A DNA stretch of 64,000 nucleotides, from positions 1 through 64,000 of the forward strand of contig JAKSPB010000013.1 of the NCBI GenBank assembly GCA_024405215.1, written 5' to 3'. The position numbers and the translations under genes were made by a program. Positions 1 through 64,000 of this stretch are shown here, piece by piece (position 1 is the first letter of the stretch; each line of letters starts with the position of its first letter). The notes under the pieces are model-generated. The model was given only the letters and a program-made list of their open reading frames with translations. It ran no database searches and was not told the origin of the DNA. The DNA is from Lentisphaeria bacterium (GTDB lineage: Bacteria; Verrucomicrobiota; Lentisphaeria; Oligosphaerales; Oligosphaeraceae).

Positions 1-902
1 TCTCCCAAACGATTGACGAACCACACAGGAACATGGCTGTCCAGATGGCTCTGGAAATGCTGGGAGAGATTCTCGCCGTATTTGCGGCGATGCAACGCCC
101 CGCCGCCGCATCCGGAGTCATTGGAGATGACCATGGCGAAGCGTTGGTCAATGGCTCCCGCCCACAGCGCCGTCTTCCCCAAGCGGGAATGACCATGGAC
201 GGCGACCGCTCCCTGGCGGATCTCCGGCTGTGCCTCCAGGCAATCCAGCCCCCGCGAGAGTCCCCACGCCCAGGCGCCGATCGGCGTGTAGTTCTCGCCG
301 ATCTCCCGCATGTCGACTTTGTCGTGGAAAAGCGAAAAGACGCTGGAATCCGCAAAGCCGGTCTCGTCGCGGAACAATTCGTGATAGCATATCGTGGCGG
401 AGGCGTAGCCGCGTTCCGCACACTCCCGGAAGCACCAGCGTCCTTCCTGGCATCCCCGAGGATCATCCGTCCCCGTCGGTCGGACGTCGTCCTCGGATGT
501 CGTAGCGTGGTTTCCCTTGAAGTTCAGTCCCAGGAAGGCCGGCACCGGCCCCTGCGCCTTTTGCGGCAGATAGAGGAGCATGTCGAAAGACACGCGCCTC
601 CCGTTGTTCATCGTCGCATGGATACGGATTTCCCGCCGGAGGGCCAGTCCATCCAGAGCGTCGGCCTTCTCGGAAAGCACTTCAAAACGCAGGGAATCCG
701 GACGGGGCAGAATTTCCCCGTATTCGTATTTCTTTAAGATTTCCAGTATGTTACGCCGTTGATGCGTCATCCATTCCTGCGCCGTCGTCACCTTCCTCCC
801 GTCCGGTCGCGCCAAGGGATCGGGCAGATGATAGGAAGGGACCGAATTCTCGTCACAAGGATATGGACCAAAGGAACGTGGATGTACAGAGGCTTGAGGC
901 AT
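1..902 (-). CDS. CE15 glucuronoyl esterase / acetyl-xylan-esterase-like hydrolase, partial (C-terminus outside window)
   Basis: This gene is open at the left edge, so only its N-terminal 300 residues or so are visible. Translating the minus strand gives an uninterrupted frame from an ATG at 902 (MPQASVHPRSFGPYP). An early VTTAQEWMTHQRRNIL segment is typical of the N-terminus of bacterial CE15 enzymes. The nucleophile-elbow segment GHSRLGKTALWAGA is followed by SNDSGCGGGALHRR, the CE15 signature carrying the catalytic serine and the substrate-binding region. CE15 enzymes cleave the ester between lignin alcohols and 4-O-methyl-glucuronic acid on xylan; many bacterial members are annotated as acetyl xylan esterases. 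No signal peptide is visible at this start, and the Shine-Dalgarno is weak, so the start is uncertain. The catalytic His lies beyond the edge. Confidence 0.8.
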   Translation of the reverse strand, partial: MPQASVHPRSFGPYPCDENSVPSYHLPDPLARPDGRKVTTAQEWMTHQRRNILEILKKYEYGEILPRPDSLRFEVLSEKADALDGLALRREIRIHATMNNGRRVSFDMLLYLPQKAQGPVPAFLGLNFKGNHATTSEDDVRPTGTDDPRGCQEGRWCFRECAERGYASATICYHELFRDETGFADSSVFSLFHDKVDMREIGENYTPIGAWAWGLSRGLDCLEAQPEIRQGAVAVHGHSRLGKTALWAGAIDQRFAMVISNDSGCGGGALHRRKYGENLSQHFQSHLDSHVPVWFVNRLG

Positions 903-927
903 GGGAAAAAAACTGCCGGGGTGTTCA

Positions 928-1073
928 AGGAAATTGCAAAAGTCGCCTGGGGTACTTTTCGCGGGTTCCGTCCATTTTATCCAAAATGCTTTTCGCCGTA
1001 GCAAGATACGTCTTTTCGCACTTAATGCAAACTGCCTCGCCTCCCTGAAAAGTGCCTTCTAATGGACTTTTGC
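928..1073 (-). repeat. Dispersed MITE-like repeat, copy A
   Basis: Read on the minus strand, this 146-base segment aligns along its whole length with 19707-19860 (copy B), with scattered mismatches and small length differences. Its ends form an imperfect inverted repeat (TGCAAAAGTC ... GACTTTTGCA). It sits in the gap between the esterase and the WbsX-like gene and holds no convincing gene. Confidence 0.75.
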
Positions 1074-1242
1074 ACTTGACTCGTTCGTTTTGTTGTTCAG
1101 AAAGGATGCCTTGAACCACGAATGAACACCGATGGCGTCCCCCTTCTGCAACGTCCTCAGCCAATACAACCACTGGAGGATTGGCGTCCATTGGCGCGTA
1201 TTGGAGGGGGGGCAATCCCGTTCTGAAGTAACGGTTATTTTT
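1074..1242. other. Intergenic segment with a short degenerate junk-type repeat
   Basis: With copy A this fills the 340-base gap between the esterase and the WbsX-like gene. Around 1111-1135 the text contains ACCACGAATGAACACCGATGG, resembling the short 'accacgaatgaacac' debris common in intergenic DNA of several bacterial phyla (from memory). I see no gene, promoter or clear terminator in the rest. Confidence 0.4.
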
Positions 1243-2358
1243 CTACTCCTTTCCGAAGACGCGCTTCACGGCTTCCAGGTAGCCGTAGCCATACAGCGTA
1301 TCGGGTTCCAGGAAGCTGGTCTCCGTCCATTCGTTCCAGCTGTTCAGAGTGACCAGGCGCGGCAACTGGGGACGCGCCTGCAAATACTCCTTGGCCATCC
1401 GAAGGGCCTTCTCGAAATTCTCCGGCGTGTTGTTCTTGCAGACGAACGGCAGGAACTGGCGGTAGCGGGGGTTGTTGTCCCATCCGATGGACACATGAGG
1501 GACGTAGGGAAGATTGCAGCCCTCCTCCAGGCGTTTCCACTCCGCCTTCACGTCCTCCAGGATCTCCAGATAATCCCGGTTCATATTCGTGAAATGAACG
1601 AACTGGTAATTGGTGACGCTATCAAATCCCAAGCTGTCCAGGCTCGCCTGGTCCATGCCGCCTTCATCGGGATCCACGCCCGTGATGTCGCCCTTGACGA
1701 AACGCCAGGCCACCGCCTGCAGATGCAATCCAGGAAAGCCGGCCTTGACGGTCTCCTCCCGGAAGAACTCGAAGGCCTCGCGGGTCTGTTCCACGCCGCC
1801 CAGCCCCTTGATCAAGTTCTTCAGGTCGTAGATCATGAAGACGGGCTTGCCGTCGATGGTGTAGTAATTCGGCTGGTGGAAATACTGGTCGATGACCCGG
1901 TGGCAGACGATTTCGAACTCCTTGCGGTCGATATCCGCACGCCATATGACGGTATAGCCGTTGTCGTCGGAATTCCGGATGTCCCACAGGTGGTTGGCGT
2001 TATGGTTCGCCCACATCAGATAGAACTTCATCCGTCCGTTGTTCCTGGCCTTCAGGAAACCATTGTCCAGGCACTGTTCCAGGAAGGGGCGCCGATCATA
2101 CCAGTACCAATCATAGATGAAAACGTTCACGCCATGGTCGGCGGCCGCGTTGATCTCCATCTCCATCACGTAGGGATCCGCCTCGTTCACGTAGCCCCAG
2201 AGCGGATATCGCGGCCAATTGTGGTCGGGGGTCTTCTTGACCGCGTTCTTCACCGACTGCCATTCACCCATGCCCTCCGGCCAGAACATCCGGGTCCGGG
2301 GTTCGTCTCCCGTATAGGAAGGCCATACATACGCGGCAACATCAATGGGCTGCGACAT
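1243..2358 (-). CDS. Glycosyltransferase WbsX-like / GH99-like protein
   Basis: The protein is about 371 residues. The start at 2358 (MSQPIDVAAYVWPSY) is preferred over the in-frame ATG eight codons upstream, because AAGGAG lies seven bases before it. It begins with a YVWPSY strand, then FWPEGMGEW, WGYVNEADP, an INAAADHGVNVFIYDWYWY segment, and ends with VTLNSWNEWTETSFLEPD. This order (approach strand, DWYWY, N-WNEW-E) is the pattern of the WbsX family, whose fold is GH99-like. Members occur in O-antigen clusters and in PVC-group polysaccharide regions; catalytic function is mostly unproven, and an endo-acting glycosidase is also possible. There is no signal peptide, so a cytoplasmic location is likely. 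It lies downstream of dnaA on the same strand, separated by a hairpin. Confidence 0.8.
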   Translation of the reverse strand: MSQPIDVAAYVWPSYTGDEPRTRMFWPEGMGEWQSVKNAVKKTPDHNWPRYPLWGYVNEADPYVMEMEINAAADHGVNVFIYDWYWYDRRPFLEQCLDNGFLKARNNGRMKFYLMWANHNANHLWDIRNSDDNGYTVIWRADIDRKEFEIVCHRVIDQYFHQPNYYTIDGKPVFMIYDLKNLIKGLGGVEQTREAFEFFREETVKAGFPGLHLQAVAWRFVKGDITGVDPDEGGMDQASLDSLGFDSVTNYQFVHFTNMNRDYLEILEDVKAEWKRLEEGCNLPYVPHVSIGWDNNPRYRQFLPFVCKNNTPENFEKALRMAKEYLQARPQLPRLVTLNSWNEWTETSFLEPDTLYGYGYLEAVKRVFGKE

Positions 2359-2388
2359 GGTAAATCTCCTTGGAATTTTCAAGGCTCT

Positions 2389-2416
2389 TTCAATTGCCTC
2401 GCCCGAGGCAATTGAA
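2389..2416. terminator. Perfect 13-bp hairpin between dnaA and the WbsX-like gene
   Basis: TTCAATTGCCTCG and its exact reverse complement are separated by two bases. It lies between the dnaA stop and the next start on the minus strand. No T-tract follows on either strand, so it may be a transcript-stabilising or factor-dependent termination structure rather than an intrinsic terminator. Confidence 0.45.
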
Positions 2417-2436
2417 CAGTTCCCTCTCCGCTAGAA

Positions 2437-3882
2437 TCATGCGTTCTCGTAGATTTTGCGTTCCAGGTCGGCGACTTCCTGACGGAATTCCTCGGAACTC
2501 TGGATCTTGCTCTCCACCACGGAAATCGAATGCAGGACCGTGGGATGGCTCTTGTCGAAGCCTGCTGCTATTTCCGGCAGGGACTTGTCCGTCAGCTTGC
2601 GGGAGAGATACATGGCAATCTGGCGGGGGACCGTAATTTCGCTCTGCCGGCCCTTGCCCTTCAGGTCCTGGACGCGCACGTCATAGCGCCGGGCGACGAA
2701 CTCCAGAATGCGGCTGACCGTCAGCTGCGTGGCGGCGTCGACCTCGAATTTGTTGCCGACCACCTTGTCCACCAACGCCTTGGTGACTTCCTCATAGCTC
2801 TGGAGAGGAACCATGTCCAAGTAGGCCTGCAAGGTCAAAAGGGAGCTTTCCAAATTACGGACGTTGCTCTTGATGCGCTGGGCCAGATATTCCAAAATGC
2901 CGTTGGGCAATTTCCGGGTATAGGCCTGCTGCTTTTCCGTCAGGATGGCGACGCGCGTCGTCAAGTCGGGCGGCGTGATGTCCACGGTCAGGCCGGACTC
3001 GAAGCGGGTGACCAGACGCTTCTCCAGGCCGGGGATCTCCTGCGGGATGCGATCGGAGGCCAGGACAATCTGCTTGTGGCAATCATGAAGAGCGTTGAAG
3101 GTATGGAAGAACTCCTCCTGCATACCGTCCTTGCCGCCGAAGAACTGGATGTCGTCAATCAACAGGATGTCCACATTGCGGAAACGCTGGTGGAACTCCG
3201 CCATTCCCTGCGTACGGCCGCTACGAACGGCCTCGATGAAGAGATTGCCGAACTGCTCGCTGGTCAGATACTCTACGCGCAGACGGGGATTGCGCTCCAC
3301 GGCATCGCGGGCGATGGCCTGGAGAAGATGGGTCTTGCCCAGGCCGCTGGGTCCATGGATGAAAAGGGGATTGTTGACGGCGCCGGGATGGGCGGCCACT
3401 TCCTTGCAACTGTTATAGGCGAAAAGGGTGTTCTCGCCCACAACGAAATTCTCGAAGGTGAAAAGGCGGTTCAGGCCGGAAAGAGTCTTTTCCTTCTGGG
3501 CAAGATCATTGCTGGAGACGGCACGGGAACTTTCGGAAGAAGAATCGGTCTTTGGAATAGACTTTTCGGAAATGTCCGTCTCTTCCTTTTTCTCGGCGCA
3601 TTCCACAGCGGCCTGTTCCGGAAAGTCGCATTCTTGGAAACGGACCTCGATCTTGCGCCCAAGAAGCTCGCTCAAGGCATCCGCGACCTGGGGACGGAAG
3701 TTCTCCGCCCAATCCACAAAGGAGTTCGGAGGAAAGCCCAGGACAAACTCTGACTCCGTCAAGGAAAGAGGACGGGCGGTCTCCGGGGCAAACCACATGT
3801 TGACAACCTGTGTCGGAAGCTTCTCTTTCAGTAGATTCAGGCACTGACGCCATAATATTGAAATGTCGATATCCATAGACAT
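2437..3882 (-). CDS. dnaA: Chromosomal replication initiator DnaA
   Basis: The 481-residue product has full DnaA architecture. The N-terminal domain I (residues 1-85) binds partner proteins. A variable polar linker follows (about 90-135). The AAA+ domain has Walker A GPSGLGKTH near residue 175 and Walker B ILLIDDIQFF. The C-terminal DNA-binding domain has LKGKGRQSEITVPRQIAMYL and SHPTVLHSI, the helix-turn-helix signature that reads DnaA boxes. DnaA-ATP binds oriC, melts the AT-rich unwinding element and loads the helicase. Two starts (MSMDID or MDIDIS) are possible, and neither has a strong Shine-Dalgarno. The upstream gap is AT-richer and gene direction flips across it. Confidence 0.98.
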   Translation of the reverse strand: MSMDIDISILWRQCLNLLKEKLPTQVVNMWFAPETARPLSLTESEFVLGFPPNSFVDWAENFRPQVADALSELLGRKIEVRFQECDFPEQAAVECAEKKEETDISEKSIPKTDSSSESSRAVSSNDLAQKEKTLSGLNRLFTFENFVVGENTLFAYNSCKEVAAHPGAVNNPLFIHGPSGLGKTHLLQAIARDAVERNPRLRVEYLTSEQFGNLFIEAVRSGRTQGMAEFHQRFRNVDILLIDDIQFFGGKDGMQEEFFHTFNALHDCHKQIVLASDRIPQEIPGLEKRLVTRFESGLTVDITPPDLTTRVAILTEKQQAYTRKLPNGILEYLAQRIKSNVRNLESSLLTLQAYLDMVPLQSYEEVTKALVDKVVGNKFEVDAATQLTVSRILEFVARRYDVRVQDLKGKGRQSEITVPRQIAMYLSRKLTDKSLPEIAAGFDKSHPTVLHSISVVESKIQSSEEFRQEVADLERKIYENA

Positions 3883-4707
3883 CTAGACAAAAACTCTGCA
3901 ACTCGTATTTCCCGCACTTGCGAGCCTTTTAAAAGGAGATAAAGGCGCTAAACGTCTCATTTGTCAACATGCGGCCATTTCGGCAACTGACACATGTCCG
4001 GACGGACGCCAAATGCGGCGGGCCTCAAAGTTAACCCCTATTTCCCGATTGGCAAATCCGCACGAGTGTTTTTTTGGAAACTTTTTCAATGGATTTCTTG
4101 TAACCAACTGACAATGAACAGGAAAATATTTTCTCAACCAAAACAGGAGATTTTGGGAAAGAGGCACGTGTTTCGCTTCTGAAAAACGGAACGCCCATGC
4201 CAAGGCCTTTTTTTTCCACTCTTTCTAACTGCTTGAAAATCCCCATCGCTATGAAGTTCTTTACATGGTATTTACAGGTTTTCTACAGGATTTTAAACAC
4301 CTGGCGAAAAAATATATGCCTTTCTTCTGTTTGTTGATTTTTTTCCGGTCGCCATATTCCACAATGGTCTTTTTTCCGACGGAGGGCTTCATGGAGTGTT
4401 CCACCCTGGCAATCCGCCTGGCGCAACACAAAGACCAGGAGGAAAAAGCAAGGCCATTCTGAGGGGGCGTATTCTGGGGGGGGGACTTGCGCCGGAAGGC
4501 CCCTTCTGCAGAAGAAACGACTCCCAATGTCACAACTCCTGCCGTCAGGAATCCACCGTAGGACATTCAAGTATTATAGTAACGTAGAAACGTTGTCTTG
4601 TTCTCTTTTTTCCATAGACAAAGACACGATTTTCTTCTGTTCTGCGGACTTCCCAAACTGGATCTCCATTGATTTTCACAACGCCAAGTGCGTAAATCGT
4701 TACCATC
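3883..4707. other. Long intergenic region upstream of dnaA; candidate oriC
   Basis: This gene-free gap of about 825 bases separates minus-strand dnaA from a long plus-strand gene run. It is AT-richer than the flanking genes and carries T/A runs (for example around 4063-4090, 4206-4216 and 4335-4345). Only weak matches to the DnaA box are visible: TTTTCCACT at 4212 and TATTCCACA at 4355, both 7 of 9 against TTATCCACA. The position and the strand switch suggest an origin, but the box evidence is thin. A computed GC-skew minimum here would support it. Nothing in it reads as a gene. Confidence 0.35.
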
Positions 4708-6012
4708 ATGCCTTCCTTCCTATCACAGAAAGACTATCTGGACAGAAAAGAACTTTCCGCCATCCAACTGGAACGTCTACAGCGGATTGTCCGTCATGCC
4801 TACGAACACAGTCCGTTCTATACGAAGGCATTTGACGCCATGGGGCTGAAGCCGGAAGACATCCGGGCGCTGGACGACATCGTCAAACTCCCTTTCACCC
4901 AGAAGACGGACCTGCGGGACAATTATCCGTATGGCCTGAACGCGGTTCCCCGTTCGGAGATCGTCCGCCTTCACGCTTCCAGCGGCACGACCGGAAAGCC
5001 CATCGTGGTCTCCTATACCCGTGACGACCTGGAAACCTGGAGCGAAACTGCGGCGCGTTGCTTCCTGATGGGCGGCGTAACTCCGGATGACGTGGCTGTC
5101 ATCAGCTATGGCTACAGCCTCTTCACTGGCGGCATGGGCGCCCATCAAGGCATGGAGCGTGTAGGCGCGACGGTGATTCCCCAAGGCGGCGGCAATTCGG
5201 AAAAGCTCCTGATGCTGATCCAGGACCTGCAGATCACTGTCATCTGCTGTACGCCTTCCTTCTTCGTGCACCTGATGGAAGTCGCCGGAAAAGTCGGCTT
5301 CGACCTGAAAGGCAGCAGCCTCCGTCATGGATTCTTCGGTGCGGAACCTTGGACGGACGAAATGCGCCGGCACATCGAGGAAGGAACCGGAATCATCGCA
5401 CACGACATCTTCGGACTTTCCGAGATCATGGGCCCCGGGGTCGCCGGCGGCTGTGACGCACATGCCGGCCTCCACATCTTCGAGGACCACTACTATCCGG
5501 AGATCGTGGATCCCGCCACCGGCGTCGCCCTGCCTCCCGGCGAAGAAGGCGAACTGGTCCTGACGACCTTGGACAAATGGGCCATGCCGCTTCTGCGCTA
5601 CCGCACCCACGACATCACCCGGCTGCATTACGAGCCGTGTTCCTGCGGACGAACGCTGGTCCGCATGGATCCCATCCGCCGCCGCAGCGACGACATGCTG
5701 ATCATCCGCGGCGTCAACCTCTTCCCCTCGCAGGTCGAGGCGCTTCTGCTTCCCATCAAGGGCATCGTTCCCCATTACGAGCTGGTGGTCACCCGCACAG
5801 GCGCCATGGATGACCTGGAGATCCGCGTGGAAGTCACGCCGGAGCTATTCGGCGACCAGGTTTCCGTCCTGGAAGCCCTGCAAAAGGAGATTTCCTCCAA
5901 GATCAAGGGCATGATCGGCATCAACGCCCGCGTCTCCCTGGTGGAACCAGGCGCCATCGCACGTAGCGACGGAAAGACCCGCCATGTCATCGACAAGCGA
6001 TTTAACAAGTAG
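4708..6012 (+). CDS. Phenylacetate-CoA ligase-like AMP-forming enzyme (copy 1)
   Basis: The 434-residue protein matches the PaaK branch of the ANL adenylating superfamily in full length and order. The ATP-binding P-loop LHASSGTTGKPIVVSYT is near residues 90-105, the IFGLSEIMGPG adenylation motif near residue 240, then the YRTHDITR hinge and C-terminal MLIIRGVNLFPSQVE. The family converts an aryl acid, ATP and CoA to the aryl-CoA thioester. An ACT-domain gene follows 26 bases downstream, a pairing often seen with aryl-acid ligases in anaerobes that ferment aromatic amino acids. Substrate preference cannot be read from the sequence. No strong Shine-Dalgarno precedes the ATG. A second paralogue lies at 13243. 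Confidence 0.88.
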   Translation: MPSFLSQKDYLDRKELSAIQLERLQRIVRHAYEHSPFYTKAFDAMGLKPEDIRALDDIVKLPFTQKTDLRDNYPYGLNAVPRSEIVRLHASSGTTGKPIVVSYTRDDLETWSETAARCFLMGGVTPDDVAVISYGYSLFTGGMGAHQGMERVGATVIPQGGGNSEKLLMLIQDLQITVICCTPSFFVHLMEVAGKVGFDLKGSSLRHGFFGAEPWTDEMRRHIEEGTGIIAHDIFGLSEIMGPGVAGGCDAHAGLHIFEDHYYPEIVDPATGVALPPGEEGELVLTTLDKWAMPLLRYRTHDITRLHYEPCSCGRTLVRMDPIRRRSDDMLIIRGVNLFPSQVEALLLPIKGIVPHYELVVTRTGAMDDLEIRVEVTPELFGDQVSVLEALQKEISSKIKGMIGINARVSLVEPGAIARSDGKTRHVIDKRFNK

Positions 6013-6038
6013 TTTTTTTGCAACAGAAGGAGCCTTCC

Positions 6039-6464
6039 ATGAAAATCCGTCAGCTCTCCATCTTTCTGGAAAACCGCGCCGGCCGCCTGGCCGGGGTCAC
6101 CAAGATTCTCGGCGACGCAGGCATTGACATCCTGGCCATCTCCGTGGCGGACACTACGGATTTCGGCATCCTGCGCGTCCTGGTGGACGATGGAGAAAAG
6201 GCTGCGGAAGCCCTTAAGGCGCAGGAGATCGTATGCCGTCTCACCGATGTCTCCGTGGTCTCCGTGGAAGGCATTCCCGGCGGTCTGGCCAAGGTCCTGG
6301 AGACCATCAATGCCAGCGGCGTCAACATCGAGTACATGTACGCCGTCTCCCAGAAGAAGCTCCCCAACCCCCTGATGGTCTTCCGCTTTTCAGATGACCC
6401 CAAGGCCCGTGCGGCCCTGGAGAATGCCGGCGTGAAGCTCATTGACGAAGAGGAGTTGTTCTAG
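6039..6464 (+). CDS. Tandem ACT-domain protein
   Basis: The 141-residue product is two ACT domains in tandem. The first starts MKIRQLSIFLENRAGRLAGV and the second VVSVEGIPGGLAKVLETI. The start at 6039 is chosen because AAGGAG lies six bases upstream; an earlier in-frame ATG would add seven residues. ACT domains bind amino acids or related small ligands and regulate enzymes. Stand-alone double-ACT proteins are commonly encoded beside phenylacetate-CoA-ligase-like enzymes, as here, and probably sense an aromatic amino acid or its product. The regulatory partner is inferred from context only. Confidence 0.85.
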   Translation: MKIRQLSIFLENRAGRLAGVTKILGDAGIDILAISVADTTDFGILRVLVDDGEKAAEALKAQEIVCRLTDVSVVSVEGIPGGLAKVLETINASGVNIEYMYAVSQKKLPNPLMVFRFSDDPKARAALENAGVKLIDEEELF

Positions 6465-6473
6465 CATTTCGGA

Positions 6474-7406
6474 ATGTTCCAGGCAGAGAGCACATTCTGG
6501 ATAGGCCTCGGCGCCGGCTTTCTGACGGCCATCCTCTCTGCGTGCGCCTTCCTTTTCAGCACCATCGCCCAAAAGAAGACCCCGGGGCTGACGGCGCCGG
6601 GGCTCATGGTCAACGCGGGGCTGATCATGGGAATCGTCAGCCTGGCCGGCCTGGGAATCTTCTGGAACCCCGCATTGCTGCACGGATTCTGGGGACGACT
6701 TCCGTCCCTGCTCGGCGCATCGGTCTTCTGGGCCTTGGGACAGACCTTCGTCCTGGCCGCCCAGCGGAATGTGGAATCCTCCCGCGTGGTGCCGCTTCTG
6801 GGCCTGAAGCTCCCCATGCTGGCCCTTCTCTCCCTTCTGCTGAAAGACGAGACCTTCGACTTTTGGCAGCTTTTCGCAATCCTCCTAGTGGCAGCCGCCG
6901 CATTCGTCCTGAACAAAGCCGGCAAGCGCATTCCCCTCGTGAACTTTGTTCTTGTGATGTGCGGATGCCTTTCCTATTGCTTTTCCGATCTCTCCCTGAC
7001 TGTTCAAGTTCTTCAAATCAGGCGGGAAGTGCAGGAAAGCGCCCTGATGGCCTCCTTGCACTGCGCCCTGCTCTGCTACGCCATGGCGGGTGTCTTCGCC
7101 CTTCTTTCCCTGCCCTTCACCCGGAAATGGGTGACGCGCCTGGCTTTGAGGAACGCCATTCCCTACTCCGTCCTGTGGGTCGGCTGCATCGTGATGCTGG
7201 ACTTGACTTTCGCCCTTCTGGGAACCGTCCTAGGCGTCATTCTGCAAAACACCCGGGGCATCTTCGCCATCCTCCTCACACCTGTCTTCATCTTGTGCGG
7301 ATGCACCGTCCTGGAATCCAAACTGACCCCCTCCCTTTTCTTCCGCAGGCTCCTGGCCGCCGCCATGGTCGTCCTGGCCATCTTCTTCTACAATATCGGC
7401 CACTGA
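6474..7406 (+). CDS. EamA/DMT-family-like integral membrane transporter
   Basis: The 310-residue protein is almost wholly hydrophobic, with about ten predicted membrane segments in two similar halves. The first half ends with RVVPLLGLKLPMLALLSLLL and AILLVAAAAFVLN, and the second with FAILLTPVFILCGC. That two-repeat 5+5 organisation is typical of the drug/metabolite transporter superfamily. The substrate is not deducible. It starts nine bases after the ACT gene stop, so co-transcription with the ligase and ACT genes is likely; a role in moving an aromatic or amino-acid compound is speculation from context. Confidence 0.65.
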   Translation: MFQAESTFWIGLGAGFLTAILSACAFLFSTIAQKKTPGLTAPGLMVNAGLIMGIVSLAGLGIFWNPALLHGFWGRLPSLLGASVFWALGQTFVLAAQRNVESSRVVPLLGLKLPMLALLSLLLKDETFDFWQLFAILLVAAAAFVLNKAGKRIPLVNFVLVMCGCLSYCFSDLSLTVQVLQIRREVQESALMASLHCALLCYAMAGVFALLSLPFTRKWVTRLALRNAIPYSVLWVGCIVMLDLTFALLGTVLGVILQNTRGIFAILLTPVFILCGCTVLESKLTPSLFFRRLLAAAMVVLAIFFYNIGH

Positions 7407-7445
7407 CATTTCCGTGGCATTGATTCCGCGCCTTTTCCCCTCTGC

Positions 7446-10031
7446 ATGCAGGACAATCGCTATTCAACCCCATTTCCTCCTTCGCCGCCCCCGGCGGATA
7501 CCATTCCCGAGGCATCCCCTTCCTTCAAATTCCGCCGGCTCTTCCTGCTGGTTTTCCTGGGGATGGCGACGCTCTCCCTGCTGCCCTTCTATCCGGAGGA
7601 CATCGACTTCTACGCAGGCGGCATCACGGGACCCACCTTCCCCAACAATCTCCTGGGGGCGTTTGGTGCGCATTTCGGCTGGTTCTGCCTGATGACCCTT
7701 GGCCTGGCCACCTATCCCCTCCTCCTCGTCGCCATTCTCTGCTGCCTGCGCAGGCTGCTCTGGCGCCGGAAGCTCCTTCCCAGCAGCTGGGAATATCACT
7801 TGGCAATCCTGCTCTTCGGACTGGGCGTCTCCCTGACTCTCGGCATCTGGCCACAGGCGCTGCCGGAACTGACCGCGCGCCTGAACATCCAGAATCTCCC
7901 CGGCGGCGTTCTGGGGCAATTCTTCTGCGACCCTCGCAAGGGACTGATCTTCAAGCTGCTTTCCACTGTCGGATCCCTGCTCATTTCCCTGGCCATCACG
8001 CTCGTCTCCCTGGGCGTCATCTGGCATTATGACTGGGAGCTGCTTTTCGGACAGGGGAGACAATCCAGGCCACAGCCGGCCGAGCCCCAGCAGGAAGATA
8101 TCCCGGAGGAACAGAATGCCCCGCAGATGCCCATGCAGAATCTTCCCCAGCCCGCCGCCATGCCCCAGCAGTCTCCTCTCCAAGAAGCCGTGGCAAGCCA
8201 TATCCCCGTGGAAGCGCCGCTGGGAAGCTACGGTTTCCGCGGACGGCGCGGCCAGGCGTCCCTTGACGCCGCACGCCAGGCGACCGAGGCCATCACGGGC
8301 CTGAACCGTCCCGCACCCCGACCGGTTGCGCAGCAACAGCCTGCCCGGCCGCCCATGCACCAGCCGGAACTGCCTGTCCAGCCACAGCCGCCCCCACAGC
8401 CGACCGAGCCGCGCCCCGCGCCCCCTCCCGCAGCCAAGGTCGCCGACGGCGACTACGTGGTCCCCAAGCCGGGAGACTATTATCTTCCTCCGACTTCCGA
8501 GAACCACAAGCTGGCCTCCGCTCAGGAAATCGAGAACAACATCCAGGTCTTGCAGACCAAGCTGGATGAGTTCAAGGTGGATGCCGAGGTCGTCAACGCC
8601 ATCCCCGGGCCTCAAATCACCCTCTACGAGATGCAAATGGGCACTGGCGTCAACGTCAAGGAGCTTTCCCGCATCCATATCAACCTCTCCATGTCCCTGG
8701 GAGGCGTCCAGACCCGTCTTCTGACCCCCATTCCCGGCAAGAACCTGGTGGGCATCGAAGTTCCCAACAAGGTCCGGGAGACCGTCCACGCCTACGATTT
8801 GTTCATGTCCGACACCTGGCGCCAGACGCGGATGCAGATTCCGCTGATGCTAGGCAAGAACATCAGCGGCGAAACGCGGATGCTGGACCTGCAGAAAGCC
8901 CCCCATCTCCTGGTCGCAGGCGCCACGGGAAGCGGCAAGTCCGTCTGCATGAATCTGATGCTCCAGTCCATGCTCTTGAAGTACTCTCCGGACCGCCTGC
9001 GGATGATCCTCTTCGATCCCAAGTTCCTGGAGTTCGCCCCCTACAGCAAGGTGCCGCACCTGATCTGCCCCATCATCAACGAGGTCAAGAAGGTCTCCCT
9101 GGTCCTGAACTGGGCCTGCCGCGAAATGGACAAACGCTACCGTCAGCTGACGGCGGCCGGCGTAAAGCAATTGACGGAATACAACGCCCGGCCCAAGTCC
9201 TCCACGCCGATCTATGACAGCGACGGCGACGAAATCCCCGACACCCTGCCTTTCCTGGTCATCGTCATTGACGAGCTGGCGGACATCATGACCCAGGCCC
9301 GCAAGGAAGTGGAGGACCCGCTGGCGCGGCTGGCCGGAAAGGCCCGTGCTGCCGGCATCCACATGATCATGGCGACGCAGCGCCCCGATGCGAAGGTCAT
9401 CACCGGCGTCATCAAGTCCAACTTCCCCTCCCGCATCGCCTTCCGCGTCACCGACCTCATCAACTCCCGCGTCATCCTGGACAACAGCGGCGCGGAGATG
9501 CTCCTGGGCGCCGGAGACATGCTTCTGAGCACCGGGGCGGCGGACAACGAGCGAATCCAGTGCGGATACGTCAGCGACAACGAAATCAAGCAGGTGAATG
9601 CCGCCTGTGCTTGCCAGAGGGAGCAGACCTTTGACGAAAGCCTCCTCCGCGCCCTGGAATCCTGCACAGAGGATGACGAAAACGGCGAGGAAGGAAATGG
9701 CGCCGGCCTGGAAGGCGTGGAAGGAAGCGATGGCGATTCCATGGACGACCTGGTCAGGAAAGCCCTTTCCGTGCTGGAATACACCAAGCGCCCCACCATC
9801 TCCAATCTGCAGCGCCATCTCCGCATCGGCTACAACCGTTCCGCTTCACTGGTAGATGAACTGGAAACGCGAGGATATCTTGGTCCGCAGCCCATCTCCG
9901 GAATGCGGGAAATCTACTGGGACAATTTCCCCACAGGCACCGGCTCTTCTGTCGCAGCCGAAGAAACAATTCCCGCCGAGGAGGAGAAACCGGAAGCCGG
10001 CAATCCCGCCGCCGAGGATTCCCAGGAATAG
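7446..10031 (+). CDS. ftsK: DNA translocase FtsK/SpoIIIE
   Basis: The 861-residue protein has the complete FtsK plan. Several N-terminal membrane helices occupy residues 28-190. A proline/glutamine-rich linker (about 200-330) follows. The RecA-like motor has Walker A GATGSGKS at 492-499 and a Walker B region FLVIVIDELADI, then the characteristic MATQRPDAKVITGVIKSN. A C-terminal winged helix (TISNLQRHLRIGYNRSASLVDEL) reads polar chromosome motifs. It pumps chromosomal DNA through the division septum and coordinates dimer resolution and cell division. A RodZ-like gene and a second FtsK-like motor follow directly. Confidence 0.95.
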   Translation: MQDNRYSTPFPPSPPPADTIPEASPSFKFRRLFLLVFLGMATLSLLPFYPEDIDFYAGGITGPTFPNNLLGAFGAHFGWFCLMTLGLATYPLLLVAILCCLRRLLWRRKLLPSSWEYHLAILLFGLGVSLTLGIWPQALPELTARLNIQNLPGGVLGQFFCDPRKGLIFKLLSTVGSLLISLAITLVSLGVIWHYDWELLFGQGRQSRPQPAEPQQEDIPEEQNAPQMPMQNLPQPAAMPQQSPLQEAVASHIPVEAPLGSYGFRGRRGQASLDAARQATEAITGLNRPAPRPVAQQQPARPPMHQPELPVQPQPPPQPTEPRPAPPPAAKVADGDYVVPKPGDYYLPPTSENHKLASAQEIENNIQVLQTKLDEFKVDAEVVNAIPGPQITLYEMQMGTGVNVKELSRIHINLSMSLGGVQTRLLTPIPGKNLVGIEVPNKVRETVHAYDLFMSDTWRQTRMQIPLMLGKNISGETRMLDLQKAPHLLVAGATGSGKSVCMNLMLQSMLLKYSPDRLRMILFDPKFLEFAPYSKVPHLICPIINEVKKVSLVLNWACREMDKRYRQLTAAGVKQLTEYNARPKSSTPIYDSDGDEIPDTLPFLVIVIDELADIMTQARKEVEDPLARLAGKARAAGIHMIMATQRPDAKVITGVIKSNFPSRIAFRVTDLINSRVILDNSGAEMLLGAGDMLLSTGAADNERIQCGYVSDNEIKQVNAACACQREQTFDESLLRALESCTEDDENGEEGNGAGLEGVEGSDGDSMDDLVRKALSVLEYTKRPTISNLQRHLRIGYNRSASLVDELETRGYLGPQPISGMREIYWDNFPTGTGSSVAAEETIPAEEEKPEAGNPAAEDSQE

Positions 10032-10034
10032 CCC

Positions 10035-10619
10035 ATGGAAACGCAGGAAGACAACATCCAGCAGCCAGGCGCTTTTTCCCAAGCCGGCGTTTCCCTTGTG
10101 GTGCACCACGCCAATTTCGGCGAGCTGCTCCAGAAGAAGCGCCTGGAAGCGGACCTTTCCGTGGCAGACGCCGCAGCTGCCGCAAATGCCACGAAAACCA
10201 CTCTCCAGGCGATGGAGACCGGGAATTTTTCCGCGATAGACCTCAATCCCATGTACTGTCTCAGTCTCATCGAGCGTCTCTGCCTGGCTTACAGGTTGAC
10301 GCCCGAAGAGACGGAAACCATCAAGGAGACCTTTGAACTGGATCTGCGCGACTACCAGATCCAGTCGGGCCTCGACCCCGACAATCCCAATCCCACGCGA
10401 CATCTTACCGAGGAACACGCCACGCCTTCCCATCGGCGCCCCTCCGCCATCCTGATTTCCCTCCTCATCGTGCTGCTTGTGGCGCTGATTCTGGGCGGCT
10501 ACCTCTACAAGGGATACCAGAAGTTCAGGCTCAAGCAAGAACAAACCGACTATAATCTTCCTGCCCTGCTGGAACCGCCACGCCTCCCGCTAGATGCCCT
10601 GCCAATTCCCAATTCCTGA
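10035..10619 (+). CDS. RodZ-like helix-turn-helix membrane protein
   Basis: The 194-residue protein has an N-terminal Xre/RodZ-type helix-turn-helix (FGELLQKKRLEADLSV, then TTLQAMETGNFSAI, residues 32-75). A basic stretch (PSHRRP) precedes one strong transmembrane segment (ILISLLIVLLVALILGGYL, about 137-155), followed by a short extracytoplasmic tail. RodZ links MreB filaments to the wall-elongation machinery. This one is shorter than classical RodZ and lacks the large periplasmic domain, so a general RodZ-like scaffold role is safest. It starts three bases after the ftsK stop and probably belongs to the same operon. Confidence 0.7.
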   Translation: METQEDNIQQPGAFSQAGVSLVVHHANFGELLQKKRLEADLSVADAAAAANATKTTLQAMETGNFSAIDLNPMYCLSLIERLCLAYRLTPEETETIKETFELDLRDYQIQSGLDPDNPNPTRHLTEEHATPSHRRPSAILISLLIVLLVALILGGYLYKGYQKFRLKQEQTDYNLPALLEPPRLPLDALPIPNS

Positions 10620-10630
10620 ATCAAGTCCCC

Positions 10631-12358
10631 ATGAACACTCCCTGCTACAACCTCCCTGGCATTGATGCACTCCTGGACAGCGGCGAACAGCAGCCACCGG
10701 CCATCCTGTCCACCCAGGTCACCTCAGGTGAAATTGACAATGCGGCACGATCCATCTACGACGTGCTGGGCGAAGCCGGCCTGGCTGCGGAACTGACCAA
10801 CTCCATTGTCGGTCCGCAGGCCACGCGTTTTGAACTAAGCCCCAAGGCCGGCGTAACCCTGGAAAATCTGGGCGCCCTGCACGACCGTTTCGCCGAAAAG
10901 CTGAACCGCTACGGCGCAATCCGCATGCTCCTGCCCATTCCCGGGCGGGATCGCGTCGGCATTGAAGTCCCCAACAGCCACCGGAATTTCTTCCCCGCAG
11001 CGACGCTCTTCGCGGATGCCGCATGGAAGAACGCCCAGGGGAAACTGGATCTCCTGCTGGGAAGGGATGCCAACCAAGTGCATCTCCTTGACCTCTCGCA
11101 GGGAAGCCACCTCCTCGTGGCCGGATATGACGGCGCCGGAAAGTCGACGCTGCTTCGGCAGTTCCTCCTCTCCATCCTGCTCAAAAAGTCCCCGGAGGAA
11201 GTGCGCCTTCTTCTCTTTGACGCCAAAGGCGACACCTTCAAGCCCTTCGCAGGCATTCCCCATCTGCTGCTGCCCGCCGCCAAGGAACCGGAAGCCGGAA
11301 TTGTCCTTCTGGACTGGTGCGCCCAGGAAACCAGGCGACGCCAGAAACTCCTGGCGGAGAAGGGAGTCCGCAACCTGGGCGAATACCAGGAGACCGCCTC
11401 GGCCGAGAACATCCCGGAAATCCTCCTCATGATGGATGAAATCGCGCAACTTCTGGACGTACGCCACCAGGAACACGTCTACGAATTGCTCCAGAGCCTG
11501 GAATCCGCCGGAAAGGTGGGAATCCACCTGGTGGTGGCCACCGCGACGATTCCCTCGGAAACCCTGGTCGGAACCTTTGACTGGCGCATCTGCGGCCAAT
11601 GCCCGCAGTCCTCCCTATCCCAGGCGATCCTCGGAGAAATCGGCGCGGAGGCGCTTCTGGGCAAAGGGGACATCCTCTGGAAGTCCGAAAAAGGCGTCCT
11701 GCGATGCCAGGGCGCCGAGGTCACGGCCGAAGAGTGCGTCAAAATGACCGCCGCAATCTGCGCCAACGGCCTGAAGCCCAAATACGACGCCTCCCTCCAA
11801 AAGGCGCTGGCCGCGGCAAAGGAAGCCCAGAAGGCCGCAGTCAAGACCGCCAGCGAACCATCGCTGCCTTTCGCCGAACCCACGGCAAACGACGCGCTGC
11901 GGGCCGTGCTGGCGGCAGACAAGGCCTCCGTCGATGTGGTGGTCGCCGCCCTGGGAGTCTCCCAAGAACGCGCCGGGAACCTTCTGGACGAGCTGACGTT
12001 CCATGAATACCTGGGGTCTCCCGACGCGCAGGGCATCCGGAAGATTTTCCGCGAGAAGATCCCCGGCGAGTTCCTGGGCAAGGCCGTGGCGACCCGCAAG
12101 ACCCTGGAGACGCTTCTTCAGGAACTTGGCAAGAAGATCGCGGAAGGCGATCCCAACAGCCGCACTGTCGCCGAATACAACAAAGGCGTCCACGCCATCG
12201 GCAAGAAGATCGTGGAAGAGGCGGCGGAAGTCTGGATGGCCGCGGAATACGAAGGGCCGGAAAACACCTCGCTGGAGATCAGCCAGCTCCTCTACCACCT
12301 GCTGGTGCTCATGCTGAAGAAGCAAATCACCTTGGAAGACATTTACAAGCAACTCTAA
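10631..12358 (+). CDS. FtsK-like ATPase fused to phosphoribosyl-ATP pyrophosphohydrolase (HisE)
   Basis: One uninterrupted 575-residue frame contains two unrelated enzymes. Residues 1-480 resemble the upstream FtsK without its membrane part: Walker A GYDGAGKS at 165-172, Walker B EILLMMDEIAQLL, and a C-terminal winged helix. The usual FtsK ATQRP stretch is degenerate here (ATATIP). Residues about 486-575 are a HisE domain, with GVHAIGKKIVEEAAEVW, LEISQLLYHLLVLM and LEDIYKQL. From memory this is close to the actinobacterial HisE type, which also has Gln in EISQ. HisE hydrolyses phosphoribosyl-ATP in the second step of histidine synthesis. hisG follows 19 bases on. An in-frame GTG at 12086 could start a separate HisE. 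Confidence 0.85.
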   Translation: MNTPCYNLPGIDALLDSGEQQPPAILSTQVTSGEIDNAARSIYDVLGEAGLAAELTNSIVGPQATRFELSPKAGVTLENLGALHDRFAEKLNRYGAIRMLLPIPGRDRVGIEVPNSHRNFFPAATLFADAAWKNAQGKLDLLLGRDANQVHLLDLSQGSHLLVAGYDGAGKSTLLRQFLLSILLKKSPEEVRLLLFDAKGDTFKPFAGIPHLLLPAAKEPEAGIVLLDWCAQETRRRQKLLAEKGVRNLGEYQETASAENIPEILLMMDEIAQLLDVRHQEHVYELLQSLESAGKVGIHLVVATATIPSETLVGTFDWRICGQCPQSSLSQAILGEIGAEALLGKGDILWKSEKGVLRCQGAEVTAEECVKMTAAICANGLKPKYDASLQKALAAAKEAQKAAVKTASEPSLPFAEPTANDALRAVLAADKASVDVVVAALGVSQERAGNLLDELTFHEYLGSPDAQGIRKIFREKIPGEFLGKAVATRKTLETLLQELGKKIAEGDPNSRTVAEYNKGVHAIGKKIVEEAAEVWMAAEYEGPENTSLEISQLLYHLLVLMLKKQITLEDIYKQL

Positions 12359-12377
12359 TTCCCCCAAAAACATCCCT

Positions 12378-13226
12378 ATGATCAGAATCGCATTACCCAA
12401 CAAGGGCGCCCTCTCCGAAGAGGCCATGTCCCTTATCAAGGAGGCTGGCTACAAGGCCAGCCGTTACGCAAAGGAGCTGGCGGTGACCGACACCGCCAAC
12501 GACATCGAATTCCTCTTCCTGCGCCCCAGGGACATCGCCATCTACGTCTCCGGCGGAATCGTGGACGTGGGCATCACCGGCCGTGACCTGCTGGCCGACT
12601 CCCGGTCCCAGGCCGTGGAGCTCCTCCCCCTGGGCTTCGGGAAATCCCGCTTCTGCTATGCCGTCCCCGACGACAGCGACATCACCTCCATTGACCAGCT
12701 GAACGGCAAGCGCATCGCATCCAGTTATCCCAACATCGTCCTGGACGACATGGCGAAACGCGGTTACCAGGTCTCTGTTGTCAAATTGGACGGCGCCGTG
12801 GAAATCTCCGTGCGCCTGGGCGTGGCCGACGCCATCGCTGACGTAGTGGAAAGCGGCACCACCATGCGCCAGGCCCGCCTGCATCCCATCGGCGAACCTG
12901 TCATGCGTTCCGAGGCACTGGTCATCGGACATCCCGGCGCCACGAACAATCCGCAGGTCTTGGCATTGCTGAAACGATTGAACGGCATTCTGACAGCCAG
13001 GAACTACGTCGTGGTGGACTACAACGTCCCCAGCGCCAAACTGGATGCGGCCTGCGCCGTCACCCCCGGCGTGGAATCCCCAACGGTCACCGCGCTTTCC
13101 AAGAAGGACTGGTTCGCCGTGAAGTCCATGGTGAAGCGTTCCGACCTGAATTCCGTCATGGATGCCCTGGAAGCCGCCGGCGCCACCGGCATCATCGTCT
13201 CCGACATCCGCACCTGCCGCTTGTAA
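12378..13226 (+). CDS. hisG: ATP phosphoribosyltransferase HisG (long form)
   Basis: The 282-residue protein catalyses the first step of histidine biosynthesis, joining ATP and PRPP. The catalytic part has IRIALPNKGALSEEA at the N-terminus, DVGITGRDLL, and the PRPP loop ADAIADVVESGTTMRQ (about residues 152-167). The last 75 residues or so (PGVESPTVTALSKKDWFAVK, then IIVSDIRTCRL) form the ACT-like regulatory domain of the long, HisZ-independent class, which is feedback-inhibited by histidine. It lies directly after the HisE fusion, so the first two pathway activities are adjacent. No other his genes are in the window. Confidence 0.95.
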   Translation: MIRIALPNKGALSEEAMSLIKEAGYKASRYAKELAVTDTANDIEFLFLRPRDIAIYVSGGIVDVGITGRDLLADSRSQAVELLPLGFGKSRFCYAVPDDSDITSIDQLNGKRIASSYPNIVLDDMAKRGYQVSVVKLDGAVEISVRLGVADAIADVVESGTTMRQARLHPIGEPVMRSEALVIGHPGATNNPQVLALLKRLNGILTARNYVVVDYNVPSAKLDAACAVTPGVESPTVTALSKKDWFAVKSMVKRSDLNSVMDALEAAGATGIIVSDIRTCRL

Positions 13227-13242
13227 ATCCTTTTCAGAAGCC

Positions 13243-14526
13243 ATGCTTAACCAATATTGGAATCCGAAATACGAGACCATGTCCCGGGACGAACTGACCG
13301 CCCTGCAGAACGAGCGTCTCGTGAAGCAGCTGCGCCGTGCCTACGCCAGCAATGCCTACTACCGCCAGAAGCTGGATGCGCACGGCGTCCATCCAGACGA
13401 CATCAAGGGCATCGAGGACCTTCCCAAGCTGCCCTTCATGACCAAGGACGACTTCCGCCAGAACTATCCCCTGGGGATGTGCCTGGTCCCCCGCGAAGAA
13501 CTTCGCGAGTTCCACATGTCCAGCGGCTCCACGGGCACTCCCGTAGTCATGCCCTACACCCAGGCCGACGTGGCGCAGTGGGCGGAATGCATGGCCCGGA
13601 ACTACCGCATGGCGGAGCTTTTCCCCGGCGACTCCTTCCAGATCACTCCCACCTTCGGGCTCTTCAACGGCGGCTTCGGCTTCTTCCATGGCGCCCATGC
13701 GGCGGGCCTTTTCACCGTCCCGGCCTCCAGCGGAAACACCCCGCGCCAGATCAAGCTGCTCCATGACTTCAAGGTCAAGGGAATCGGCTGCGTCGTCTCC
13801 TACATGGCCCGCATCATGGAAGTCGCCGACGAAGAGAAGGTGGACTTCCCCGACCTGAAAGTCGGGATCTTCGGTTCCGAGACCTTCTCCGATGAAATGC
13901 GGCAGAAGATCGAGAAGCGCGCCGGCATCAAGTCCTACGACATCTACGGCATGACCGAAACCGGCGGCGTAGGCACCACGGGAATGGATTGTCCTGAACA
14001 CTGCGGCCTCCATATCTGGGAAGACCAATATATTACGGAGATTGTAGATCCCGAGACCGGCAAGGTCCTCCCCGACGGCTCCTACGGCGACGTGGTCTTC
14101 ACCGCACTGACCCGCGAGGCGCTGCCCGTCTTCCGTTTCCGCACACGCGACATCTCCAAGATCATCTCCCGCGAAAAATGCGCCTGCGGACGCACCAGCC
14201 TGCGCATCGCGCGCATTGACGGACGCCTGGACGACATGCTCATCATCAAGGGCGTCAATTTCTTCCCCAAGCAGGTCGAGCAGGCACTTCTGGAAATCCC
14301 CGGCGTCCTCCCGGAATATCAGATCATCATTGAACAGCAGCACGGCATCAACGACATCCGCATCAACGTGGAAGCCGAGGCGGGCGTCACGGGCTTCACC
14401 GTGGCCAAGCACCTGAAGGAACGTCTGGGCTTCTCTCCCAAGGGCGATGTCTTTGCGCCGGGCACGCTTCCTCGTGCGGAAGGCAAGGCAAAGCGTGTCA
14501 TCAAGGTTAATCTTGACCAGCAATAA
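13243..14526 (+). CDS. Phenylacetate-CoA ligase-like AMP-forming enzyme (copy 2)
   Basis: The true start is taken at 13243 (MLNQYWNPKYETMSRDEL), giving about 427 residues; the longer in-frame extension only overlaps hisG. It has the PaaK features: P-loop FHMSSGSTGTPVVMPYT, adenylation motif DIYGMTETGGVGTTG, hinge FRFRTRDISK, and C-terminal MLIIKGVNFFPKQVEQALL. It is a clear paralogue of 4708-6012 but sits between hisG and an aminopeptidase. The family activates aryl acids as CoA thioesters; the actual substrate is unknown. Confidence 0.88.
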   Translation: MLNQYWNPKYETMSRDELTALQNERLVKQLRRAYASNAYYRQKLDAHGVHPDDIKGIEDLPKLPFMTKDDFRQNYPLGMCLVPREELREFHMSSGSTGTPVVMPYTQADVAQWAECMARNYRMAELFPGDSFQITPTFGLFNGGFGFFHGAHAAGLFTVPASSGNTPRQIKLLHDFKVKGIGCVVSYMARIMEVADEEKVDFPDLKVGIFGSETFSDEMRQKIEKRAGIKSYDIYGMTETGGVGTTGMDCPEHCGLHIWEDQYITEIVDPETGKVLPDGSYGDVVFTALTREALPVFRFRTRDISKIISREKCACGRTSLRIARIDGRLDDMLIIKGVNFFPKQVEQALLEIPGVLPEYQIIIEQQHGINDIRINVEAEAGVTGFTVAKHLKERLGFSPKGDVFAPGTLPRAEGKAKRVIKVNLDQQ

Positions 14527-14556
14527 CTCAATGCAAAGCAAGGAGTAATCCAAACC

Positions 14557-16005
14557 ATGGCAACAAGCAAAACGAAGAAATCCGATGCTTCCAAAGTGCA
14601 GCTCTGGAAGCGGGAACCCGGCTGGGAGCGCCTTGGCGAAGGCGAAGAGGCGATTCTCGAAGGCTACTGCGCCGACTACATCGACTTCCTGAGCACCACG
14701 AAGACCGAACGCCGCGTCCACTCTCAACTGGTGGAACTGGCCAAGAAACGCGGCTTCCAGGACCTGGACGAAGTGAACCGCGCCGGCAAGAAGCTCAAGG
14801 CCGGCGACTGCGTCTACCGCGCCATTGACGGCAAGACCGTCCTGCTGACCCGCATCGGCAAGACGCCCCTTGCGGAAGGCATCAACCTGGTCGGCGGACA
14901 TGCGGACTGCCCGCGCCTGGACCTGAAGCCCTATCCCCTCTACCAGGACGAGGAGCTGGTTCTGCTGGACACACACTACTACGGCGGCATCAAGCACTAC
15001 CAGTGGCTGACCATGCCTCTGGCCATCTATGGCGTCATCATCCGCCGGGACGGCACGAAGGTCGAGGTCGCCATCGGCGACGCCGAAGATGATCCCGTCT
15101 TCTGCATCACCGACATCCTGCCCCATCTGGATGTCGACCAGTCCAAGAAGACCATGCGCGAAGGCATCGCAGCGGAGAAGCTCAACGTCGTCTGCGGCTC
15201 CCGTCCCGTCTCCAAGGACGAAGATGACAAGGATGTCAGGGACAAGGCGAAACTGAACATCCTCCGCCTTCTTAAGAAGACCTACGGCATCGAGGAAGAG
15301 GACTTCGCCAGCGCCGAGCTGGAAGTCGTTCCCGCCGGAAAAGCCCGCGAGCTGGGCTTTGACCGCTCGATGATCCTGGGCTACGGCCAGGACGACCGCA
15401 TCTGCTCCTACGCGGCAGCACGCGCCGTGCTGGACTACAACGACATCCCCGAACGCACCATGGGCGCGCTCATCGTCGACAAGGAGGAAATTGGTTCGTA
15501 TGGCCGCACCGGCATGGACTCCACCTTCCTCGCCAATTCCATCGCCGAACTGGTCGCCGCTTGCGACAAGACCTACAGCGACCTCACCGTCCGCCGTTGC
15601 CTTGAGCATACGAAGATGCTCTCCGCCGATGTCGGCACCTGCGCCGACCCCGACTACAAGGGCGTCAACTCCGACGGCAACATGGGCCGCCTGAACTGCG
15701 GCCTGCAAGTCAACAAGTACGACGGCGGCGGCGGAAAGGGCGGCGCCTCCGACGCCAGCGCTGAGTTCATGGCCGAAGTCCGCAAGGCCTTCAACGACAA
15801 TGGCGTCATCTGGCAGGCCTGCGAACTGGGCAAGCCCGGCGTGGGCGGCGGCGGCACCATCGCCATGTACATGGCACGCCTTGGCATCCAGGTTGTGGAC
15901 TGCGGCGTGGGCCTGATGTGCATGCACGCGCCCTGGGAAATCGCCGGCAAGCTGGATGCCTACATGGCCTACAAGGGCTACATGGCATTCATGGTCAAGG
16001 CATAA
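14557..16005 (+). CDS. M18-family metallo-aminopeptidase
   Basis: The 482-residue protein fits the M18 aspartyl-aminopeptidase family. These are two-metal, dodecameric cytoplasmic enzymes that remove N-terminal residues from peptides. Metal-binding landmarks are visible: VGGHADCPRLDLKP (about 112-125), LIVDKEEIGSYGRTGMDS (about 305-322), SADVGTCADPDYKGVN, and the C-terminal TIAMYMARLG ... CGVGLMCMHAPWE. The N-terminal 40 residues are charged and lysine-rich. The upstream AAGGAG supports the ATG. Its place beside an aryl-CoA ligase would suit peptide or amino-acid catabolism, but that is inference. Confidence 0.9.
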   Translation: MATSKTKKSDASKVQLWKREPGWERLGEGEEAILEGYCADYIDFLSTTKTERRVHSQLVELAKKRGFQDLDEVNRAGKKLKAGDCVYRAIDGKTVLLTRIGKTPLAEGINLVGGHADCPRLDLKPYPLYQDEELVLLDTHYYGGIKHYQWLTMPLAIYGVIIRRDGTKVEVAIGDAEDDPVFCITDILPHLDVDQSKKTMREGIAAEKLNVVCGSRPVSKDEDDKDVRDKAKLNILRLLKKTYGIEEEDFASAELEVVPAGKARELGFDRSMILGYGQDDRICSYAAARAVLDYNDIPERTMGALIVDKEEIGSYGRTGMDSTFLANSIAELVAACDKTYSDLTVRRCLEHTKMLSADVGTCADPDYKGVNSDGNMGRLNCGLQVNKYDGGGGKGGASDASAEFMAEVRKAFNDNGVIWQACELGKPGVGGGGTIAMYMARLGIQVVDCGVGLMCMHAPWEIAGKLDAYMAYKGYMAFMVKA

Positions 16006-16029
16006 CCCTTATCCGAAGACCGTTCCCGC

Positions 16030-17766
16030 ATGGCAAAGAACAGCACAACCAACACTCCGTCTTCCCAGGCGCCGCCGGCAATCCCGCCGGCGCTTCCCGC
16101 CGATGACGCCAGCCTGGCTCAATTCAAGAAGGGCCTGGAGGCTTCCTGCCTGGAAAGCCTCCAGCGCTCCCATCGGAACGGGCCAGGAAACTACCGTTTC
16201 ATGACGGCGGAAAATTGGCTTGGCGTGCTGCTCTTTGCCCTGGTCTGGCTGGCAGGAGGCGCATTCCGCTTCCTGCTGGTTCCCGGCGAAACCTGGAAGG
16301 TTCGCTTCTTTGACCTGGACTTCCTGCTCTTCCTGCTGGTCCTGGCAGGCTTCCAGATCTTCTTCCTGCTGGCGCTGAACGCCCCCTGGAAAGCCGTTCG
16401 GGACATCCCGAAACTGAAGAAATATCTCCTGATTTCCCTGACCGTCATCCTGGAGTTCGCTGCCGTCTTCGGCATTGTGAAAATCCAGGCCATCCCCACG
16501 GAAACACCATGGCAGTTCCTGACAGTCGTCCCCCTGGCCATTGTCCCGGCACTGCTGGTCAATCTGCTGGATGAACGGACGGCCGCCTGCACGGCGATTC
16601 TGGAAGCCATGCTCCTGCCGCTGCAAATCCCCGACTACGCCGACAATTATCGCATCTTCTGCTATGCGCTTTTCATCGCGATGATCGCGGTGCCCTGCTT
16701 CCGCAACATCCGCTTCCGCATCCACTATATCAGCTATGGCCTCCTGCAAGGCGTCCTGGCCGTCCTGGCCGCATTGCTCTTCTACTTCACCACCAAGGGA
16801 AACAGCGTCCCCTTCACCTGGCAACTCCTGATCCGCCAGATTGCCTTGCCCGGATTGGCACAGGGGTTCTTGACCGGCGTGGGATGCCTTCTTCTCCTGC
16901 CGCTCCTGGAGGCCGCCTTCCGCATCCCGACGCCGTTGACCCTGGCGGAAATGACAGACGTCAATGCACCGTTGCTTCAGCGCCTGCGCAATGAAGCTCC
17001 CGGCACCTACCAGCATTCCCTGGACGTGGCCGAGATGGCGACCAACGCCGCTTCGCAGATTGGCGCCGACGCCAAGCTGGTCAACGTCATGGGGCTATAC
17101 CACGATGTCGGAAAACTCTTTGCGCCACAGTTTTTTGCGGAAAACATGACACCAGGCCAGAATCCCTTGGAAAACAACATCCGGCCGGAGGAAAGCGCAA
17201 ACATCATCTTCGAGCACATCACCCATGGTGTCCAGCTGGCCAACAAGTACCATCTCTCTTCCCTGATCCTCCCCGCCATCCGCCAGCATCACGGAAACAC
17301 CATGCTGGAGCATTTCTACCGGAAAGCCTGCGAACAGGCCGATGCCGCGAAAACCCCTCCGCCCATGCCGGAAAATTTCCGGTATCCCCAGAAAGCCACT
17401 TCTTCCCGGGAAGTCGCCATTCTCAGTCTGGCAGACAGCTGCGAGGCCGCCGTCCGGGCATTGCTTTCCGCCAAGCCGGACTTGAACCAGCTCTCCCAGA
17501 AGATCATGGCGGAAACGAAGGACGCGGGCGCAAGCGCAGTATCCAAATGCGCGGACATTCTGAACCGGACCCTCTACGCCAAGGAGCAGTCCGAGGTCAT
17601 CAAGTCCATTGACGACCGAATCGCCTCCGTCTTCAAAAGCCGTTTCACGGATCACCAGCTTGACAACGTGGACCTGACCATCAAGGAGCTGGCGACACTC
17701 GCCCGCAGTTTCCGCGAAACCATCCTCTTCCATTTCCACACCCGTCCGGAATACCGCACAAAATGA
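16030..17766 (+). CDS. PgpH-like membrane HD-domain phosphohydrolase
   Basis: The 578-residue protein has an N-terminal region of about seven hydrophobic helices (residues 55-290) and a cytoplasmic HD domain. The HD domain starts YQHSLDVAEMA (His near 328), has GLYHDVGKL (HD near 358), then ILPAIRQHHGN. This is the PgpH/YqfF arrangement, shortened because the large extracellular domain seems to be missing. Characterised PgpH proteins hydrolyse cyclic di-AMP; that specificity is likely but unproven here. Its last four bases overlap ybeY, and the pgpH-ybeY pairing is conserved in many bacteria, which supports both calls. Confidence 0.85.
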   Translation: MAKNSTTNTPSSQAPPAIPPALPADDASLAQFKKGLEASCLESLQRSHRNGPGNYRFMTAENWLGVLLFALVWLAGGAFRFLLVPGETWKVRFFDLDFLLFLLVLAGFQIFFLLALNAPWKAVRDIPKLKKYLLISLTVILEFAAVFGIVKIQAIPTETPWQFLTVVPLAIVPALLVNLLDERTAACTAILEAMLLPLQIPDYADNYRIFCYALFIAMIAVPCFRNIRFRIHYISYGLLQGVLAVLAALLFYFTTKGNSVPFTWQLLIRQIALPGLAQGFLTGVGCLLLLPLLEAAFRIPTPLTLAEMTDVNAPLLQRLRNEAPGTYQHSLDVAEMATNAASQIGADAKLVNVMGLYHDVGKLFAPQFFAENMTPGQNPLENNIRPEESANIIFEHITHGVQLANKYHLSSLILPAIRQHHGNTMLEHFYRKACEQADAAKTPPPMPENFRYPQKATSSREVAILSLADSCEAAVRALLSAKPDLNQLSQKIMAETKDAGASAVSKCADILNRTLYAKEQSEVIKSIDDRIASVFKSRFTDHQLDNVDLTIKELATLARSFRETILFHFHTRPEYRTK

Positions 17767-18248
17767 AGATCGTCGTTTCCAAGATGGCCTCGTTACGGGG
17801 CGTGAAGAACCTGGCCCTTTTTGAGAAGGCCCTGAATGCGGCTGCCGTCTCCACAGGCCTGGATCTTTCCGCCCCCGGCGAAATCCATATCTTCTTTGTG
17901 ACCGTCCCGCGCATGATCGCCCTGAACGCCCTCCATCTGCACCATCAAGGAGACACCGATGTCATCACCTACGACCTACGGGACGAAGAGGAGTTCGACT
18001 GGCCAGAAGAAGCCGGCGAACGCATCCTGGCCGAAATCTTCGTTTGTCCGGAAGTCGCCAGACGGCAGGCGCCACAATTTTCCGAGACGCCATCGCGGGA
18101 ACTCTTCCGGTATGCCGCCCATGGCCTTCTGCACCTGGCCGGCGAAGACGACCTGACCTCTGAAGCACTGGCCTCCATGCGAAAGGCCGAGGAACGCGTC
18201 CTCGATTACGCGGAAAAAATCGGTTTCTCCTTGGAAAAGTTCCTCTAG
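17763..18248 (+). CDS. ybeY: Endoribonuclease YbeY
   Basis: The 161-residue protein matches YbeY, a single-strand-specific endoribonuclease involved in 16S rRNA 3' processing and ribosome quality control. The N-terminal part contains RMIALNALHLHHQGDTDVIT, equivalent to the family's conserved middle segment. The metal motif is HGLLHLAGEDD. Canonical YbeY reads HGxLHLxGYDH, so the third zinc ligand His appears replaced by Asp. The start overlaps the pgpH-like stop (ATGA). The neighbourhood supports the assignment. Confidence 0.85.
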   Translation: MKIVVSKMASLRGVKNLALFEKALNAAAVSTGLDLSAPGEIHIFFVTVPRMIALNALHLHHQGDTDVITYDLRDEEEFDWPEEAGERILAEIFVCPEVARRQAPQFSETPSRELFRYAAHGLLHLAGEDDLTSEALASMRKAEERVLDYAEKIGFSLEKFL

Positions 18249-18296
18249 ACGGAATTCACTCCCTTCCAAGAAATCTTCTTCCTTCCCTTTTTCACT

Positions 18297-19703
18297 ATGA
18301 TCCAGACACTGCTTCTCATCCTCGCCATTCTGGCAATTCTGGGAATTGAACGCTGCCTGACAACCTGGGGCATCAAGACGCCCGGATGCCAGCAATTCAT
18401 CCGCAGACATTTTTTCCTGCACCCCAACGGCATCTCCATTCTTCGCTTCCCTCAGGGACTCATCGCCATCCTCTTCGCCTACTACGGCTTCTGGGGAACC
18501 GCCATCCTTTGGTTCTCCTTCTGGATGATCACCGACCTGACTGACGGCACCATCGCCCGAGGGTGCGACCTCATGACGCCCGCCGGCGCCTGGCTGGACC
18601 CCTTGGCGGACAAGTTCATGTCCTTCCCCGCCCTCCTCTTCCTGTCCTTCGCCACCCAGCACACCATCGCGCCGCGCCCCGCCATCTTCTGGGTCATCCT
18701 ATACTGCATCCTTGACACCATCGGACAATGCTCCCGCTTCTTCTGCCAGAAGAAGGCGGCAAACTCCTTCGGAAAAGTCAAGACTGCGTTGATCACCGTC
18801 CTCATCGCCATTCTGGCACTCTACCAGTTCTGCGCATACGAAAAACTGGCCAGCTTCCCCCCCCTCACCCAGCTGAATCAGCAGATCGTGGACTACATGA
18901 TGATCGCCTGCACCATCCTGGCCTTCCTCTCCCTCTACTGCAAGGTCATCCCGAACAACTTCTATGCCAACTCCCTGACGATGCTGAACTTCCTGTGTGG
19001 CCTTACCGCAACCTGGATTGCCTGGACACACGACACACCGACCTACTTCATCCTCGCCTTCGTCGTCATCTTCCTGGGACAGTTCTTTGACCTCTTTGAT
19101 GGGAAAATGGCACGAAAATTCGGTTCCACCCCCAGAGGCGCCATGTATGACGACATCGCGGACGGCACGAACTTCGGCCTGGCCTGCAGCAGCATCGTCT
19201 ACCGGACCCTCACCTGCGGAGACGCCCCCATCCCCTGGTATATCGCCGCCGCGCTTGCCATCTTCTTCTTCGGCTGCGTCATCTATCGGCTCTTGCGCTT
19301 CCTGGCTCCTACCATCAAACTGCCTACGGGGATCTTCCAGGGCCTGCCCAGCCCCGCCGGCGCACTCCTGGCCGGCAGCGGCGCCATCTGCACGGCACAG
19401 CTCAACACCACCTGGAGCACCTGGCTGAACGCCGTCATCTGCGTCTTGGCCGGATGTCTCATGATTTCCAATCTTCCGTATCGGCATTTCGGACGGGACC
19501 TCTGGCCGTCGGTTCCCAAGTCCCTTCGCGCACTCCTGCAGATCATAGTCATTTTCGTCACCTGCTTCGCCCTGGTGCGCCGAGGATGGTCCGACGCCTT
19601 TACCCTCCTGTGCGTGGTCTTCTCCATAGCCTACGCCGTCATCGGCCTGGCCACCAAGAAATACATCCAGAAACTGGAAACAGAACAAGAGTCACAACAA
19701 TAG
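18297..19703 (+). CDS. Two-domain CDP-alcohol phosphatidyltransferase (PgsA-PssA-like fusion)
   Basis: The 468-residue membrane protein carries two complete CDP-alcohol phosphatidyltransferase motifs, D-x2-DG-x2-AR-x8-G-x3-D-x3-D. The first (DLTDGTIARGC ... GAWLDPLAD, about residues 80-105) resembles phosphatidylglycerophosphate synthases. The second (DLFDGKMARKF ... GAMYDDIAD, about 263-288) is preceded by NSLTMLNFLCGLTATW and resembles phosphatidylserine synthases. Each half has several membrane helices. These enzymes transfer phosphatidyl groups from CDP-diacylglycerol to an alcohol acceptor. The two activities are normally separate proteins, so this may make two phospholipid classes, or one half may be regulatory. 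Acceptor identities are inferred from resemblance. Confidence 0.8.
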   Translation: MIQTLLLILAILAILGIERCLTTWGIKTPGCQQFIRRHFFLHPNGISILRFPQGLIAILFAYYGFWGTAILWFSFWMITDLTDGTIARGCDLMTPAGAWLDPLADKFMSFPALLFLSFATQHTIAPRPAIFWVILYCILDTIGQCSRFFCQKKAANSFGKVKTALITVLIAILALYQFCAYEKLASFPPLTQLNQQIVDYMMIACTILAFLSLYCKVIPNNFYANSLTMLNFLCGLTATWIAWTHDTPTYFILAFVVIFLGQFFDLFDGKMARKFGSTPRGAMYDDIADGTNFGLACSSIVYRTLTCGDAPIPWYIAAALAIFFFGCVIYRLLRFLAPTIKLPTGIFQGLPSPAGALLAGSGAICTAQLNTTWSTWLNAVICVLAGCLMISNLPYRHFGRDLWPSVPKSLRALLQIIVIFVTCFALVRRGWSDAFTLLCVVFSIAYAVIGLATKKYIQKLETEQESQQ

Positions 19704-19706
19704 AGG

Positions 19707-19860
19707 AAATTGCAAAAGTCCTTTTGAAGGCACTTTTCAAGGATTCCCAAGGCAGTTCGCTTCAAGTGCGACAAGACATAGCCATCCACGGCGGGAAACA
19801 CTTGGAGCAAGATGCCCGGAAAACGCGAAAAGCACCCGAGGCGGCTTTTGCAATTTCTTC
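19707..19860 (+). repeat. Dispersed MITE-like repeat, copy B
   Basis: This 154-base element lies between the phosphatidyltransferase stop and the aldolase start. It is bounded by a perfect 13-base inverted repeat, GAAATTGCAAAAG ... CTTTTGCAATTTC. Copy A at 928-1073 is the same element in opposite orientation. No gene is convincing inside it, although a long open frame passes through. Confidence 0.75.
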
Positions 19861-19879
19861 GTCAACCACCTGTAAAGTC

Positions 19880-20551
19880 ATGTCCTACGCAGAAAAAATC
19901 CCCTCCCTCGTCAACGCCTTCCAAGCCGTCCGGATCATACCCGTCCTTGCCCTCGAGACGGTCTCCAGCGGCCTGAAGATGTGCGAACTCCTGGCCAAGA
20001 ACGGCCTGCCCGCCGCCGAAATCACCTTCCGCACCGCGGCCGCCGAAGAAACCATCCGACAGGCGGCAAAGGAGTTCCCACAGCTGTTGCTGGGCGCCGG
20101 GACCGTCCTCAACAAGGACACCCTCTCCCGCGCCATTGACGCAGGCGCAAGCTTCGCCGTGGCCCCCGGATTCAACCCCACCGTCGTAAAGGCGGCGATC
20201 GCGCAGGACTTCCCCTTCCTCCCCGGCGTGGCGACTCCCTCTGAAATCGAACAGGCCTTTGAACTGGGCTGCACCCTCCTGAAATTCTTCCCGGCAGAAG
20301 CCAACGGCGGCGTCAAGATGATCCAGAACTACCTGGGGCCGTACCGTCATCTGGGCATTCGCTTCATGCCTACCGGCGGCGTGAAGCCAGAAAATGTAGA
20401 AAGCTACCTGGCTGTCCCGGAAATCGCCTGCGTCGGCGGAACCTGGCTCGCAAAAACCAGTCAAATCCGTGAAGCTGAAGCCAGCGGCGACTGGTCTGCC
20501 GTGACGAAGGGCATCGCCGACGCAGCCGCGCTTGCCGCGAAATTCCGCTAA
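19880..20551 (+). CDS. eda: 2-dehydro-3-deoxy-phosphogluconate (KDPG/KHG) aldolase
   Basis: The start at 19880 (MSYAEKIPSLVNAF) gives 223 residues, normal for the family; the longer upstream frame only crosses the repeat and the preceding gene. Conserved landmarks are AAEITFRT, LLGAGTV, APGFNP, FLPGVATPSE, the Schiff-base lysine in LLKFFPAEANGG, and FMPTGGV. The enzyme splits KDPG into pyruvate and glyceraldehyde 3-phosphate (Entner-Doudoroff), and can also act on related keto-deoxy acids from uronate breakdown. The uronate route would suit the polysaccharide genes nearby, but that is context only. Confidence 0.93.
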   Translation: MSYAEKIPSLVNAFQAVRIIPVLALETVSSGLKMCELLAKNGLPAAEITFRTAAAEETIRQAAKEFPQLLLGAGTVLNKDTLSRAIDAGASFAVAPGFNPTVVKAAIAQDFPFLPGVATPSEIEQAFELGCTLLKFFPAEANGGVKMIQNYLGPYRHLGIRFMPTGGVKPENVESYLAVPEIACVGGTWLAKTSQIREAEASGDWSAVTKGIADAAALAAKFR

Positions 20552-20594
20552 ACCTTTTCTCAATCACCCCTTTGCAATCCTGTCTATCCTTCCC

Positions 20595-21284
20595 ATGAAG
20601 AAATTCCTGACTCCCCTGGCTCTGGCCGCCTCCTCCGCACTCTTCGCCCAGGAGGCAACGGCACCATCCCTGACTCTGAAGGACATCATCGTCAAGGGCG
20701 GAGACATCATGTATGTGCTGGTGCTCCTCTCCCTGGTCGCCGTCATGCTGATCGTCTTCTACTGCCTGACCCTCCGCGGCAAGGTGCTGGCGCCGGCCAA
20801 ATTCATCCGGGCCGCACAGGACGCGGCGGAGGCCGGCGACCTGGAACGGCTGAAGGAATTGTCCAAGGCGGATTCCTCCGTGGCGGCCAAGATTGTCGCA
20901 GCTGCCTGCGAAGCAGGCAATGACGGCCCCGATGCCATGCGGAGCGCCATGGAGGAGGAAGGCGGAAGGCAGGTCGCCCTGCTCTGGAGCAGGATCCAAT
21001 ATCTGATGGACGTGGGAACCATCGCCCCCATGTTCGGACTTCTGGGAACGGTCTGGGGGATGATGGTCTCCTTCCTGGCGCTGGATACCGACCTGGCCAT
21101 GGCCAACAAGGTCAGCAACCTGACCAGCGGCGTCTCCCAGGCCATGTTCACCACCTTCGGCGGACTGATTGTCGGCATCCTCGCCATCGCCGCCTATTCT
21201 TTCTTCCGCGGACACCTCAACCGCGTGACCGGTGAACTGGAGGCCGCCTGCGCCGGCATCCTGCGGAGGTTCAAGAAAGCATGA
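20595..21284 (+). CDS. ExbB/TolQ-type proton channel subunit
   Basis: The start at 20595 (MKKFLTPLALAASSALFAQ) gives 229 residues with a cleavable-looking signal peptide. A membrane segment follows (MYVLVLLSLVAVMLIVFYCL). The conserved MotA/TolQ/ExbB core has APMFGLLGTVWGMM and VSQAMFTTFGGLIVGILAI. With ExbD it uses the proton gradient to energise outer-membrane transport (TonB) or envelope constriction (Tol). The next gene overlaps by four bases. No TonB or TolA gene is seen nearby. Confidence 0.9.
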   Translation: MKKFLTPLALAASSALFAQEATAPSLTLKDIIVKGGDIMYVLVLLSLVAVMLIVFYCLTLRGKVLAPAKFIRAAQDAAEAGDLERLKELSKADSSVAAKIVAAACEAGNDGPDAMRSAMEEEGGRQVALLWSRIQYLMDVGTIAPMFGLLGTVWGMMVSFLALDTDLAMANKVSNLTSGVSQAMFTTFGGLIVGILAIAAYSFFRGHLNRVTGELEAACAGILRRFKKA

Positions 21285-21697
21285 ACTTCAAACGGAACAT
21301 CCAGGAACGGTCTGCGGGCTTTCAGATGGCCCCCATGATCGACATCGTCTTTATCCTTCTCATCCATTTCATGGCGGCGACGGTCTTCGCCCAATGGGAG
21401 AAGAAGGTGGACATCACGGTCCCCACCGCCTCCACCGCCACCGAACAGCAGCGCCAAGCCGGCGAGCTGATCCTGAACGTGGACAGCGAGGGGCGGCTCT
21501 ACATCAACAGCCAGCCCTATTCCGATGAAACCGCGCTGGAACTGCTCAAGCAGATTGCCGGCGCCTTCCAGGATCAGCCCATCATCCTGCGGGCCGACAA
21601 AGAAACCAATGTTCAGCAACTGCTGCACGTCATGGACCTGTGCCGGGAGGCCGACGTGTGGAACATCGCCCTGGCCACTGTGACTCCTCAGGAATGA
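21281..21697 (+). CDS. ExbD/TolR-type proton channel subunit
   Basis: The 138-residue protein has the ExbD/TolR plan: a short cytoplasmic start, one transmembrane helix (MIDIVFILLIHFMAATVFAQ) containing the proton-carrying Asp of the PMIDIVFILL motif, and a periplasmic domain with ELILNVDSEGRLYIN and PIILRADKETNVQQLLHVMD. It is translationally coupled to both neighbours by ATGA overlaps, so the channel pair and the following TPR protein probably act together. Confidence 0.9.
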   Translation: MNFKRNIQERSAGFQMAPMIDIVFILLIHFMAATVFAQWEKKVDITVPTASTATEQQRQAGELILNVDSEGRLYINSQPYSDETALELLKQIAGAFQDQPIILRADKETNVQQLLHVMDLCREADVWNIALATVTPQE

Positions 21698-24069
21698 TTC
21701 GAAAAGCTCTCCTCATTGCCCTGGCCTGCCTCTTCTCCCTCGGACTCCACGCTCAACAAATGGATCGTCCCGTAGATGGCCTCCGTTCTCCGGAGGACGC
21801 ATTCGCTTTCATCAAGGGACTCTCCCAGAGGAAATTCTACGACGAGGTCATCCGGCAGACCAAGGCATTCCAGGAAACCTACCCCGGCCATCCGCTGACA
21901 GAAAGCGTGGAAGCCTGGCGCATCCAGGCGCTATATGCGGAAAAACAATATTCCGAAACAGCAGAGGCCATCCGCGTCCATCTGGAGAAGTTCCCCAAGT
22001 CGGAAAACCGGGCGGAATTTCTATGGACACAAGGCGACTGCCACTTCCGTTTGAAGGAATACGAGAAGGCCATCCCAGCCTACGAGGCCGTCCTGAACGA
22101 AAAGAAGGGACGAAATCTGGAAGAATCCCGATATTATCTTGCCGTCTGCCTGGAGAGCCTGGGACGCTCCGAGGAGGCCAAGGGACATCTACGGCAGCTG
22201 GCTGCGCTGCCTTCTGACAACGAACATCTTCCTCGTGTCTATGCCAGGCAGTATCTGGCGGTCCTTGCCCAGAACGAAGGAAATTCCTCCGGCGCGCTGG
22301 CCATCTACAAGCCATTGCTGCTCCTGAAGGCCCTACCTGCGCAACTGCGCCGGAATCTCCTGCTCTCCGCAGGCGCGCTGGCGTTCCTGCCGCCCGTGCA
22401 GGACTATTCCCAGGCGGCGGAAATCTATGGCGCATTCGTCATTGAATTCCCGGACGATCCACAGATTCGTCTCATTCGGCGAAGCCTGCTGACTTGTCTC
22501 TTCTTCCAGGAAAAATATGACGAATTCCTTTCCGCGCGAGAAGATTATCAAAAACGCTTCCCCGGAACGGAACAAGACTGGGAACTGGACTGGCTGACAG
22601 CGCAGGCCTACGTCCAGAAGGAACACTACGACCAGGCATTGCCGATCCTGCAAAGAATCACCGAGGACGTACAGGCGCCTTCCACGCTGAAGCAGCCTGC
22701 CATGCAATATGTGGTCATGTGCCTTGACAAAACACGACAGGACGAGGCCCTCGTCGTTGCCGCAAAAAAATACTGTGCGGACTATCCTGCTGCTTTGGAC
22801 GGCAATGACATCCTCTGCATGGCAGCGGAAGCCGAATGGCGCCTGAACAGACTCCCGGAGGCCATCGCGGATTTCACCCGCCTCTTGCCGTTACTGGCCG
22901 CGGGAGACCCCGTAAAATACCAGAAGGTCGGCTGTTGCCTGGCGACGCTCCTGGACAAGACGGAACAGCCTTCACAGGCAGCTGCGCTCTTTCTGGAACT
23001 GGCCGACAAGGCACCGGAAACTTCCGAGCAGGCGAATTTCCACGCAAAACGCGAGCTTCAGCTCTATGCGGTAACACCTCTTTACCGTCTGCCAGGAGAT
23101 TCACGCCGCCTGCCCCTGCTGGATTCCTTGATTCAAACCGCAACCAACGACGAGGAGAAAATCCAGCTCCTGCAATACAAATATCAGTTCGGCATGCAGG
23201 ACAATGCACCCGAGGTTTCCCTGAATGCCATCGAGGACATCCTGACCTTGACGACGCCCGCAAGACAGCCAACCTGGCTTCTGCTCCGTGCACAACTGCA
23301 CTACCAGGTCAAGGACTATGCGCAGACCATCGCGGATTACCAGAAACTCATGGCACATCCGGAGACTTCCCTGGACTATCGTCGCCAAGTCCTTCCTGAA
23401 CTCGTCACCTTGCTCTATTTCACCAAGGCAGAGACGACGATGACACCGTTGCTCAAGGAGCTTTTCGGATTGGCCCCCGCCCCCACGCTGTCCGAACCGC
23501 TGTTAATCACCATCGCCAGGGACTGCACGCGGCATGCGGACTGGCAGAATGCACGCCTGGCCTACCAGCGTATCCTGTCAAACCCTTCCCTGGCCGAAAC
23601 TTCCGTGGATCTCTACCTCTTTCTTCTAGCCGATGTGGAGTTCCGGGACGGAAAACTTCCCCAGGCAAAGGAGCTGCTCCAGAAATCCGCCGACGCCAGA
23701 GGCCGGCGCGGCCTCCCCGCCACGGGAGACGTGGCTGCCATGCTGGCGGAAATCGCCTTGCAGGAAGGCCAGCCCGATGTCGCGCTGATCTATGCCAAAC
23801 AGGCTCTAGCCTCCACGGAACGCTTCGGATCAAAAGACACGCTGCCACGAGCGCAATGGGCACTGGCGCAGGCGCTATTGGCCCTCAAGGACGACGCAGG
23901 TGCCTTCACCGCCGCCTCCCGTGGGTTCATCATGGAAAAACACCCCGTCTATTCCCCGCGCTGCCTCCTCATCGCCGCACAAGCCAAGGAACACCAGGGC
24001 GATACTAAGACCGCCCAGGAACTCCGGAAGAATCTGCAGGAGGAATACCCGGATTTCTATCAGCAATAG
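21694..24069 (+). CDS. Secreted tetratricopeptide-repeat protein of the Exb/Tol operon
   Basis: The start overlapping the exbD stop (21694, MIRKALLIALACLFSLGLHA) gives about 791 residues with a clear signal peptide. The rest is helical repeats: units such as FAFIKGLSQRKFYDEVIRQT, LYAEKQYSETAEAIRVHLEKF and FLWTQGDCHFRLKEYEKAI are TPR-like with YbgF-style spacing. It is probably a periplasmic or outer-membrane-associated scaffold working with the ExbB/ExbD motor. Large TPR proteins in this position recur in PVC and Bacteroidota Exb operons, though the partner is unknown. Confidence 0.8.
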   Translation: MIRKALLIALACLFSLGLHAQQMDRPVDGLRSPEDAFAFIKGLSQRKFYDEVIRQTKAFQETYPGHPLTESVEAWRIQALYAEKQYSETAEAIRVHLEKFPKSENRAEFLWTQGDCHFRLKEYEKAIPAYEAVLNEKKGRNLEESRYYLAVCLESLGRSEEAKGHLRQLAALPSDNEHLPRVYARQYLAVLAQNEGNSSGALAIYKPLLLLKALPAQLRRNLLLSAGALAFLPPVQDYSQAAEIYGAFVIEFPDDPQIRLIRRSLLTCLFFQEKYDEFLSAREDYQKRFPGTEQDWELDWLTAQAYVQKEHYDQALPILQRITEDVQAPSTLKQPAMQYVVMCLDKTRQDEALVVAAKKYCADYPAALDGNDILCMAAEAEWRLNRLPEAIADFTRLLPLLAAGDPVKYQKVGCCLATLLDKTEQPSQAAALFLELADKAPETSEQANFHAKRELQLYAVTPLYRLPGDSRRLPLLDSLIQTATNDEEKIQLLQYKYQFGMQDNAPEVSLNAIEDILTLTTPARQPTWLLLRAQLHYQVKDYAQTIADYQKLMAHPETSLDYRRQVLPELVTLLYFTKAETTMTPLLKELFGLAPAPTLSEPLLITIARDCTRHADWQNARLAYQRILSNPSLAETSVDLYLFLLADVEFRDGKLPQAKELLQKSADARGRRGLPATGDVAAMLAEIALQEGQPDVALIYAKQALASTERFGSKDTLPRAQWALAQALLALKDDAGAFTAASRGFIMEKHPVYSPRCLLIAAQAKEHQGDTKTAQELRKNLQEEYPDFYQQ

Positions 24070-24114
24070 CCTGAATCTGTCGTCAGAATAATCCCCCAAT
24101 CCATTCTCTGCCCT

Positions 24115-26409
24115 ATGATTTCCAGACTCCTGGCTCTTCTTCTCTGCATGACGGCTCTGCTTCCTGCCTATCAGGTTATCCTTCCGAAGGACCCCTCAGA
24201 CACAGAATTAACTGCGGTAAAGGAACTCGCAAAATACCTCCCCCTGCTATCAAAAGAAGAGCCCAAGATTGGCATCGCAGAACGCCAGACTGAACATCCG
24301 GCCATTCACGTGGGACGGAGTGCCGAAGCCCTGGAAGTCTTCGGGCTCTCGGACTGGAACGAACTGCAACCCGATGAAGTGCTTTACCGCGTTACGGACG
24401 ATGGTGATCTCTGGATTGCCGGCGAGGGACCTCGCGGAACCATCTACGCTGTCTATGAAATGCTGGAGCGCGAATATGGCGTCCGGTTCCTGACGGCGGA
24501 CGATGAATATATCCCCCAGGCGGAAAAATTCTCCCTGCCTGCCATCCGGACCTTCCATCGCTACGCCTCACCCTTCATCGTCCGCACTGCCGCCTACGAC
24601 CTTGTCCGCAAAGGCGGTCCTGCCTTCATCTGCAAGACCCGCACCAACAGCTTCATGGCCTCCTATCCGGAATGGGGCGGCCAGGACGGCATCATCGGCT
24701 TCGTCCACACTTTCGACCAATTCCTTCCCGGCGAGAAGTACTTCGCCGCGCATCCCGAATGGTACGCGCAGCATGACGGCAAACGCGAAGCGGGGCCGTA
24801 CAACCAAGTCTGCCTCACCAACAAGGAAATGCGCCAGGAGCTGGTCAAGATCGTCCGCCAGCAACTTCGCCAGAACCCAACATATCACTTCATTTCCGTC
24901 TCCCAGAACGACAATCAGCGTTATTGCCAATGCGATGAATGCAATGCCTTCGTCCAAGCGCATGGCAACCAGACCGACTTGCTTCTGGATTGCGTCAACG
25001 AAGTGGCCGACGCCATCGCCGAGGAATTTCCCAGCGTCTATGTGGACACCCTGGCCTACAACTACACGCGCCAGCCGCCCAAGAGCATCTCCCCCCGCAA
25101 GAACGTGGCCATCCGCTACTGCACCATCGAGGCGCATTCCTTCTTCCCGCTGGATTCGGAACAGAACCAGGCGCTCTTCCAGGAAATGAACGCCTGGCGG
25201 ACCATCGCCAACAAGATGCTCATCTGGAACTACCTCACGGATTTCTCAAAGTACTACCTCCCCCATCCTAACTGGCATGTCATCGAACAGGACACGCGCT
25301 TCTTCCGGGAGTGCCGGGCAATCAACATCTTCCAGCAAGGCTCCCATAACTGCAGCGGACGCATTGCCGACCTGGCCGACCTCCGCGTCTATCTGACCAG
25401 CAGGCTCCTCTGGAATCCCGACCTGAATGCCAAAGACCTGTTCCAGGAGTTCTGCGACCTCCACTACGGTCCCGCCGCGCCATACGTCCGACTCTACCTG
25501 GACACCGTGACGGCCCTGGTCCGAAAGCATCCCGATGCCCTGGACACCTGCTACGCAATCAACACCGCGAGCTGGATTTCCGACGAGGAACTGGCGGATC
25601 TCTGGGCAAGGCTCTTCCAAGGGGTCAAAGCCCTGGAAAGCGACCCCGTCCATGGCCCGCGCATGGCCATTGCCGCGCTGCCCCTCACCATGGCGCTGAT
25701 GGAACGCCAGGAGCTGCTGCTCGCTTCTCCGGAAAAACGTCTTGCTCCTCTACAGGATGTAGATCCCGTCGCCCTGACCAAATGGTGCGAGGAGACCCTC
25801 GCCCTCGCGGAAAACGACGGCCTCAGCGAAGGCAGAGACAGCGCGGGATACTGGCTTAACAAACTCTACGGCCTCCATGCGCACCGGCTGGTCCTGCCGC
25901 CTGTCCCCTGCGCCGGAAACACTCCTGCCGAATTGGACGGCCAACCCTGCTGGGCCTGGAACATGGAAGACCTGGGACGCCTCAGCCTCAACTCGCCAGG
26001 AACAGTCACCCTGGCCGATGACGCCAACGCCGTTGATGGAAAGGCCTTCCGTATGCCCTGCACCCACCACGAATGGTATGTACAGGCCCGGAATCTCCCA
26101 CGCGCCACCTTCGATGTCTATCTGGAAATCCGCTGCGATATCAAAGCGGGTTGCAAGGCCGAAGGGCCCGTCATCAGTTTCGGCAACTATCCGGCCGGTC
26201 CCTATGTGGACGGCAAAGTCACTGCCGACCAGATCGCCGGTCCGGAATACAAGCTCGTCAAGGTGGGGCGCAGCGATTTCACCAAGGCGAACTATTTCTA
26301 CTGCGCCCCCGTCGTCAATCCCAATGCGGAGTGGATCTGGATCGACCGCCTGATCGTCACCAATCCAACCGACGCCGAAGGACGTCCCCTGGATCCCCCG
26401 GAAGAATAA
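24115..26409 (+). CDS. Secreted DUF4838 glycan-associated protein
   Basis: The 764-residue protein has a signal peptide (ISRLLALLLCMTALLPAYQ). The N-terminal domain (about 20-140; LPKDPSDTELTAVKELAKYL and AGEGPRGTIYAVYEMLERE) resembles the alpha/beta domain at the front of GH20 and GH67 enzymes. The core (about 165-480; HPEWYAQHDGKREAGPYNQVCLTN, VSQNDNQRYCQCDECNAF) is DUF4838. The C-terminal 150 residues look like a beta-sandwich, possibly carbohydrate-binding. The family is frequent in Lentisphaerota and Planctomycetota polysaccharide loci and is probably a glycoside hydrolase of unproven specificity. Two palindromic hairpins follow before convergent galE. Confidence 0.8.
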   Translation: MISRLLALLLCMTALLPAYQVILPKDPSDTELTAVKELAKYLPLLSKEEPKIGIAERQTEHPAIHVGRSAEALEVFGLSDWNELQPDEVLYRVTDDGDLWIAGEGPRGTIYAVYEMLEREYGVRFLTADDEYIPQAEKFSLPAIRTFHRYASPFIVRTAAYDLVRKGGPAFICKTRTNSFMASYPEWGGQDGIIGFVHTFDQFLPGEKYFAAHPEWYAQHDGKREAGPYNQVCLTNKEMRQELVKIVRQQLRQNPTYHFISVSQNDNQRYCQCDECNAFVQAHGNQTDLLLDCVNEVADAIAEEFPSVYVDTLAYNYTRQPPKSISPRKNVAIRYCTIEAHSFFPLDSEQNQALFQEMNAWRTIANKMLIWNYLTDFSKYYLPHPNWHVIEQDTRFFRECRAINIFQQGSHNCSGRIADLADLRVYLTSRLLWNPDLNAKDLFQEFCDLHYGPAAPYVRLYLDTVTALVRKHPDALDTCYAINTASWISDEELADLWARLFQGVKALESDPVHGPRMAIAALPLTMALMERQELLLASPEKRLAPLQDVDPVALTKWCEETLALAENDGLSEGRDSAGYWLNKLYGLHAHRLVLPPVPCAGNTPAELDGQPCWAWNMEDLGRLSLNSPGTVTLADDANAVDGKAFRMPCTHHEWYVQARNLPRATFDVYLEIRCDIKAGCKAEGPVISFGNYPAGPYVDGKVTADQIAGPEYKLVKVGRSDFTKANYFYCAPVVNPNAEWIWIDRLIVTNPTDAEGRPLDPPEE

Positions 26410-26433
26410 GGGCGCTGTAACAAAAATTCATTG

Positions 26434-26453
26434 GAGCCTTTTGCAAAAGGCTC
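26434..26453 (+). terminator. Palindromic terminator after the DUF4838 gene
   Basis: GAGCCTTTTGCAAAAGGCTC is a perfect 20-base palindrome 24 bases after the stop, followed by TTTAG. It can form an 8-base stem with a small loop and probably ends the plus-strand transcript. Confidence 0.6.
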
Positions 26454-26496
26454 TTTAGATGTGTCATAAAGTATAAGTTTAGAGCGAAAATACAAA

Positions 26497-26539
26497 AAAG
26501 GCTGTTGCAACCTTAGTTGAGGTTATGCAACAGCCTTTT
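26497..26539. terminator. GGCTGTTGCA-type bidirectional hairpin between convergent genes
   Basis: AAAGGCTGTTGCAACCT and AGGTTATGCAACAGCCTTT pair around a six-base loop, with A-runs before and T-runs after. It sits between the DUF4838 gene and convergent galE and would work on both strands. Read on the minus strand it belongs to the same family as 41998-42044, including the downstream CGCTC-AAAC tail. Confidence 0.75.
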
Positions 26540-26577
26540 ATCTTGGAAGTTACTTCCCTGGTCAAAAGGGGAACCGC

Positions 26578-27591
26578 CTACGCGCGGCTTCCCTTCTGCT
26601 GCCAGTTCCAGGCGTCCCGGCACATGTCATCCAGGGTCTTGGCGGTCTTCCAGCCAAGGATCGTATTGGCGCGGGTCGGATTGGAGTAGCACTCCGCGAT
26701 GTCGCCGGGGCGCCGGGGGGCAAAGACATGGGGGACCTTCACGCCATTCACCCGTTCAAAGGTGTTGACGATGTCCAGCACGCTGTATCCGACTCCGGTT
26801 CCCAGGTTGAAGATTTCCACGCCGCAGGCGCCCTTTTCCGCATACTTCAGCGTCGCCACGTGTCCCTTGGCCAGATCCACCACATGGATGAAGTCCCGGA
26901 CGCCCGTGCCGTCCTTCGTCGGATAGTCATTGCCGAAGATGCTGAGCTTCTCTCGGATTCCGGCTGCAGTCTGCGTCACGTAAGGCAGGAGATTATTAGG
27001 AATGCCATTGGGCTTTTCGCCGATCAATCCGGAGGGATGCGCACCGATGGGGTTGAAATAACGGAGGATTCCGATGAACATCTTCGGCGCGGCCAGGGAA
27101 AGTCCCTTCAGGATCTGCTCGATCATGTATTTCGTCCAACCGTAAGGATTGGTACAATTTCCGGTCGGCGCATCCTCGGCGAAGGGCGCGGGGCTGTTGT
27201 CGCCGTAGACCGTGGCGGAGGAACTGAAGATGATGGTCCGGCAATCATGCTTTTTCATGGTCTCCAGCAGGGTCAGGGTGCTGTCCAGATTGTTCCGATA
27301 GTATTCCAGGGGCTTTGCCACGGATTCGCCAACTGCCTTGAAACCGGCGAAATGAATGACGGCGTCAATGGCATTCTCGGAAAAGATCTTCTCCATCTTC
27401 CCCGCATCCGCCACATCCGCCTGCACGAACCCAGGGCGTTTTCCGGTAATCGTCTCCACGCGGTCCAACACGGATGCCTCGCTGTTGGAAAGGTCATCCA
27501 CAATCAAAACATCATACCCGCCTTCCAGCAGTTCCACCGCGGTATGCGAGCCAATGAACCCCATACCGCCAGTCAGAAGAATTTTTCCCAT
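26578..27591 (-). CDS. galE: UDP-glucose 4-epimerase
   Basis: The start at 27591 (MGKILLTGGMGFIGSH) gives 337 residues, the normal GalE length, with GGAG upstream; an upstream in-frame ATG adds an unlikely extension. The NAD-binding GGMGFIGS lies at residues 8-15. The catalytic pair is in YGWTKYMIEQIL and the serine in SSSATVYGD. GVRDFIHVVDLAKGHV and NLGTGVGYSVLD are further epimerase signatures. It interconverts UDP-glucose and UDP-galactose for the Leloir pathway and surface glycans. galK lies 28 kb away at 55932. It is convergent with the DUF4838 gene. Confidence 0.96.
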   Translation of the reverse strand: MGKILLTGGMGFIGSHTAVELLEGGYDVLIVDDLSNSEASVLDRVETITGKRPGFVQADVADAGKMEKIFSENAIDAVIHFAGFKAVGESVAKPLEYYRNNLDSTLTLLETMKKHDCRTIIFSSSATVYGDNSPAPFAEDAPTGNCTNPYGWTKYMIEQILKGLSLAAPKMFIGILRYFNPIGAHPSGLIGEKPNGIPNNLLPYVTQTAAGIREKLSIFGNDYPTKDGTGVRDFIHVVDLAKGHVATLKYAEKGACGVEIFNLGTGVGYSVLDIVNTFERVNGVKVPHVFAPRRPGDIAECYSNPTRANTILGWKTAKTLDDMCRDAWNWQQKGSRA

Positions 27592-27781
27592 GATTTTTCT
27601 CCAAAACGTTGTTTTTCCCATTCCTCGCATCCGTCTTCCGAGTATTTTGGAGAAAGACGGCATCCAAGGAGAAATGCGATGTACTATAACTACATTCCCG
27701 CGTTCGGAACACTGGCAGGCTGCAATATCAGAATGTTGTCACAGCCAGCCAGCGCACCGCATTCATCGTCCGCGCGGCAAG

Positions 27782-29014
27782 CTATTCCGTCCTGCCGGTG
27801 TATGCGTTCTGGAAGTCGCTGTCGAAATCATGGTCGAAGAACTTCTTGACGGCTTCCTCGCGTTCCGCCTTCCAAGGCTCCTTGCTTTCGTCAATTTGGA
27901 TGATCCAGATTTTCATCTCCTTGGTCTTCCAATTGACGTAGGCGGAGTTCAGCAGGGCGCCGCCGTGGCCGATCCAGCCATCAGACGAGGCGTTCAGGCC
28001 CAAAGAATACCAGTCGTGGCGCATATCCTTGGGGCGTGTGTTGGAGGCCATGCACTGCATGAAGGTCTCTTCTTTCATGATGCGGACGCCGTTGTCGCCT
28101 ACGCCCTTGTTCATCAGCATCTTGTAGAATTTGATCTGGTCGGTGGCCGTGGTCCAGAGTCCCGCAGCAGCGGAAGGGAAGACATGGGCGTCATTGTATG
28201 GCGGCTGCTGCCAGCGATAGAAGTCCATTCGGGTAGGAAGCGGCTGTTTGTGGAAGGCATAGATCACCATCTTGGTCTTCAGCATTTCGTCGGTTGGCTT
28301 GAAGGTGGTAGAGGTCATCCCCAGGGGATCCAGCACCCGCTCCTTCAGGAACTGCTCCCATGGCTTGCCCGTCACGACTTCCGTAACTGCGGCGGCGATG
28401 TCAAAGCCGGTGTTGCAGTAATTCGCCTCGGTGCCTGGCTCAAAGACCAGCGGGCAGGCAGCCGCCATTGCCGCCACGGAGCGCAGCGACGCGCCGCCAG
28501 ACCAGCCGCCGCCCTTGATGTTGGATTTCCTGACTGGCACCTCAAAGGGGAAGCCGGCCGTGTGATTCAGGCACATCCGGATGGTGACGGGAGTCTTCGC
28601 CTGATGCATGGTACGGATGCCGTCCTTTTCGGAATCCAGCACCCACAGTGTCTTGAATTCGGGAAGGTACTTGGAGACGGGATCATCCAGAGAGAGCTTC
28701 CCCTCTTCGACGAGAATGGCGATGGTCACACCGCAGAAGCCCTTTGTCTCAGAGGCCTGCATGAAAATGTCATCCATGGTAACGGGGCGCTTTTCCTCCC
28801 TGTCGGCATAGCCGAGCAGCATGGTCTCCTGCTTTCCGTCCTTGTAGAGGATGCTGATGGCGCCGGGAAGCACTCCCTTGTCAAAGATAGGCTTCATGGC
28901 GTCCAACATGAAAGTGGTTCCGGAATCAACAGGCGCAGGGAAAGGCTCTTCCGCGATGGCCAGAAATCCTGCCAGTGCGGCAAGCAATGCGAAAAGACGT
29001 AACGAATTTTTCAT
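27782..29014 (-). CDS. Secreted serine beta-lactamase-fold hydrolase (class C / EstB-like)
   Basis: The 410-residue protein has a signal peptide (MKNSLRLFALLAALAGFLAIAEE). The penicillin-binding-protein/class C fold motifs are all present: S-x-x-K in MQASETKGF (around residue 86), Y-x-N in NYCNTGFDIA, and a late GHGGALLN in place of KTG. Such proteins are mostly esterases or peptidases rather than antibiotic-resistance enzymes. The neighbouring acetyl-xylan-esterase-like gene on the same strand suggests a carbohydrate-ester or peptide substrate. No Shine-Dalgarno is obvious. Confidence 0.88.
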   Translation of the reverse strand: MKNSLRLFALLAALAGFLAIAEEPFPAPVDSGTTFMLDAMKPIFDKGVLPGAISILYKDGKQETMLLGYADREEKRPVTMDDIFMQASETKGFCGVTIAILVEEGKLSLDDPVSKYLPEFKTLWVLDSEKDGIRTMHQAKTPVTIRMCLNHTAGFPFEVPVRKSNIKGGGWSGGASLRSVAAMAAACPLVFEPGTEANYCNTGFDIAAAVTEVVTGKPWEQFLKERVLDPLGMTSTTFKPTDEMLKTKMVIYAFHKQPLPTRMDFYRWQQPPYNDAHVFPSAAAGLWTTATDQIKFYKMLMNKGVGDNGVRIMKEETFMQCMASNTRPKDMRHDWYSLGLNASSDGWIGHGGALLNSAYVNWKTKEMKIWIIQIDESKEPWKAEREEAVKKFFDHDFDSDFQNAYTGRTE

Positions 29015-29067
29015 TGTTCTTGTTTGGATTAGTGTAATTCAATTGTGAGAATTTACAAAAATGTCAT

Positions 29068-30357
29068 TCAGTCTTCCTGCGAGAAAGTCTCGCAGTTTTC
29101 CGGAATGTAGCTGTGTTCGGAGCCCTGGTACCAGACGATGGATTTCTGGCACCTCAGGTTGTTATACATGATGGCGACGCCGGAGGGCGGGCATGCGTAG
29201 TCGCCAAGGCCTGCGCGTGGAATCACGACTGGGCACTTGACGCGCTTGGCCATGTTCATGCAGTCGTAGTAGTCAAGAGCGCGCGTGTATTCGGGACGGA
29301 AATTGCTGTTGAGGCGGTTGTAGTTGGCATGGCCGCCGAAATCGCAGCACCAGGGGATTTCCGCTTCCGCGAGAGAAACGTCGTGATCCAGCGCCGCCGC
29401 CCAGATGGTCTGAAGGCCGCCCTGACTTCCGCCGCTGACGATCAGATCCTTGCCGTTCCAGGCCTCAAGGGTCTTGAGATACTGCAAAGCGCGCATGAGG
29501 CGCAGAGCCATGCCATTGAAATAGGTGGTTTCAGGATCGCCGTTGACCTCCTTGTCGAAGGCGTATTTGGTGCCGTTCTCCTTGATGGAGGCGTTGAATG
29601 CGTCGTAGTATGTCTTGTCCCGCAGATATTCCACGCCATGAGCATTCAGGCTGAAGCTGATAAAGTCTCCAGTACCTCTGCCAAGGACCTTGCCGTAGCT
29701 CTCTCCCGGAGGGCCGTAGCCGTGCACGGCAAGATGGATGGAATACTTCTTGCCTTCCTCCGCGCCAAGCGGAATTGTGAGGACGCCTGTGGCGGGACGC
29801 GGCCCCGCGCACAGGATTCGCACCACATACACCATGGCGACGTCGCTCCTGCGTATTTCCTTCAGATCGACCACCATGGGCACCTTGTCCAGCCGCTCCT
29901 TCTGCTTCGCCCAGAATTCGTCGAAATCCTCCGGTTCAGGCGTGGAAGTCAACAGCTCCGGATGGACGGCTGCGCCGCCGTCGAAGAACCAGTCCCGCCA
30001 GTCATTGCTCTTGAGATATTTGCCGTCCGCCTGCTTGAGTTTCGCATATAGGCGCACGAAGCCGTTGCAGCCAAGCTTGGTGGTCACCGTCGCAGGCTCC
30101 TTGCCGTCATAGGCGACGGCGCCTTGCTCTTCCACGCCATCGTCGCCTGTGCGTGTCCACTCGATGGTCAGCGGCGCGTCGATTTCCTGTCCCTTCAGAT
30201 CAATGGAGAAGGTGAAGACCATCGGCTCGTTGATTTCATACTTCAGCGGATGCTTGTCCGTCTTCGCGTTGAAGGCGATTTTCGTACCGTCTAAGGCCGC
30301 CAGAGACGCCGTCAGCAACATGGCAAGGCAGAATGAAATTCGCAGGTGATTTTTCAT
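29068..30357 (-). CDS. Secreted acetyl xylan esterase-like (AXE1/CE7) hydrolase
   Basis: The 429-residue protein has a signal peptide (LRISFCLAMLLTASLAA). An N-terminal beta-rich domain spans about 22-125, followed by an AXE1-type alpha/beta hydrolase. DFDEFWAKQKERLDKVP is the usual start of the CE7 domain. HGYGPPGESYGKV supplies the oxyanion region, and the nucleophile serine is in IVSGGSQGGLQ. A late WYQGSEHSYIPE probably provides the catalytic His. CE7 enzymes remove acetyl groups from xylan oligosaccharides or cephalosporin C. Gene 27782 follows on the same strand. Confidence 0.9.
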   Translation of the reverse strand: MKNHLRISFCLAMLLTASLAALDGTKIAFNAKTDKHPLKYEINEPMVFTFSIDLKGQEIDAPLTIEWTRTGDDGVEEQGAVAYDGKEPATVTTKLGCNGFVRLYAKLKQADGKYLKSNDWRDWFFDGGAAVHPELLTSTPEPEDFDEFWAKQKERLDKVPMVVDLKEIRRSDVAMVYVVRILCAGPRPATGVLTIPLGAEEGKKYSIHLAVHGYGPPGESYGKVLGRGTGDFISFSLNAHGVEYLRDKTYYDAFNASIKENGTKYAFDKEVNGDPETTYFNGMALRLMRALQYLKTLEAWNGKDLIVSGGSQGGLQTIWAAALDHDVSLAEAEIPWCCDFGGHANYNRLNSNFRPEYTRALDYYDCMNMAKRVKCPVVIPRAGLGDYACPPSGVAIMYNNLRCQKSIVWYQGSEHSYIPENCETFSQED

Positions 30358-30811
30358 GGCGATTTTCCCTCACGCATGGAACATACAAGAAAAAGAAACA
30401 ATTTCAAAGGCATTTTCAGGCAAACTCGCAAATGGCGATTAAAGCAAGTCCATTGAACCTTTTGAAAACCGATAATAATTTAATTCCGGTTTTCCCCTCG
30501 GCAATGAGCAAAAGAAAACGAAAGATTGTCCTTTTGTGCCACACGCCTTTTCGCACCTTGAGAAATTCTCTCTTAGCATGGACAAGCAAAGTTTTGCAGG
30601 CAAGGTCTTGATTCTATCGAAAACACGAATCCTCTCGGCAGAAAAAATGGCATTTTCCATCCATCATATACAAGATCCAAACATTGGGGATTCCGTTTAT
30701 TTTCCTATATTTTATAATTGACGGGAAGAGCGCATCACACTCTTTGCCGCAACTCGCCCTGGCAAGTTTTCATCTTCCCCTTCACACAAGCATCTCTGTT
30801 TTCAGAAAGCC
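30358..30811. other. Divergent intergenic region (454 bases)
   Basis: This AT-rich spacer lies between the minus-strand esterase and the plus-strand GH42-like gene and should hold both promoters. A TATAAT sequence occurs at 30713-30718, about 95 bases before the plus-strand start, but the matching -35 (around 30691, TTCCGT) is poor. I see no gene, tRNA or strong hairpin. Confidence 0.5.
30713..30718 (+). promoter_or_regulatory. Candidate -10 box upstream of the first GH42-like gene
   Basis: TATAAT matches the sigma-70 consensus exactly and lies in an AT-rich stretch, but the upstream element is weak, so this is a tentative promoter. Confidence 0.3.
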
Positions 30812-33685
30812 ATGCGAAAAATCTTGTTCCTCCTTTCCTGTCTCGCCTTTACCTTGCTCGCCGGTCCAAAGGCGCAGCTAATCGTCCCCGCGAATGAAAC
30901 AAAGACCGAGGGCGCGGGCAAGTATCGCTTTTTCCGGGCCGAATTTGATGTGCAGAACAAGGAAATCAAGCATGCCATTGTTTGCTACGTCGTAGGAGGA
31001 AGCGGCGCCGTGGCGCTGAATGAAAAGACCCTGGGAAGCACTTCCGTCCCCGTGGCGAAAATGTATCCGGAATTCACGGACGACCTCCTACAGGGCATCC
31101 GTCCCAAGAACAGCGCCACCAGCAACAGCAAGGACGTCACAAGCATCCTGCAGAAAGGGCAAAGCAATGCGTTTGCCATTTCCGCCAATTACACCGCGAG
31201 CGGCTACCGGGGCATCATGCTGCACCTGCTGATTACCTTCAAGGACAATACCACCCAGGAGTTCTTCAGCGACACGGCAAACTGGAAATACCACACATCG
31301 GAAATCTCTGGATGGAAGACCCCGGGCTTCAACGATTCAAGCTGGCACGCAGTCACCTCGGAAGGCGATTGCACCACAAGCACGTGGCTGGTGACCGTCC
31401 AAAAGTACGACATGGTCTTCTATTATGCCCAGGACGACGCAGCGACGGAATACAAGCGCAGGACCAAGGGAGACGACGCGAAACAGGAAATGCTGGCAAG
31501 ACTGGAGGCCGCGCCGACGGAAAAGGCGGAGATCTTCTACAATGATGCCGATGGCGGCGCATACTTCAAGATCGGCGGAAAACTCTACCGGCCGGTGCTT
31601 TACAACTGCAGCGATGGCTTCAACGAAACAAAGCCATTCCTGGACAAGCTCAAGAACTTCGTCGAAGCGGACATCAAACTGATTTCCTTCAGCTTCGAGG
31701 CGGAGACCTTCTGGACCGGAGACGGCCAATACAACTACACCGCCTTGGACAATGCCCTGAAGTTCTTCTACGAAAACACCTGCATTGATGAAAACGGCTT
31801 CAACGAAGAGGGTTTCGAGACCCGCTTCCTGGTCGCCATCACCTTCTGCCATGGTCCGAACTGGTGGACGAGGAAATATGGAAGCGATACCGTCGAATAC
31901 GCTCGCATTGATGCCGCGACCCCCAGCAACGACTGCATCGGCAACTACTCCATCCACTCCTTCGCCTCCGAACGCTGGATCCAGGACTCGACCGAAACCG
32001 TAAGAAAATTCGTGGAGCACATCGAGAACAGTCCCTACGGGAAGCACGTCTTCGGATATCGACTCGGCGACGGCGTCTATTCGGAGTGGTGCCATTTCGG
32101 CATGGACACAGCCATGCCGGACGTCAGCGCCCCCATGTCGGCCCTCTTCCGGAATTACCTTCGGGGAAAATACGGCGACGACGTGGAAAAGCTCCGCGCC
32201 GCCTGGGACATGCCCCGGGTGACCTTCGAGAACGCCCTCCCCCCGCCGCCGGAAGTCCGTCTGGAATACCTTGGCGGCAGCTACCGCGATCCCCGAAACG
32301 CCTGGAGCATCGACTTTCTGGAATGCCTCATGCTTTCCCAGAAGCAGCTGCTCCTTTCCATGAACAAAGCCGCCAAGGAAGCCTGCAATGGCCGCGCCCT
32401 GGTCGGCAACTACTGCGGATATTTCTACGGAATGGGCTACCCGGCGGAAGGATGCTACCTGATGAACGACGAGATCCTGGCTTCCCCCTACGTGGACTTC
32501 CAGATCTCACCCTGCTGCTATGCGAGCGCTTTCCGCCAGCTGGGCGGCTCCCAGCTGATGCGAAGCCTGGCCGCCACTTACCGTCTCCACAACAAGCTCA
32601 GCATCTTCGAGGCGGACAGCCGAACGCATCTGGCCAACAAGGGCAGCAAGTTCGCCACCAACCTTCAGGAAGACCTCGCCACCCTCTCCCGGGACCTGGC
32701 CCAGGGCGCCAGCTCCGGATGCGCCTATTGGTACTACGACTTCGGCGAAGACTGGTACAACGACGACGAGAAGGAAATTTTCCAATTCTTCCACAAGATT
32801 GCTCCCGTGTACGACGCCATCAAGGACTTCCGTTCCAGCGCGGAAATCGCCATCGTCGGAGACTTCGAGAGCTGTTACTATCACGCCGTCCAGGACTACA
32901 ACGGCGGTCTGGCGTCCTACATCGCCACCAGCAACCAGACCATGGAGCTGAACCACGCCGGCGTGGTCTTCGATTCCTATTCTTTTGCGGACATCGACAA
33001 TCCCGCCTTGCAGAACTACAAGGTGTACGTCTTCCCGCAGCTCTTCTACATGACCCCGGAGAAGCTGACGAAGCTGAGTTCCCTCAAGAAGCCCGGCAAG
33101 ACCCTGGTCTTCCTGAACGCAGCCGGATGGCTCACGCCCGACGGCCCTTCCCAGGAGTCCGTCATCCAGACCACCGGCATCAACGTCAATGTGCTGGAAA
33201 ACTCCTCCAGCCTCAACACGACAATCACCACAGGGGCCAACACGGGCAAGACGATGAAAAACAGCGGGCATTTCTATCCCGTGCTGCAAATCAACGATTC
33301 CCAGGCGTCTGTCCGGGGCACCGTCATACCGCGGGGCGGCAAAGCCGTCAATTCCTTCGCCGTAAAGAAGAATGTGAATGGCGAAGGCTGGAACTCCTGC
33401 GTATGCAGCTCGCCTTTCATCACGGCGAACGAACTGCGTGAAATCCTTGTGAAAGACGCAGGAGTCCATAGCTACTGCAACAGCGACAAAGGCATTGTTT
33501 ACGCCAACAACTCCATGATCGCCTTCCACACGGCAACGGCAGGCACCTACGCTCTCAAGGCAAAGAAGCCGGTGAAATGGAAGATGGTCTATCCGACATT
33601 GGAGAACAACTTCTCGGACAGTCAATCGTCGCACTCCTTCACGGCCCCCAAGGCAGACACCTACATCTTCGTGATTGAACCATAG
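30812..33685 (+). CDS. Secreted GH42-like putative glycoside hydrolase (copy 1)
   Basis: The 957-residue protein has a signal peptide (MRKILFLLSCLAFTLLAG) and an N-terminal beta-sandwich of about 200 residues. The central TIM-barrel-like part starts YRPVLYNCSDGF. Likely catalytic glutamates are Glu425 in GDGVYSEW (acid/base) and Glu600 in LSIFEADSRTHL (nucleophile), placed as in clan GH-A beta-galactosidase-like enzymes. A Rossmann-like domain follows (about 680-790; EIAIVGDFESCYYHA), as in GH42, then a small C-terminal beta domain. Substrate is unknown; the family assignment is from motif order and needs a profile search. A SUMF1-like gene follows, and the pair is repeated at 37567. Confidence 0.7.
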   Translation: MRKILFLLSCLAFTLLAGPKAQLIVPANETKTEGAGKYRFFRAEFDVQNKEIKHAIVCYVVGGSGAVALNEKTLGSTSVPVAKMYPEFTDDLLQGIRPKNSATSNSKDVTSILQKGQSNAFAISANYTASGYRGIMLHLLITFKDNTTQEFFSDTANWKYHTSEISGWKTPGFNDSSWHAVTSEGDCTTSTWLVTVQKYDMVFYYAQDDAATEYKRRTKGDDAKQEMLARLEAAPTEKAEIFYNDADGGAYFKIGGKLYRPVLYNCSDGFNETKPFLDKLKNFVEADIKLISFSFEAETFWTGDGQYNYTALDNALKFFYENTCIDENGFNEEGFETRFLVAITFCHGPNWWTRKYGSDTVEYARIDAATPSNDCIGNYSIHSFASERWIQDSTETVRKFVEHIENSPYGKHVFGYRLGDGVYSEWCHFGMDTAMPDVSAPMSALFRNYLRGKYGDDVEKLRAAWDMPRVTFENALPPPPEVRLEYLGGSYRDPRNAWSIDFLECLMLSQKQLLLSMNKAAKEACNGRALVGNYCGYFYGMGYPAEGCYLMNDEILASPYVDFQISPCCYASAFRQLGGSQLMRSLAATYRLHNKLSIFEADSRTHLANKGSKFATNLQEDLATLSRDLAQGASSGCAYWYYDFGEDWYNDDEKEIFQFFHKIAPVYDAIKDFRSSAEIAIVGDFESCYYHAVQDYNGGLASYIATSNQTMELNHAGVVFDSYSFADIDNPALQNYKVYVFPQLFYMTPEKLTKLSSLKKPGKTLVFLNAAGWLTPDGPSQESVIQTTGINVNVLENSSSLNTTITTGANTGKTMKNSGHFYPVLQINDSQASVRGTVIPRGGKAVNSFAVKKNVNGEGWNSCVCSSPFITANELREILVKDAGVHSYCNSDKGIVYANNSMIAFHTATAGTYALKAKKPVKWKMVYPTLENNFSDSQSSHSFTAPKADTYIFVIEP

Positions 33686-33738
33686 GTTAGCCAGTCAAGA
33701 CTCCGGAACATCTTCATCTTCAACCACAAAGAACAACA

Positions 33739-34998
33739 ATGTCAAAACTGCTGAACATTCTTTGGCTGACAGCCTTGCTGCCGATGTGCCTCATGGCGGG
33801 CACCGAGGCCAAGGTCGTGAATTTGCGCGCCGTCCCACGCACTCCGTGGAACGGAATGGTGGACATCACCTATTCCCTGGAATGCAACGACGCCAATGCC
33901 CAAATCCAACTCGCCTTCAAAGGCCATGACAACGACCGGGACGAGGACGTGGTCTTGACCACGCTCAACGGAGACGGCGTCGGCGATATGCTGCCGGCGG
34001 GAGGCCCGTACAAGACCGTCTGGGACTCCGCCAAGGACTACCCGAATGGCCATTCCTCCGACCTCCGGATTGACGTCACCGTAGCGGATGTCGTCGTGCC
34101 CCAGCCCATCACGGGGACATACCTGACAATCAACCTGCAAGACGGCTCCTACACCACTTCGGACACCGCACCGAGTCTTTCCGACAATACCTACCGCACC
34201 ACAAAGCTCCTGCTGCGAAGAGTCTCCGCCGGAAGATTCAGAATGGGCAGTTCCTCAAGCGAGGTCGGCCATCGTGCCGACGAGACGCAGCACCTGGTCA
34301 CTCTGACGAAGGACTACTACATCGGCGTCTTCGAAATGACCCAGAAGCAGTATCAGCTCATCGCGGGAAGCACCCCCTCGGAATATTCGGGGGATACGCG
34401 TCCTGTCGAAAGAGTCTCCTACGATGATCTCCGAGGCCAGACAAACGCATGGCCGACAAACGGCCATGCCGTGGACGCGGCCTCCTTCCTCGGGAAGCTC
34501 CGCGCGAAAACGGGGCTTCCTTTCGACCTGCCAACGGAGGCGCAATGGGAAAACGCCTGCCGCGCGGGCACCGCGACCGCTTTTCACACGGGAGAAAGCC
34601 TTACCGCCTTGAAAAAGGCCTACTCCGCAAATGCGGGAAGGACTTCCTTCAACGAGACGGACAAGACAGGCGGTTTTGCCGAGCATACGACGGTAGGTTC
34701 CTACACGCCAAACGCATGGGGCCTCTACGACATGCACGGAAACGTCGCCGAGTGGTGCCTGGATTCCTATGGCGACTATTCCAGCACGCCGGTCACGGAT
34801 CCCGCAGGTGCCGCCCCGAACGGCTGCAACGTCCATCGCGGCGGTCACTGGAACGGCCTGAACGGAATCTTCTACCAGCTGGACATGAACGATTACAACA
34901 ACATCGACGCCCAATACTGCCGTTCGGCGAGCCGCAGTTACGCCCCTGAAAACAGCAGGAAGAACTATATTGGATTCCGTTTGTGTCTCATTCCATGA
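33739..34998 (+). CDS. Secreted SUMF1/FGE-fold protein (copy 1)
   Basis: The 419-residue protein has a signal peptide (SKLLNILWLTALLPMCLMAG) and a 130-residue N-terminal beta domain. The SUMF1 (formylglycine-generating-enzyme-like) domain follows from about residue 155: LLRRVSAGRFRMGS, YYIGVFEMTQKQYQ, LPTEAQWENACRAG, GLYDMHGNVAEWC, HRGGHWNG and IGFRLCL. The cysteine pair used by true formylglycine-generating enzymes is not evident, because HRGGHWNGLNG has no Cys, and no sulfatase is nearby. A ligand-binding or scaffold use of the fold is therefore more likely. It shares its signal-peptide start and layout with 40645. Confidence 0.85.
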   Translation: MSKLLNILWLTALLPMCLMAGTEAKVVNLRAVPRTPWNGMVDITYSLECNDANAQIQLAFKGHDNDRDEDVVLTTLNGDGVGDMLPAGGPYKTVWDSAKDYPNGHSSDLRIDVTVADVVVPQPITGTYLTINLQDGSYTTSDTAPSLSDNTYRTTKLLLRRVSAGRFRMGSSSSEVGHRADETQHLVTLTKDYYIGVFEMTQKQYQLIAGSTPSEYSGDTRPVERVSYDDLRGQTNAWPTNGHAVDAASFLGKLRAKTGLPFDLPTEAQWENACRAGTATAFHTGESLTALKKAYSANAGRTSFNETDKTGGFAEHTTVGSYTPNAWGLYDMHGNVAEWCLDSYGDYSSTPVTDPAGAAPNGCNVHRGGHWNGLNGIFYQLDMNDYNNIDAQYCRSASRSYAPENSRKNYIGFRLCLIP

Positions 34999-35061
34999 TC
35001 CTTCCCGGAAAGGGCTTCCCATTCTCCCTAAAAAGGCTCCCTGTCCCCGACAATTCCTGAC

Positions 35062-37356
35062 ATGAACAACAAAGCATCTTACTTTCTGCGACTCCTGCTT
35101 CCGGGCGCAGTTCTCTCGGCTCTGGAACTTCTCGGAGCAACGACATCCGCCAGTTTCCCGTGGAACAACCGCGCCGTGTCCATCGTGTCCGGCACCACCT
35201 GGATCTCCCCCACGGCTTCGGGCACGAACCAAAGTGCCCTCCAGGTGGAAGGGAAGGCAGCCTCCGGCTGGACGATGCAGGCGCCCTTCTGGAACACCTC
35301 CGACGTTCAAGACGGCTGGCATACGCTTGCCCTGGCGGCCCCGGAGTCTGCCACGGCAAGCGTACTTGTCCTGAATAGCGCTTCCGTGGTCATCCACGAA
35401 GGAGAGCTGGCGGCCGACGAAGTCTGGCAGGCCGGGGTGACGCACATTGTCCGCAACTGGGTCAGAATTCCCGAAGACACGCGCCTTGTCATGGCCAATG
35501 GCGCGGTGGTAAAGTTCTGCGAAGGAACAGGGATTATCAACGACGGAACCCTCTCCGCGCTCTCCACCACCTTGACCGCCCTGGAAGACGATACCTTCGC
35601 TGGCGACACCAATCTTGACGACAAAGACAGCACGCCGGCCGAAAACACCTACGCAGTCAAGAACAACGGCGTGCTCACCGCCATCGATTGCCAGCAGTTC
35701 TATGCCACAGGCGACAGCGAATTCCACACGACGTTCATCGCGGAAGGCGCTTTCCGCGGTTGCCAGGAGATCACCCGGGCGGAGATTCCCGACGACGTGA
35801 CGGAAATCGGCGGAAATGCCTTCCAGGGATGCACGAATCTCCAGGAAATCACCTTCAACGGAAAAAAAACCGCAGTAGACGACACTGCCTTCGGCGATTG
35901 CGCCAATTTGCAGAAGGTCAATTTCCCCCATGGATTCCCCGACAAGGAGTTGAAATATACCTTCGGAAATGCCAGCCCCATGATCTACGCAAACGTGGAT
36001 CCCATACCCGAAAAATGGAATGACTACTATGTCTTTGGTTACAAAGGCAACGATAATCCGGGCAACTACATTCCCTACCCCGAAGAGGAAGGCGAACCAG
36101 GACAGGTCTTGACCTGGACGGAAGATGGAATTATCTGGCAAGCCATCCCCGTTGACGAGGAACTTGACGCGAATTCGGAAAACGCCGTCCAGAACCAGGC
36201 GGTGGCTGCCACCATCGGCGCCTTGGAAGAAACCGACAATGCTTTGCGCGGGGACATGGACGCCTTGCAGACAGCAGCAGCGAAATTGGCTGGTGCCGAC
36301 ACGGCCATGCGGAACGACATAGCCGCCTTGCAGGCCAGGGACACGGCGCTGGCAAATGCCGACGCGGCCATGCGGAATGACCTCCATGCCCTGCAAGCAT
36401 CCCATGGCGACCTGGTTGCCGCCCAGGCAAAACTCCATTCCGACATTACCGCGCTTCAGGGGAATGTCACCACATTGCAAGGCGCGAACTCGCTGATCCA
36501 AAAAGACATCGCCGACCTGCAAAAACAGGAAACCGACCTCGCCGCCGCGGATGCATCCCTCCAAACAGCGCTTGATGCCCTCAAGACAACCGTCGGCGGC
36601 ATCATGGGCATTCCCCAGGGAAAAGGCGAGGCCGGGCAGTTCCTTGCCAAGACGGAAGATGGCGTTGACTGGAAGACGCTCGAGGTGGCTGTCGATGACA
36701 CGCTGGACACCGAATCAGAACATTCCGTGCAGAACAAAGCGGTCGCGGAGGCCATCCATGCCTTGCGAGAAAATGAAAGGAATCTCGCAATGACCGACAG
36801 CGAACTGCAAAAGGCAAATGATGCTCTCAAAGGCGCTGTGGATGCCCAGGACGCTGCCCTGGCCGGCACCCGGAGTGACTTGGCCGCCCTTCAGACCACC
36901 TTGAATGGCCAGCAGACGGCCATTGCAGCCCTCCAGAGCGCGCAGGCGGATGGCAGTTCCACCTTGGAGACCCTGCAAAATACCGTTGCCACGCTAGCCT
37001 CCGCGAACCAGGAACTCACGTCTAAACTGAATGCCCTGCTGAATGTACTGGAGAACGGCGGCAAGGAATCGCAGGTCCTGACGAAGGGCGCGGATGGAAG
37101 CTATTCCTGGCAGGACGCGGGAAGCCACGGGGCCGAAGTGCTGACGCTCCACCTGGAGGAAGGCTGGAATCTGGTGGCCATGCCCGGCAATGCGATCCTT
37201 GACGAAAGCACGGAAGCGATTCTCAGGGACGTGGAGATCTTCACCTACGACCGTACGCAGCAGGTCTACCTGCACTCCGACGGCCTTGAACCGCTGGCCA
37301 GCTACTGGATGCGCGCTCCCAAGCCCTGCGCCATCCACTTCAAGGCCGCAAAATAA
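35062..37356 (+). CDS. Secreted BspA-like leucine-rich and coiled-coil fibre-type surface protein
   Basis: The 764-residue protein has a signal peptide-like start. A beta-rich segment (30-130) is followed by BspA-type LRR_5 units (about 225-310; FIAEGAFRGCQEITRAEIPDD, GGNAFQGCTNLQEITF). A long heptad coiled coil runs about 390-665 (NDIAALQARDTALANADAAM). Two segments carry a tail-fibre-like repeat: GQVLTWTEDGIIWQ with SENAVQNQAV, and GQFLAKTEDGVDWK with SEHSVQNKAV. The C-terminus (LEEGWNLVAMPG ... GLEPLASYW) is a small module also present as a remnant at 53389. It is probably a trimeric adhesin or fibre on the cell surface. It lies between the two duplicated cassettes. Confidence 0.75.
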   Translation: MNNKASYFLRLLLPGAVLSALELLGATTSASFPWNNRAVSIVSGTTWISPTASGTNQSALQVEGKAASGWTMQAPFWNTSDVQDGWHTLALAAPESATASVLVLNSASVVIHEGELAADEVWQAGVTHIVRNWVRIPEDTRLVMANGAVVKFCEGTGIINDGTLSALSTTLTALEDDTFAGDTNLDDKDSTPAENTYAVKNNGVLTAIDCQQFYATGDSEFHTTFIAEGAFRGCQEITRAEIPDDVTEIGGNAFQGCTNLQEITFNGKKTAVDDTAFGDCANLQKVNFPHGFPDKELKYTFGNASPMIYANVDPIPEKWNDYYVFGYKGNDNPGNYIPYPEEEGEPGQVLTWTEDGIIWQAIPVDEELDANSENAVQNQAVAATIGALEETDNALRGDMDALQTAAAKLAGADTAMRNDIAALQARDTALANADAAMRNDLHALQASHGDLVAAQAKLHSDITALQGNVTTLQGANSLIQKDIADLQKQETDLAAADASLQTALDALKTTVGGIMGIPQGKGEAGQFLAKTEDGVDWKTLEVAVDDTLDTESEHSVQNKAVAEAIHALRENERNLAMTDSELQKANDALKGAVDAQDAALAGTRSDLAALQTTLNGQQTAIAALQSAQADGSSTLETLQNTVATLASANQELTSKLNALLNVLENGGKESQVLTKGADGSYSWQDAGSHGAEVLTLHLEEGWNLVAMPGNAILDESTEAILRDVEIFTYDRTQQVYLHSDGLEPLASYWMRAPKPCAIHFKAAK

Positions 37357-37566
37357 TGCACCTTGCATAATCCTGCAAACGCACACAAAAATAGGCTGTT
37401 GCAAAACCGCAATCCAGGGTGCAACGGCCCATTTTTCATTTTCCCGGCCCACGTCAAACCTCAGCAAGCAAGTGCAATCTTTAGCAATTCTCTGTTCATG
37501 GAAACAACACAGCTTTCAGTATATTGTAGGAAAAGTATTTTTTCATTCCGTTTCCAGGAGAAAGCC
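37357..37566. terminator. Gap with GGCTGTTGCA-type hairpin after the fibre gene
   Basis: GGCTGTTGCA at 37394-37403 pairs with TGCAACGGCC at 37420-37429 (one wobble pair), followed by ATTTTTCATTTT. It lies about 40 bases after the stop and is the terminator of the surface-fibre gene. It belongs to the same hairpin family as 26497 and 41998. The rest of the gap holds the next gene's start region. Confidence 0.65.
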
Positions 37567-40455
37567 ATGCGTAAAGTCCTGTTCCTTCTAAGTTGCCTAG
37601 CCATCACCCTCTTCGCCGGCCCCAAGGCGCAATGGATCGCCTTCAACGAATCCTCAAGCAGCGGCAATGGCGAGACACGCTACTTCCGATATGAGTTCGA
37701 CATTCCCGACAAGGAAATCCAGTCCGCCGTCGTCTGCTTCCTTTTCGGAGGGAGCGGCACATTTTTCTATGTGAATGGCAGCAGCGCCGAAGGCAAAGGC
37801 ACGCCGGCGGACATGTATGAAGGCCGGACCTCCACCCAGCCCAAAAAGCAATTCGAGGTCAAGACCCTCCTGCTGCCTGGGAAAAAGAACGCAGTCGGCA
37901 CCAACGTGGCCAATTCCTCCTCATCGCAGTGCGGCTTCATCGCCCATCTGCTGATCACCTTCAAGGACGGCACCACCCAGGAAGTCTTTTCCGACACGAA
38001 CTGGCTGGCCTCCAAGGCCCCCGGTTCGACCGACTACCACGACTTCGCCAAGGCAGGTTTCACCGGCGGGACCTGGAGCAAGGCAAAGTCCCTCGGCGAC
38101 TGCACATCCTCCCAATGGGAAAATTACGACATGCTCCCCTTGTATGCCGGCGATGACGCGGCAACGGAGATCGCCCGCAGGAATGGCGAGTCGAAATGGA
38201 AAGAGATGGTGCAGGAAAGACTCGCCAGCGCCCCCCGGGAGGAGGCGAAGATCATCTACCAACACGGCGGCGCCTTCTTCCAGATTGGCGAAAACGAGCA
38301 AGGCGAACCCAACATCTACCGTCCTGTCCTCTACAATTGCAACGACGCGTGGAAATCCATCAATTCCCAGCCGTTCAGGGAGCAGGTCAGGAACTTCGTC
38401 GAATCGGACATCAAGCTGATCACGGTGAGCTTCGAGGCGAAGGACTTCTGGACAGGACCCGGGAAATACGACTACGACGTAGTGGACAATGCCCTGAGGG
38501 ACTTCTACGAACTCACCTGCATTGATGAAAACGGCTTCAGCGAGGAAGGCTTCAAGACACGCTTCCTCGTATCCCTGAATTTCAGCCATGGCCCCACCTG
38601 GTGGAACTCGGCATATCCCGAGGAAACGGCTAAATACGCCAGAGTGGACGTCAAGACCTCCCGGGGAAGCACCATTGACACCTTCCCCAACAACGAGAGC
38701 GGCGACTGCATCGGGAATTATCCCATTCACTCCTACGCTTCAGAACAGTGGATCAACGACTCGACCACCACCATCTCGAAATTCGTCGAGCACATCGAAA
38801 AGAGCATCTACGGAAAGCATGTCTTCGGATACCGTTTCGGCGAGGGCGTCTATTCGGAGTGGCACTACTTCGGCATGTCCGGCGCCATGCCGGATGTCAG
38901 CGCCCCCATGGTGAAGTTCTTCCGCAGCTTCCTCCGCGAGAAATACGGCGATGACGTCGCAAGGCTCCGTGCCGCCTGGAACCAGCCGAAAGCGACCTTC
39001 GAGAATGCCCTGATCCCGCCCGTGGAGATCCGTCTGAAGTATCTCGGAAACAGCCTTCGCGATCCCCGGAACGCCTGGAGCATCGACTACCTGGAATGCC
39101 TCGCCTTCGCCCAGAAAAGCCTTCTGATGGCCATGAACAAGGCAGCCAAGGACGCCTGCCAAAACCGCTGCCTGGTGGGCAACTACTGCGGATACTTCTA
39201 CGGAATGGGATATTCGGCGGAGGCCTGGCATGTCCTGAATGACGAGATCCTGGCCTCCGAGTACGTGGACTTCCAGATCGCCCCGTGCTGCTACGCCAGC
39301 GAGTTCCGCAGCGTGGGAGGATCCCAGCTGGCGCGCGGCCTGTCGGGCACCTACCGCCTCCACAACAAGGCCTGCATCATGGAGGCGGACAGCCGCACGC
39401 ACCTGGCCAACAAGGGAAGCAAGTTCGCCAACACCGTCCAGGAAAGCCTCGCCACCCTCTCCCGCGACCTGGCCCAGGCCGCCGGATACGGCTGCGCGTA
39501 CTGGTATTACGACTTCGGAAACGTCTGGTACAACTGCCCGGAAATCTTCGACTTCTTCCACAAGATCGCCGATGTCTACAATGCCATCACGGACTTCAAC
39601 TCCACGGCGGAAGTCGCCATCATCGGAGACTTCGAAAGCGCCACCTACCACGCCATCCAGGACTACAGCGGCGGACTGCCGACCTATGTCGCCACCAGCA
39701 ACCAGACCCTGGAATTGAACAAGGCCGGCGTGGTCTTCGACTCCTATTCCTTCGCCGACATCGACAATCCCGCCCTGCAGAAATACAAGATGTTCATCTT
39801 CCCGCAGCTCTTCTACATGACACCGGAAAAGCAGGCAAAGCTGGACGCAATCAAGAAGTCCGGAAAGACACTGGTCTTCCTGAATGCAGCCGGATGGCTT
39901 ACCCCGGACGGCCCCTCCGACGACTCCGTCAGGCAGACCATCGGCATGGACGTGGAAGTCAAAGAAGATGCGGCCGATCTGGAAACAAGACTCATCGACG
40001 GGGACAACAGAGGCACCACGATGAGCAATTCCGGAACGGTTTATCCCGTGCTGAATGTGACGGACGCGAACGCGACCGTCCTGGGCACTGTCACATTGAA
40101 GAAAGAAAGGACCAAGGCCAGCTCCTACGCGGTAAAGGAGGATGTGGATGGCGAAGGCTGGACCTCCTACGTGTGCGGCGCACCTTTCATCACGGCAGCG
40201 GAAATTCGCAGAATCGCAACAGCCGCAGGCGTCCATTTCTTCTGCGACAGCACCAGCGGCATCGTCTACGCCAACAGCTCCATGATCTCTTTCCATACGG
40301 GGGCGCCAGGAACGTACACCCTGAATGCGAAGTCCCCCGTGAAGTGGAAGATGGTCTATCCGGCGCAGGAGCCAAGCTTCTCCGCCACCCGGCAAGCCTC
40401 GCACACCTTCACCGCCGACAAGGCGGACACCTACATCTTCGTGATCGAACCATAA
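37567..40455 (+). CDS. Secreted GH42-like putative glycoside hydrolase (copy 2)
   Basis: The start at 37567 (MRKVLFLLSCLAITLFAG) is chosen because AGGAG lies eight bases before it and it restores the signal peptide; the longer open frame covers only the intergenic gap. The 962-residue protein parallels copy 1 over its whole length, with Glu431 in GEGVYSEW and Glu606 in CIMEADSRTHL as the likely catalytic pair. The N-terminal domain is more divergent than the catalytic part. Both copies have the same downstream partner, so this looks like a duplicated cassette that has diverged, perhaps in substrate. Confidence 0.7.
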   Translation: MRKVLFLLSCLAITLFAGPKAQWIAFNESSSSGNGETRYFRYEFDIPDKEIQSAVVCFLFGGSGTFFYVNGSSAEGKGTPADMYEGRTSTQPKKQFEVKTLLLPGKKNAVGTNVANSSSSQCGFIAHLLITFKDGTTQEVFSDTNWLASKAPGSTDYHDFAKAGFTGGTWSKAKSLGDCTSSQWENYDMLPLYAGDDAATEIARRNGESKWKEMVQERLASAPREEAKIIYQHGGAFFQIGENEQGEPNIYRPVLYNCNDAWKSINSQPFREQVRNFVESDIKLITVSFEAKDFWTGPGKYDYDVVDNALRDFYELTCIDENGFSEEGFKTRFLVSLNFSHGPTWWNSAYPEETAKYARVDVKTSRGSTIDTFPNNESGDCIGNYPIHSYASEQWINDSTTTISKFVEHIEKSIYGKHVFGYRFGEGVYSEWHYFGMSGAMPDVSAPMVKFFRSFLREKYGDDVARLRAAWNQPKATFENALIPPVEIRLKYLGNSLRDPRNAWSIDYLECLAFAQKSLLMAMNKAAKDACQNRCLVGNYCGYFYGMGYSAEAWHVLNDEILASEYVDFQIAPCCYASEFRSVGGSQLARGLSGTYRLHNKACIMEADSRTHLANKGSKFANTVQESLATLSRDLAQAAGYGCAYWYYDFGNVWYNCPEIFDFFHKIADVYNAITDFNSTAEVAIIGDFESATYHAIQDYSGGLPTYVATSNQTLELNKAGVVFDSYSFADIDNPALQKYKMFIFPQLFYMTPEKQAKLDAIKKSGKTLVFLNAAGWLTPDGPSDDSVRQTIGMDVEVKEDAADLETRLIDGDNRGTTMSNSGTVYPVLNVTDANATVLGTVTLKKERTKASSYAVKEDVDGEGWTSYVCGAPFITAAEIRRIATAAGVHFFCDSTSGIVYANSSMISFHTGAPGTYTLNAKSPVKWKMVYPAQEPSFSATRQASHTFTADKADTYIFVIEP

Positions 40456-40644
40456 CCCCACGAATTAGGAAACCATATACCTAAATTGCCGCAATTGATT
40501 GTTGATACGGACTTGTCCTATGCCCGAGGCGCAAGCCCCGGGAAAACGCAGCGCCAGGACACGCAGGCAACTTAAGTACGTAATTCCCCTAAATTACGCT
40601 GGTCGGTTCCGAGAAATTTCCATCTTCAACCATAAAGAATCACA
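40456..40644. other. Short intergenic gap between the second GH42-like and SUMF1-like genes
   Basis: The gap holds a small inverted repeat (CGTAATT ... AATTACG) around 40580-40600. No gene is evident. The corresponding gap in the first cassette is only about 50 bases and differs in sequence. Confidence 0.4.
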
Positions 40645-41934
40645 ATGTCAAAACTGCTGAACAATCTTTGGCTGGCTGTCTTTCTGCCGATGTGCCTGAG
40701 TGCGGCCGCAAATGCCCGCGTCGTGAATCTGACCGTCGCGCCGCGTACCCCCTGGAATGGGAAGATCGACGTCACCTACTCCCTGGAAGGCGACGTCCCC
40801 AATGCCAACGTCCAGCTCGCCTTCCACGCCCATGACAACGACCGGAACGAGGATGTCGCCATGCTCTCCCTTTCCGGAGACGGCATCGGCGACGCGCTGC
40901 CGCCGGGCGGCCCATACAAGACCGTCTGGGATTCCGCCGCCGATTGCCCCAAAGGCCATTCCTCCGACCTGGCCATTGACGTCACGGTTACAGAAGTCCT
41001 TGTGCCGCAGCCCGTCACGGGAACATACCTGATGATCAACCTCCTGGACGGCTCCTACACCACTTCAAACACCGCCCCCAGCCTTTCCGACAATACCTAT
41101 CGCACCACGAAACTCCTGCTGCGGAGAGTCCCGGCGGGAACCTTCACCATGGGAAGCCCCGCGAAGGAAGCCGGACGGAAAGACGACGAAACCCAGCATC
41201 GGGTGACGCTGACGAAGGACTTCTACATCGGCGTCTTCGAGATGACCCAGCAGCAGTACCAGCTCATCGCAGGCGGCAATCCCTCGGAATACACGGGCGC
41301 CGCCCGTCCGGTGGAAAGCGTCTCCTACGACGATCTCCGCGGCGAAACCTACGCCTGGCCGACGAACGGCCATTCCGTGGACGCAAAATCCTTCTTCGGA
41401 AAACTCCGCGCGAAGACGGGATTGCCCTTCGACCTGCCCACCGAAGCACAGTGGGAATACGCCTGCCGCGCAGGCTCAACGGGCGCCTTGAACACCGGGG
41501 CAAAGAATCTTTCCCCAAAACTGGACAACTGGGACAAGGATGAAGTGGCAGGCTACACCATGGATGCCGGAAGGCATTCCTTCAACCTCTCCGACCAGAA
41601 AGGCGGCTATTCCGAACACACGAAAGCGGGGTCCTATGCCGCCAACTCCTGGGGCCTCTATGACATGCATGGAAACGTCGCAGAATGGTGCCTGGATTCC
41701 TACGGAAGCTTTTCCTCCGCTGCAGTCACGGATCCCGTGGGCGCAGCGCCAAATGGCTGCAATGTGATTCGCGGCGGACACTGGAACGGCTTGAACGGAA
41801 TCTACTACGACCTGGAAAACACCAATGTGGACAACGTCGACGCCCAGTACTGCCGCTCCGCAAGCCGCAGCTACGCTCCCGGCCTCGACCGGGAAAACTA
41901 CATCGGCTTCCGGGCGTGCCTTATCCTGCCCTAA
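40645..41934 (+). CDS. Secreted SUMF1/FGE-fold protein (copy 2)
   Basis: This 429-residue paralogue of 33739 has the same order: signal peptide MSKLLNNLWLAVFLPMCLSA, beta domain, then SUMF1 domain with LLRRVPAGTFTMGS, YIGVFEMTQQQYQL, LPTEAQWEYACRAG, GLYDMHGNVAEWC and IRGGHWNGLNG. As in copy 1, the cysteine pair of active formylglycine-generating enzymes is not visible. It differs mainly in an inserted loop around residues 285-300. It is the last GC-rich gene before the repeat region and the AT-rich island. Confidence 0.85.
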   Translation: MSKLLNNLWLAVFLPMCLSAAANARVVNLTVAPRTPWNGKIDVTYSLEGDVPNANVQLAFHAHDNDRNEDVAMLSLSGDGIGDALPPGGPYKTVWDSAADCPKGHSSDLAIDVTVTEVLVPQPVTGTYLMINLLDGSYTTSNTAPSLSDNTYRTTKLLLRRVPAGTFTMGSPAKEAGRKDDETQHRVTLTKDFYIGVFEMTQQQYQLIAGGNPSEYTGAARPVESVSYDDLRGETYAWPTNGHSVDAKSFFGKLRAKTGLPFDLPTEAQWEYACRAGSTGALNTGAKNLSPKLDNWDKDEVAGYTMDAGRHSFNLSDQKGGYSEHTKAGSYAANSWGLYDMHGNVAEWCLDSYGSFSSAAVTDPVGAAPNGCNVIRGGHWNGLNGIYYDLENTNVDNVDAQYCRSASRSYAPGLDRENYIGFRACLILP

Positions 41935-41997
41935 AACAAACCTTGATCACAAAAGCGCGTAAACTACGCCTTTCCGTTTAAGATTTCCATGTGCGCC

Positions 41998-42044
41998 AAA
42001 GGGCTGCTGCCAACCCTCATTCAGAGGATGCAGCAGCCCTTTTC
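41998..42044 (+). terminator. GGCTGCTGC-type hairpin terminator
   Basis: AAAGGGCTGCTGCCAACCCT pairs with AGAGGATGCAGCAGCCCTTTT and is followed by T-rich sequence and CGCTCAAAACGGATATA. The same stem and tail occur at 26497-26539 on the minus strand, so this is a repeated terminator-like element. It ends the SUMF1 copy 2 transcript. Confidence 0.7.
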
Positions 42045-42108
42045 GTTTTACCGCTCAAAACGGATATATCGCGGTTCCCCCTTGAAAGGCAACTGCCGCT
42101 CATCAGCC

Positions 42109-42385
42109 GCGCATCCTTGCGCGGCTCGGGTGTGCCCAACCGCCCAACCGCCAAGCAGCCAAGCCTCCTGCCAAATTCCCTATTTCCTGCCTGCGCCCGC
42201 GCATCCTTGCGCGGGTCAAGTGCGCCCAACCGCCTATCCGCCGCACCCAAACACCCACCACCCCCCCTGCCAAATTCCCTATTTCCTGCCCGCGCCCGCG
42301 CATCCTTGCGCGGGTCGGGTACGCCTAACCGCCTAACCGCCTAACTGCCAAGCCGCCTATCCGCCAAGCCCAAAATAATCTTGTG
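42109..42385. repeat. Three-copy tandem repeat (90-99 bases per unit) at the left edge of the island
   Basis: Units start at 42109, 42199 and 42298 with GCGCATCCTTGCGCGG. This is part of a 7-bp-stem hairpin, complete as CCCGCGC-ATCCTT-GCGCGGG in units 2 and 3. Each unit continues with C-rich CCGCC/AACCGCC text. The first two end in CTGCCAAATTCCCTATTTCC. No gene is credible here. With the hairpin at 41998 this fills most of the 512-base gap before the first island gene. Confidence 0.8.
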
Positions 42386-42446
42386 AAAATTCAAGAAGAA
42401 TATAAAAAGCCATTATATTATAAAAAAACTACCATCTGATTTTCTT
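42386..42446 (+). promoter_or_regulatory. AT-rich probable promoter region of the island operon
   Basis: This short AT-rich leader (TATAAAAAG, TTATATTATAAAAAAAC) directly precedes the first island gene. A TTATAT/TATATTATA stretch could be a -10 region, but I cannot place a confident -35, so only a general promoter location is suggested. Confidence 0.3.
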
Positions 42447-43805
42447 ATGAAATCTCCTGCTTTAATCAAGGTAAAATGTCCCACTTGCCACAGAAAACAA
42501 ACTATAGATTCTACTGTGACAGGACAACCTATCATTTGCAATCATTGTAATGAGATCATTCCAGTATCTCCAGAAAATATTATTAATTCAAATGAAAAAT
42601 TCTATTTTGCTCTATATGCAAGTTTGATTATTTCTATTATTTCCGCATTCTGTTTTGGAGTGTCTTTGCAGAAATACTATGTTTGGGAAGCAAACTATGA
42701 GAATAAGCAAATCCTGATAAACAACTTAACTAAAACGGAAGAGGAATTGACTGCAAAAAAGCAAATTCTGGAACTTGATTTGCAAAAATTGGAGGAAGAG
42801 GTTTCTAAGCGTAAAGACTATCTTCTGACCACGACAGAAGCAAAACAACAGACTGACGCCTTACTTGAGCAAGAAAAAACCTTAACGAAGAAAATTGAGG
42901 AACTTCAAAAAAACAATTCAGCCCTAGAAGTTTCCTATGCTTCTCAATCCGCCTCCTTGGAAGGACTCAAAGCGCAAATCATCCAGTCCACGGATTCTCT
43001 TAATTCCATTCTCAAGCAACTTGAAGCCTCACAAAAGCAATTGCAAGAAACCAATGCTTCCCTTGCAGTTGCGGCAGAAACAAATGATAAACTTCAAACT
43101 ATAAAAGCGGAAATTGACCAACGACAGAAAGAATATAGAAAACTCCAGGATGATTTACAAGAAGTTCTTCAACGAAAAGGAGATGCACTTGGAACAATTT
43201 CTGGTTTAGTTTCTCAAGTGTCGATGTATCAAAAAGATTTGGATGATAAAGTTTTTGCAAATTCAAAAATGGAAAAACAAGTGGAGATTCTGCAACAACA
43301 GATCACCACTTTGGAAGGGCAAAAAAAAGAATTATCTACTGTAACTGTGAATCTTACTTCTTTCCAAACTGAATTAGAAAAATTGAAACAAGAAGTCGCA
43401 ACTGTTCAGGAGACTTTGCAGAAGAAAAAAACTGACACTGATATTCTTGTAGCCAAAGAACAAGAACTGACATCGTCCGTTCAAGAACTGGAAACTACAT
43501 TGGCGGCTTTAAAGCAATCCTACGCTGAAAGCAAGTCGAGTAATGATCTTAATCTCGCGATCTTGCAGAATCAGCAACAGAAAATCATGGAAAACAATTC
43601 CACGATTAGTTCTTTGCAGGAACAATCGGAGAACTTGCAGAAGAAAGTTATGGATTTGCTTTTGCAAGAAGAAAAAACAAAGGGAGAACTAGCACTTCTG
43701 GAAAACCAGAAGCAGAATCTTCAAATTCGTATTAACACAATGAATAGCGAAAACGCTAATCAAGTTTCCGGGAAAGCTCAAAAGAACGTCCAGGAGGAGA
43801 AATAA
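42447..43805 (+). CDS. Island gene 1: zinc-ribbon, transmembrane, coiled-coil protein
   Basis: I recognise no named family for the whole protein. The 452 residues begin with a zinc-ribbon (KCPTCHRKQT and ICNHCNEII; four Cys in two CxxC pairs, residues 10-35). One transmembrane helix follows (YASLIISIISAFCFGVSL, about 53-70). The remaining 380 residues are nearly continuous heptad coiled coil rich in Gln, Glu, Leu and Lys. It probably sits in the membrane with the coiled coil in the cytoplasm. Its last base overlaps the ATG of gene 2, whose own N-terminus has the same membrane and coiled-coil plan, so the two may form a coiled-coil pair. Confidence 0.75.
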   Translation: MKSPALIKVKCPTCHRKQTIDSTVTGQPIICNHCNEIIPVSPENIINSNEKFYFALYASLIISIISAFCFGVSLQKYYVWEANYENKQILINNLTKTEEELTAKKQILELDLQKLEEEVSKRKDYLLTTTEAKQQTDALLEQEKTLTKKIEELQKNNSALEVSYASQSASLEGLKAQIIQSTDSLNSILKQLEASQKQLQETNASLAVAAETNDKLQTIKAEIDQRQKEYRKLQDDLQEVLQRKGDALGTISGLVSQVSMYQKDLDDKVFANSKMEKQVEILQQQITTLEGQKKELSTVTVNLTSFQTELEKLKQEVATVQETLQKKKTDTDILVAKEQELTSSVQELETTLAALKQSYAESKSSNDLNLAILQNQQQKIMENNSTISSLQEQSENLQKKVMDLLLQEEKTKGELALLENQKQNLQIRINTMNSENANQVSGKAQKNVQEEK

Positions 43806-45766
43806 TGGCTCTCATTCTATATCTAGTCGGTTTGACCAGTGTTGTTATACTCGTTTCTCTGGCAATTTATGCTGCGAATCTCTACCGCAGCGCTCTGGAT
43901 TTGAATCCCATCAAAGAAACACGAGACAGTTTGAAGCACCAGATTGCGGAAGCGCAACGAACCTTGACGGAGACCGAAACAAAAGTCAACGGTCTGCACG
44001 AGGAATATGCCAAGGCACGCCATGCCATCCAGAAAGCTGAAGAGGCGCGTTTATTTTTGCAGGAGAACAGCAATAAGGTTAGTGAACTAAAAGCTCAAAT
44101 TGAAAGAGCAAAAGAAGATTTCCGAACAGCCAATGATCAAAAAGAAAAACGGCAGGAGGAATTGAACGTTCTTATTCAAGAAGTTCGCGCTGTAGGAGAA
44201 AAACTGGAGTCAAGTAGGACTGAGCTGGCGGCTTTAGTTGCGCAAAAGAGCAGCTTGGATGAAAATTGCAAGCACTTGCAACAACAAGGCGAGGCACTAA
44301 AACAGCACCTCGCCATATTGAACAAGGACCTTAATGAAAAGAGTGCACAAGTTTCTCAACTTGAAGCACAATTACGCGGGTTGCAGGAACAATGCAATTC
44401 CCAGAAAGCTCAATGCTCTCGAGACGAAGCCAGGCACCAGCGCCTGCAAGCAGAATATGAGAGCTTGTCAAAGAAAAAAGATGATCTTGAAAATGAAATC
44501 ACCCGCAAGAAGGCAGAAAGCAGCACTCTTGAAGTGCAACTAGCAGAAGAGCAAGCCAAGGCAGATACCAAGGGCATTCGCTGGGAGGACCTGAAACGTC
44601 CGTGGCAGTCCAAAGAACTTCCCAATGTATCTGTCAGTGTTCTTGGCAAGGAATCAACTTGGCTGGAAGAGCTTGGAAATAATCTAAAAGATCACGGTTT
44701 GCTCTTTTCCGAACGAACACTTCGTGCGTTCCATACCAGCTTAAAGGTGATGGACATTTCGCCGCTTGTCATCTTGGCTGGTGTCTCCGGCACAGGCAAG
44801 AGCCTCCTGCCACGTCTTTATGCTCATGCGTTAGGGATGAATTTTCTGCAAGTGGCGATCCAACCGCGGTGGGACAGCCCTCAAGACATGCTTGGATTCT
44901 ACAACTATATGGAAAGACGTTTCAAGGCCACAGAGCTTTCCCGCCTTTTGTGGCAATATGACATCTACAACAATGACGAGGCAAAGAAAAAATATAGCAA
45001 ATCTGGCGTTCCCATGAATTTGGTTCTTTTGGATGAAATGAACTTGGCCAAGGTGGAATACTATTTTAGCGATTTCCTCAGTAAACTTGAAGTGCGCCGT
45101 GGCATAGACCCAAAGGATGGCAAGAAACGACGCGCCGCGGAAATTGAAATTGAATGCGGTGCCCAGGCAAGCAATGTTCCTCCCATCTATCTTTTCCCAA
45201 ACTACAACACCTTCTTTGTCGGGACAATGAATGAAGATGAGAGCACCCAGACCCTTTCCGACAAAGTTATGGATCGAGCCAATGTCCTACGTTTTGGACG
45301 CCCGGCGAAATTGGATCTAAAACCAGATATTCAAGGTTTCCTTGCAAAATATCAAGAAGCAAACAACTGTCTGCCCAATTCCAAGACCAGCATTTGGCCG
45401 CCGTCAGATACGCCTTTTCAAAACATCCAAGATGCCTTGCTGAATGTCATGGATCCGATCAATGAGTGCTTGGCAAAAGTTGGTCGTCCATTTGCGCACC
45501 GCGTTTGGCAAGCGATGGAGTCCTATGTTTCCAATTATCCCATACATTCTGAAGAAGGTCAACGCAATGCTATTGCTGACCAGCTGGAGATGAAAATTCT
45601 TCCCAAACTGAATGGATTGGAAAAGGAGCGTCCTGAAGTTCGTGAAGCACTAAAGGCTATCCAAGGGGAAATGGATAAGCTCAAGGATGAAGAACTGTCC
45701 CAAGTCTTCACTGATGCGCAAAAAGATGAATCCATCTTCTTCCAATGGCATGGTGTCAGACGATAA
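43805..45766 (+). CDS. Island gene 2: membrane-anchored coiled-coil McrB-like AAA+ ATPase
   Basis: The 653-residue protein has an N-terminal membrane helix (VGLTSVVILVSLAIYAANLY, about 8-27), then a coiled coil to about residue 250 (EIAEAQ- and QLEAQLRGLQEQ-type heptads). The C-terminal AAA+ domain has Walker A GVSGTGKS at 326-333 and Walker B LVLLDEMNLAK (Asp410/Glu411). The NTFFVGTMNEDEST ... VMDRANVLRF segment is typical of McrB-type motors. McrB proteins hydrolyse nucleotide to drive a nuclease partner; GTP versus ATP cannot be told here. McrB normally carries a DNA- or RNA-binding front domain, and here a membrane anchor and coiled coil take that place. Confidence 0.85.
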   Translation: MALILYLVGLTSVVILVSLAIYAANLYRSALDLNPIKETRDSLKHQIAEAQRTLTETETKVNGLHEEYAKARHAIQKAEEARLFLQENSNKVSELKAQIERAKEDFRTANDQKEKRQEELNVLIQEVRAVGEKLESSRTELAALVAQKSSLDENCKHLQQQGEALKQHLAILNKDLNEKSAQVSQLEAQLRGLQEQCNSQKAQCSRDEARHQRLQAEYESLSKKKDDLENEITRKKAESSTLEVQLAEEQAKADTKGIRWEDLKRPWQSKELPNVSVSVLGKESTWLEELGNNLKDHGLLFSERTLRAFHTSLKVMDISPLVILAGVSGTGKSLLPRLYAHALGMNFLQVAIQPRWDSPQDMLGFYNYMERRFKATELSRLLWQYDIYNNDEAKKKYSKSGVPMNLVLLDEMNLAKVEYYFSDFLSKLEVRRGIDPKDGKKRRAAEIEIECGAQASNVPPIYLFPNYNTFFVGTMNEDESTQTLSDKVMDRANVLRFGRPAKLDLKPDIQGFLAKYQEANNCLPNSKTSIWPPSDTPFQNIQDALLNVMDPINECLAKVGRPFAHRVWQAMESYVSNYPIHSEEGQRNAIADQLEMKILPKLNGLEKERPEVREALKAIQGEMDKLKDEELSQVFTDAQKDESIFFQWHGVRR

Positions 45767-45772
45767 TCTGCC

Positions 45773-47104
45773 ATGACAGAAGGCAATAAACTACAATTCA
45801 GCATTTGGGACGAAGAGACGTTCTCCAGCGAAAACTTTTCTGACACGCGACGCCTGAAGGAATATCTGCATCGTCAGCGTGAGGAAGACTTTGCAGAAGA
45901 AGCCGCTCGTTTTGACTTCATTGCGCAGATTGTCGCTGAACTTTCACAATTGCGGTTTGAGGCGGAAGACGAGCAAAAACATCAGCCCAACAAGGTAAAA
46001 AATCGTCGCAAGGAATTGCCTGTCAGTTGGCAAAGCATTGCGCATGTGCTCTCTGATTTGGATTCCGACGAGCCTGAACAACGCCTCATCACCCGCATTG
46101 CCCAAGAGCATATCGGCATTGTGGAAAGTCTAGCGCGACACATGCGACATGTCTTGCATAGAGAACGTAAAATGGTTTCTCTGGCCAATGCGCAACAACT
46201 AGACACTCAATGCCTACGTTGGCTGACACGACAACCTGGCAGAACGGCGGAAGAAAAAGCGGGCCACTCTCAACATATCCTTGCTGTTGTCAGAGAAGAG
46301 AACTTGAATACCTTGGAAAATCGCGTTCTCAAGGATTTCTTCCGTTATTGTCAGCGTGCGACCTGGGAATATCAAAAGCAATTCCGAGCCAAATACAGTC
46401 AGTCCCAACGCCTGCGTGATGTCAATCGATTCCATGGACTGTGCCAAAGTTATCTGACTGCGCCTGAAATGGAACAACTCCCCTTGCTTTCCGGAATGCC
46501 GGTTCCCAATTACGTTCTCCAGTATGATGCGCGATACTCTCAAATGTGGGAATGGTATCGCCAACTTGTCCAGCAAATGCGAATGGTGGAATTTGTCTGG
46601 CCTTATCGGCATAAACTTTTTACAGAATATGTCTTATTCCGGTTGTTGTGTTTATTCCGTTTCACGTTTCAGGACCAATGGACACCTTTTTATGCCAATG
46701 AGTTATGGCTCCATGCCGCTCCTGAAAAAGGATTATTCTTTCATTGTCCATTTTGGTTCAATTTGTTCAGAGCCAAAGAAACTCCACAACTGGAATTACT
46801 AAAATTCCAGGCAAATTCGTTGACCGCCACGCCCAGTTTTGTTGACTTTGCTCTCCAATTCTCCCGTCAGGAATTGTTACGGGGTGGGATCCGATTCATT
46901 CCCGTGGAAGCCCCAGACATCATTCACTTACCAAGCCTGGGTCCTAGGAGCATCTACTTCGTATATTCGGAGAATCCCACAACTCAAATTGTCCCCGATT
47001 CCACTTGTCACATCGTCCGTCTTACAACTTTTGCCACATTGCCAGAAGAAATGAAGCAAGGACTCAAAGACGTACTAAAAGATTACCACCACTATGCTCA
47101 TTGA
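45773..47104 (+). CDS. Island gene 3: DUF2357/McrC-like protein with apparently degenerate nuclease
   Basis: The 443-residue protein contains a DUF2357-like core (about 135-200): LRWLTRQPGRTAEEKAG and NTLENRVLKDFFRYC. DUF2357 proteins pair with McrB-like ATPases as McrC-type partners and normally end in a PD-(D/E)XK nuclease. Here the region after EFVWPYRHKLFTEYVLFRLL (about 275-295) has the expected lead-in helix. I cannot find an acidic pair and E/D-x-K triad: the likely positions read TPSFVDFALQF and SIYFVYSENP. It may be a structural subunit. It starts six bases after gene 2 and overlaps gene 4 by 11 bases. Family placement is by motif recall. Confidence 0.65.
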   Translation: MTEGNKLQFSIWDEETFSSENFSDTRRLKEYLHRQREEDFAEEAARFDFIAQIVAELSQLRFEAEDEQKHQPNKVKNRRKELPVSWQSIAHVLSDLDSDEPEQRLITRIAQEHIGIVESLARHMRHVLHRERKMVSLANAQQLDTQCLRWLTRQPGRTAEEKAGHSQHILAVVREENLNTLENRVLKDFFRYCQRATWEYQKQFRAKYSQSQRLRDVNRFHGLCQSYLTAPEMEQLPLLSGMPVPNYVLQYDARYSQMWEWYRQLVQQMRMVEFVWPYRHKLFTEYVLFRLLCLFRFTFQDQWTPFYANELWLHAAPEKGLFFHCPFWFNLFRAKETPQLELLKFQANSLTATPSFVDFALQFSRQELLRGGIRFIPVEAPDIIHLPSLGPRSIYFVYSENPTTQIVPDSTCHIVRLTTFATLPEEMKQGLKDVLKDYHHYAH

Positions 47105-49502
47105 TATCTACGATCTATTTGGCGCTCAAACCTGGTATCGATTCACAGAGACCTCTTCCTCTCAGGTGAGACTTCTTCAAGAGCAGCAGTTCCCTGACTT
47201 GTTGATTTATCCCCGGCGGCTGCAAAACAAGTGTGCTTATCTGCAAGACTGTCTAAATCCCATTCTAGAGGATTTCATTGACGGCAACGGCCGTCTTGAT
47301 TATGGGAACTCTTTTTTTCTAGCCGATATCCTGCAAGCAATAGAAGAGCACCAAGCAACCTTTTCTTCTGGGCACCAAACGCCAATCCAAGCGTTGTCCG
47401 ACTTCTTCGCTCAAGTGCAAGGCCAAGTTCTGCATCAACAAAGTGAAGCAGACTGGAACATTATTGTTGTTCCTGATCACTACGACGCAGAAGCGCAGGA
47501 AATCCTTCTGCAGCAATGCCACTTGTCCAGAGTGAAGACACTTCTGCTGTGGCGTTCTGTAGCTGCTTGCATCGGACAAGAAAATCAACTGGTCCTTCAG
47601 GGGGCAACCGAGGATATGACTATTGTCATTGTCGATTATCGCAACACCGGAACAAACATTTCACGTCTGCGTTTGAAGAACGACAGAGGAAGGCTGGTTC
47701 CACAAAGACGCTCCTATTCCATGCACCGTAAAGAGGATTTTACGGAAGCAAATTCACAAAAACGCAGGAAACCAAGGTTCGATGTTCTTGATGCAGAAGA
47801 AGAAAAATTCGCGCGTCATCTATATGGTCTTCGCCAGGAATGTCTTCCCATATTCAGTTCCGGAAAATGGCAAATGAAGAAGACGCAATTTACCTTTCCG
47901 ACATTTGATTTATCTGAGAATTTTCTTCCCCAAAATGATTTTGTGACCGTGGCAGATTCGTGTCCAATCACCCAATCCGGTTGGAAAAAACACAGAATTC
48001 TCCAAAACTTTTCAGACGAATGTGACTATATTGCCTTGGGGGCCGCAAGATTCGCCATTAGAAATGCAAATGGTCTGCCAACCTATTTTGATGGCAGAGA
48101 AGCACTTTGGATTATTGTTCAGGACCAATTCAAAGAAACCATTGGACGAGAAAAACTGATAGAAGAAAACGAATTTTGCCGTGGTGGAGAAAAATACGTT
48201 GGTTCCCCTATTGTTGACAAATTCTATGTGGAAGGAGGAAGCAATATTGAATTTCTTTTACAGTCAGGAAATGCCTATACCAATCCTCTGAAGAAACTTA
48301 TCCAGACGTTTGAGTTTTCCATTGGCCAACGGCAGAATCTAACTTTGTATCCCAGCATGACAGTCGGTCAAGGCATGGCGCAAGTTCGTGTGACAGGAGA
48401 ACCTTTGCTTAAGGAAGAAGTCAAGCTGGATTTCTTGAAAATGGCTCCGACTTCCGAAACTCTAGTGTCTTTAAACCAGCGTCTCAAGCGCAGTTTTCCT
48501 GCTGATATTCCACAAGTTTGCGCCAATGATCGATTATGGAGTAAAATAGTAGATAAGGTAAATTCTTATCTTGAAAACTATATCCTCCCCAGTGGAGGTT
48601 GGTTTGCACAAACGGAATTTCCCTTCCGGAAAGATTCAGACCTTATCAAAAGAATGCAACGGGAGAATGTCTTTGGTACAGATCCCCTTTGCCGTGTACC
48701 TGCATCGCTCTCCCCCCGCGCCCAATACAAATTGTATGCAAAGTTGGCCAAGGATTACAACTATTATAAATATGTATGCCAAACACCTGATGACGCATTT
48801 CACAACGATCGTCAGGCAAAACGTTTATTGAATCAAATCATACGCTTGATCGCCTGGACATACCAATCGGACAACCCACTCTTTAACAATATAAAAGATG
48901 AAATTTTTGCTCATCTTTATGAAGCAAGTGAAAATTCCAAATTTTCGCTTCTTCCCCAAGAATATACCTTCTGTGCTCATTTCTCCAATGCTTCTCATGA
49001 CTTTCAGTTATATACGCAGGCAATCATTAATTTGCAAGAATCAAGAGGAACAGATAGAATCAACAATTGGCTTCGAGGATATTACGCACTTCTTTCTCTA
49101 AATAACAATGCTTTGGAGAATATTTCCACTGAACAATGTCTTGAAATTTCAGAATATCTGTATGAAATCGTCATAAAAAACATTACACCAGTATGCCATT
49201 CAACAGTCATAACAAATGCTTTGCGAGTTATGCTGTTTCTCCTTCGTCGCAGAAGATATGATCGCACATTTCTTGCAAAGGGATCAGAGAGATGTCAAGC
49301 GTGGCTTAATTGTCTAAACGCCATTACATTACCACCCGAAAACATGGATATTTTATCCTTTGCACATCATCCATGCCTGCCACAATCTCTTCTTGACTGT
49401 TGCAAAAGTCTAAAAGATTTTTTGAACAACGAAGGGACCTTGGAAGGCATTCCAAAAATTCTAGAAGATGCGGATACTGACAATGACTCGGAAAGGGAGT
49501 AA
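47094..49502 (+). CDS. Island gene 4: large protein with an apparent Hsp70/actin-like nucleotide-binding domain
   Basis: No clear full-length family is recognised for the 802 residues. Residues about 120-200 look like part of an Hsp70/actin-like fold. IIVVPDHYDAEAQEILLQQC followed by VKTLLLWRSVAACIG matches the Hsp70 pattern VPAYF...RQA...E-PTAAALAYG. TIVIVDYRNTGTNISRLRL fits the phosphate-2 strand (V-DIGGGT-D-S). A beta-rich middle and a helical C-terminus (about 530-780) follow. It could be a nucleotide-dependent chaperone or sensor. It overlaps gene 3 by 11 bases and ends three bases before gene 5, so it is plainly part of the operon. The fold call is inference. Confidence 0.5.
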   Translation: MLIDIYDLFGAQTWYRFTETSSSQVRLLQEQQFPDLLIYPRRLQNKCAYLQDCLNPILEDFIDGNGRLDYGNSFFLADILQAIEEHQATFSSGHQTPIQALSDFFAQVQGQVLHQQSEADWNIIVVPDHYDAEAQEILLQQCHLSRVKTLLLWRSVAACIGQENQLVLQGATEDMTIVIVDYRNTGTNISRLRLKNDRGRLVPQRRSYSMHRKEDFTEANSQKRRKPRFDVLDAEEEKFARHLYGLRQECLPIFSSGKWQMKKTQFTFPTFDLSENFLPQNDFVTVADSCPITQSGWKKHRILQNFSDECDYIALGAARFAIRNANGLPTYFDGREALWIIVQDQFKETIGREKLIEENEFCRGGEKYVGSPIVDKFYVEGGSNIEFLLQSGNAYTNPLKKLIQTFEFSIGQRQNLTLYPSMTVGQGMAQVRVTGEPLLKEEVKLDFLKMAPTSETLVSLNQRLKRSFPADIPQVCANDRLWSKIVDKVNSYLENYILPSGGWFAQTEFPFRKDSDLIKRMQRENVFGTDPLCRVPASLSPRAQYKLYAKLAKDYNYYKYVCQTPDDAFHNDRQAKRLLNQIIRLIAWTYQSDNPLFNNIKDEIFAHLYEASENSKFSLLPQEYTFCAHFSNASHDFQLYTQAIINLQESRGTDRINNWLRGYYALLSLNNNALENISTEQCLEISEYLYEIVIKNITPVCHSTVITNALRVMLFLLRRRRYDRTFLAKGSERCQAWLNCLNAITLPPENMDILSFAHHPCLPQSLLDCCKSLKDFLNNEGTLEGIPKILEDADTDNDSERE

Positions 49503-49504
49503 AA

Positions 49505-52500
49505 ATGAAAACACCTTATCATACCTATCTTAGCATCTGGACATTGACTTCTGATGGAACGAATAGTGTCCCCATTGCTCATGAAACACTCCTTGCCTCC
49601 ATTGCCGCGAAAAATCAACAAGACCCGCCTCAGGAAATTCTTGATCGACTAATCACGGAAGGACTTGTGGAGAATGATGTATTTGGTAGATATTTTCTTT
49701 CCGCTCAGGGACTAGCGTTTTGGAAACTCACTCCGGCAGAGGAACAATCAAATCGTCCTGTGGTGTCAACTGATGCGGAATGGGATGATTTTCGAAAATA
49801 TCTTGCCTACTATATTGATTGCATTACAACTCAAGAAAAACAAGCAGAATATCTCTTTGCAGAACAACAAAAAAAATCTTTTCTTCAAGCTCACCTCCCC
49901 ATTGGCTGGCTTAGACTACTAGGAGAAAATGACAAACGTGAAATTACAATAACTGTTTCTAGATCGGATGCCTCTGCCAAAGATTTTATTTTGGGAAGTA
50001 AAATAGACAATGAAGAAATCTATATCGGCTATCCATTGGCACTGCTGAGAACTAAACGAGGAGCACTTTGTTATTCTCCCATGGCCCTTTTGCCGGTAAC
50101 GGTGACAAATTCTTCCTATTCCACAATAACCATGCAGCTGCATTATGAAGACTGTGAACTGAATCAGTCATGGTTTGAATACAATGTTCCAAGAGAACGT
50201 CAAAGGCCTTTGCGAAATCAACTACATCCCTCAAATGAGAATAGCCCTTATTCCGGACTATTTGACTTATACCGTTCTCTTCCTTTTTTTGAATCCGAAC
50301 TCGGACCGTCTTATTCAAATATTTTTGATCCCAATTGTCTTGATATTTCTTTGCCTGAAAATAATTCCCAAAAAGCTTGCAATGCTGCTATTCTTTTCGT
50401 TGGCAAATCCCTTCGCTATTCAAAAACACTGAAAAGCGAGATGGAATACATCCTCAAGAACGCTACGGACGAAGAATTAGACAATACGGCTCTAGCATAC
50501 GTGTTTCGGAAGCATCCCCTTCTGGATGAAAGCTCTATGCAACATTATTTGCCTCTTCCGTTCATTGATAGCAATCATGAACAGCAACTTGCCGTTGAAA
50601 ACGCCTTAAACTATCCACTGTCCAAGATCACTGGTCCTCCTGGAACAGGGAAATCACAAGTAGCAGTCAACATCATCGCAAATCTTCAATATCTAGGACG
50701 AAGCACTTTGTTCACAAGCAAGAATCGCAAGGCTGTTCTAGCCATTGCAGAACGAAGTGCTCAAGTTCTTGGAAATGATAACGTTCCTTTAGTCAATTTC
50801 TGTACTGGGCATGACGGAAATATCACGAATCCATGGTTTAAGCAAAATCTGGAAATGACCATAGCAGATTTCAAATCCAAAGAAAATCTCTTGGATCCTA
50901 CGACAATCTGCGATGTTGAAAACGCATGCAGAGAATGGGAAGATGCAGAAATGTATCTCTCCGGGCGTAATGAGCTTTTACGCCAAACGAGTCGAAATAC
51001 AAAAAGCATTGCTAGTCTCACAAAACGACTTTGTTCTCTTCTTCATGTCAAAACAGACATATGCCTGAAAGCACTACAAATTAACAAGTTAATGAAATAT
51101 GGAGAAAACATCTCTAAAACTTCTTTTGATGACATTACATGGAGACATCCGGTTCAAAAAATCATCTGGCATCTCTATGGAAAAAAACTTCATGAAATAG
51201 CTCTGAAAAACTTGAAAATAGAATTTCCGGAACTGTTCCAGAGACTCCACGATCACCGTCAACTTCGTCATGTCATATTTGAAGCTTTATCCTTGTGGCG
51301 CGAACTTCAAAATGAACTTCAGAAAGCAGAGGAATTGAAAAAGAACGCGAAAAACGCACCTGACCTTTCCGCGCTTGTAACTGAATTTGGAAAGACCATG
51401 GCAGATTTGCATAAAGCCATAAAACCAGCCTTGCTTTTTAAGCGTATGCAGATTGTTCTGGAACATGCAGATGATATTGAGTTTTTGAAATTCCTGAAAA
51501 GCGTTATGGATATTTTCAAGAATATGTCCTATCCCACTTGTATGGAGACATTGACGGATGAGCAAATAGAAACTTCCAAAGCCGGATGCAAAGCATTTTA
51601 TGCCCTCTATCCCTCCTGGGCGGTCACGCTTCAATCTGTTTCCAAAGCATCGCCTTGCTTTCCGGCAATATTTGATACCGTCATTATTGACGAAGCATCC
51701 CAGTGCGACATTCCGCCGATTATTCCCGCTTTGTATCGTGCACGTCGCCTTGTGGTCATCGGAGACCCTAATCAATTTCCGCCTGTCATCAACTTGTCCC
51801 CTCAACGTCATGACTATTTGAAAAAAATGCGTCACAAGTTGAATTTCATCAACGATCAATGTTTCGACTATATGGATTTTAATGCATATAGTTGTGTGAC
51901 GATCCCTCCCACAATGTTGCGCGAACATTTTCGTTGCGATGAAGATATCATCGCTTATTGCAACAATGAATACTATTCCAAACAACTCATTGTGCGCACA
52001 GATCGCAATCGCTTGAATTTCCCCAAAAACATGGGATATCATTCGGGCGTGGAGTGGTATGATGTGCCCAACTCGCAAGAAGCGGAAATCAAACTGGCGG
52101 TCCATCACGTTGAAATGCTTCGCCAAAATGGCTTTGAAGGATCCATCGGCGTCATAACTCCATTCCATGAAATTGTTAGTCGTCTGAAACAAGCTCTCTA
52201 TCAAAAACTTCCCGAAGAGGATATCAATACAGTCAATGGCTTTCAAGGTGGAGAACGCGATCTAATCATCTTCGTGTTGGCATATACACCAAACTCCCCC
52301 AAAGGACAACAGTGGTATGCAACTGCCCCGGAAAATCGTTATCTTTTCAACGTTGCTGTCAGCCGTGCACGTGCCTGCCTTTTGATCATAGGAGACAGAG
52401 AATACTGCCGGAAATCGCCTTGTCATCATTTGCAATCACTGGCTGAGTTGCCGCATCAACGCCCTGCGAATCAATTCAAGCCATTCGACTCCATTTGGGA

Positions 52501-52801
52501 AGAGCGCTTCTATGATGCTCTTGTTTCTGCTGGCCTCAAACCTCAACCGCAATATCCTGTAGCCGGTCGTCGTCTGGACTTGGGTTTACTAGAAGGAGAC
52601 TTCAAGTTGGATGTCGAAGTAGATGGCGTCCAATATCACACCAACGCAAATGGAGAACGCAACACCAGCGATCTTTTCCGAGATTTGCAACTAGAAAGTC
52701 TGGGATGGCATGTTCAGCGGTTTTGGGTTTATGAGCTCAATAATAACATGGAGGCTTGCGTGGAAAAGGTGAAACGCATAATCCATGAGCATCACACTTA
52801 A
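49505..52801 (+). CDS. Island gene 5: UPF1-like SF1 helicase with C-terminal Vsr/MTES_1575-like endonuclease
   Basis: The 1098-residue protein starts after a good GGGAG ribosome site. The SF1 motifs are Walker A GPPGTGKS at 377-384, motif II VIIDEASQ (Asp729/Glu730), motif III VVIGDPNQFPP, motif V NTVNGFQGGERDLI and motif VI NVAVSRARACLLI, the UPF1/AAA_11-AAA_12 pattern. Between Walker A and motif II lies a long insertion (about 400-720). The last 100 residues are a Vsr-like endonuclease: GRRLDLGLL (Asp1025), VEVDGVQYH (Glu1038, Asp1040), and LESLGWHVQRFW. UPF1-like helicases act on DNA or RNA 5'-to-3'. This domain probably supplies the nuclease activity of the island. Confidence 0.88.
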   Translation: MKTPYHTYLSIWTLTSDGTNSVPIAHETLLASIAAKNQQDPPQEILDRLITEGLVENDVFGRYFLSAQGLAFWKLTPAEEQSNRPVVSTDAEWDDFRKYLAYYIDCITTQEKQAEYLFAEQQKKSFLQAHLPIGWLRLLGENDKREITITVSRSDASAKDFILGSKIDNEEIYIGYPLALLRTKRGALCYSPMALLPVTVTNSSYSTITMQLHYEDCELNQSWFEYNVPRERQRPLRNQLHPSNENSPYSGLFDLYRSLPFFESELGPSYSNIFDPNCLDISLPENNSQKACNAAILFVGKSLRYSKTLKSEMEYILKNATDEELDNTALAYVFRKHPLLDESSMQHYLPLPFIDSNHEQQLAVENALNYPLSKITGPPGTGKSQVAVNIIANLQYLGRSTLFTSKNRKAVLAIAERSAQVLGNDNVPLVNFCTGHDGNITNPWFKQNLEMTIADFKSKENLLDPTTICDVENACREWEDAEMYLSGRNELLRQTSRNTKSIASLTKRLCSLLHVKTDICLKALQINKLMKYGENISKTSFDDITWRHPVQKIIWHLYGKKLHEIALKNLKIEFPELFQRLHDHRQLRHVIFEALSLWRELQNELQKAEELKKNAKNAPDLSALVTEFGKTMADLHKAIKPALLFKRMQIVLEHADDIEFLKFLKSVMDIFKNMSYPTCMETLTDEQIETSKAGCKAFYALYPSWAVTLQSVSKASPCFPAIFDTVIIDEASQCDIPPIIPALYRARRLVVIGDPNQFPPVINLSPQRHDYLKKMRHKLNFINDQCFDYMDFNAYSCVTIPPTMLREHFRCDEDIIAYCNNEYYSKQLIVRTDRNRLNFPKNMGYHSGVEWYDVPNSQEAEIKLAVHHVEMLRQNGFEGSIGVITPFHEIVSRLKQALYQKLPEEDINTVNGFQGGERDLIIFVLAYTPNSPKGQQWYATAPENRYLFNVAVSRARACLLIIGDREYCRKSPCHHLQSLAELPHQRPANQFKPFDSIWEERFYDALVSAGLKPQPQYPVAGRRLDLGLLEGDFKLDVEVDGVQYHTNANGERNTSDLFRDLQLESLGWHVQRFWVYELNNNMEACVEKVKRIIHEHHT

Positions 52802-53115
52802 ATCATTACCCATTCAAAGGCTGCTGCATGCGCCTTCTCGTCCTGTGCCCAGAGCGCAAGCTACGGAAAAAAATAAGCTCTCTTCTTTCCATATTACTGC
52901 ACCTCAAAATCCAAATTATGAAGCGGGGCGCTTGCAGCGGGGCGGGGAATTTGGGAAGGCGATGGTTCTGCGGGACGGGAACCGCAATCGCCGACCCCAA
53001 ACAGCCCCCAAGCCCCTGCCAAATTCCCTATTTCTGTGAGTTTTGCAAAATAGTTTCACAGCCGTCCCATAATTTCCTGAACGGTACGATTTTCGAGCAC
53101 AATTGAGCACAAAGC
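52802..53115. other. Right-edge non-coding segment of the island with a flanking repeat
   Basis: This gap contains CAAAGGCTGCTGCATGCGCC at 52816, resembling half of the 41998 hairpin. It then has a hairpin GGCGATGGTTC ... GAACCGCAATCGCC (52957-52990). The stretch 52989-53034 is nearly the same as 42237-42287 at the left edge, ending with CTGCCAAATTCCCTATTTC. No gene is convincing. Confidence 0.6.
52989..53034 (+). repeat. Direct repeat matching the left-edge tandem unit
   Basis: CGCC(G)ACCCCAAACA then C-rich text and CCTGCCAAATTCCCTATTTC matches 42237-42287 in the same orientation with a few differences. The two copies bracket the five-gene island. Confidence 0.75.
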
Positions 53116-53142
53116 ATCCTGATTTTTCAGGATACCTTTTTT
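53116..53142 (+). terminator. Intrinsic terminator right of the island
   Basis: ATCCTGA and TCAGGAT pair around a TTTT loop, followed by ACCTTTTTTG. It lies 315 bases after the helicase stop and could terminate the island transcript. Confidence 0.65.
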
Positions 53143-53167
53143 GTGTGTAGATTTGTTTAAGCAGGAC

Positions 53168-53391
53168 TTAAGACAGCCAGTCAAAAGTGAGCTGACAGGC
53201 AGTCTCAGGGCTGCCCCTGATGACCCTCTTCTTCCGTTCCCTGACGGTATCGCAGCATTCAATGATGCTGCTCAGCCTGAAAAAGTTCCACAGAACGGCA
53301 CGAACCAAAGTGAAGAGCCTGCTGAACGGGTGCTTCCACTTGTTGTACCAGGCGACAAAGCGCAGCAGTAGATACGTCAGCAAGGCCGTCG
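53168..53391 (-). pseudogene. IS4-family transposase remnant (C-terminal part)
   Basis: Translating the minus strand gives TALLTYLLLRFVAWYNKWKH, then FSRLFTLVRAVLWNFFRL, ending FDWLS at 53168. This is the C-terminal pattern of IS4-type DDE transposases (from memory). Only about 75 residues remain, with no catalytic DDE positions and no complementary end sequence recognised, so it is an inert fragment. Its upstream end runs directly into the truncated surface-protein fragment, implying that the insertion or a later deletion removed the 5' part of that gene. Confidence 0.65.
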
Positions 53392-53677
53392 CAAGTCCTG
53401 ACGAAAGGCGCAGATGGAAGTTATTCCTGGCAGAATGGAGGAAGCCATGGATCCGACGTCCTGACGCTCCGGCTGGAGGAAGGCTGGAATCTGGTGGCCA
53501 TGCCAGGCAATGTGGTCCTTGACGAAAGCGAGGCGGCCATCCTTTTCAACGTGGAAATTTACACCTACGACAAGACGGAAAAGGTCTACCTGGCTTCAGA
53601 TGGCCTTGAACCTCTGGCCAGCTACTGGAATGCGCGCCCCCCAGCCCTGTACCATCCACTTCAAGACGGCAAAGTGA
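53389..53677 (+). pseudogene. Truncated, frameshifted copy of the surface-fibre C-terminal module
   Basis: The sequence encodes QVLTKGADGSYSWQ, LRLEEGWNLVAMPGN and ASDGLEPLASYW, closely matching the last 95 residues of the gene at 35062-37356. The frame is intact until about 53629, where one extra base shifts it. Correcting it restores MRAPQPCTIHFKTAK and a stop at 53677. The homologous 5' part of the gene is absent and is replaced by the transposase fragment. Confidence 0.85.
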
Positions 53678-53895
53678 ATATCCTCCGCTTGTAGGATATT
53701 TACCGTGTTTCAGCACTGGTAGTCTGTAACTTCGGACGACAGCCTTTTCCGGCCTGCTGCCGCGCATAGCCACTACAATAAGGAAGCTGGCCGGGGGAAA
53801 GGCCCAAGAAAGGGCGGGGTATAATAAATTCTTAGACGCTACAGACTACTCTATTATCCTTAACGGGACGGCAATGCCGCAGGTCCACAAACAGC
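53678..53895. other. Intergenic segment, no gene seen
   Basis: No gene, repeat or regulatory element is apparent between the pseudogene and the bidirectional terminator, apart from a modest AT-rich stretch near 53815-53860. Confidence 0.4.
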
Positions 53896-53932
53896 AAAAG
53901 GTCCGGCGATCAGAAGACCGCCGGACCTTTTC
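53896..53932. terminator. Bidirectional intrinsic terminator
   Basis: GGTCCGGCG and CGCCGGACC form a 9-bp stem with AAAA before and TTTT after. It is placed just past the minus-strand phosphoribosyltransferase stop and would end that transcript and any plus-strand one. Confidence 0.8.
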
Positions 53933-53948
53933 GTGGAATCGTTCGGGA

Positions 53949-54521
53949 CTAGAATTTTCCAGGGAGCGGGATGTTGTCTAATGCGACGAGCGGGATTCCC
54001 TGGCATTCCGTGCGCATGCCACCCTCGGTTAGTGCGCAAGCGATGACAGAGATTTTGACGTCAATCTTCTCTGCCAGCTTGAGGACTGCGGAGATGGTTC
54101 CGCCAGTGGAGACCACGTCATCCAGGAAACAGAGTTTCTTGCCTTGGAAAGCCAGGTATTTCTCCTTGCCAATCCAGAGCTCCTGCTTATTTTGAGTCGT
54201 AATGGACTTGACTTCGACTCCAACCGGGTCAATCATGAAGGACTTCTTGCTTTTCCTCAATTCCAGATAGGCATCATGTCCCATCAGGGTGCTCAAGGCC
54301 TGGCAGAGTCCGCAAGACTTTGTCTGGACGGTGAGGATTCCATCGAATTCGTAGTCCTTCAGGCGTTTGGCCAGTTCTTTCGCCGCTGCGTTGTTCCACG
54401 CAGTCTGGCCGGTCATGTCGAAGGAATAGATGTGGAATCCGTCACCGATGTCAAGAAGCGGGATGGTAACGGGAAAATCCGGTCCCAGGTGGACGGTATA
54501 AGTATCGTTCCAGGTAGCCAT
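53949..54521 (-). CDS. Purine-type phosphoribosyltransferase
   Basis: The 190-residue protein has the type I phosphoribosyltransferase plan: ILTVQTKSCGLCQALSTLMG, then AYLELRKSKKSFM, VEVKSITTQNKQELWIG and the PRPP-binding loop LCFLDDVVSTGGTISAV (about 130-146). It salvages a nucleobase with PRPP to the nucleotide; adenine or xanthine/guanine is most likely, and the sequence does not decide which. It starts five bases after the permease stop, so uptake and salvage are coupled. A bidirectional terminator follows. Confidence 0.85.
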   Translation of the reverse strand: MATWNDTYTVHLGPDFPVTIPLLDIGDGFHIYSFDMTGQTAWNNAAAKELAKRLKDYEFDGILTVQTKSCGLCQALSTLMGHDAYLELRKSKKSFMIDPVGVEVKSITTQNKQELWIGKEKYLAFQGKKLCFLDDVVSTGGTISAVLKLAEKIDVKISVIACALTEGGMRTECQGIPLVALDNIPLPGKF

Positions 54522-54526
54522 TGTGA

Positions 54527-55666
54527 TTAAAGACCGATGTACATTCCGAAGTATCTGACGAGGACGCCGGCGACCATGCCCAGGAAGGGGTTCTTGGACC
54601 AGGCAGTGATGGCGAGAGCGATGAAACCGCAGGCACGCTTGTCGTCGTTCAGGATTCCGGTCAAATTGGGAATAAAGGTATAGAGGATGCCAATGACGAA
54701 GAGGAAGCCCGCGATGCTCTGAGCGGGGAGGTACTTACCGATACGTCCCACCACGCCCATGAGGATGAGGATGGCGGTGGCGAACATGAAGCAGATTCCG
54801 CAGGCAACGGGCCAGGGGGCGGCGGCGGTGCCGGAGATGATGGCCTCGATGGGTGGGCCGCCGAAGAGGGAGCTGGGAACGTCAGCCAAGGAGTTGATGA
54901 TGGAGAGATGGTCGAAGTTCTGGGTCGTGCCGGCGATGTTGGCGGTGATTCCGCCGAAGGAGATGTTGGCGCCGATGTTCAGCATGACCAGGGAGAGGGT
55001 TCCCAGGACGACAGTCAGGTTCATGGTGGGTTTCACCATCTTGAAATCGCTCCAGTAGGCTTTCTTCCAGAAACGCCATTCGGTACTGACTTCCAGGTTT
55101 TCACGGCCTTCCTCGACCATGTTCGCAATGTCCACGCGACGTTTCTGCAGGAAGAGGAAATCCAAGGTGGAGACAACGACAGAGACGAAGATGACCCACA
55201 CCAGTTTGTTGGGGCTGTTGCGGAAGATTACCAGAGCCGCGATGGCAGAAACGAGGGAGACCAGGGAGATGCGCTTTTCCTGGCCATACATGCTCCAGGA
55301 AACATCGGCCAGAATCAGGCCTACGCCAGCCATCATGCCGCCGACAATCGCCGCACCTGCGAAATCCGCGATTTTTGTGACGCCGCCGCAGAGGCCGAGG
55401 ATGACCATCAGCAATGCAGCAAGGAGGATGCTGCTGACATTGTTGCGGAGGTTCTTCTTTACACTGGCGACGGTGATGGTTTCCGCTTGACCGGAAATCG
55501 GGGTGACCGATCCAGTGAAGAGGTTGCCGAATGCGCCGACCAAATAGGCAAATCCCGAGGGTTTCAGGGCGAAGCCACGAGACTGGGCATACAACAACTG
55601 GGGCACGCCGTTGATGATGACGGCGATGATAGCCAGAATAAATGCCGACATGTTCTCAAAAGACAT
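54527..55666 (-). CDS. NCS2-like nucleobase permease
   Basis: The 379-residue membrane protein has about ten hydrophobic segments. Early GVPQLLYAQSRGFALKPSGF and FTGSVTPISGQAETITVASV resemble the NCS2 purine/xanthine-uracil permease family. The downstream phosphoribosyltransferase (five-base gap) supports purine-base uptake. The family resemblance is moderate, and a SulP-type carrier is an alternative. A hairpin followed by a T-tract lies in its leader (see 55697). Confidence 0.7.
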   Translation of the reverse strand: MSFENMSAFILAIIAVIINGVPQLLYAQSRGFALKPSGFAYLVGAFGNLFTGSVTPISGQAETITVASVKKNLRNNVSSILLAALLMVILGLCGGVTKIADFAGAAIVGGMMAGVGLILADVSWSMYGQEKRISLVSLVSAIAALVIFRNSPNKLVWVIFVSVVVSTLDFLFLQKRRVDIANMVEEGRENLEVSTEWRFWKKAYWSDFKMVKPTMNLTVVLGTLSLVMLNIGANISFGGITANIAGTTQNFDHLSIINSLADVPSSLFGGPPIEAIISGTAAAPWPVACGICFMFATAILILMGVVGRIGKYLPAQSIAGFLFVIGILYTFIPNLTGILNDDKRACGFIALAITAWSKNPFLGMVAGVLVRYFGMYIGL

Positions 55667-55931
55667 GGGGAATCCTTAAGGGTGAAGGTTAAAATGAAAA
55701 AAAAATCCAGCGAATTCTGGATTTGCCGTTAATATACTCTGGTGAAACGTGCCTGTTCAGAACGGCGGGCTTTTTTTCCACGAGATACGCGGAAAGGCAC
55801 AGAAAAAATGTTGCCGCAAAAAAGGGCGATTTGCCGCCGAATGTTCCCTTGACCAGCGTAAATTTTTCCCCCTGCGGAGTATATTATGAAGTTTCCTGCA
55901 ACTTTTCCATCCCCGTTATCAAAAACTCCTT
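55667..55931. other. Divergent leader between the permease and galK
   Basis: This 265-base gap holds the promoter regions for the two divergent genes, the hairpin at 55697-55723, and a GCCTGTTC...GGGC stretch followed by TTTTTTT near 55750-55777. I could not recognise a known purine riboswitch core. Confidence 0.45.
55697..55723 (-). terminator. Attenuator-like hairpin in the permease leader
   Basis: On the minus strand AATCCAG-AATTCG-CTGGATT is followed by a run of T. It lies 31 bases upstream of the permease start and no minus-strand gene precedes it, so it would act in the mRNA leader, possibly as conditional termination. Confidence 0.5.
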
Positions 55932-57104
55932 ATGAACTCTGCCAATAACGATTTGGCGCTAATGGATTTAGCGCAGCGTTTCCAGTCCCGTTTCGATCGT
56001 CCTGCCACGGTTCTCTCCCGTGCGCCCGGCCGTCTGGAGATTCTGGGCAACCATACCGACTACAACCAGGGCACCGTGCTTTCCGTAGCCATCAACCGTT
56101 CCGCGCGCGTCGTGGCGGCCGCCAATCCCGACGCCCAGGACGGCATGGTCTGCCAGCTCTACGACATCAAGGGAAAGTCCGCCCGACGCTTCCGCCTGGA
56201 CGCACTGGACCGCAAACGCCCGCATGACTGGTCGAACTACATCAAGGGGATTGTCTGCGAGTTCAACGCGCTGGGCTACACCGTCCCCGCCTTCGACATG
56301 ATGGTGACCGGCGACGTGCCCCTTTCCGCCGGCATGAGCAGCTCCGCAGCACTGGAGATGGCGGTAGTCAAGGCTCTTGATGCGTTGGCGCAGAGCAACC
56401 TGGACTGGCTTACGCAGGCGAAGATCGGCCAGGGCAGCGAAAACCACTACGTCGGCGCCAACACGGGCCTGATGGACCAGCTAAGCTCCTTGAAAGGCAA
56501 GGAAGGCCAGTTGATCTATTCCGATTTCCGTTCCTACGAAGTGAAGAATGTGCCCATTCCCCAGGGAACCGCCTTCGTTGTCGCGAACTCTAATGTGAAG
56601 CACAACTTGACAAACGAGTACAACGAACGGCGCGAAGCCTGCGAAGAGGCAGCACGGATCCTAGGCGTTCCCGCCCTGCGTGACGTGACGCCGGCGCAGC
56701 TGGAGGCCGCCAAGGGAAAACTCAGCGACATCGTCTATCGCCGTGCCAAGCACGTCGTGGGCGAAATCGACCGCGTGGCACGTGGCTGCCAGGCCCTGGC
56801 CAACGGCGACGTGAAGGCCTTTGGAAATCTAATGAGCCTCTCCCATGATTCCAGCCGCTTCGATTTCGAGAACAGCTGCCCGGAACTGGACGCCCTGGTG
56901 GAAATCGGCCGCACCCTGCCCGGCCACCTGGGTGCGCGTCTCTCCGGCGGCGGCTTCGGCGGAATCACCGTCCATCTGGTCGAGGCGGATGCCGCCCAAA
57001 GCTACGGCGACGCCCTGGCGAAAGGCTATCTGAAACGCACGGGAGTCGCCGCACAGGTCATGATCTTGACTGCGGGAGACGGAGCCGAGCTCTTCCTGGC
57101 ATAG
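55932..57104 (+). CDS. galK: Galactokinase
   Basis: The 390-residue protein has the GHMP-kinase galactokinase signatures: SRAPGRLEILGNHTDYNQG (residues 29-47), the phosphate-binding VPLSAGMSSSAALEMAV (about 130-146), and C-terminal LGARLSGGGFGG. It phosphorylates galactose to galactose 1-phosphate, the entry to the Leloir pathway with galE (26578). galT is not in the window. It is divergent from the permease gene. Confidence 0.95.
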   Translation: MNSANNDLALMDLAQRFQSRFDRPATVLSRAPGRLEILGNHTDYNQGTVLSVAINRSARVVAAANPDAQDGMVCQLYDIKGKSARRFRLDALDRKRPHDWSNYIKGIVCEFNALGYTVPAFDMMVTGDVPLSAGMSSSAALEMAVVKALDALAQSNLDWLTQAKIGQGSENHYVGANTGLMDQLSSLKGKEGQLIYSDFRSYEVKNVPIPQGTAFVVANSNVKHNLTNEYNERREACEEAARILGVPALRDVTPAQLEAAKGKLSDIVYRRAKHVVGEIDRVARGCQALANGDVKAFGNLMSLSHDSSRFDFENSCPELDALVEIGRTLPGHLGARLSGGGFGGITVHLVEADAAQSYGDALAKGYLKRTGVAAQVMILTAGDGAELFLA

Positions 57105-57155
57105 AATACAATAAAAAGAATTTCCTGTCGTTCATTCATTTGTTAAGTTACAACC

Positions 57156-58679
57156 ATGTTCGAAAGCCTAACCGACAAACTCCATTCTGCATTCCGTAAA
57201 CTCACGGGAACCAGCCAGCTTTCCGAAAAGAACATCGCCGAGGCAATGGAGGAAGTGCGCACCGCGCTCCTTTCCGCCGATGTCAACTACGAGATTGCCG
57301 ACTCCTTCATCAAGGACGTGAGCAAGGAATGCCTGGGAACCGACGTCCTGAACAGCGTGACTCCCGGCCAGCAGGCCATCAAGGCCGTCTACGACAAGCT
57401 GGTGGCCCTCATGGGCGGCGAGGCCAGCGAGCTCTGCCTGAACGGCGCCACCCCCGGCGATCCCGTCATCCTGATGCTCTGCGGTCTGAACGGCAACGGC
57501 AAGACCACCACTGCGGCGAAACTGGCCAATTTCCTCCAGAAGAAGTACAAGAAGCGCACCCTGCTGGCCGCCTGCGACTTGACCCGTCCCGCAGCCATCG
57601 ACCAGCTGGAAGTCCTGGGACAGTCCCTCGCCATGCCGGTCTATACGGACCGCACAAGCAAGGACGTCGTGGCCGTGGCGCAGGCCGCCGTGCAGACAGC
57701 AAAGGCCAAGAACTGCCAGGTGGTCCTGCTGGATACAGCCGGCCGTCTGCAGATTGACGAACCCCTTGTCCAGGAGCTGGTCCGCGTCAAGGAAGCCGTC
57801 CATCCCCAGGAAATCCTCCTGGTGGCGGATGGCGCCCTCGGCCAGGAAGCGGTCTCCGTCGCCAGCCATTTTGACAAGGCCCTGGATGTCACGGGCATCA
57901 TTCTGACCAAGCTGGACGGCGACGCCCGCGGCGGCGCGGCGCTCTCCATGCGCCAGACCACTGGCAAGCCCATCAAGTTCATCACCACGGGCGAACAGCC
58001 CATGGACCTAGAGAGCTTCCACCCCGACCGCATGGCCTCCCGCATCCTGGGCATGGGTGACATCCTGACCCTGGTGGAACGGGCCCAGAACGAGTTCGAG
58101 GAAGCAGAGGCGAAGAAGCTCGAGGAGAAGGTCAAGAACGCCACCTTCGACTTTGACGACTTCCTGACCCAGATCGGTCGCATCAACAAGATGGGCGGCC
58201 TCATGTCCCTGCTGAAATTCCTGCCCGGCATGGGGAATCTGCCCGCCGACGTCATGGACGAGAAGACCTTCAAGCGCACCGAAGGCATGATCCGCTCCAT
58301 GACCCCCACCGAGCGCCGCCTGCCCGAGACCATCAACGCCAGCCGCCGTTCCCGCATTGCCAAAGGCTCCGGCTCCACTCCCCAGGAAGTCACCGAGCAG
58401 ATCAAGGTCTTCATGAACATGCGCGAAGTCATGGCCCGCATGAGCCAAGGCGGCGCGGCCTCCATGATGAGCACGCTTTTCGGCGGTGGCGGCGGCCTGG
58501 CCAACATGGCCAGCATGCTCCAGAACACCGCCAAGGCCGGCGGAATCGGAAAGGCAGCCGGATACGGCCAGAACGGCTTCTCCCAGGAAGACGCCGCCCG
58601 CCGCGCACGCGAACGCGCCAAGAAGGAAGCCAAGCGCAAGCAGGAAAAGGCCGCCCGCAAAAAGAACCGCAAGCACTGA
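57156..58679 (+). CDS. ffh: Signal recognition particle protein Ffh
   Basis: The 507-residue GTPase has the N-domain helical bundle (1-90), G1 LCGLNGNGKTTTAAKLANF (about 108-126), G3 VLLDTAGRLQID, G4-like ILTKLDGDARGG, and a methionine-rich M domain from about 320 (LPGMGNLPADVMDE, MRSM-type helices, FMNMREVMARM). The C-terminus is long and basic (KKEAKRKQEKAARKKNRKH). It binds SRP RNA and signal sequences for membrane targeting. The glycine-rich insert around GGGGGLANMAS is somewhat long but typical in this lineage. Confidence 0.97.
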   Translation: MFESLTDKLHSAFRKLTGTSQLSEKNIAEAMEEVRTALLSADVNYEIADSFIKDVSKECLGTDVLNSVTPGQQAIKAVYDKLVALMGGEASELCLNGATPGDPVILMLCGLNGNGKTTTAAKLANFLQKKYKKRTLLAACDLTRPAAIDQLEVLGQSLAMPVYTDRTSKDVVAVAQAAVQTAKAKNCQVVLLDTAGRLQIDEPLVQELVRVKEAVHPQEILLVADGALGQEAVSVASHFDKALDVTGIILTKLDGDARGGAALSMRQTTGKPIKFITTGEQPMDLESFHPDRMASRILGMGDILTLVERAQNEFEEAEAKKLEEKVKNATFDFDDFLTQIGRINKMGGLMSLLKFLPGMGNLPADVMDEKTFKRTEGMIRSMTPTERRLPETINASRRSRIAKGSGSTPQEVTEQIKVFMNMREVMARMSQGGAASMMSTLFGGGGGLANMASMLQNTAKAGGIGKAAGYGQNGFSQEDAARRARERAKKEAKRKQEKAARKKNRKH

Positions 58680-58715
58680 TTTTCTCAACCGCACTGCAAC
58701 CTCAAAGGGAGCGCC

Positions 58716-60656
58716 ATGCGACACTTACGACATCCCATCCTGACCCTGGCCCTCGCGACAAGTCTGGCTGCCTTCTGCGCCGTCTCCTGCCAGCGTTTTT
58801 CCCCCAGCGCAGAGCTGAAAGGCATTCTGGAATCCCGGAACCGCCCGAACCAGCCTCGTCTGGAGCAGGAGGCCCGCCAGCGTGCACTGGATGCGCAAGT
58901 GCGCAAGCGCTTCAAGCTGATCCGCGACCTCATCGGCGCCAAGTCATACGACCGGGCGGACGAGGTCCTGGCGACCATGGAGGCGCTGACGGAATACAAG
59001 GACGAAATCAACTCGCTGAAGCGCCTGAACACCTTGGCCCGGAACATGGGCATCAACGAAACCGCCCTGGCCATCAACCACCAGCGCGCACTGAACGAAG
59101 CCGCCGACATCCAGCTGGTCCCCGATTCCTACGACACCATGGTCGAGATCACGCCCGACCTGGAACCGGAGTTCATCCCCATGGGCAAGCTGGAAGAGAT
59201 GCTGACCCACAAGATCTCCCTGAAAGTCAGCGAACTCCCCCTGGCCTCCCTGGCACAGCAGCTGCAGGACCTGGACGAACTGAACATCGCCGACTCCCTC
59301 AACATCATCTTCAGTGACGAAGCGGTGAAGAACAAGACCTTCTCCTGCAACTTCCGGGACGTGCCGCTCTATGAGGTCTTCGCCTACATCTCCAAGAACC
59401 TGGGCGTCTCCTTCAGCGTCTCCGACCACCTGATATGGGTGACCCCCGCAGCCCCCAGCAGCGGCTACCATCTGGAAACCCGCACCATCCACCTTCGCCA
59501 CGGCGTGGTCCCCAAAGTCCCTGACGGCATCGGCGTCAATGGCGGCAACGCCTCCTTCGCCTCGGCCGGAGAAGAAGACACCGACCTCTCCACCGCACTC
59601 GCCGCCTTCTACAACAACTGCCCAACCGGCGGAACCTACTCCTACTACCCAAACCGGAACCTGTTGATTGTCACCGACACCCGCGAGCGTCTCCGCCAAC
59701 TGGAAAAACTCATCCACGAACTGGACAAACCGCCGCTTCAGGCCGTCATCGAAGCCCGCTTCATCGCCATCAGTGAAAGCGACTTGCGTGATCTAGGAGT
59801 GGAATTCACCAGAGCCCGCGGCGGCCACGACGGTTCCTCCATCACCCCGGACCACCAGACCAACGCCAACATCTCCGACTTCTTCACCCAGCTGTCCACC
59901 ATCAAGAAAGACAACGTGGAGGGCGTGGGCGCCGCCGTCATCAGCGGCATCCTTGGCAACCGTTCCTACGACATGCTGATCTCCGCCATCGAGAACAAGG
60001 CCAGCTCCGTCATCGTCTCCGCCCCCCGCGTCACCGCCCTGAACAACCGCACGGCCCGCATCCGCAAAGGCGACAAGCTCTACTACTTCGAGGAATACAC
60101 CGTGCAGGCCATCGACCAGGGAGACAAGGGCGTCAACCAAATCCTGGTTCCCCGCGGCAAGCCCGTCACCCTGCAGACCGGCATCACCGTGGACGTCAAG
60201 GTGAACATCGGCAACGACCTCCAGACCATCTCCCTGGGATTGAAACCGGAGATCATCAACTTCCTGGCCTGGGAGGACTACACCTCCGTCCAGACCCAGG
60301 CACAGGACAAGACCACCATCACCCAGGTGACCAGCATCAAGCTTCCCCGCACCCATGAACAGGGCATCGCCACCAGCGCGACCATCAAGAGCGGCGAAAC
60401 CGTCATCCTGGGCGGCATGGTGGAGAACTCCAAGACCCGCACCGTCAAGCAGATTCCCATCCTGGGGAGCCTGCCGCTCATCGGCGTGCTCTTCCGCCAC
60501 ACGGAAGTGCGCGAGACTCCCACAAACCTCCTGATTTTCGTCAAGGCGACCATCCTCAACGAAAAGGGCGAGTTCGTTGTCTACACCCCGCCGCCGACAG
60601 TGGCTCCCGAAGACCTGATCCCCTTGAAACCCATCCAGGATGACCAGGCGGAATAA
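58716..60656 (+). CDS. Secretin (type IV pilus / type II secretion outer-membrane channel)
   Basis: The 646-residue protein begins with a signal peptide and possible lipobox (CAVSCQR). An N-terminal helical region (30-130) and N-domains follow (ADSLNIIFSDEAVKNKTFSC and PLYEVFAYISKNLGVSFSV, STN/N0-like). A second N-domain is at YYPNRNLLIVTDTRERLRQL. The secretin barrel ends with SGETVILGGMVENSKT and PILGSLPLIGVLF, the family's hallmark. It forms the outer-membrane pore for pilus or T2SS substrates. The four genes after it in tight order are PilM/N-, PilO-, PilP- and GspE-like, so this is the channel of that machine. Confidence 0.9.
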   Translation: MRHLRHPILTLALATSLAAFCAVSCQRFSPSAELKGILESRNRPNQPRLEQEARQRALDAQVRKRFKLIRDLIGAKSYDRADEVLATMEALTEYKDEINSLKRLNTLARNMGINETALAINHQRALNEAADIQLVPDSYDTMVEITPDLEPEFIPMGKLEEMLTHKISLKVSELPLASLAQQLQDLDELNIADSLNIIFSDEAVKNKTFSCNFRDVPLYEVFAYISKNLGVSFSVSDHLIWVTPAAPSSGYHLETRTIHLRHGVVPKVPDGIGVNGGNASFASAGEEDTDLSTALAAFYNNCPTGGTYSYYPNRNLLIVTDTRERLRQLEKLIHELDKPPLQAVIEARFIAISESDLRDLGVEFTRARGGHDGSSITPDHQTNANISDFFTQLSTIKKDNVEGVGAAVISGILGNRSYDMLISAIENKASSVIVSAPRVTALNNRTARIRKGDKLYYFEEYTVQAIDQGDKGVNQILVPRGKPVTLQTGITVDVKVNIGNDLQTISLGLKPEIINFLAWEDYTSVQTQAQDKTTITQVTSIKLPRTHEQGIATSATIKSGETVILGGMVENSKTRTVKQIPILGSLPLIGVLFRHTEVRETPTNLLIFVKATILNEKGEFVVYTPPPTVAPEDLIPLKPIQDDQAE

Positions 60657-60663
60657 CCTGTAG

Positions 60664-62418
60664 ATGTCTTTCTTTGCCCGCAAATCCTATTGGGGACTGG
60701 CTTGCGACAACACCGAGGCAACCGCCCTCAGCCTCAGCCGCCGGGGCGCCTCCTCCTGGCGCGTCCGCTCGCTGCATTACATCTCCTGGAAGAATGAAGG
60801 CCTGACCGACAACAGCGAAATCCGCAAGGCGACGATGGACTGGCTGCAGGCAAACCGCCTGCCTCTTCAGCAGGAGGTCGCCTGCCTGTTGCCACAAAGC
60901 CAGGTCAATGTCGCGATTTCGGATTTTCCGCCTGTCCACGAAGCGGACAAGCTCTCCCAGATGGTTGCCTACCAAACCCGCCAGTTGGCGGGACTCTCCG
61001 GAGTTGAGCTGATCCACGACTTCCAGCAAATCCGCCCCATGGCGAACCAGGTGAATCCCATGCTGATCGCCGTCGCCAGGGAAGACGACCTGGATACCAG
61101 CAGCGAATTCTACCAAGAGGCGGGAATCGACATCGGAGAAGTCGTCCCGGCCGGACTGGCCCTCCATAACGCCTTCTGCCTCCTCCAGCCCAACGCAGCC
61201 TTGGAACAGGGCCTGCAGGCGATTCTGGACTGCCGCGAAGAACAGACGATGGTGATCCTGAACTGGCAGAGTCGGATCCAGCACATTTGCATCCTGCCCG
61301 TCTCCTGCCATCATCCCCTGGACCTTGTCAGGCAATTCGAAAATTCGCTCCGCGCATGGAAAAACCTCCAGATGGACGAATCCCGCAACGCCGTCCTGGA
61401 GAAGGTCTGGCTCAGCGGCCCCGGCGCCGTGCAAGACGGCCTGCTGGAGGATATGCCGCGCCTCCTGGGAATCGCCAGCGTGGAACTCCTGGGCGTCCCA
61501 GTCCGGAGCTGTCCCCGGGACACCGTCTCTGTCCCCGCCAGGAACGGCGTCTATCCCTCCCTTTCCATCGCCTTCGGACTGGCCGCGCAGAAGCTGGGCA
61601 TCGCCCCGCTTGCCATCTCTCTTCTGCCCAAACGCATCTCCTGGCAGAAGGAACGTCTCTCCCAGTTCTTTTATCTGGCTCTGGCCGCGACGCTCCTGCT
61701 CCTTTTCCTGGGGTGGCTCTTCTACTCCTCCGCCAAAAACATCCATCAGCAGGCGCAAGACCTCAAAATCGAGGAAAAGATTCTTGACGAATGCCTGAAC
61801 ACCGCCCCGCTGCTCCAGAAAGCCTATCAGGAAATTTCCGATCGCCAGCAGATGCTCATCCCCATCGCCGAGGCCGGCTTGCGGACCCGCCGTTTTCTCC
61901 AGGCAATGCAGACCTGGCAGGAGGCCATGCCCATTCCCAAGCAAAACGGCTGGAGCATCTACTTGGCTGACGAGTTCTCGTTCAACGAAAACAATGCCCC
62001 GAACGCCAGGAACGCAGGCGCCACATTGCGGCGCGATGCCTCGCGCATCGGCGGAGCAGCGTCTGCCTTGACCGCCGCTTCTCAAGGCGATGACCAGCAG
62101 CCTGCCGTCATGCCGCGGCCGACTTCGGTTGACGCCATTCCCTTGCTGACCCGGATGTATGCAGGCGGCATCCTGCCGGCGACAACCGTGAAATACCAGA
62201 CGGTAAAGGAATTCCAGAGTGAACTGAACCGCTCCGACACCTTCGTCAATGTGGACGACTACACGGACTTTCTCTCGGAGGACTTCATCGCCGGCTACTT
62301 CGCCCCCTGGCAGAATTTCCTTTCCACCTACCGGCAGGTCCTGAAAAAAGACTACACCTTCTATTTGCTCCAGTTGCCGTTCCTGGACAATCCAGTTCAA
62401 CTACCTCCCCAGGAATAA
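60664..62418 (+). CDS. PilM-PilN-like fusion (inner-membrane assembly protein)
   Basis: The 584-residue protein has an actin-like PilM-type front (YWGLACDNTEATALSL, ISDFPPVHEADKLSQMVAYQ, LIAVAREDDLD). One transmembrane helix follows (FFYLALAATLLLLFLGWLFY, about 337-356), then a PilN-like coiled coil and periplasmic domain. In classical systems PilM and PilN, or GspL's two halves, are the cytoplasmic and membrane parts. Here they are one chain, as in GspL. It starts seven bases after the secretin stop. Confidence 0.7.
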   Translation: MSFFARKSYWGLACDNTEATALSLSRRGASSWRVRSLHYISWKNEGLTDNSEIRKATMDWLQANRLPLQQEVACLLPQSQVNVAISDFPPVHEADKLSQMVAYQTRQLAGLSGVELIHDFQQIRPMANQVNPMLIAVAREDDLDTSSEFYQEAGIDIGEVVPAGLALHNAFCLLQPNAALEQGLQAILDCREEQTMVILNWQSRIQHICILPVSCHHPLDLVRQFENSLRAWKNLQMDESRNAVLEKVWLSGPGAVQDGLLEDMPRLLGIASVELLGVPVRSCPRDTVSVPARNGVYPSLSIAFGLAAQKLGIAPLAISLLPKRISWQKERLSQFFYLALAATLLLLFLGWLFYSSAKNIHQQAQDLKIEEKILDECLNTAPLLQKAYQEISDRQQMLIPIAEAGLRTRRFLQAMQTWQEAMPIPKQNGWSIYLADEFSFNENNAPNARNAGATLRRDASRIGGAASALTAASQGDDQQPAVMPRPTSVDAIPLLTRMYAGGILPATTVKYQTVKEFQSELNRSDTFVNVDDYTDFLSEDFIAGYFAPWQNFLSTYRQVLKKDYTFYLLQLPFLDNPVQLPPQE

Positions 62419-62424
62419 CGCACC

Positions 62425-63339
62425 ATGTTCCACCCTACCGCCAATGACTGGCCCGCGCCCCACAGGACCCTGGCATTCCTTTGCCTGAGCATCCTGGCCT
62501 TGTTGCTGCTGGGCTATGCCCTCTACCTTCATCCCAAGAAGGCGGCGCTGGAACAGCAAAAGAAGGTCCTCGCCGAACAGAAAGCGAAATTCCACACGCT
62601 CTCCCTGCCTTCGGAGCCCATCCGACTGAAGGAGCATCTCCTGGCGGCGAACTTCCTATTGGAAGGCGCCCCGCAGGAGGGGCTCCCGGGCCTTCGGCGC
62701 GCCAGCGACTCCGCCCTCTCCTTCGCCACCTCCTCCTTCTCCCGGAAAATCCGCGAAAACTACCAGGACACACTGGCCTTCATCTATGGCGCCACCCGAC
62801 TGGACTACAAGGATCTCCACAACCGCGTCGCCGCCGAATTCCTGCCTGATGCCTCGCCGCTGGAAAAGACATACTTCGGCCTGGAGGCGGAGGACGGACA
62901 GGAACAGCCGGTCTGGCAGATGATCGCAAAACTCTGGACCATCCAGGACATCCTACAGAAATCCCGGGCGGCAGGGCTCCGGCTCGCCACGCAGGAAGAC
63001 GGCACCGTGAAAATCGCCGCCGATTCCGTAATCGCCTATACGCTTTCCGACAAGAAAGACGGCCCGTGCTTCCTGCTGGAATTCCCCATCAACGCGACCT
63101 TCTCCGGAACCCTGGACCAATTCCTGGCATTCGCCGCCTCCTTGCAGAATCCGGATTCCTGCCTGCCCTTGAAGCGACTCTCCATCCGCACATTCCCCCC
63201 GGATGCCCTGCTGGCGGGAAATGCCAACGCCGTTGACCTGTGCCTATTCACCATCCAGTGCAGCGCGTTCATGATGCCGCAGGCCAGCGATTCCCCGCCT
63301 CCCCCGGAAGAGCCTGACGAATCCACTCCGGAAAAATAA
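62425..63339 (+). CDS. PilO/GspM-like inner-membrane assembly protein
   Basis: The 304-residue protein has one N-terminal membrane helix (AFLCLSILALLLLGYAL, about 16-32), a coiled coil (KAALEQQKKVLAEQKAKFH), and a globular periplasmic domain with a PILO-like beta segment (LEFPINATFSGTLDQFLAF, about 215-233) followed by a proline-rich tail. The call rests mainly on operon order and this topology; primary-sequence similarity is low. Confidence 0.6.
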   Translation: MFHPTANDWPAPHRTLAFLCLSILALLLLGYALYLHPKKAALEQQKKVLAEQKAKFHTLSLPSEPIRLKEHLLAANFLLEGAPQEGLPGLRRASDSALSFATSSFSRKIRENYQDTLAFIYGATRLDYKDLHNRVAAEFLPDASPLEKTYFGLEAEDGQEQPVWQMIAKLWTIQDILQKSRAAGLRLATQEDGTVKIAADSVIAYTLSDKKDGPCFLLEFPINATFSGTLDQFLAFAASLQNPDSCLPLKRLSIRTFPPDALLAGNANAVDLCLFTIQCSAFMMPQASDSPPPPEEPDESTPEK

Positions 63340-63342
63340 CTT

Positions 63343-63936
63343 ATGCCCAATAGTCTTCTTTCCTACCTGCTTGTCCACTGGGAACGGCGCCTCCTGCTTC
63401 TCCTGGCCTTCGCCATCGGAGCGTTCTTTTTCACGAGAAGCGTCCTGGAGACTCCCCCGCCGCCACAGGAACCGCAACCGCCGTTGCCGGATCCCCCGGA
63501 ACTGGTCCCCTGGAAAGAAAATCCGCCAGTATTCCTCCAGGCGATGAATACCAAGGAAATCCAAAATCCCTTCCATACCCAATTCCCAGTGGAAAAACCA
63601 CAGCCTACAGTCGTGACGGACAGCCAGCCAGTGGAGCCGCCGCCACCTATTGTCGTGGAAACGCCCGCCCCCCCGCACAGAACCATCGCCATTACCTTTA
63701 CAGGAGTCCGAATCGCCTTGACCGGCAAAAAATACGCATTATTGGAAGTCGTGGATTCCGAAGCAGGAGCCAGTAATCCCTTCCTCACGGAAGGCGCTTC
63801 TCTCGCTTGCGGAATCTCTGTTCATGACATCTCCGAAAAATCCATCTCCCTGAAAAATCCCGATGGCGAAGACATGGGGACCTTGGCCTACGGGGAAAAT
63901 AAGATCTTCACCCTGGAACAGGAAAAGCAGCCATGA
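63343..63936 (+). CDS. PilP/GspC-like periplasmic assembly protein
   Basis: The 197-residue protein has an N-terminal membrane anchor (RLLLLLAFAIGAFFF), a long proline-rich linker (about 35-105), and a small C-terminal beta domain (ITFTGVRIALTGKKYALLEV ... MGTLAYGENKIFTL) like the PilP/GspC HR domain that touches the secretin. The assignment is by topology and position. Its stop overlaps the next ATG by four bases (ATGA). Confidence 0.6.
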   Translation: MPNSLLSYLLVHWERRLLLLLAFAIGAFFFTRSVLETPPPPQEPQPPLPDPPELVPWKENPPVFLQAMNTKEIQNPFHTQFPVEKPQPTVVTDSQPVEPPPPIVVETPAPPHRTIAITFTGVRIALTGKKYALLEVVDSEAGASNPFLTEGASLACGISVHDISEKSISLKNPDGEDMGTLAYGENKIFTLEQEKQP

Positions 63937-64000
63937 CCGCCCTGCTCATGCAATTGCAAACAGAAGGCGCCCTGACACCGGAGCAGGCGCAGGCTGCCGC
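63933..64000 (+). CDS. Start of a GspE/PilB-like secretion ATPase, partial
   Basis: Only 22 residues are visible (MTALLMQLQTEGALTPEQAQ). The LLxQLxxEGxLTxEQ pattern is the usual N-terminus of type II secretion / type IV pilus assembly ATPases, and operon order supports this. The rest lies beyond the right edge. Confidence 0.45.
   Translation, partial: MTALLMQLQTEGALTPEQAQAA

Follow-up and report, generated by a model that had tools for sequence, protein, structure and literature searches.

A probable horizontally acquired Type III-B CoCoNuT operon with predicted membrane anchors in a Lentisphaeria bacterium

CoCoNuTs were defined computationally (Bell et al. 2024, eLife 13:RP94800, PMC11090510). 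As described in the main text of that paper, Type III-B systems comprise a coiled-coil protein, CnuA, in which the coiled coil is the sole recognisable domain; CnuB, an NxD McrB GTPase with a coiled coil; CnuC, a DUF2357 protein with an inactivated nuclease; a separate Hsp70/HEAT protein, CnuD; and CnuH, a UPF1-like helicase with a fused Vsr nuclease. They have neither TerY-P nor HEPN components. Further features of the III-B CnuH are an N-terminal wHTH, an OB-fold and a large insertion after Walker A, and in the CoCoNuT GTPase the NxD motif (not NxxD) is usually followed by E or D. The same source reports Type III-B mainly from Alphaproteobacteria and predicts that it targets RNA through CnuD.

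The operon analyzed here lies in a 64,000-nucleotide stretch of a Lentisphaeria contig (the window). Five intact + strand ORFs occupy positions 42447-52801 in the order A-B-C-D-H, and they are as tightly packed as a preliminary description of this DNA had reported (successive junctions: 1-base overlap, 6-base gap, 11-base overlap, 2-base gap). The features of the locus are as follows.

42168..42186, + strand: flanking direct repeat copy 1, CTGCCAAATTCCCTATTTC, upstream, within a GC-rich tandem array
42267..42285, + strand: flanking direct repeat copy 2, CTGCCAAATTCCCTATTTC, upstream of the operon
42447..43805, + strand: CnuA gene, complete ORF, 452 aa; putative zinc ribbon at about residues 11-34 (CxxC...CxxC), predicted transmembrane helix 54-72, long coiled coil
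43805..45766, + strand: CnuB gene, complete ORF, 653 aa; predicted N-terminal transmembrane helix 3-21, coiled coil, McrB-like GTPase with NxD (TMNEDES)
45773..47104, + strand: CnuC gene, complete ORF, 443 aa; DUF2357/McrC-like, without a recognisable PD-(D/E)xK motif
47094..49502, + strand: CnuD gene, complete ORF, 802 aa; Hsp70-like nucleotide-binding and substrate-binding domains, then helical (HEAT-like) repeats
49505..52801, + strand: CnuH gene, complete ORF, 1098 aa; putative N-terminal wHTH, UPF1-like SF1 helicase, C-terminal Vsr-like (MTES_1575) nuclease
53016..53034, + strand: flanking direct repeat copy 3, CTGCCAAATTCCCTATTTC, downstream of the operon

Judged from its sequence, the operon is a Type III-B CoCoNuT, a kind already predicted: all five components are present, C and D are separate, and no TerY-P triad or HEPN CnuE was found among the operon and the adjacent ORFs examined. 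The preliminary description had recognized the CoCoNuT character of an acquired operon but called the system undescribed, a label that must be dropped because the published III-B definition (PMC11090510) fits the whole set gene by gene. With a probability of about 0.75, we consider the operon to encode a defence system related to Type IV restriction, a Type III-B CoCoNuT gained by horizontal transfer, that works as a membrane-tethered complex.

The domain assignments made earlier from the translations (an McrB-like AAA+ protein, DUF2357, an Hsp70 fold and a helicase with a Vsr-like nuclease) were all recovered by profile and structure searches. CnuA has mainly coiled-coil-type family matches, and a gene is found in the equivalent position beside CnuB in 60+ related loci. 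CnuB matches AAA_5 (1.9e-5); NED and the Walker A GxSGTGKS are invariant in 12 aligned sequences, the NxD motif is followed by E, and residues 25-260 form a coil stretch as judged from composition, with SMC-type matches. CnuC matches DUF2357 (7e-8), and its AF2 model (pLDDT 83) finds McrC of McrBC as its best Foldseek matches (prob 0.93); reading by eye against that model, no catalytic motif was seen at the expected strands. The CnuD model (AF2, pLDDT 82.5) matches DnaK/Hsp70 in Foldseek (prob 1.00, best E 5.5e-10), profile matches are to mortalin/DnaK (best E 0.0025), and the phosphate loops are degenerate, the P-loops being without the GGGT of DnaK.

CnuH matches AAA_12 (8e-21), AAA_11 (1e-17) and the Vsr-like MTES_1575/DUF559 family (3.1e-13), with SEN1, SMUBP-2 and UPF1 as best PDB matches. 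Its Walker A motif (at 377) and DEASQ (at 729) are ~350 residues apart, which corresponds to the large insertion after Walker A. Across 51 sequences, the E, Q, D, ExD, H, R and D of the nuclease show little or no variation, and the Vsr-like domain is apparently the only recognisable active nuclease of the operon, and an intact one. A wHTH-like sequence pattern occurs at the CnuH N-terminus in many relatives. Several matches in a profile search of this region are wHTH regulators, but the best E is 0.16, and this non-significant outcome counts against our reading.

Overall, profile matches point to defence families and not to a non-defence pathway, among them that of CnuB to the PADLOC model PDC-M26A (1e-39). 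This model is not specific, because the III-A CnuB of Phytobacter matches it too; the other PDC-M26 components are unmatched, and an assignment to PDC-M26 was rejected. Weak matches link CnuH to the anti-phage proteins Hhe and ProA, very long single proteins in which an SF1 helicase (AAA_11/AAA_12 type) is likewise followed by a Vsr-like nuclease. The curated cut-offs of the Hhe and ProA models are 1500 and 2000 bits; CnuH stays far under them, with 136 and 80 bits, and is thus not a member of either.

Among the CoCoNuTs, the rhizobial III-B operons of Rhizobium leguminosarum p2, R. tropici pRtrCIAT899b and Sinorhizobium meliloti GR4 pRmeGR4d share with the window operon all five genes, transmembrane helices on CnuA and CnuB, NxD and Vsr, with 41% identity in the C-terminal part of CnuB. 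They differ in lacking the zinc ribbon and in their gene order, H-A-B-C-D; this rotation counts against our reading. The window operon also departs from the published III-B description in its host, a member of the Lentisphaeria and not of the Alphaproteobacteria, in the N-terminal transmembrane helices of its CnuA and CnuB, and in the zinc ribbon that CnuA carries.

Like the window operon, Type III-C systems (e.g., Synechocystis PCC 6803 pSYSX) encode a DUF2357 protein, an Hsp70-like protein and an NxD McrB that has a coiled coil and a hydrophobic N-terminus. There, an annotated phospholipase D family protein replaces the Vsr fusion and a separate CnuA is not recognised; III-C, with phospholipase D domains in CnuE, was rejected for the window operon, which has Vsr and no PLD match. 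Type III-A systems (Phytobacter, Caballeronia, Photobacterium) share the NxD McrB with coiled coil, DUF2357 and the UPF1-like helicase, but TerY-P-type kinase and phosphatase genes lie upstream, a single large DUF2357 protein takes the place of C and D, the CnuE position is filled by a separate gene, and there is no transmembrane helix. With C and D separate and no HEPN or TerY-P gene, the window operon does not fit III-A (fused CnuC-CnuD, HEPN CnuE, TerY-P). In a CnuB tree, III-A and cyanobacterial III-C each form one group (SH-aLRT 99), and the window falls within a 13-row group (98) made solely of loci with its gene set; the tree, from which the Bell et al. reference sequences were left out, groups III-B-type rows without establishing monophyly of III-B as a whole.

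CoCoPALM was considered because the window GTPase carries a transmembrane segment and a coiled coil, as does the NxD McrB of that system, which is fused to a transmembrane and coiled-coil (FtsB-like) segment. CoCoPALM is marked by a linked signal-peptidase-family gene, with no CnuD or CnuH in its main-text description (Bell et al. 2024, PMC11090510), and no signal-peptidase-family or pilus assembly gene adjoins the window operon. Canonical McrBC (NxxD, active McrC nuclease) was rejected since the window has NxD and no PD-(D/E)xK motif.

Several lines of evidence suggest acquisition. The drop in base composition noted earlier is real: within the window, GC is 0.428 in the operon vs. 0.582 in the remainder, with at least 0.562 in every 10.4-kb stretch to its left, and GC3 is 0.34-0.47 in the five genes vs. 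0.67-0.80 in adjoining genes. The repeats seen on both flanks are likewise specific to the locus, as the 19-base sequence has exactly three copies in the 2.98-Mb assembly, all of them here. CnuB is single-copy in the source genome, CnuC occurs in 12 of 387 other genomes of the phylum, and CnuD was found in 0 of 59 other relatives, where its fast divergence could hide copies. This patchiness speaks against a housekeeping operon, an outcome that the preliminary description had allowed for. In the sister species, the phosphoribosyltransferase-permease pair that lies downstream of the operon is retained (53896-55741, 84% DNA identity); outside this pair the region does not align, and the non-syntenic site yielded no clean empty site.

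Genes adjoining the operon in the window (FGE-sulfatase-like, phosphoribosyltransferase, permease, galactokinase) include no defence genes, which counts against our reading. A suspected IS remnant downstream (53171-53545, minus strand) gave no Pfam or NCBIfam match and was rejected; a promoter/terminator scan and an Rfam search yielded no useful result. Searching plasmids with CnuB and CnuC recovered rhizobial and cyanobacterial systems, and CnuD as query gave no match. The plasmid-borne relatives adjoin Shedu and DUF262 genes or transposases, and other related loci adjoin McrC, TOTE or restriction-subunit genes. At many related loci, adjoining genes are ordinary metabolic genes, and these too count against our reading. 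No related systems were found on scanning viral contigs, and viral spread is thus without support.

As a limited literature search found no phage-challenge result for Type I-III CoCoNuTs, we infer the defence role from patchy presence, low GC and GC3, locus-unique repeats, the non-syntenic sister site, the Hhe/ProA-like helicase-nuclease, and plasmid/transposase and defence-gene neighbours.

Transmembrane helices were predicted with a hydropathy window (19-residue segments, mean hydropathy ≥1.7) across ~80 III-B loci. An N-terminal helix is predicted in 74 of 78 III-B CnuB and 61 of 66 CnuA proteins, and in 7 of 9 cyanobacterial III-C CnuB proteins, vs. 0 of 5 from III-A; for CnuC, CnuD and CnuH, which served as controls, the counts are 1/82, 0/68 and 1/55 (2/205 together). 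Membrane anchors are thus not peculiar to the window operon: almost every III-B system in the survey has them by this prediction. Of the combination that the preliminary description could not name, the Hsp70-like gene and the anchors are accounted for in this way or by the III-B definition, and only the zinc ribbon, present in 2 loci (the window and L035), stays unusual. Membrane anchoring of III-B appears to be new, the main text of PMC11090510 making no mention of transmembrane helices in III-B.

In 73 of 74 cases the CnuB helix is succeeded by positive charges, which fits a GTPase in the cytosol; CnuA may place its coiled coil outside. The near-constant membrane tie of both proteins suggests that the system guards the site of phage nucleic acid entry. 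Zorya provides a comparison case for entry-sensing defence. A stronger proposal, which we hold only tentatively, is that III-B (and III-C) CoCoNuTs are inner-membrane, entry-sensing machines and not free cytosolic RNA-targeting systems, with CnuA as a one-pass sensor bearing a periplasmic coiled coil, CnuB as a GTPase ring that the membrane suspends in the cytosol, and passage of phage nucleic acid through the envelope directly licensing CnuH.

Alternatively, the same complex could mediate abortive infection: phage disturbance of the envelope, sensed by a transmembrane CnuA with a periplasmic coil, would activate the cytosolic GTPase, and the cell would die as CnuH degraded the nucleic acid of both host and phage. 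The zinc ribbon before the CnuA helix (window, L035) argues for a cytosolic N-terminus and hence an outside C-terminus. At 43 of 50 loci (sign p 1e-7), the CnuA coil has a lower Cys density than that of its CnuB operon partner, and in 36 of 46 the net charge falls from the N-terminal to the C-terminal side of the CnuA helix, but these loci are non-independent and low Cys can arise otherwise. K+R alone shows no bias across the helix (20 vs. 25), and a periplasmic CnuA coil would bar direct coil-coil contact with CnuB. We regard this alternative as rather unlikely.

A soluble system, in which CnuD and CnuH act on RNA that is viral or aberrant and the hydrophobic N-termini merely pack coiled coils or ring subunits, would agree with the published III-B prediction of RNA targeting through CnuD (PMC11090510), and we judge it improbable. 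Such packing is hard to accept because, in different phyla, >90% of the CnuA and CnuB proteins conserve the hydrophobic 19-residue segments, and CnuB shows the positive-inside pattern as well. Vsr-like nucleases, moreover, mostly act on DNA. A non-defence, membrane-linked host function (e.g., envelope stress or chromosome/RNA quality control) that also moves horizontally would suit the metabolic neighbours of close relatives and the stress role suggested for pseudo-Type I-B by Bell et al. (PMC11090510), but the patchy occurrence, a composition that points to acquisition, relatives on plasmids or near transposons, the conserved nuclease site and the homology with helicase-nucleases tested against phage make it likewise improbable.

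In the membrane-tethered defence complex that we favor, CnuA and CnuB would each be held in the inner membrane by one predicted, conserved N-terminal helix, with the CnuB GTPase ring suspended in the cytosol by its coiled coil. By analogy with McrBC, this ring would be engaged by CnuC, which is McrC-like but has lost the nuclease motif. CnuD, with its degenerate phosphate loops, and the CnuH N-terminal domain may help recognise the target; GTP hydrolysis would be coupled to the UPF1-like helicase of CnuH, and the fused Vsr-like nuclease would cut. The target might be RNA, which is the prediction of Bell et al., or else DNA or an R-loop/ssDNA intermediate. More speculatively, the tether might put the complex at the entry point of phage nucleic acid, and CnuA could conceivably sense entry across the membrane.

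These results take the known range of III-B well beyond the Alphaproteobacteria, with variants that include rotated gene order, fused CnuC-CnuD with Vsr and zinc-ribbon CnuA. As III-B anchoring is predicted across many phyla and absent from III-A, the mechanism to test changes. If III-B systems are membrane-anchored, localisation and topology would come first, and the search for the target would focus on incoming nucleic acid at the membrane; the III-B copies on rhizobial plasmids are tractable for this.

The preliminary description saw a compact, one-directional five-gene operon with a drop in GC and related repeats on its flanks, and all three claims hold. The operon and the features around it are as follows.

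30815-33682 and 37570-40455: two genes of a large family of paralogues, with 34 matches in the genome; the latter has no Pfam match
42069-42374: intergenic, GC-rich array of tandem units of ~84-99 nt, immediately upstream of the operon
42447-52801, plus strand: operon of five intact genes, CnuA, CnuB, CnuC, CnuD and CnuH
53171-53545, minus strand: open stretch looking, by eye, like a transposase C-terminus; it matches no family and has a single weak, partial relative at another place in the genome

The operon genes all run in the same direction, head to tail; CnuA and CnuB overlap by 1 base and CnuC and CnuD by 11 bases, and gaps of 6 and 2 bases separate CnuB from CnuC and CnuD from CnuH. GC is 0.428 in the operon vs. 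0.582 across the remainder of the window (minimum for 10.4-kb stretches left of the operon, 0.562), and GC3 is 0.34-0.47 in the five genes vs. 0.67-0.80 in flanking genes. The flanking repeat CTGCCAAATTCCCTATTTC is confined to this locus: the whole assembly has three copies, two upstream of the operon at 42168 and 42267 and one downstream at 53016. The first two lie in the tandem array, and a longer, 27-base form matches only these upstream copies (≤3 mismatches). The original observation therefore stands on intact genes, a GC/GC3 shift and a locus-specific repeat.

We identify the operon as a genuine Type III-B CoCoNuT, acquired and well preserved; its host group is new, its gene order is rotated and its CnuA carries a zinc ribbon. 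As described by Bell et al. 2024 (PMC11090510), Type III-B comprises a separate coiled-coil protein (CnuA), a McrB-like GTPase with a coiled coil and NxD motif (CnuB), DUF2357 with an inactivated nuclease (CnuC), a separate Hsp70-like NBD/SBD protein with HEAT-like repeats (CnuD) and a UPF1-like helicase with an N-terminal wHTH and fused Vsr-like nuclease (CnuH), without TerY-P or HEPN. Every testable point of this definition is matched by the window operon. CnuB carries AAA_5 (Pfam), intact NTPase motifs and the sequence TMNEDES, an NxD followed by E. CnuC carries DUF2357 (Pfam), and its AF2 model (pLDDT 83, from a 36-sequence alignment) finds E. coli McrC as its best PDB matches, with Thermococcus McrC also present (probability 0.92-0.93, best E 0.0012), with no catalytic nuclease motif seen at the relevant strands. 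CnuD gave no match in a Pfam search; its AF2 model (pLDDT 82.5) combines an Hsp70-like NBD and beta-SBD with helical repeats after them, with DnaK/Hsp70 as top Foldseek matches (E 5.5e-10, probability 1.00), and mortalin and DnaK rank first for the family profile (best E 0.0025). Its phosphate loops are degenerate, like those of CnuD in Bell et al. (PMC11090510). CnuH contains AAA_11/AAA_12 and the Vsr-like nuclease MTES_1575 (Pfam), has SEN1, SMUBP-2 and UPF1 among its nearest solved structures, and separates Walker A from Walker B by ~350 residues. Its NTPase and nuclease motifs are intact, the Vsr-like residues E, Q, D, ExD, H, R and D being invariant or near-invariant across 51 sequences; the N-terminal wHTH is plausible by eye, with no significant match in a profile search.

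The window genome has one copy of the system, whose distribution among relatives is patchy: CnuC occurs in 12 of 387 other genomes of the phylum and CnuD in none of 59 other genomes sampled from relatives; the rapid evolution of CnuD qualifies the latter count. The set is also found on plasmids of R. leguminosarum, R. tropici and S. meliloti GR4, there ordered H-A-B-C-D, whereas the window has A-B-C-D-H. A GTDB genome scan returned 80 loci, and ORF and profile analysis placed the set in Verrucomicrobiota, Lentisphaeria, Kiritimatiellae, Planctomycetota, Desulfobacterota, Myxococcota, alpha- and gammaproteobacteria, and single MAGs assigned to Spirochaetaceae and Clostridia, with either gene order found across taxa. 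A tree of CnuB GTPases (quick search, SH-aLRT support only) places III-A and cyanobacterial III-C in one group each (99 for both); it does not establish III-B as a whole as a clade. The window falls within a 13-row group (98) in which every row has the order A-B-C-D-H(V), H(V) being CnuH with the fused nuclease, or has C and D fused. Its nearest rows are Spirochaetaceae, Verrucomicrobiales, Clostridia, Desulfobacteraceae and Akkermansia MAGs, a cross-phylum mixing of sequences that fits horizontal transfer.

Type III-A CoCoNuTs are present in the family of the window genome (L045, genome G004) and in the same class (L044, genome G055); different CoCoNuT types are thus gained and lost among these relatives. 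In five loci from Kiritimatiellae and a Desulfobacteraceae MAG (L052, L053, L054, L055 and L057), CnuC and CnuD form one protein of 977-1088 aa beside a Vsr-fused helicase, whose frame is broken in L053; with a III-A-like fusion and a III-B effector, these are possibly a further subtype. Three Phycisphaeraceae MAG loci (L068, L072, L075) encode CnuB-like proteins of 1443-1675 aa, far above the usual size.

Next to the operon are genes for an FGE-sulfatase-like protein, a phosphoribosyltransferase, a permease and a galactokinase; it is therefore a lone insertion outside any defence island. In the sister species the phosphoribosyltransferase-permease pair is retained (84% identity), and other genes occupy the position of the operon. 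III-B systems at other loci have among their neighbours Shedu and DUF262 genes, transposases, a group II intron, McrC, a TOTE-type protein, a restriction subunit and also metabolic genes; on R. leguminosarum p2 the system adjoins a Shedu nuclease gene, with a DUF262 gene near.

We infer a role in defence, in which the Cnu proteins would assemble into a single complex, the CnuB GTPase would control the CnuH helicase, CnuD and CnuH would recognize the target and the Vsr-like domain would cut it. CnuH shows homology, below the family cut-offs, to the anti-phage proteins ProA and Hhe, which supports such a role. Vsr-like nucleases are mostly DNA-specific, and because the CnuH domain, from its intact motif, is the sole predicted active nuclease in the window system, the target may be DNA or RNA. 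RNA was predicted as the III-B target by analogy in Bell et al. (PMC11090510).

The transmembrane helices described in genes 1 and 2 prove to be conserved. By hydropathy (19-residue segment, mean ≥1.7), 74 of 78 III-B CnuB proteins and 61 of 66 CnuA proteins have a segment, with median starts at residues 10 and 31, respectively, and three of the five failing CnuA score 1.61-1.69; the controls gave 0/5 for III-A CnuB, 1/82 for CnuC, 0/68 for CnuD and 1/55 for CnuH. Cyanobacterial III-C CnuB has such a segment in 7 of 9 cases, and that of Synechocystis PCC 6803 pSYSX (L031) starts with two hydrophobic stretches, perhaps a membrane hairpin as opposed to the single III-B helix. Bell et al. (PMC11090510), in their main text, reserve “transmembrane” for CoCoPALM, EssC-like ATPases and associated proteins, and never apply the word to III-B or III-C. 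In 73 of 74 CnuB proteins, K+R residues are more numerous on the C-terminal side of the helix than on the N-terminal side, a distribution around the predicted helix that puts the GTPase in the cytosol. Around the CnuA helix the K+R count is even (20 vs. 25), net charge is higher before the helix in 36 of 46, and at 43 of 50 loci the CnuA coil has a lower Cys density than its CnuB counterpart in that operon (sign p 1e-7, which is optimistic since the loci are related); a zinc ribbon precedes the helix in only two loci, the window and L035 (same class). Together, net charge, Cys rarity and the zinc ribbon lean towards an outside location for the CnuA coiled coil, without settling it. The system would act at the membrane, and dual membrane anchoring with a testable topology, general to III-B, merits the attention of specialists.
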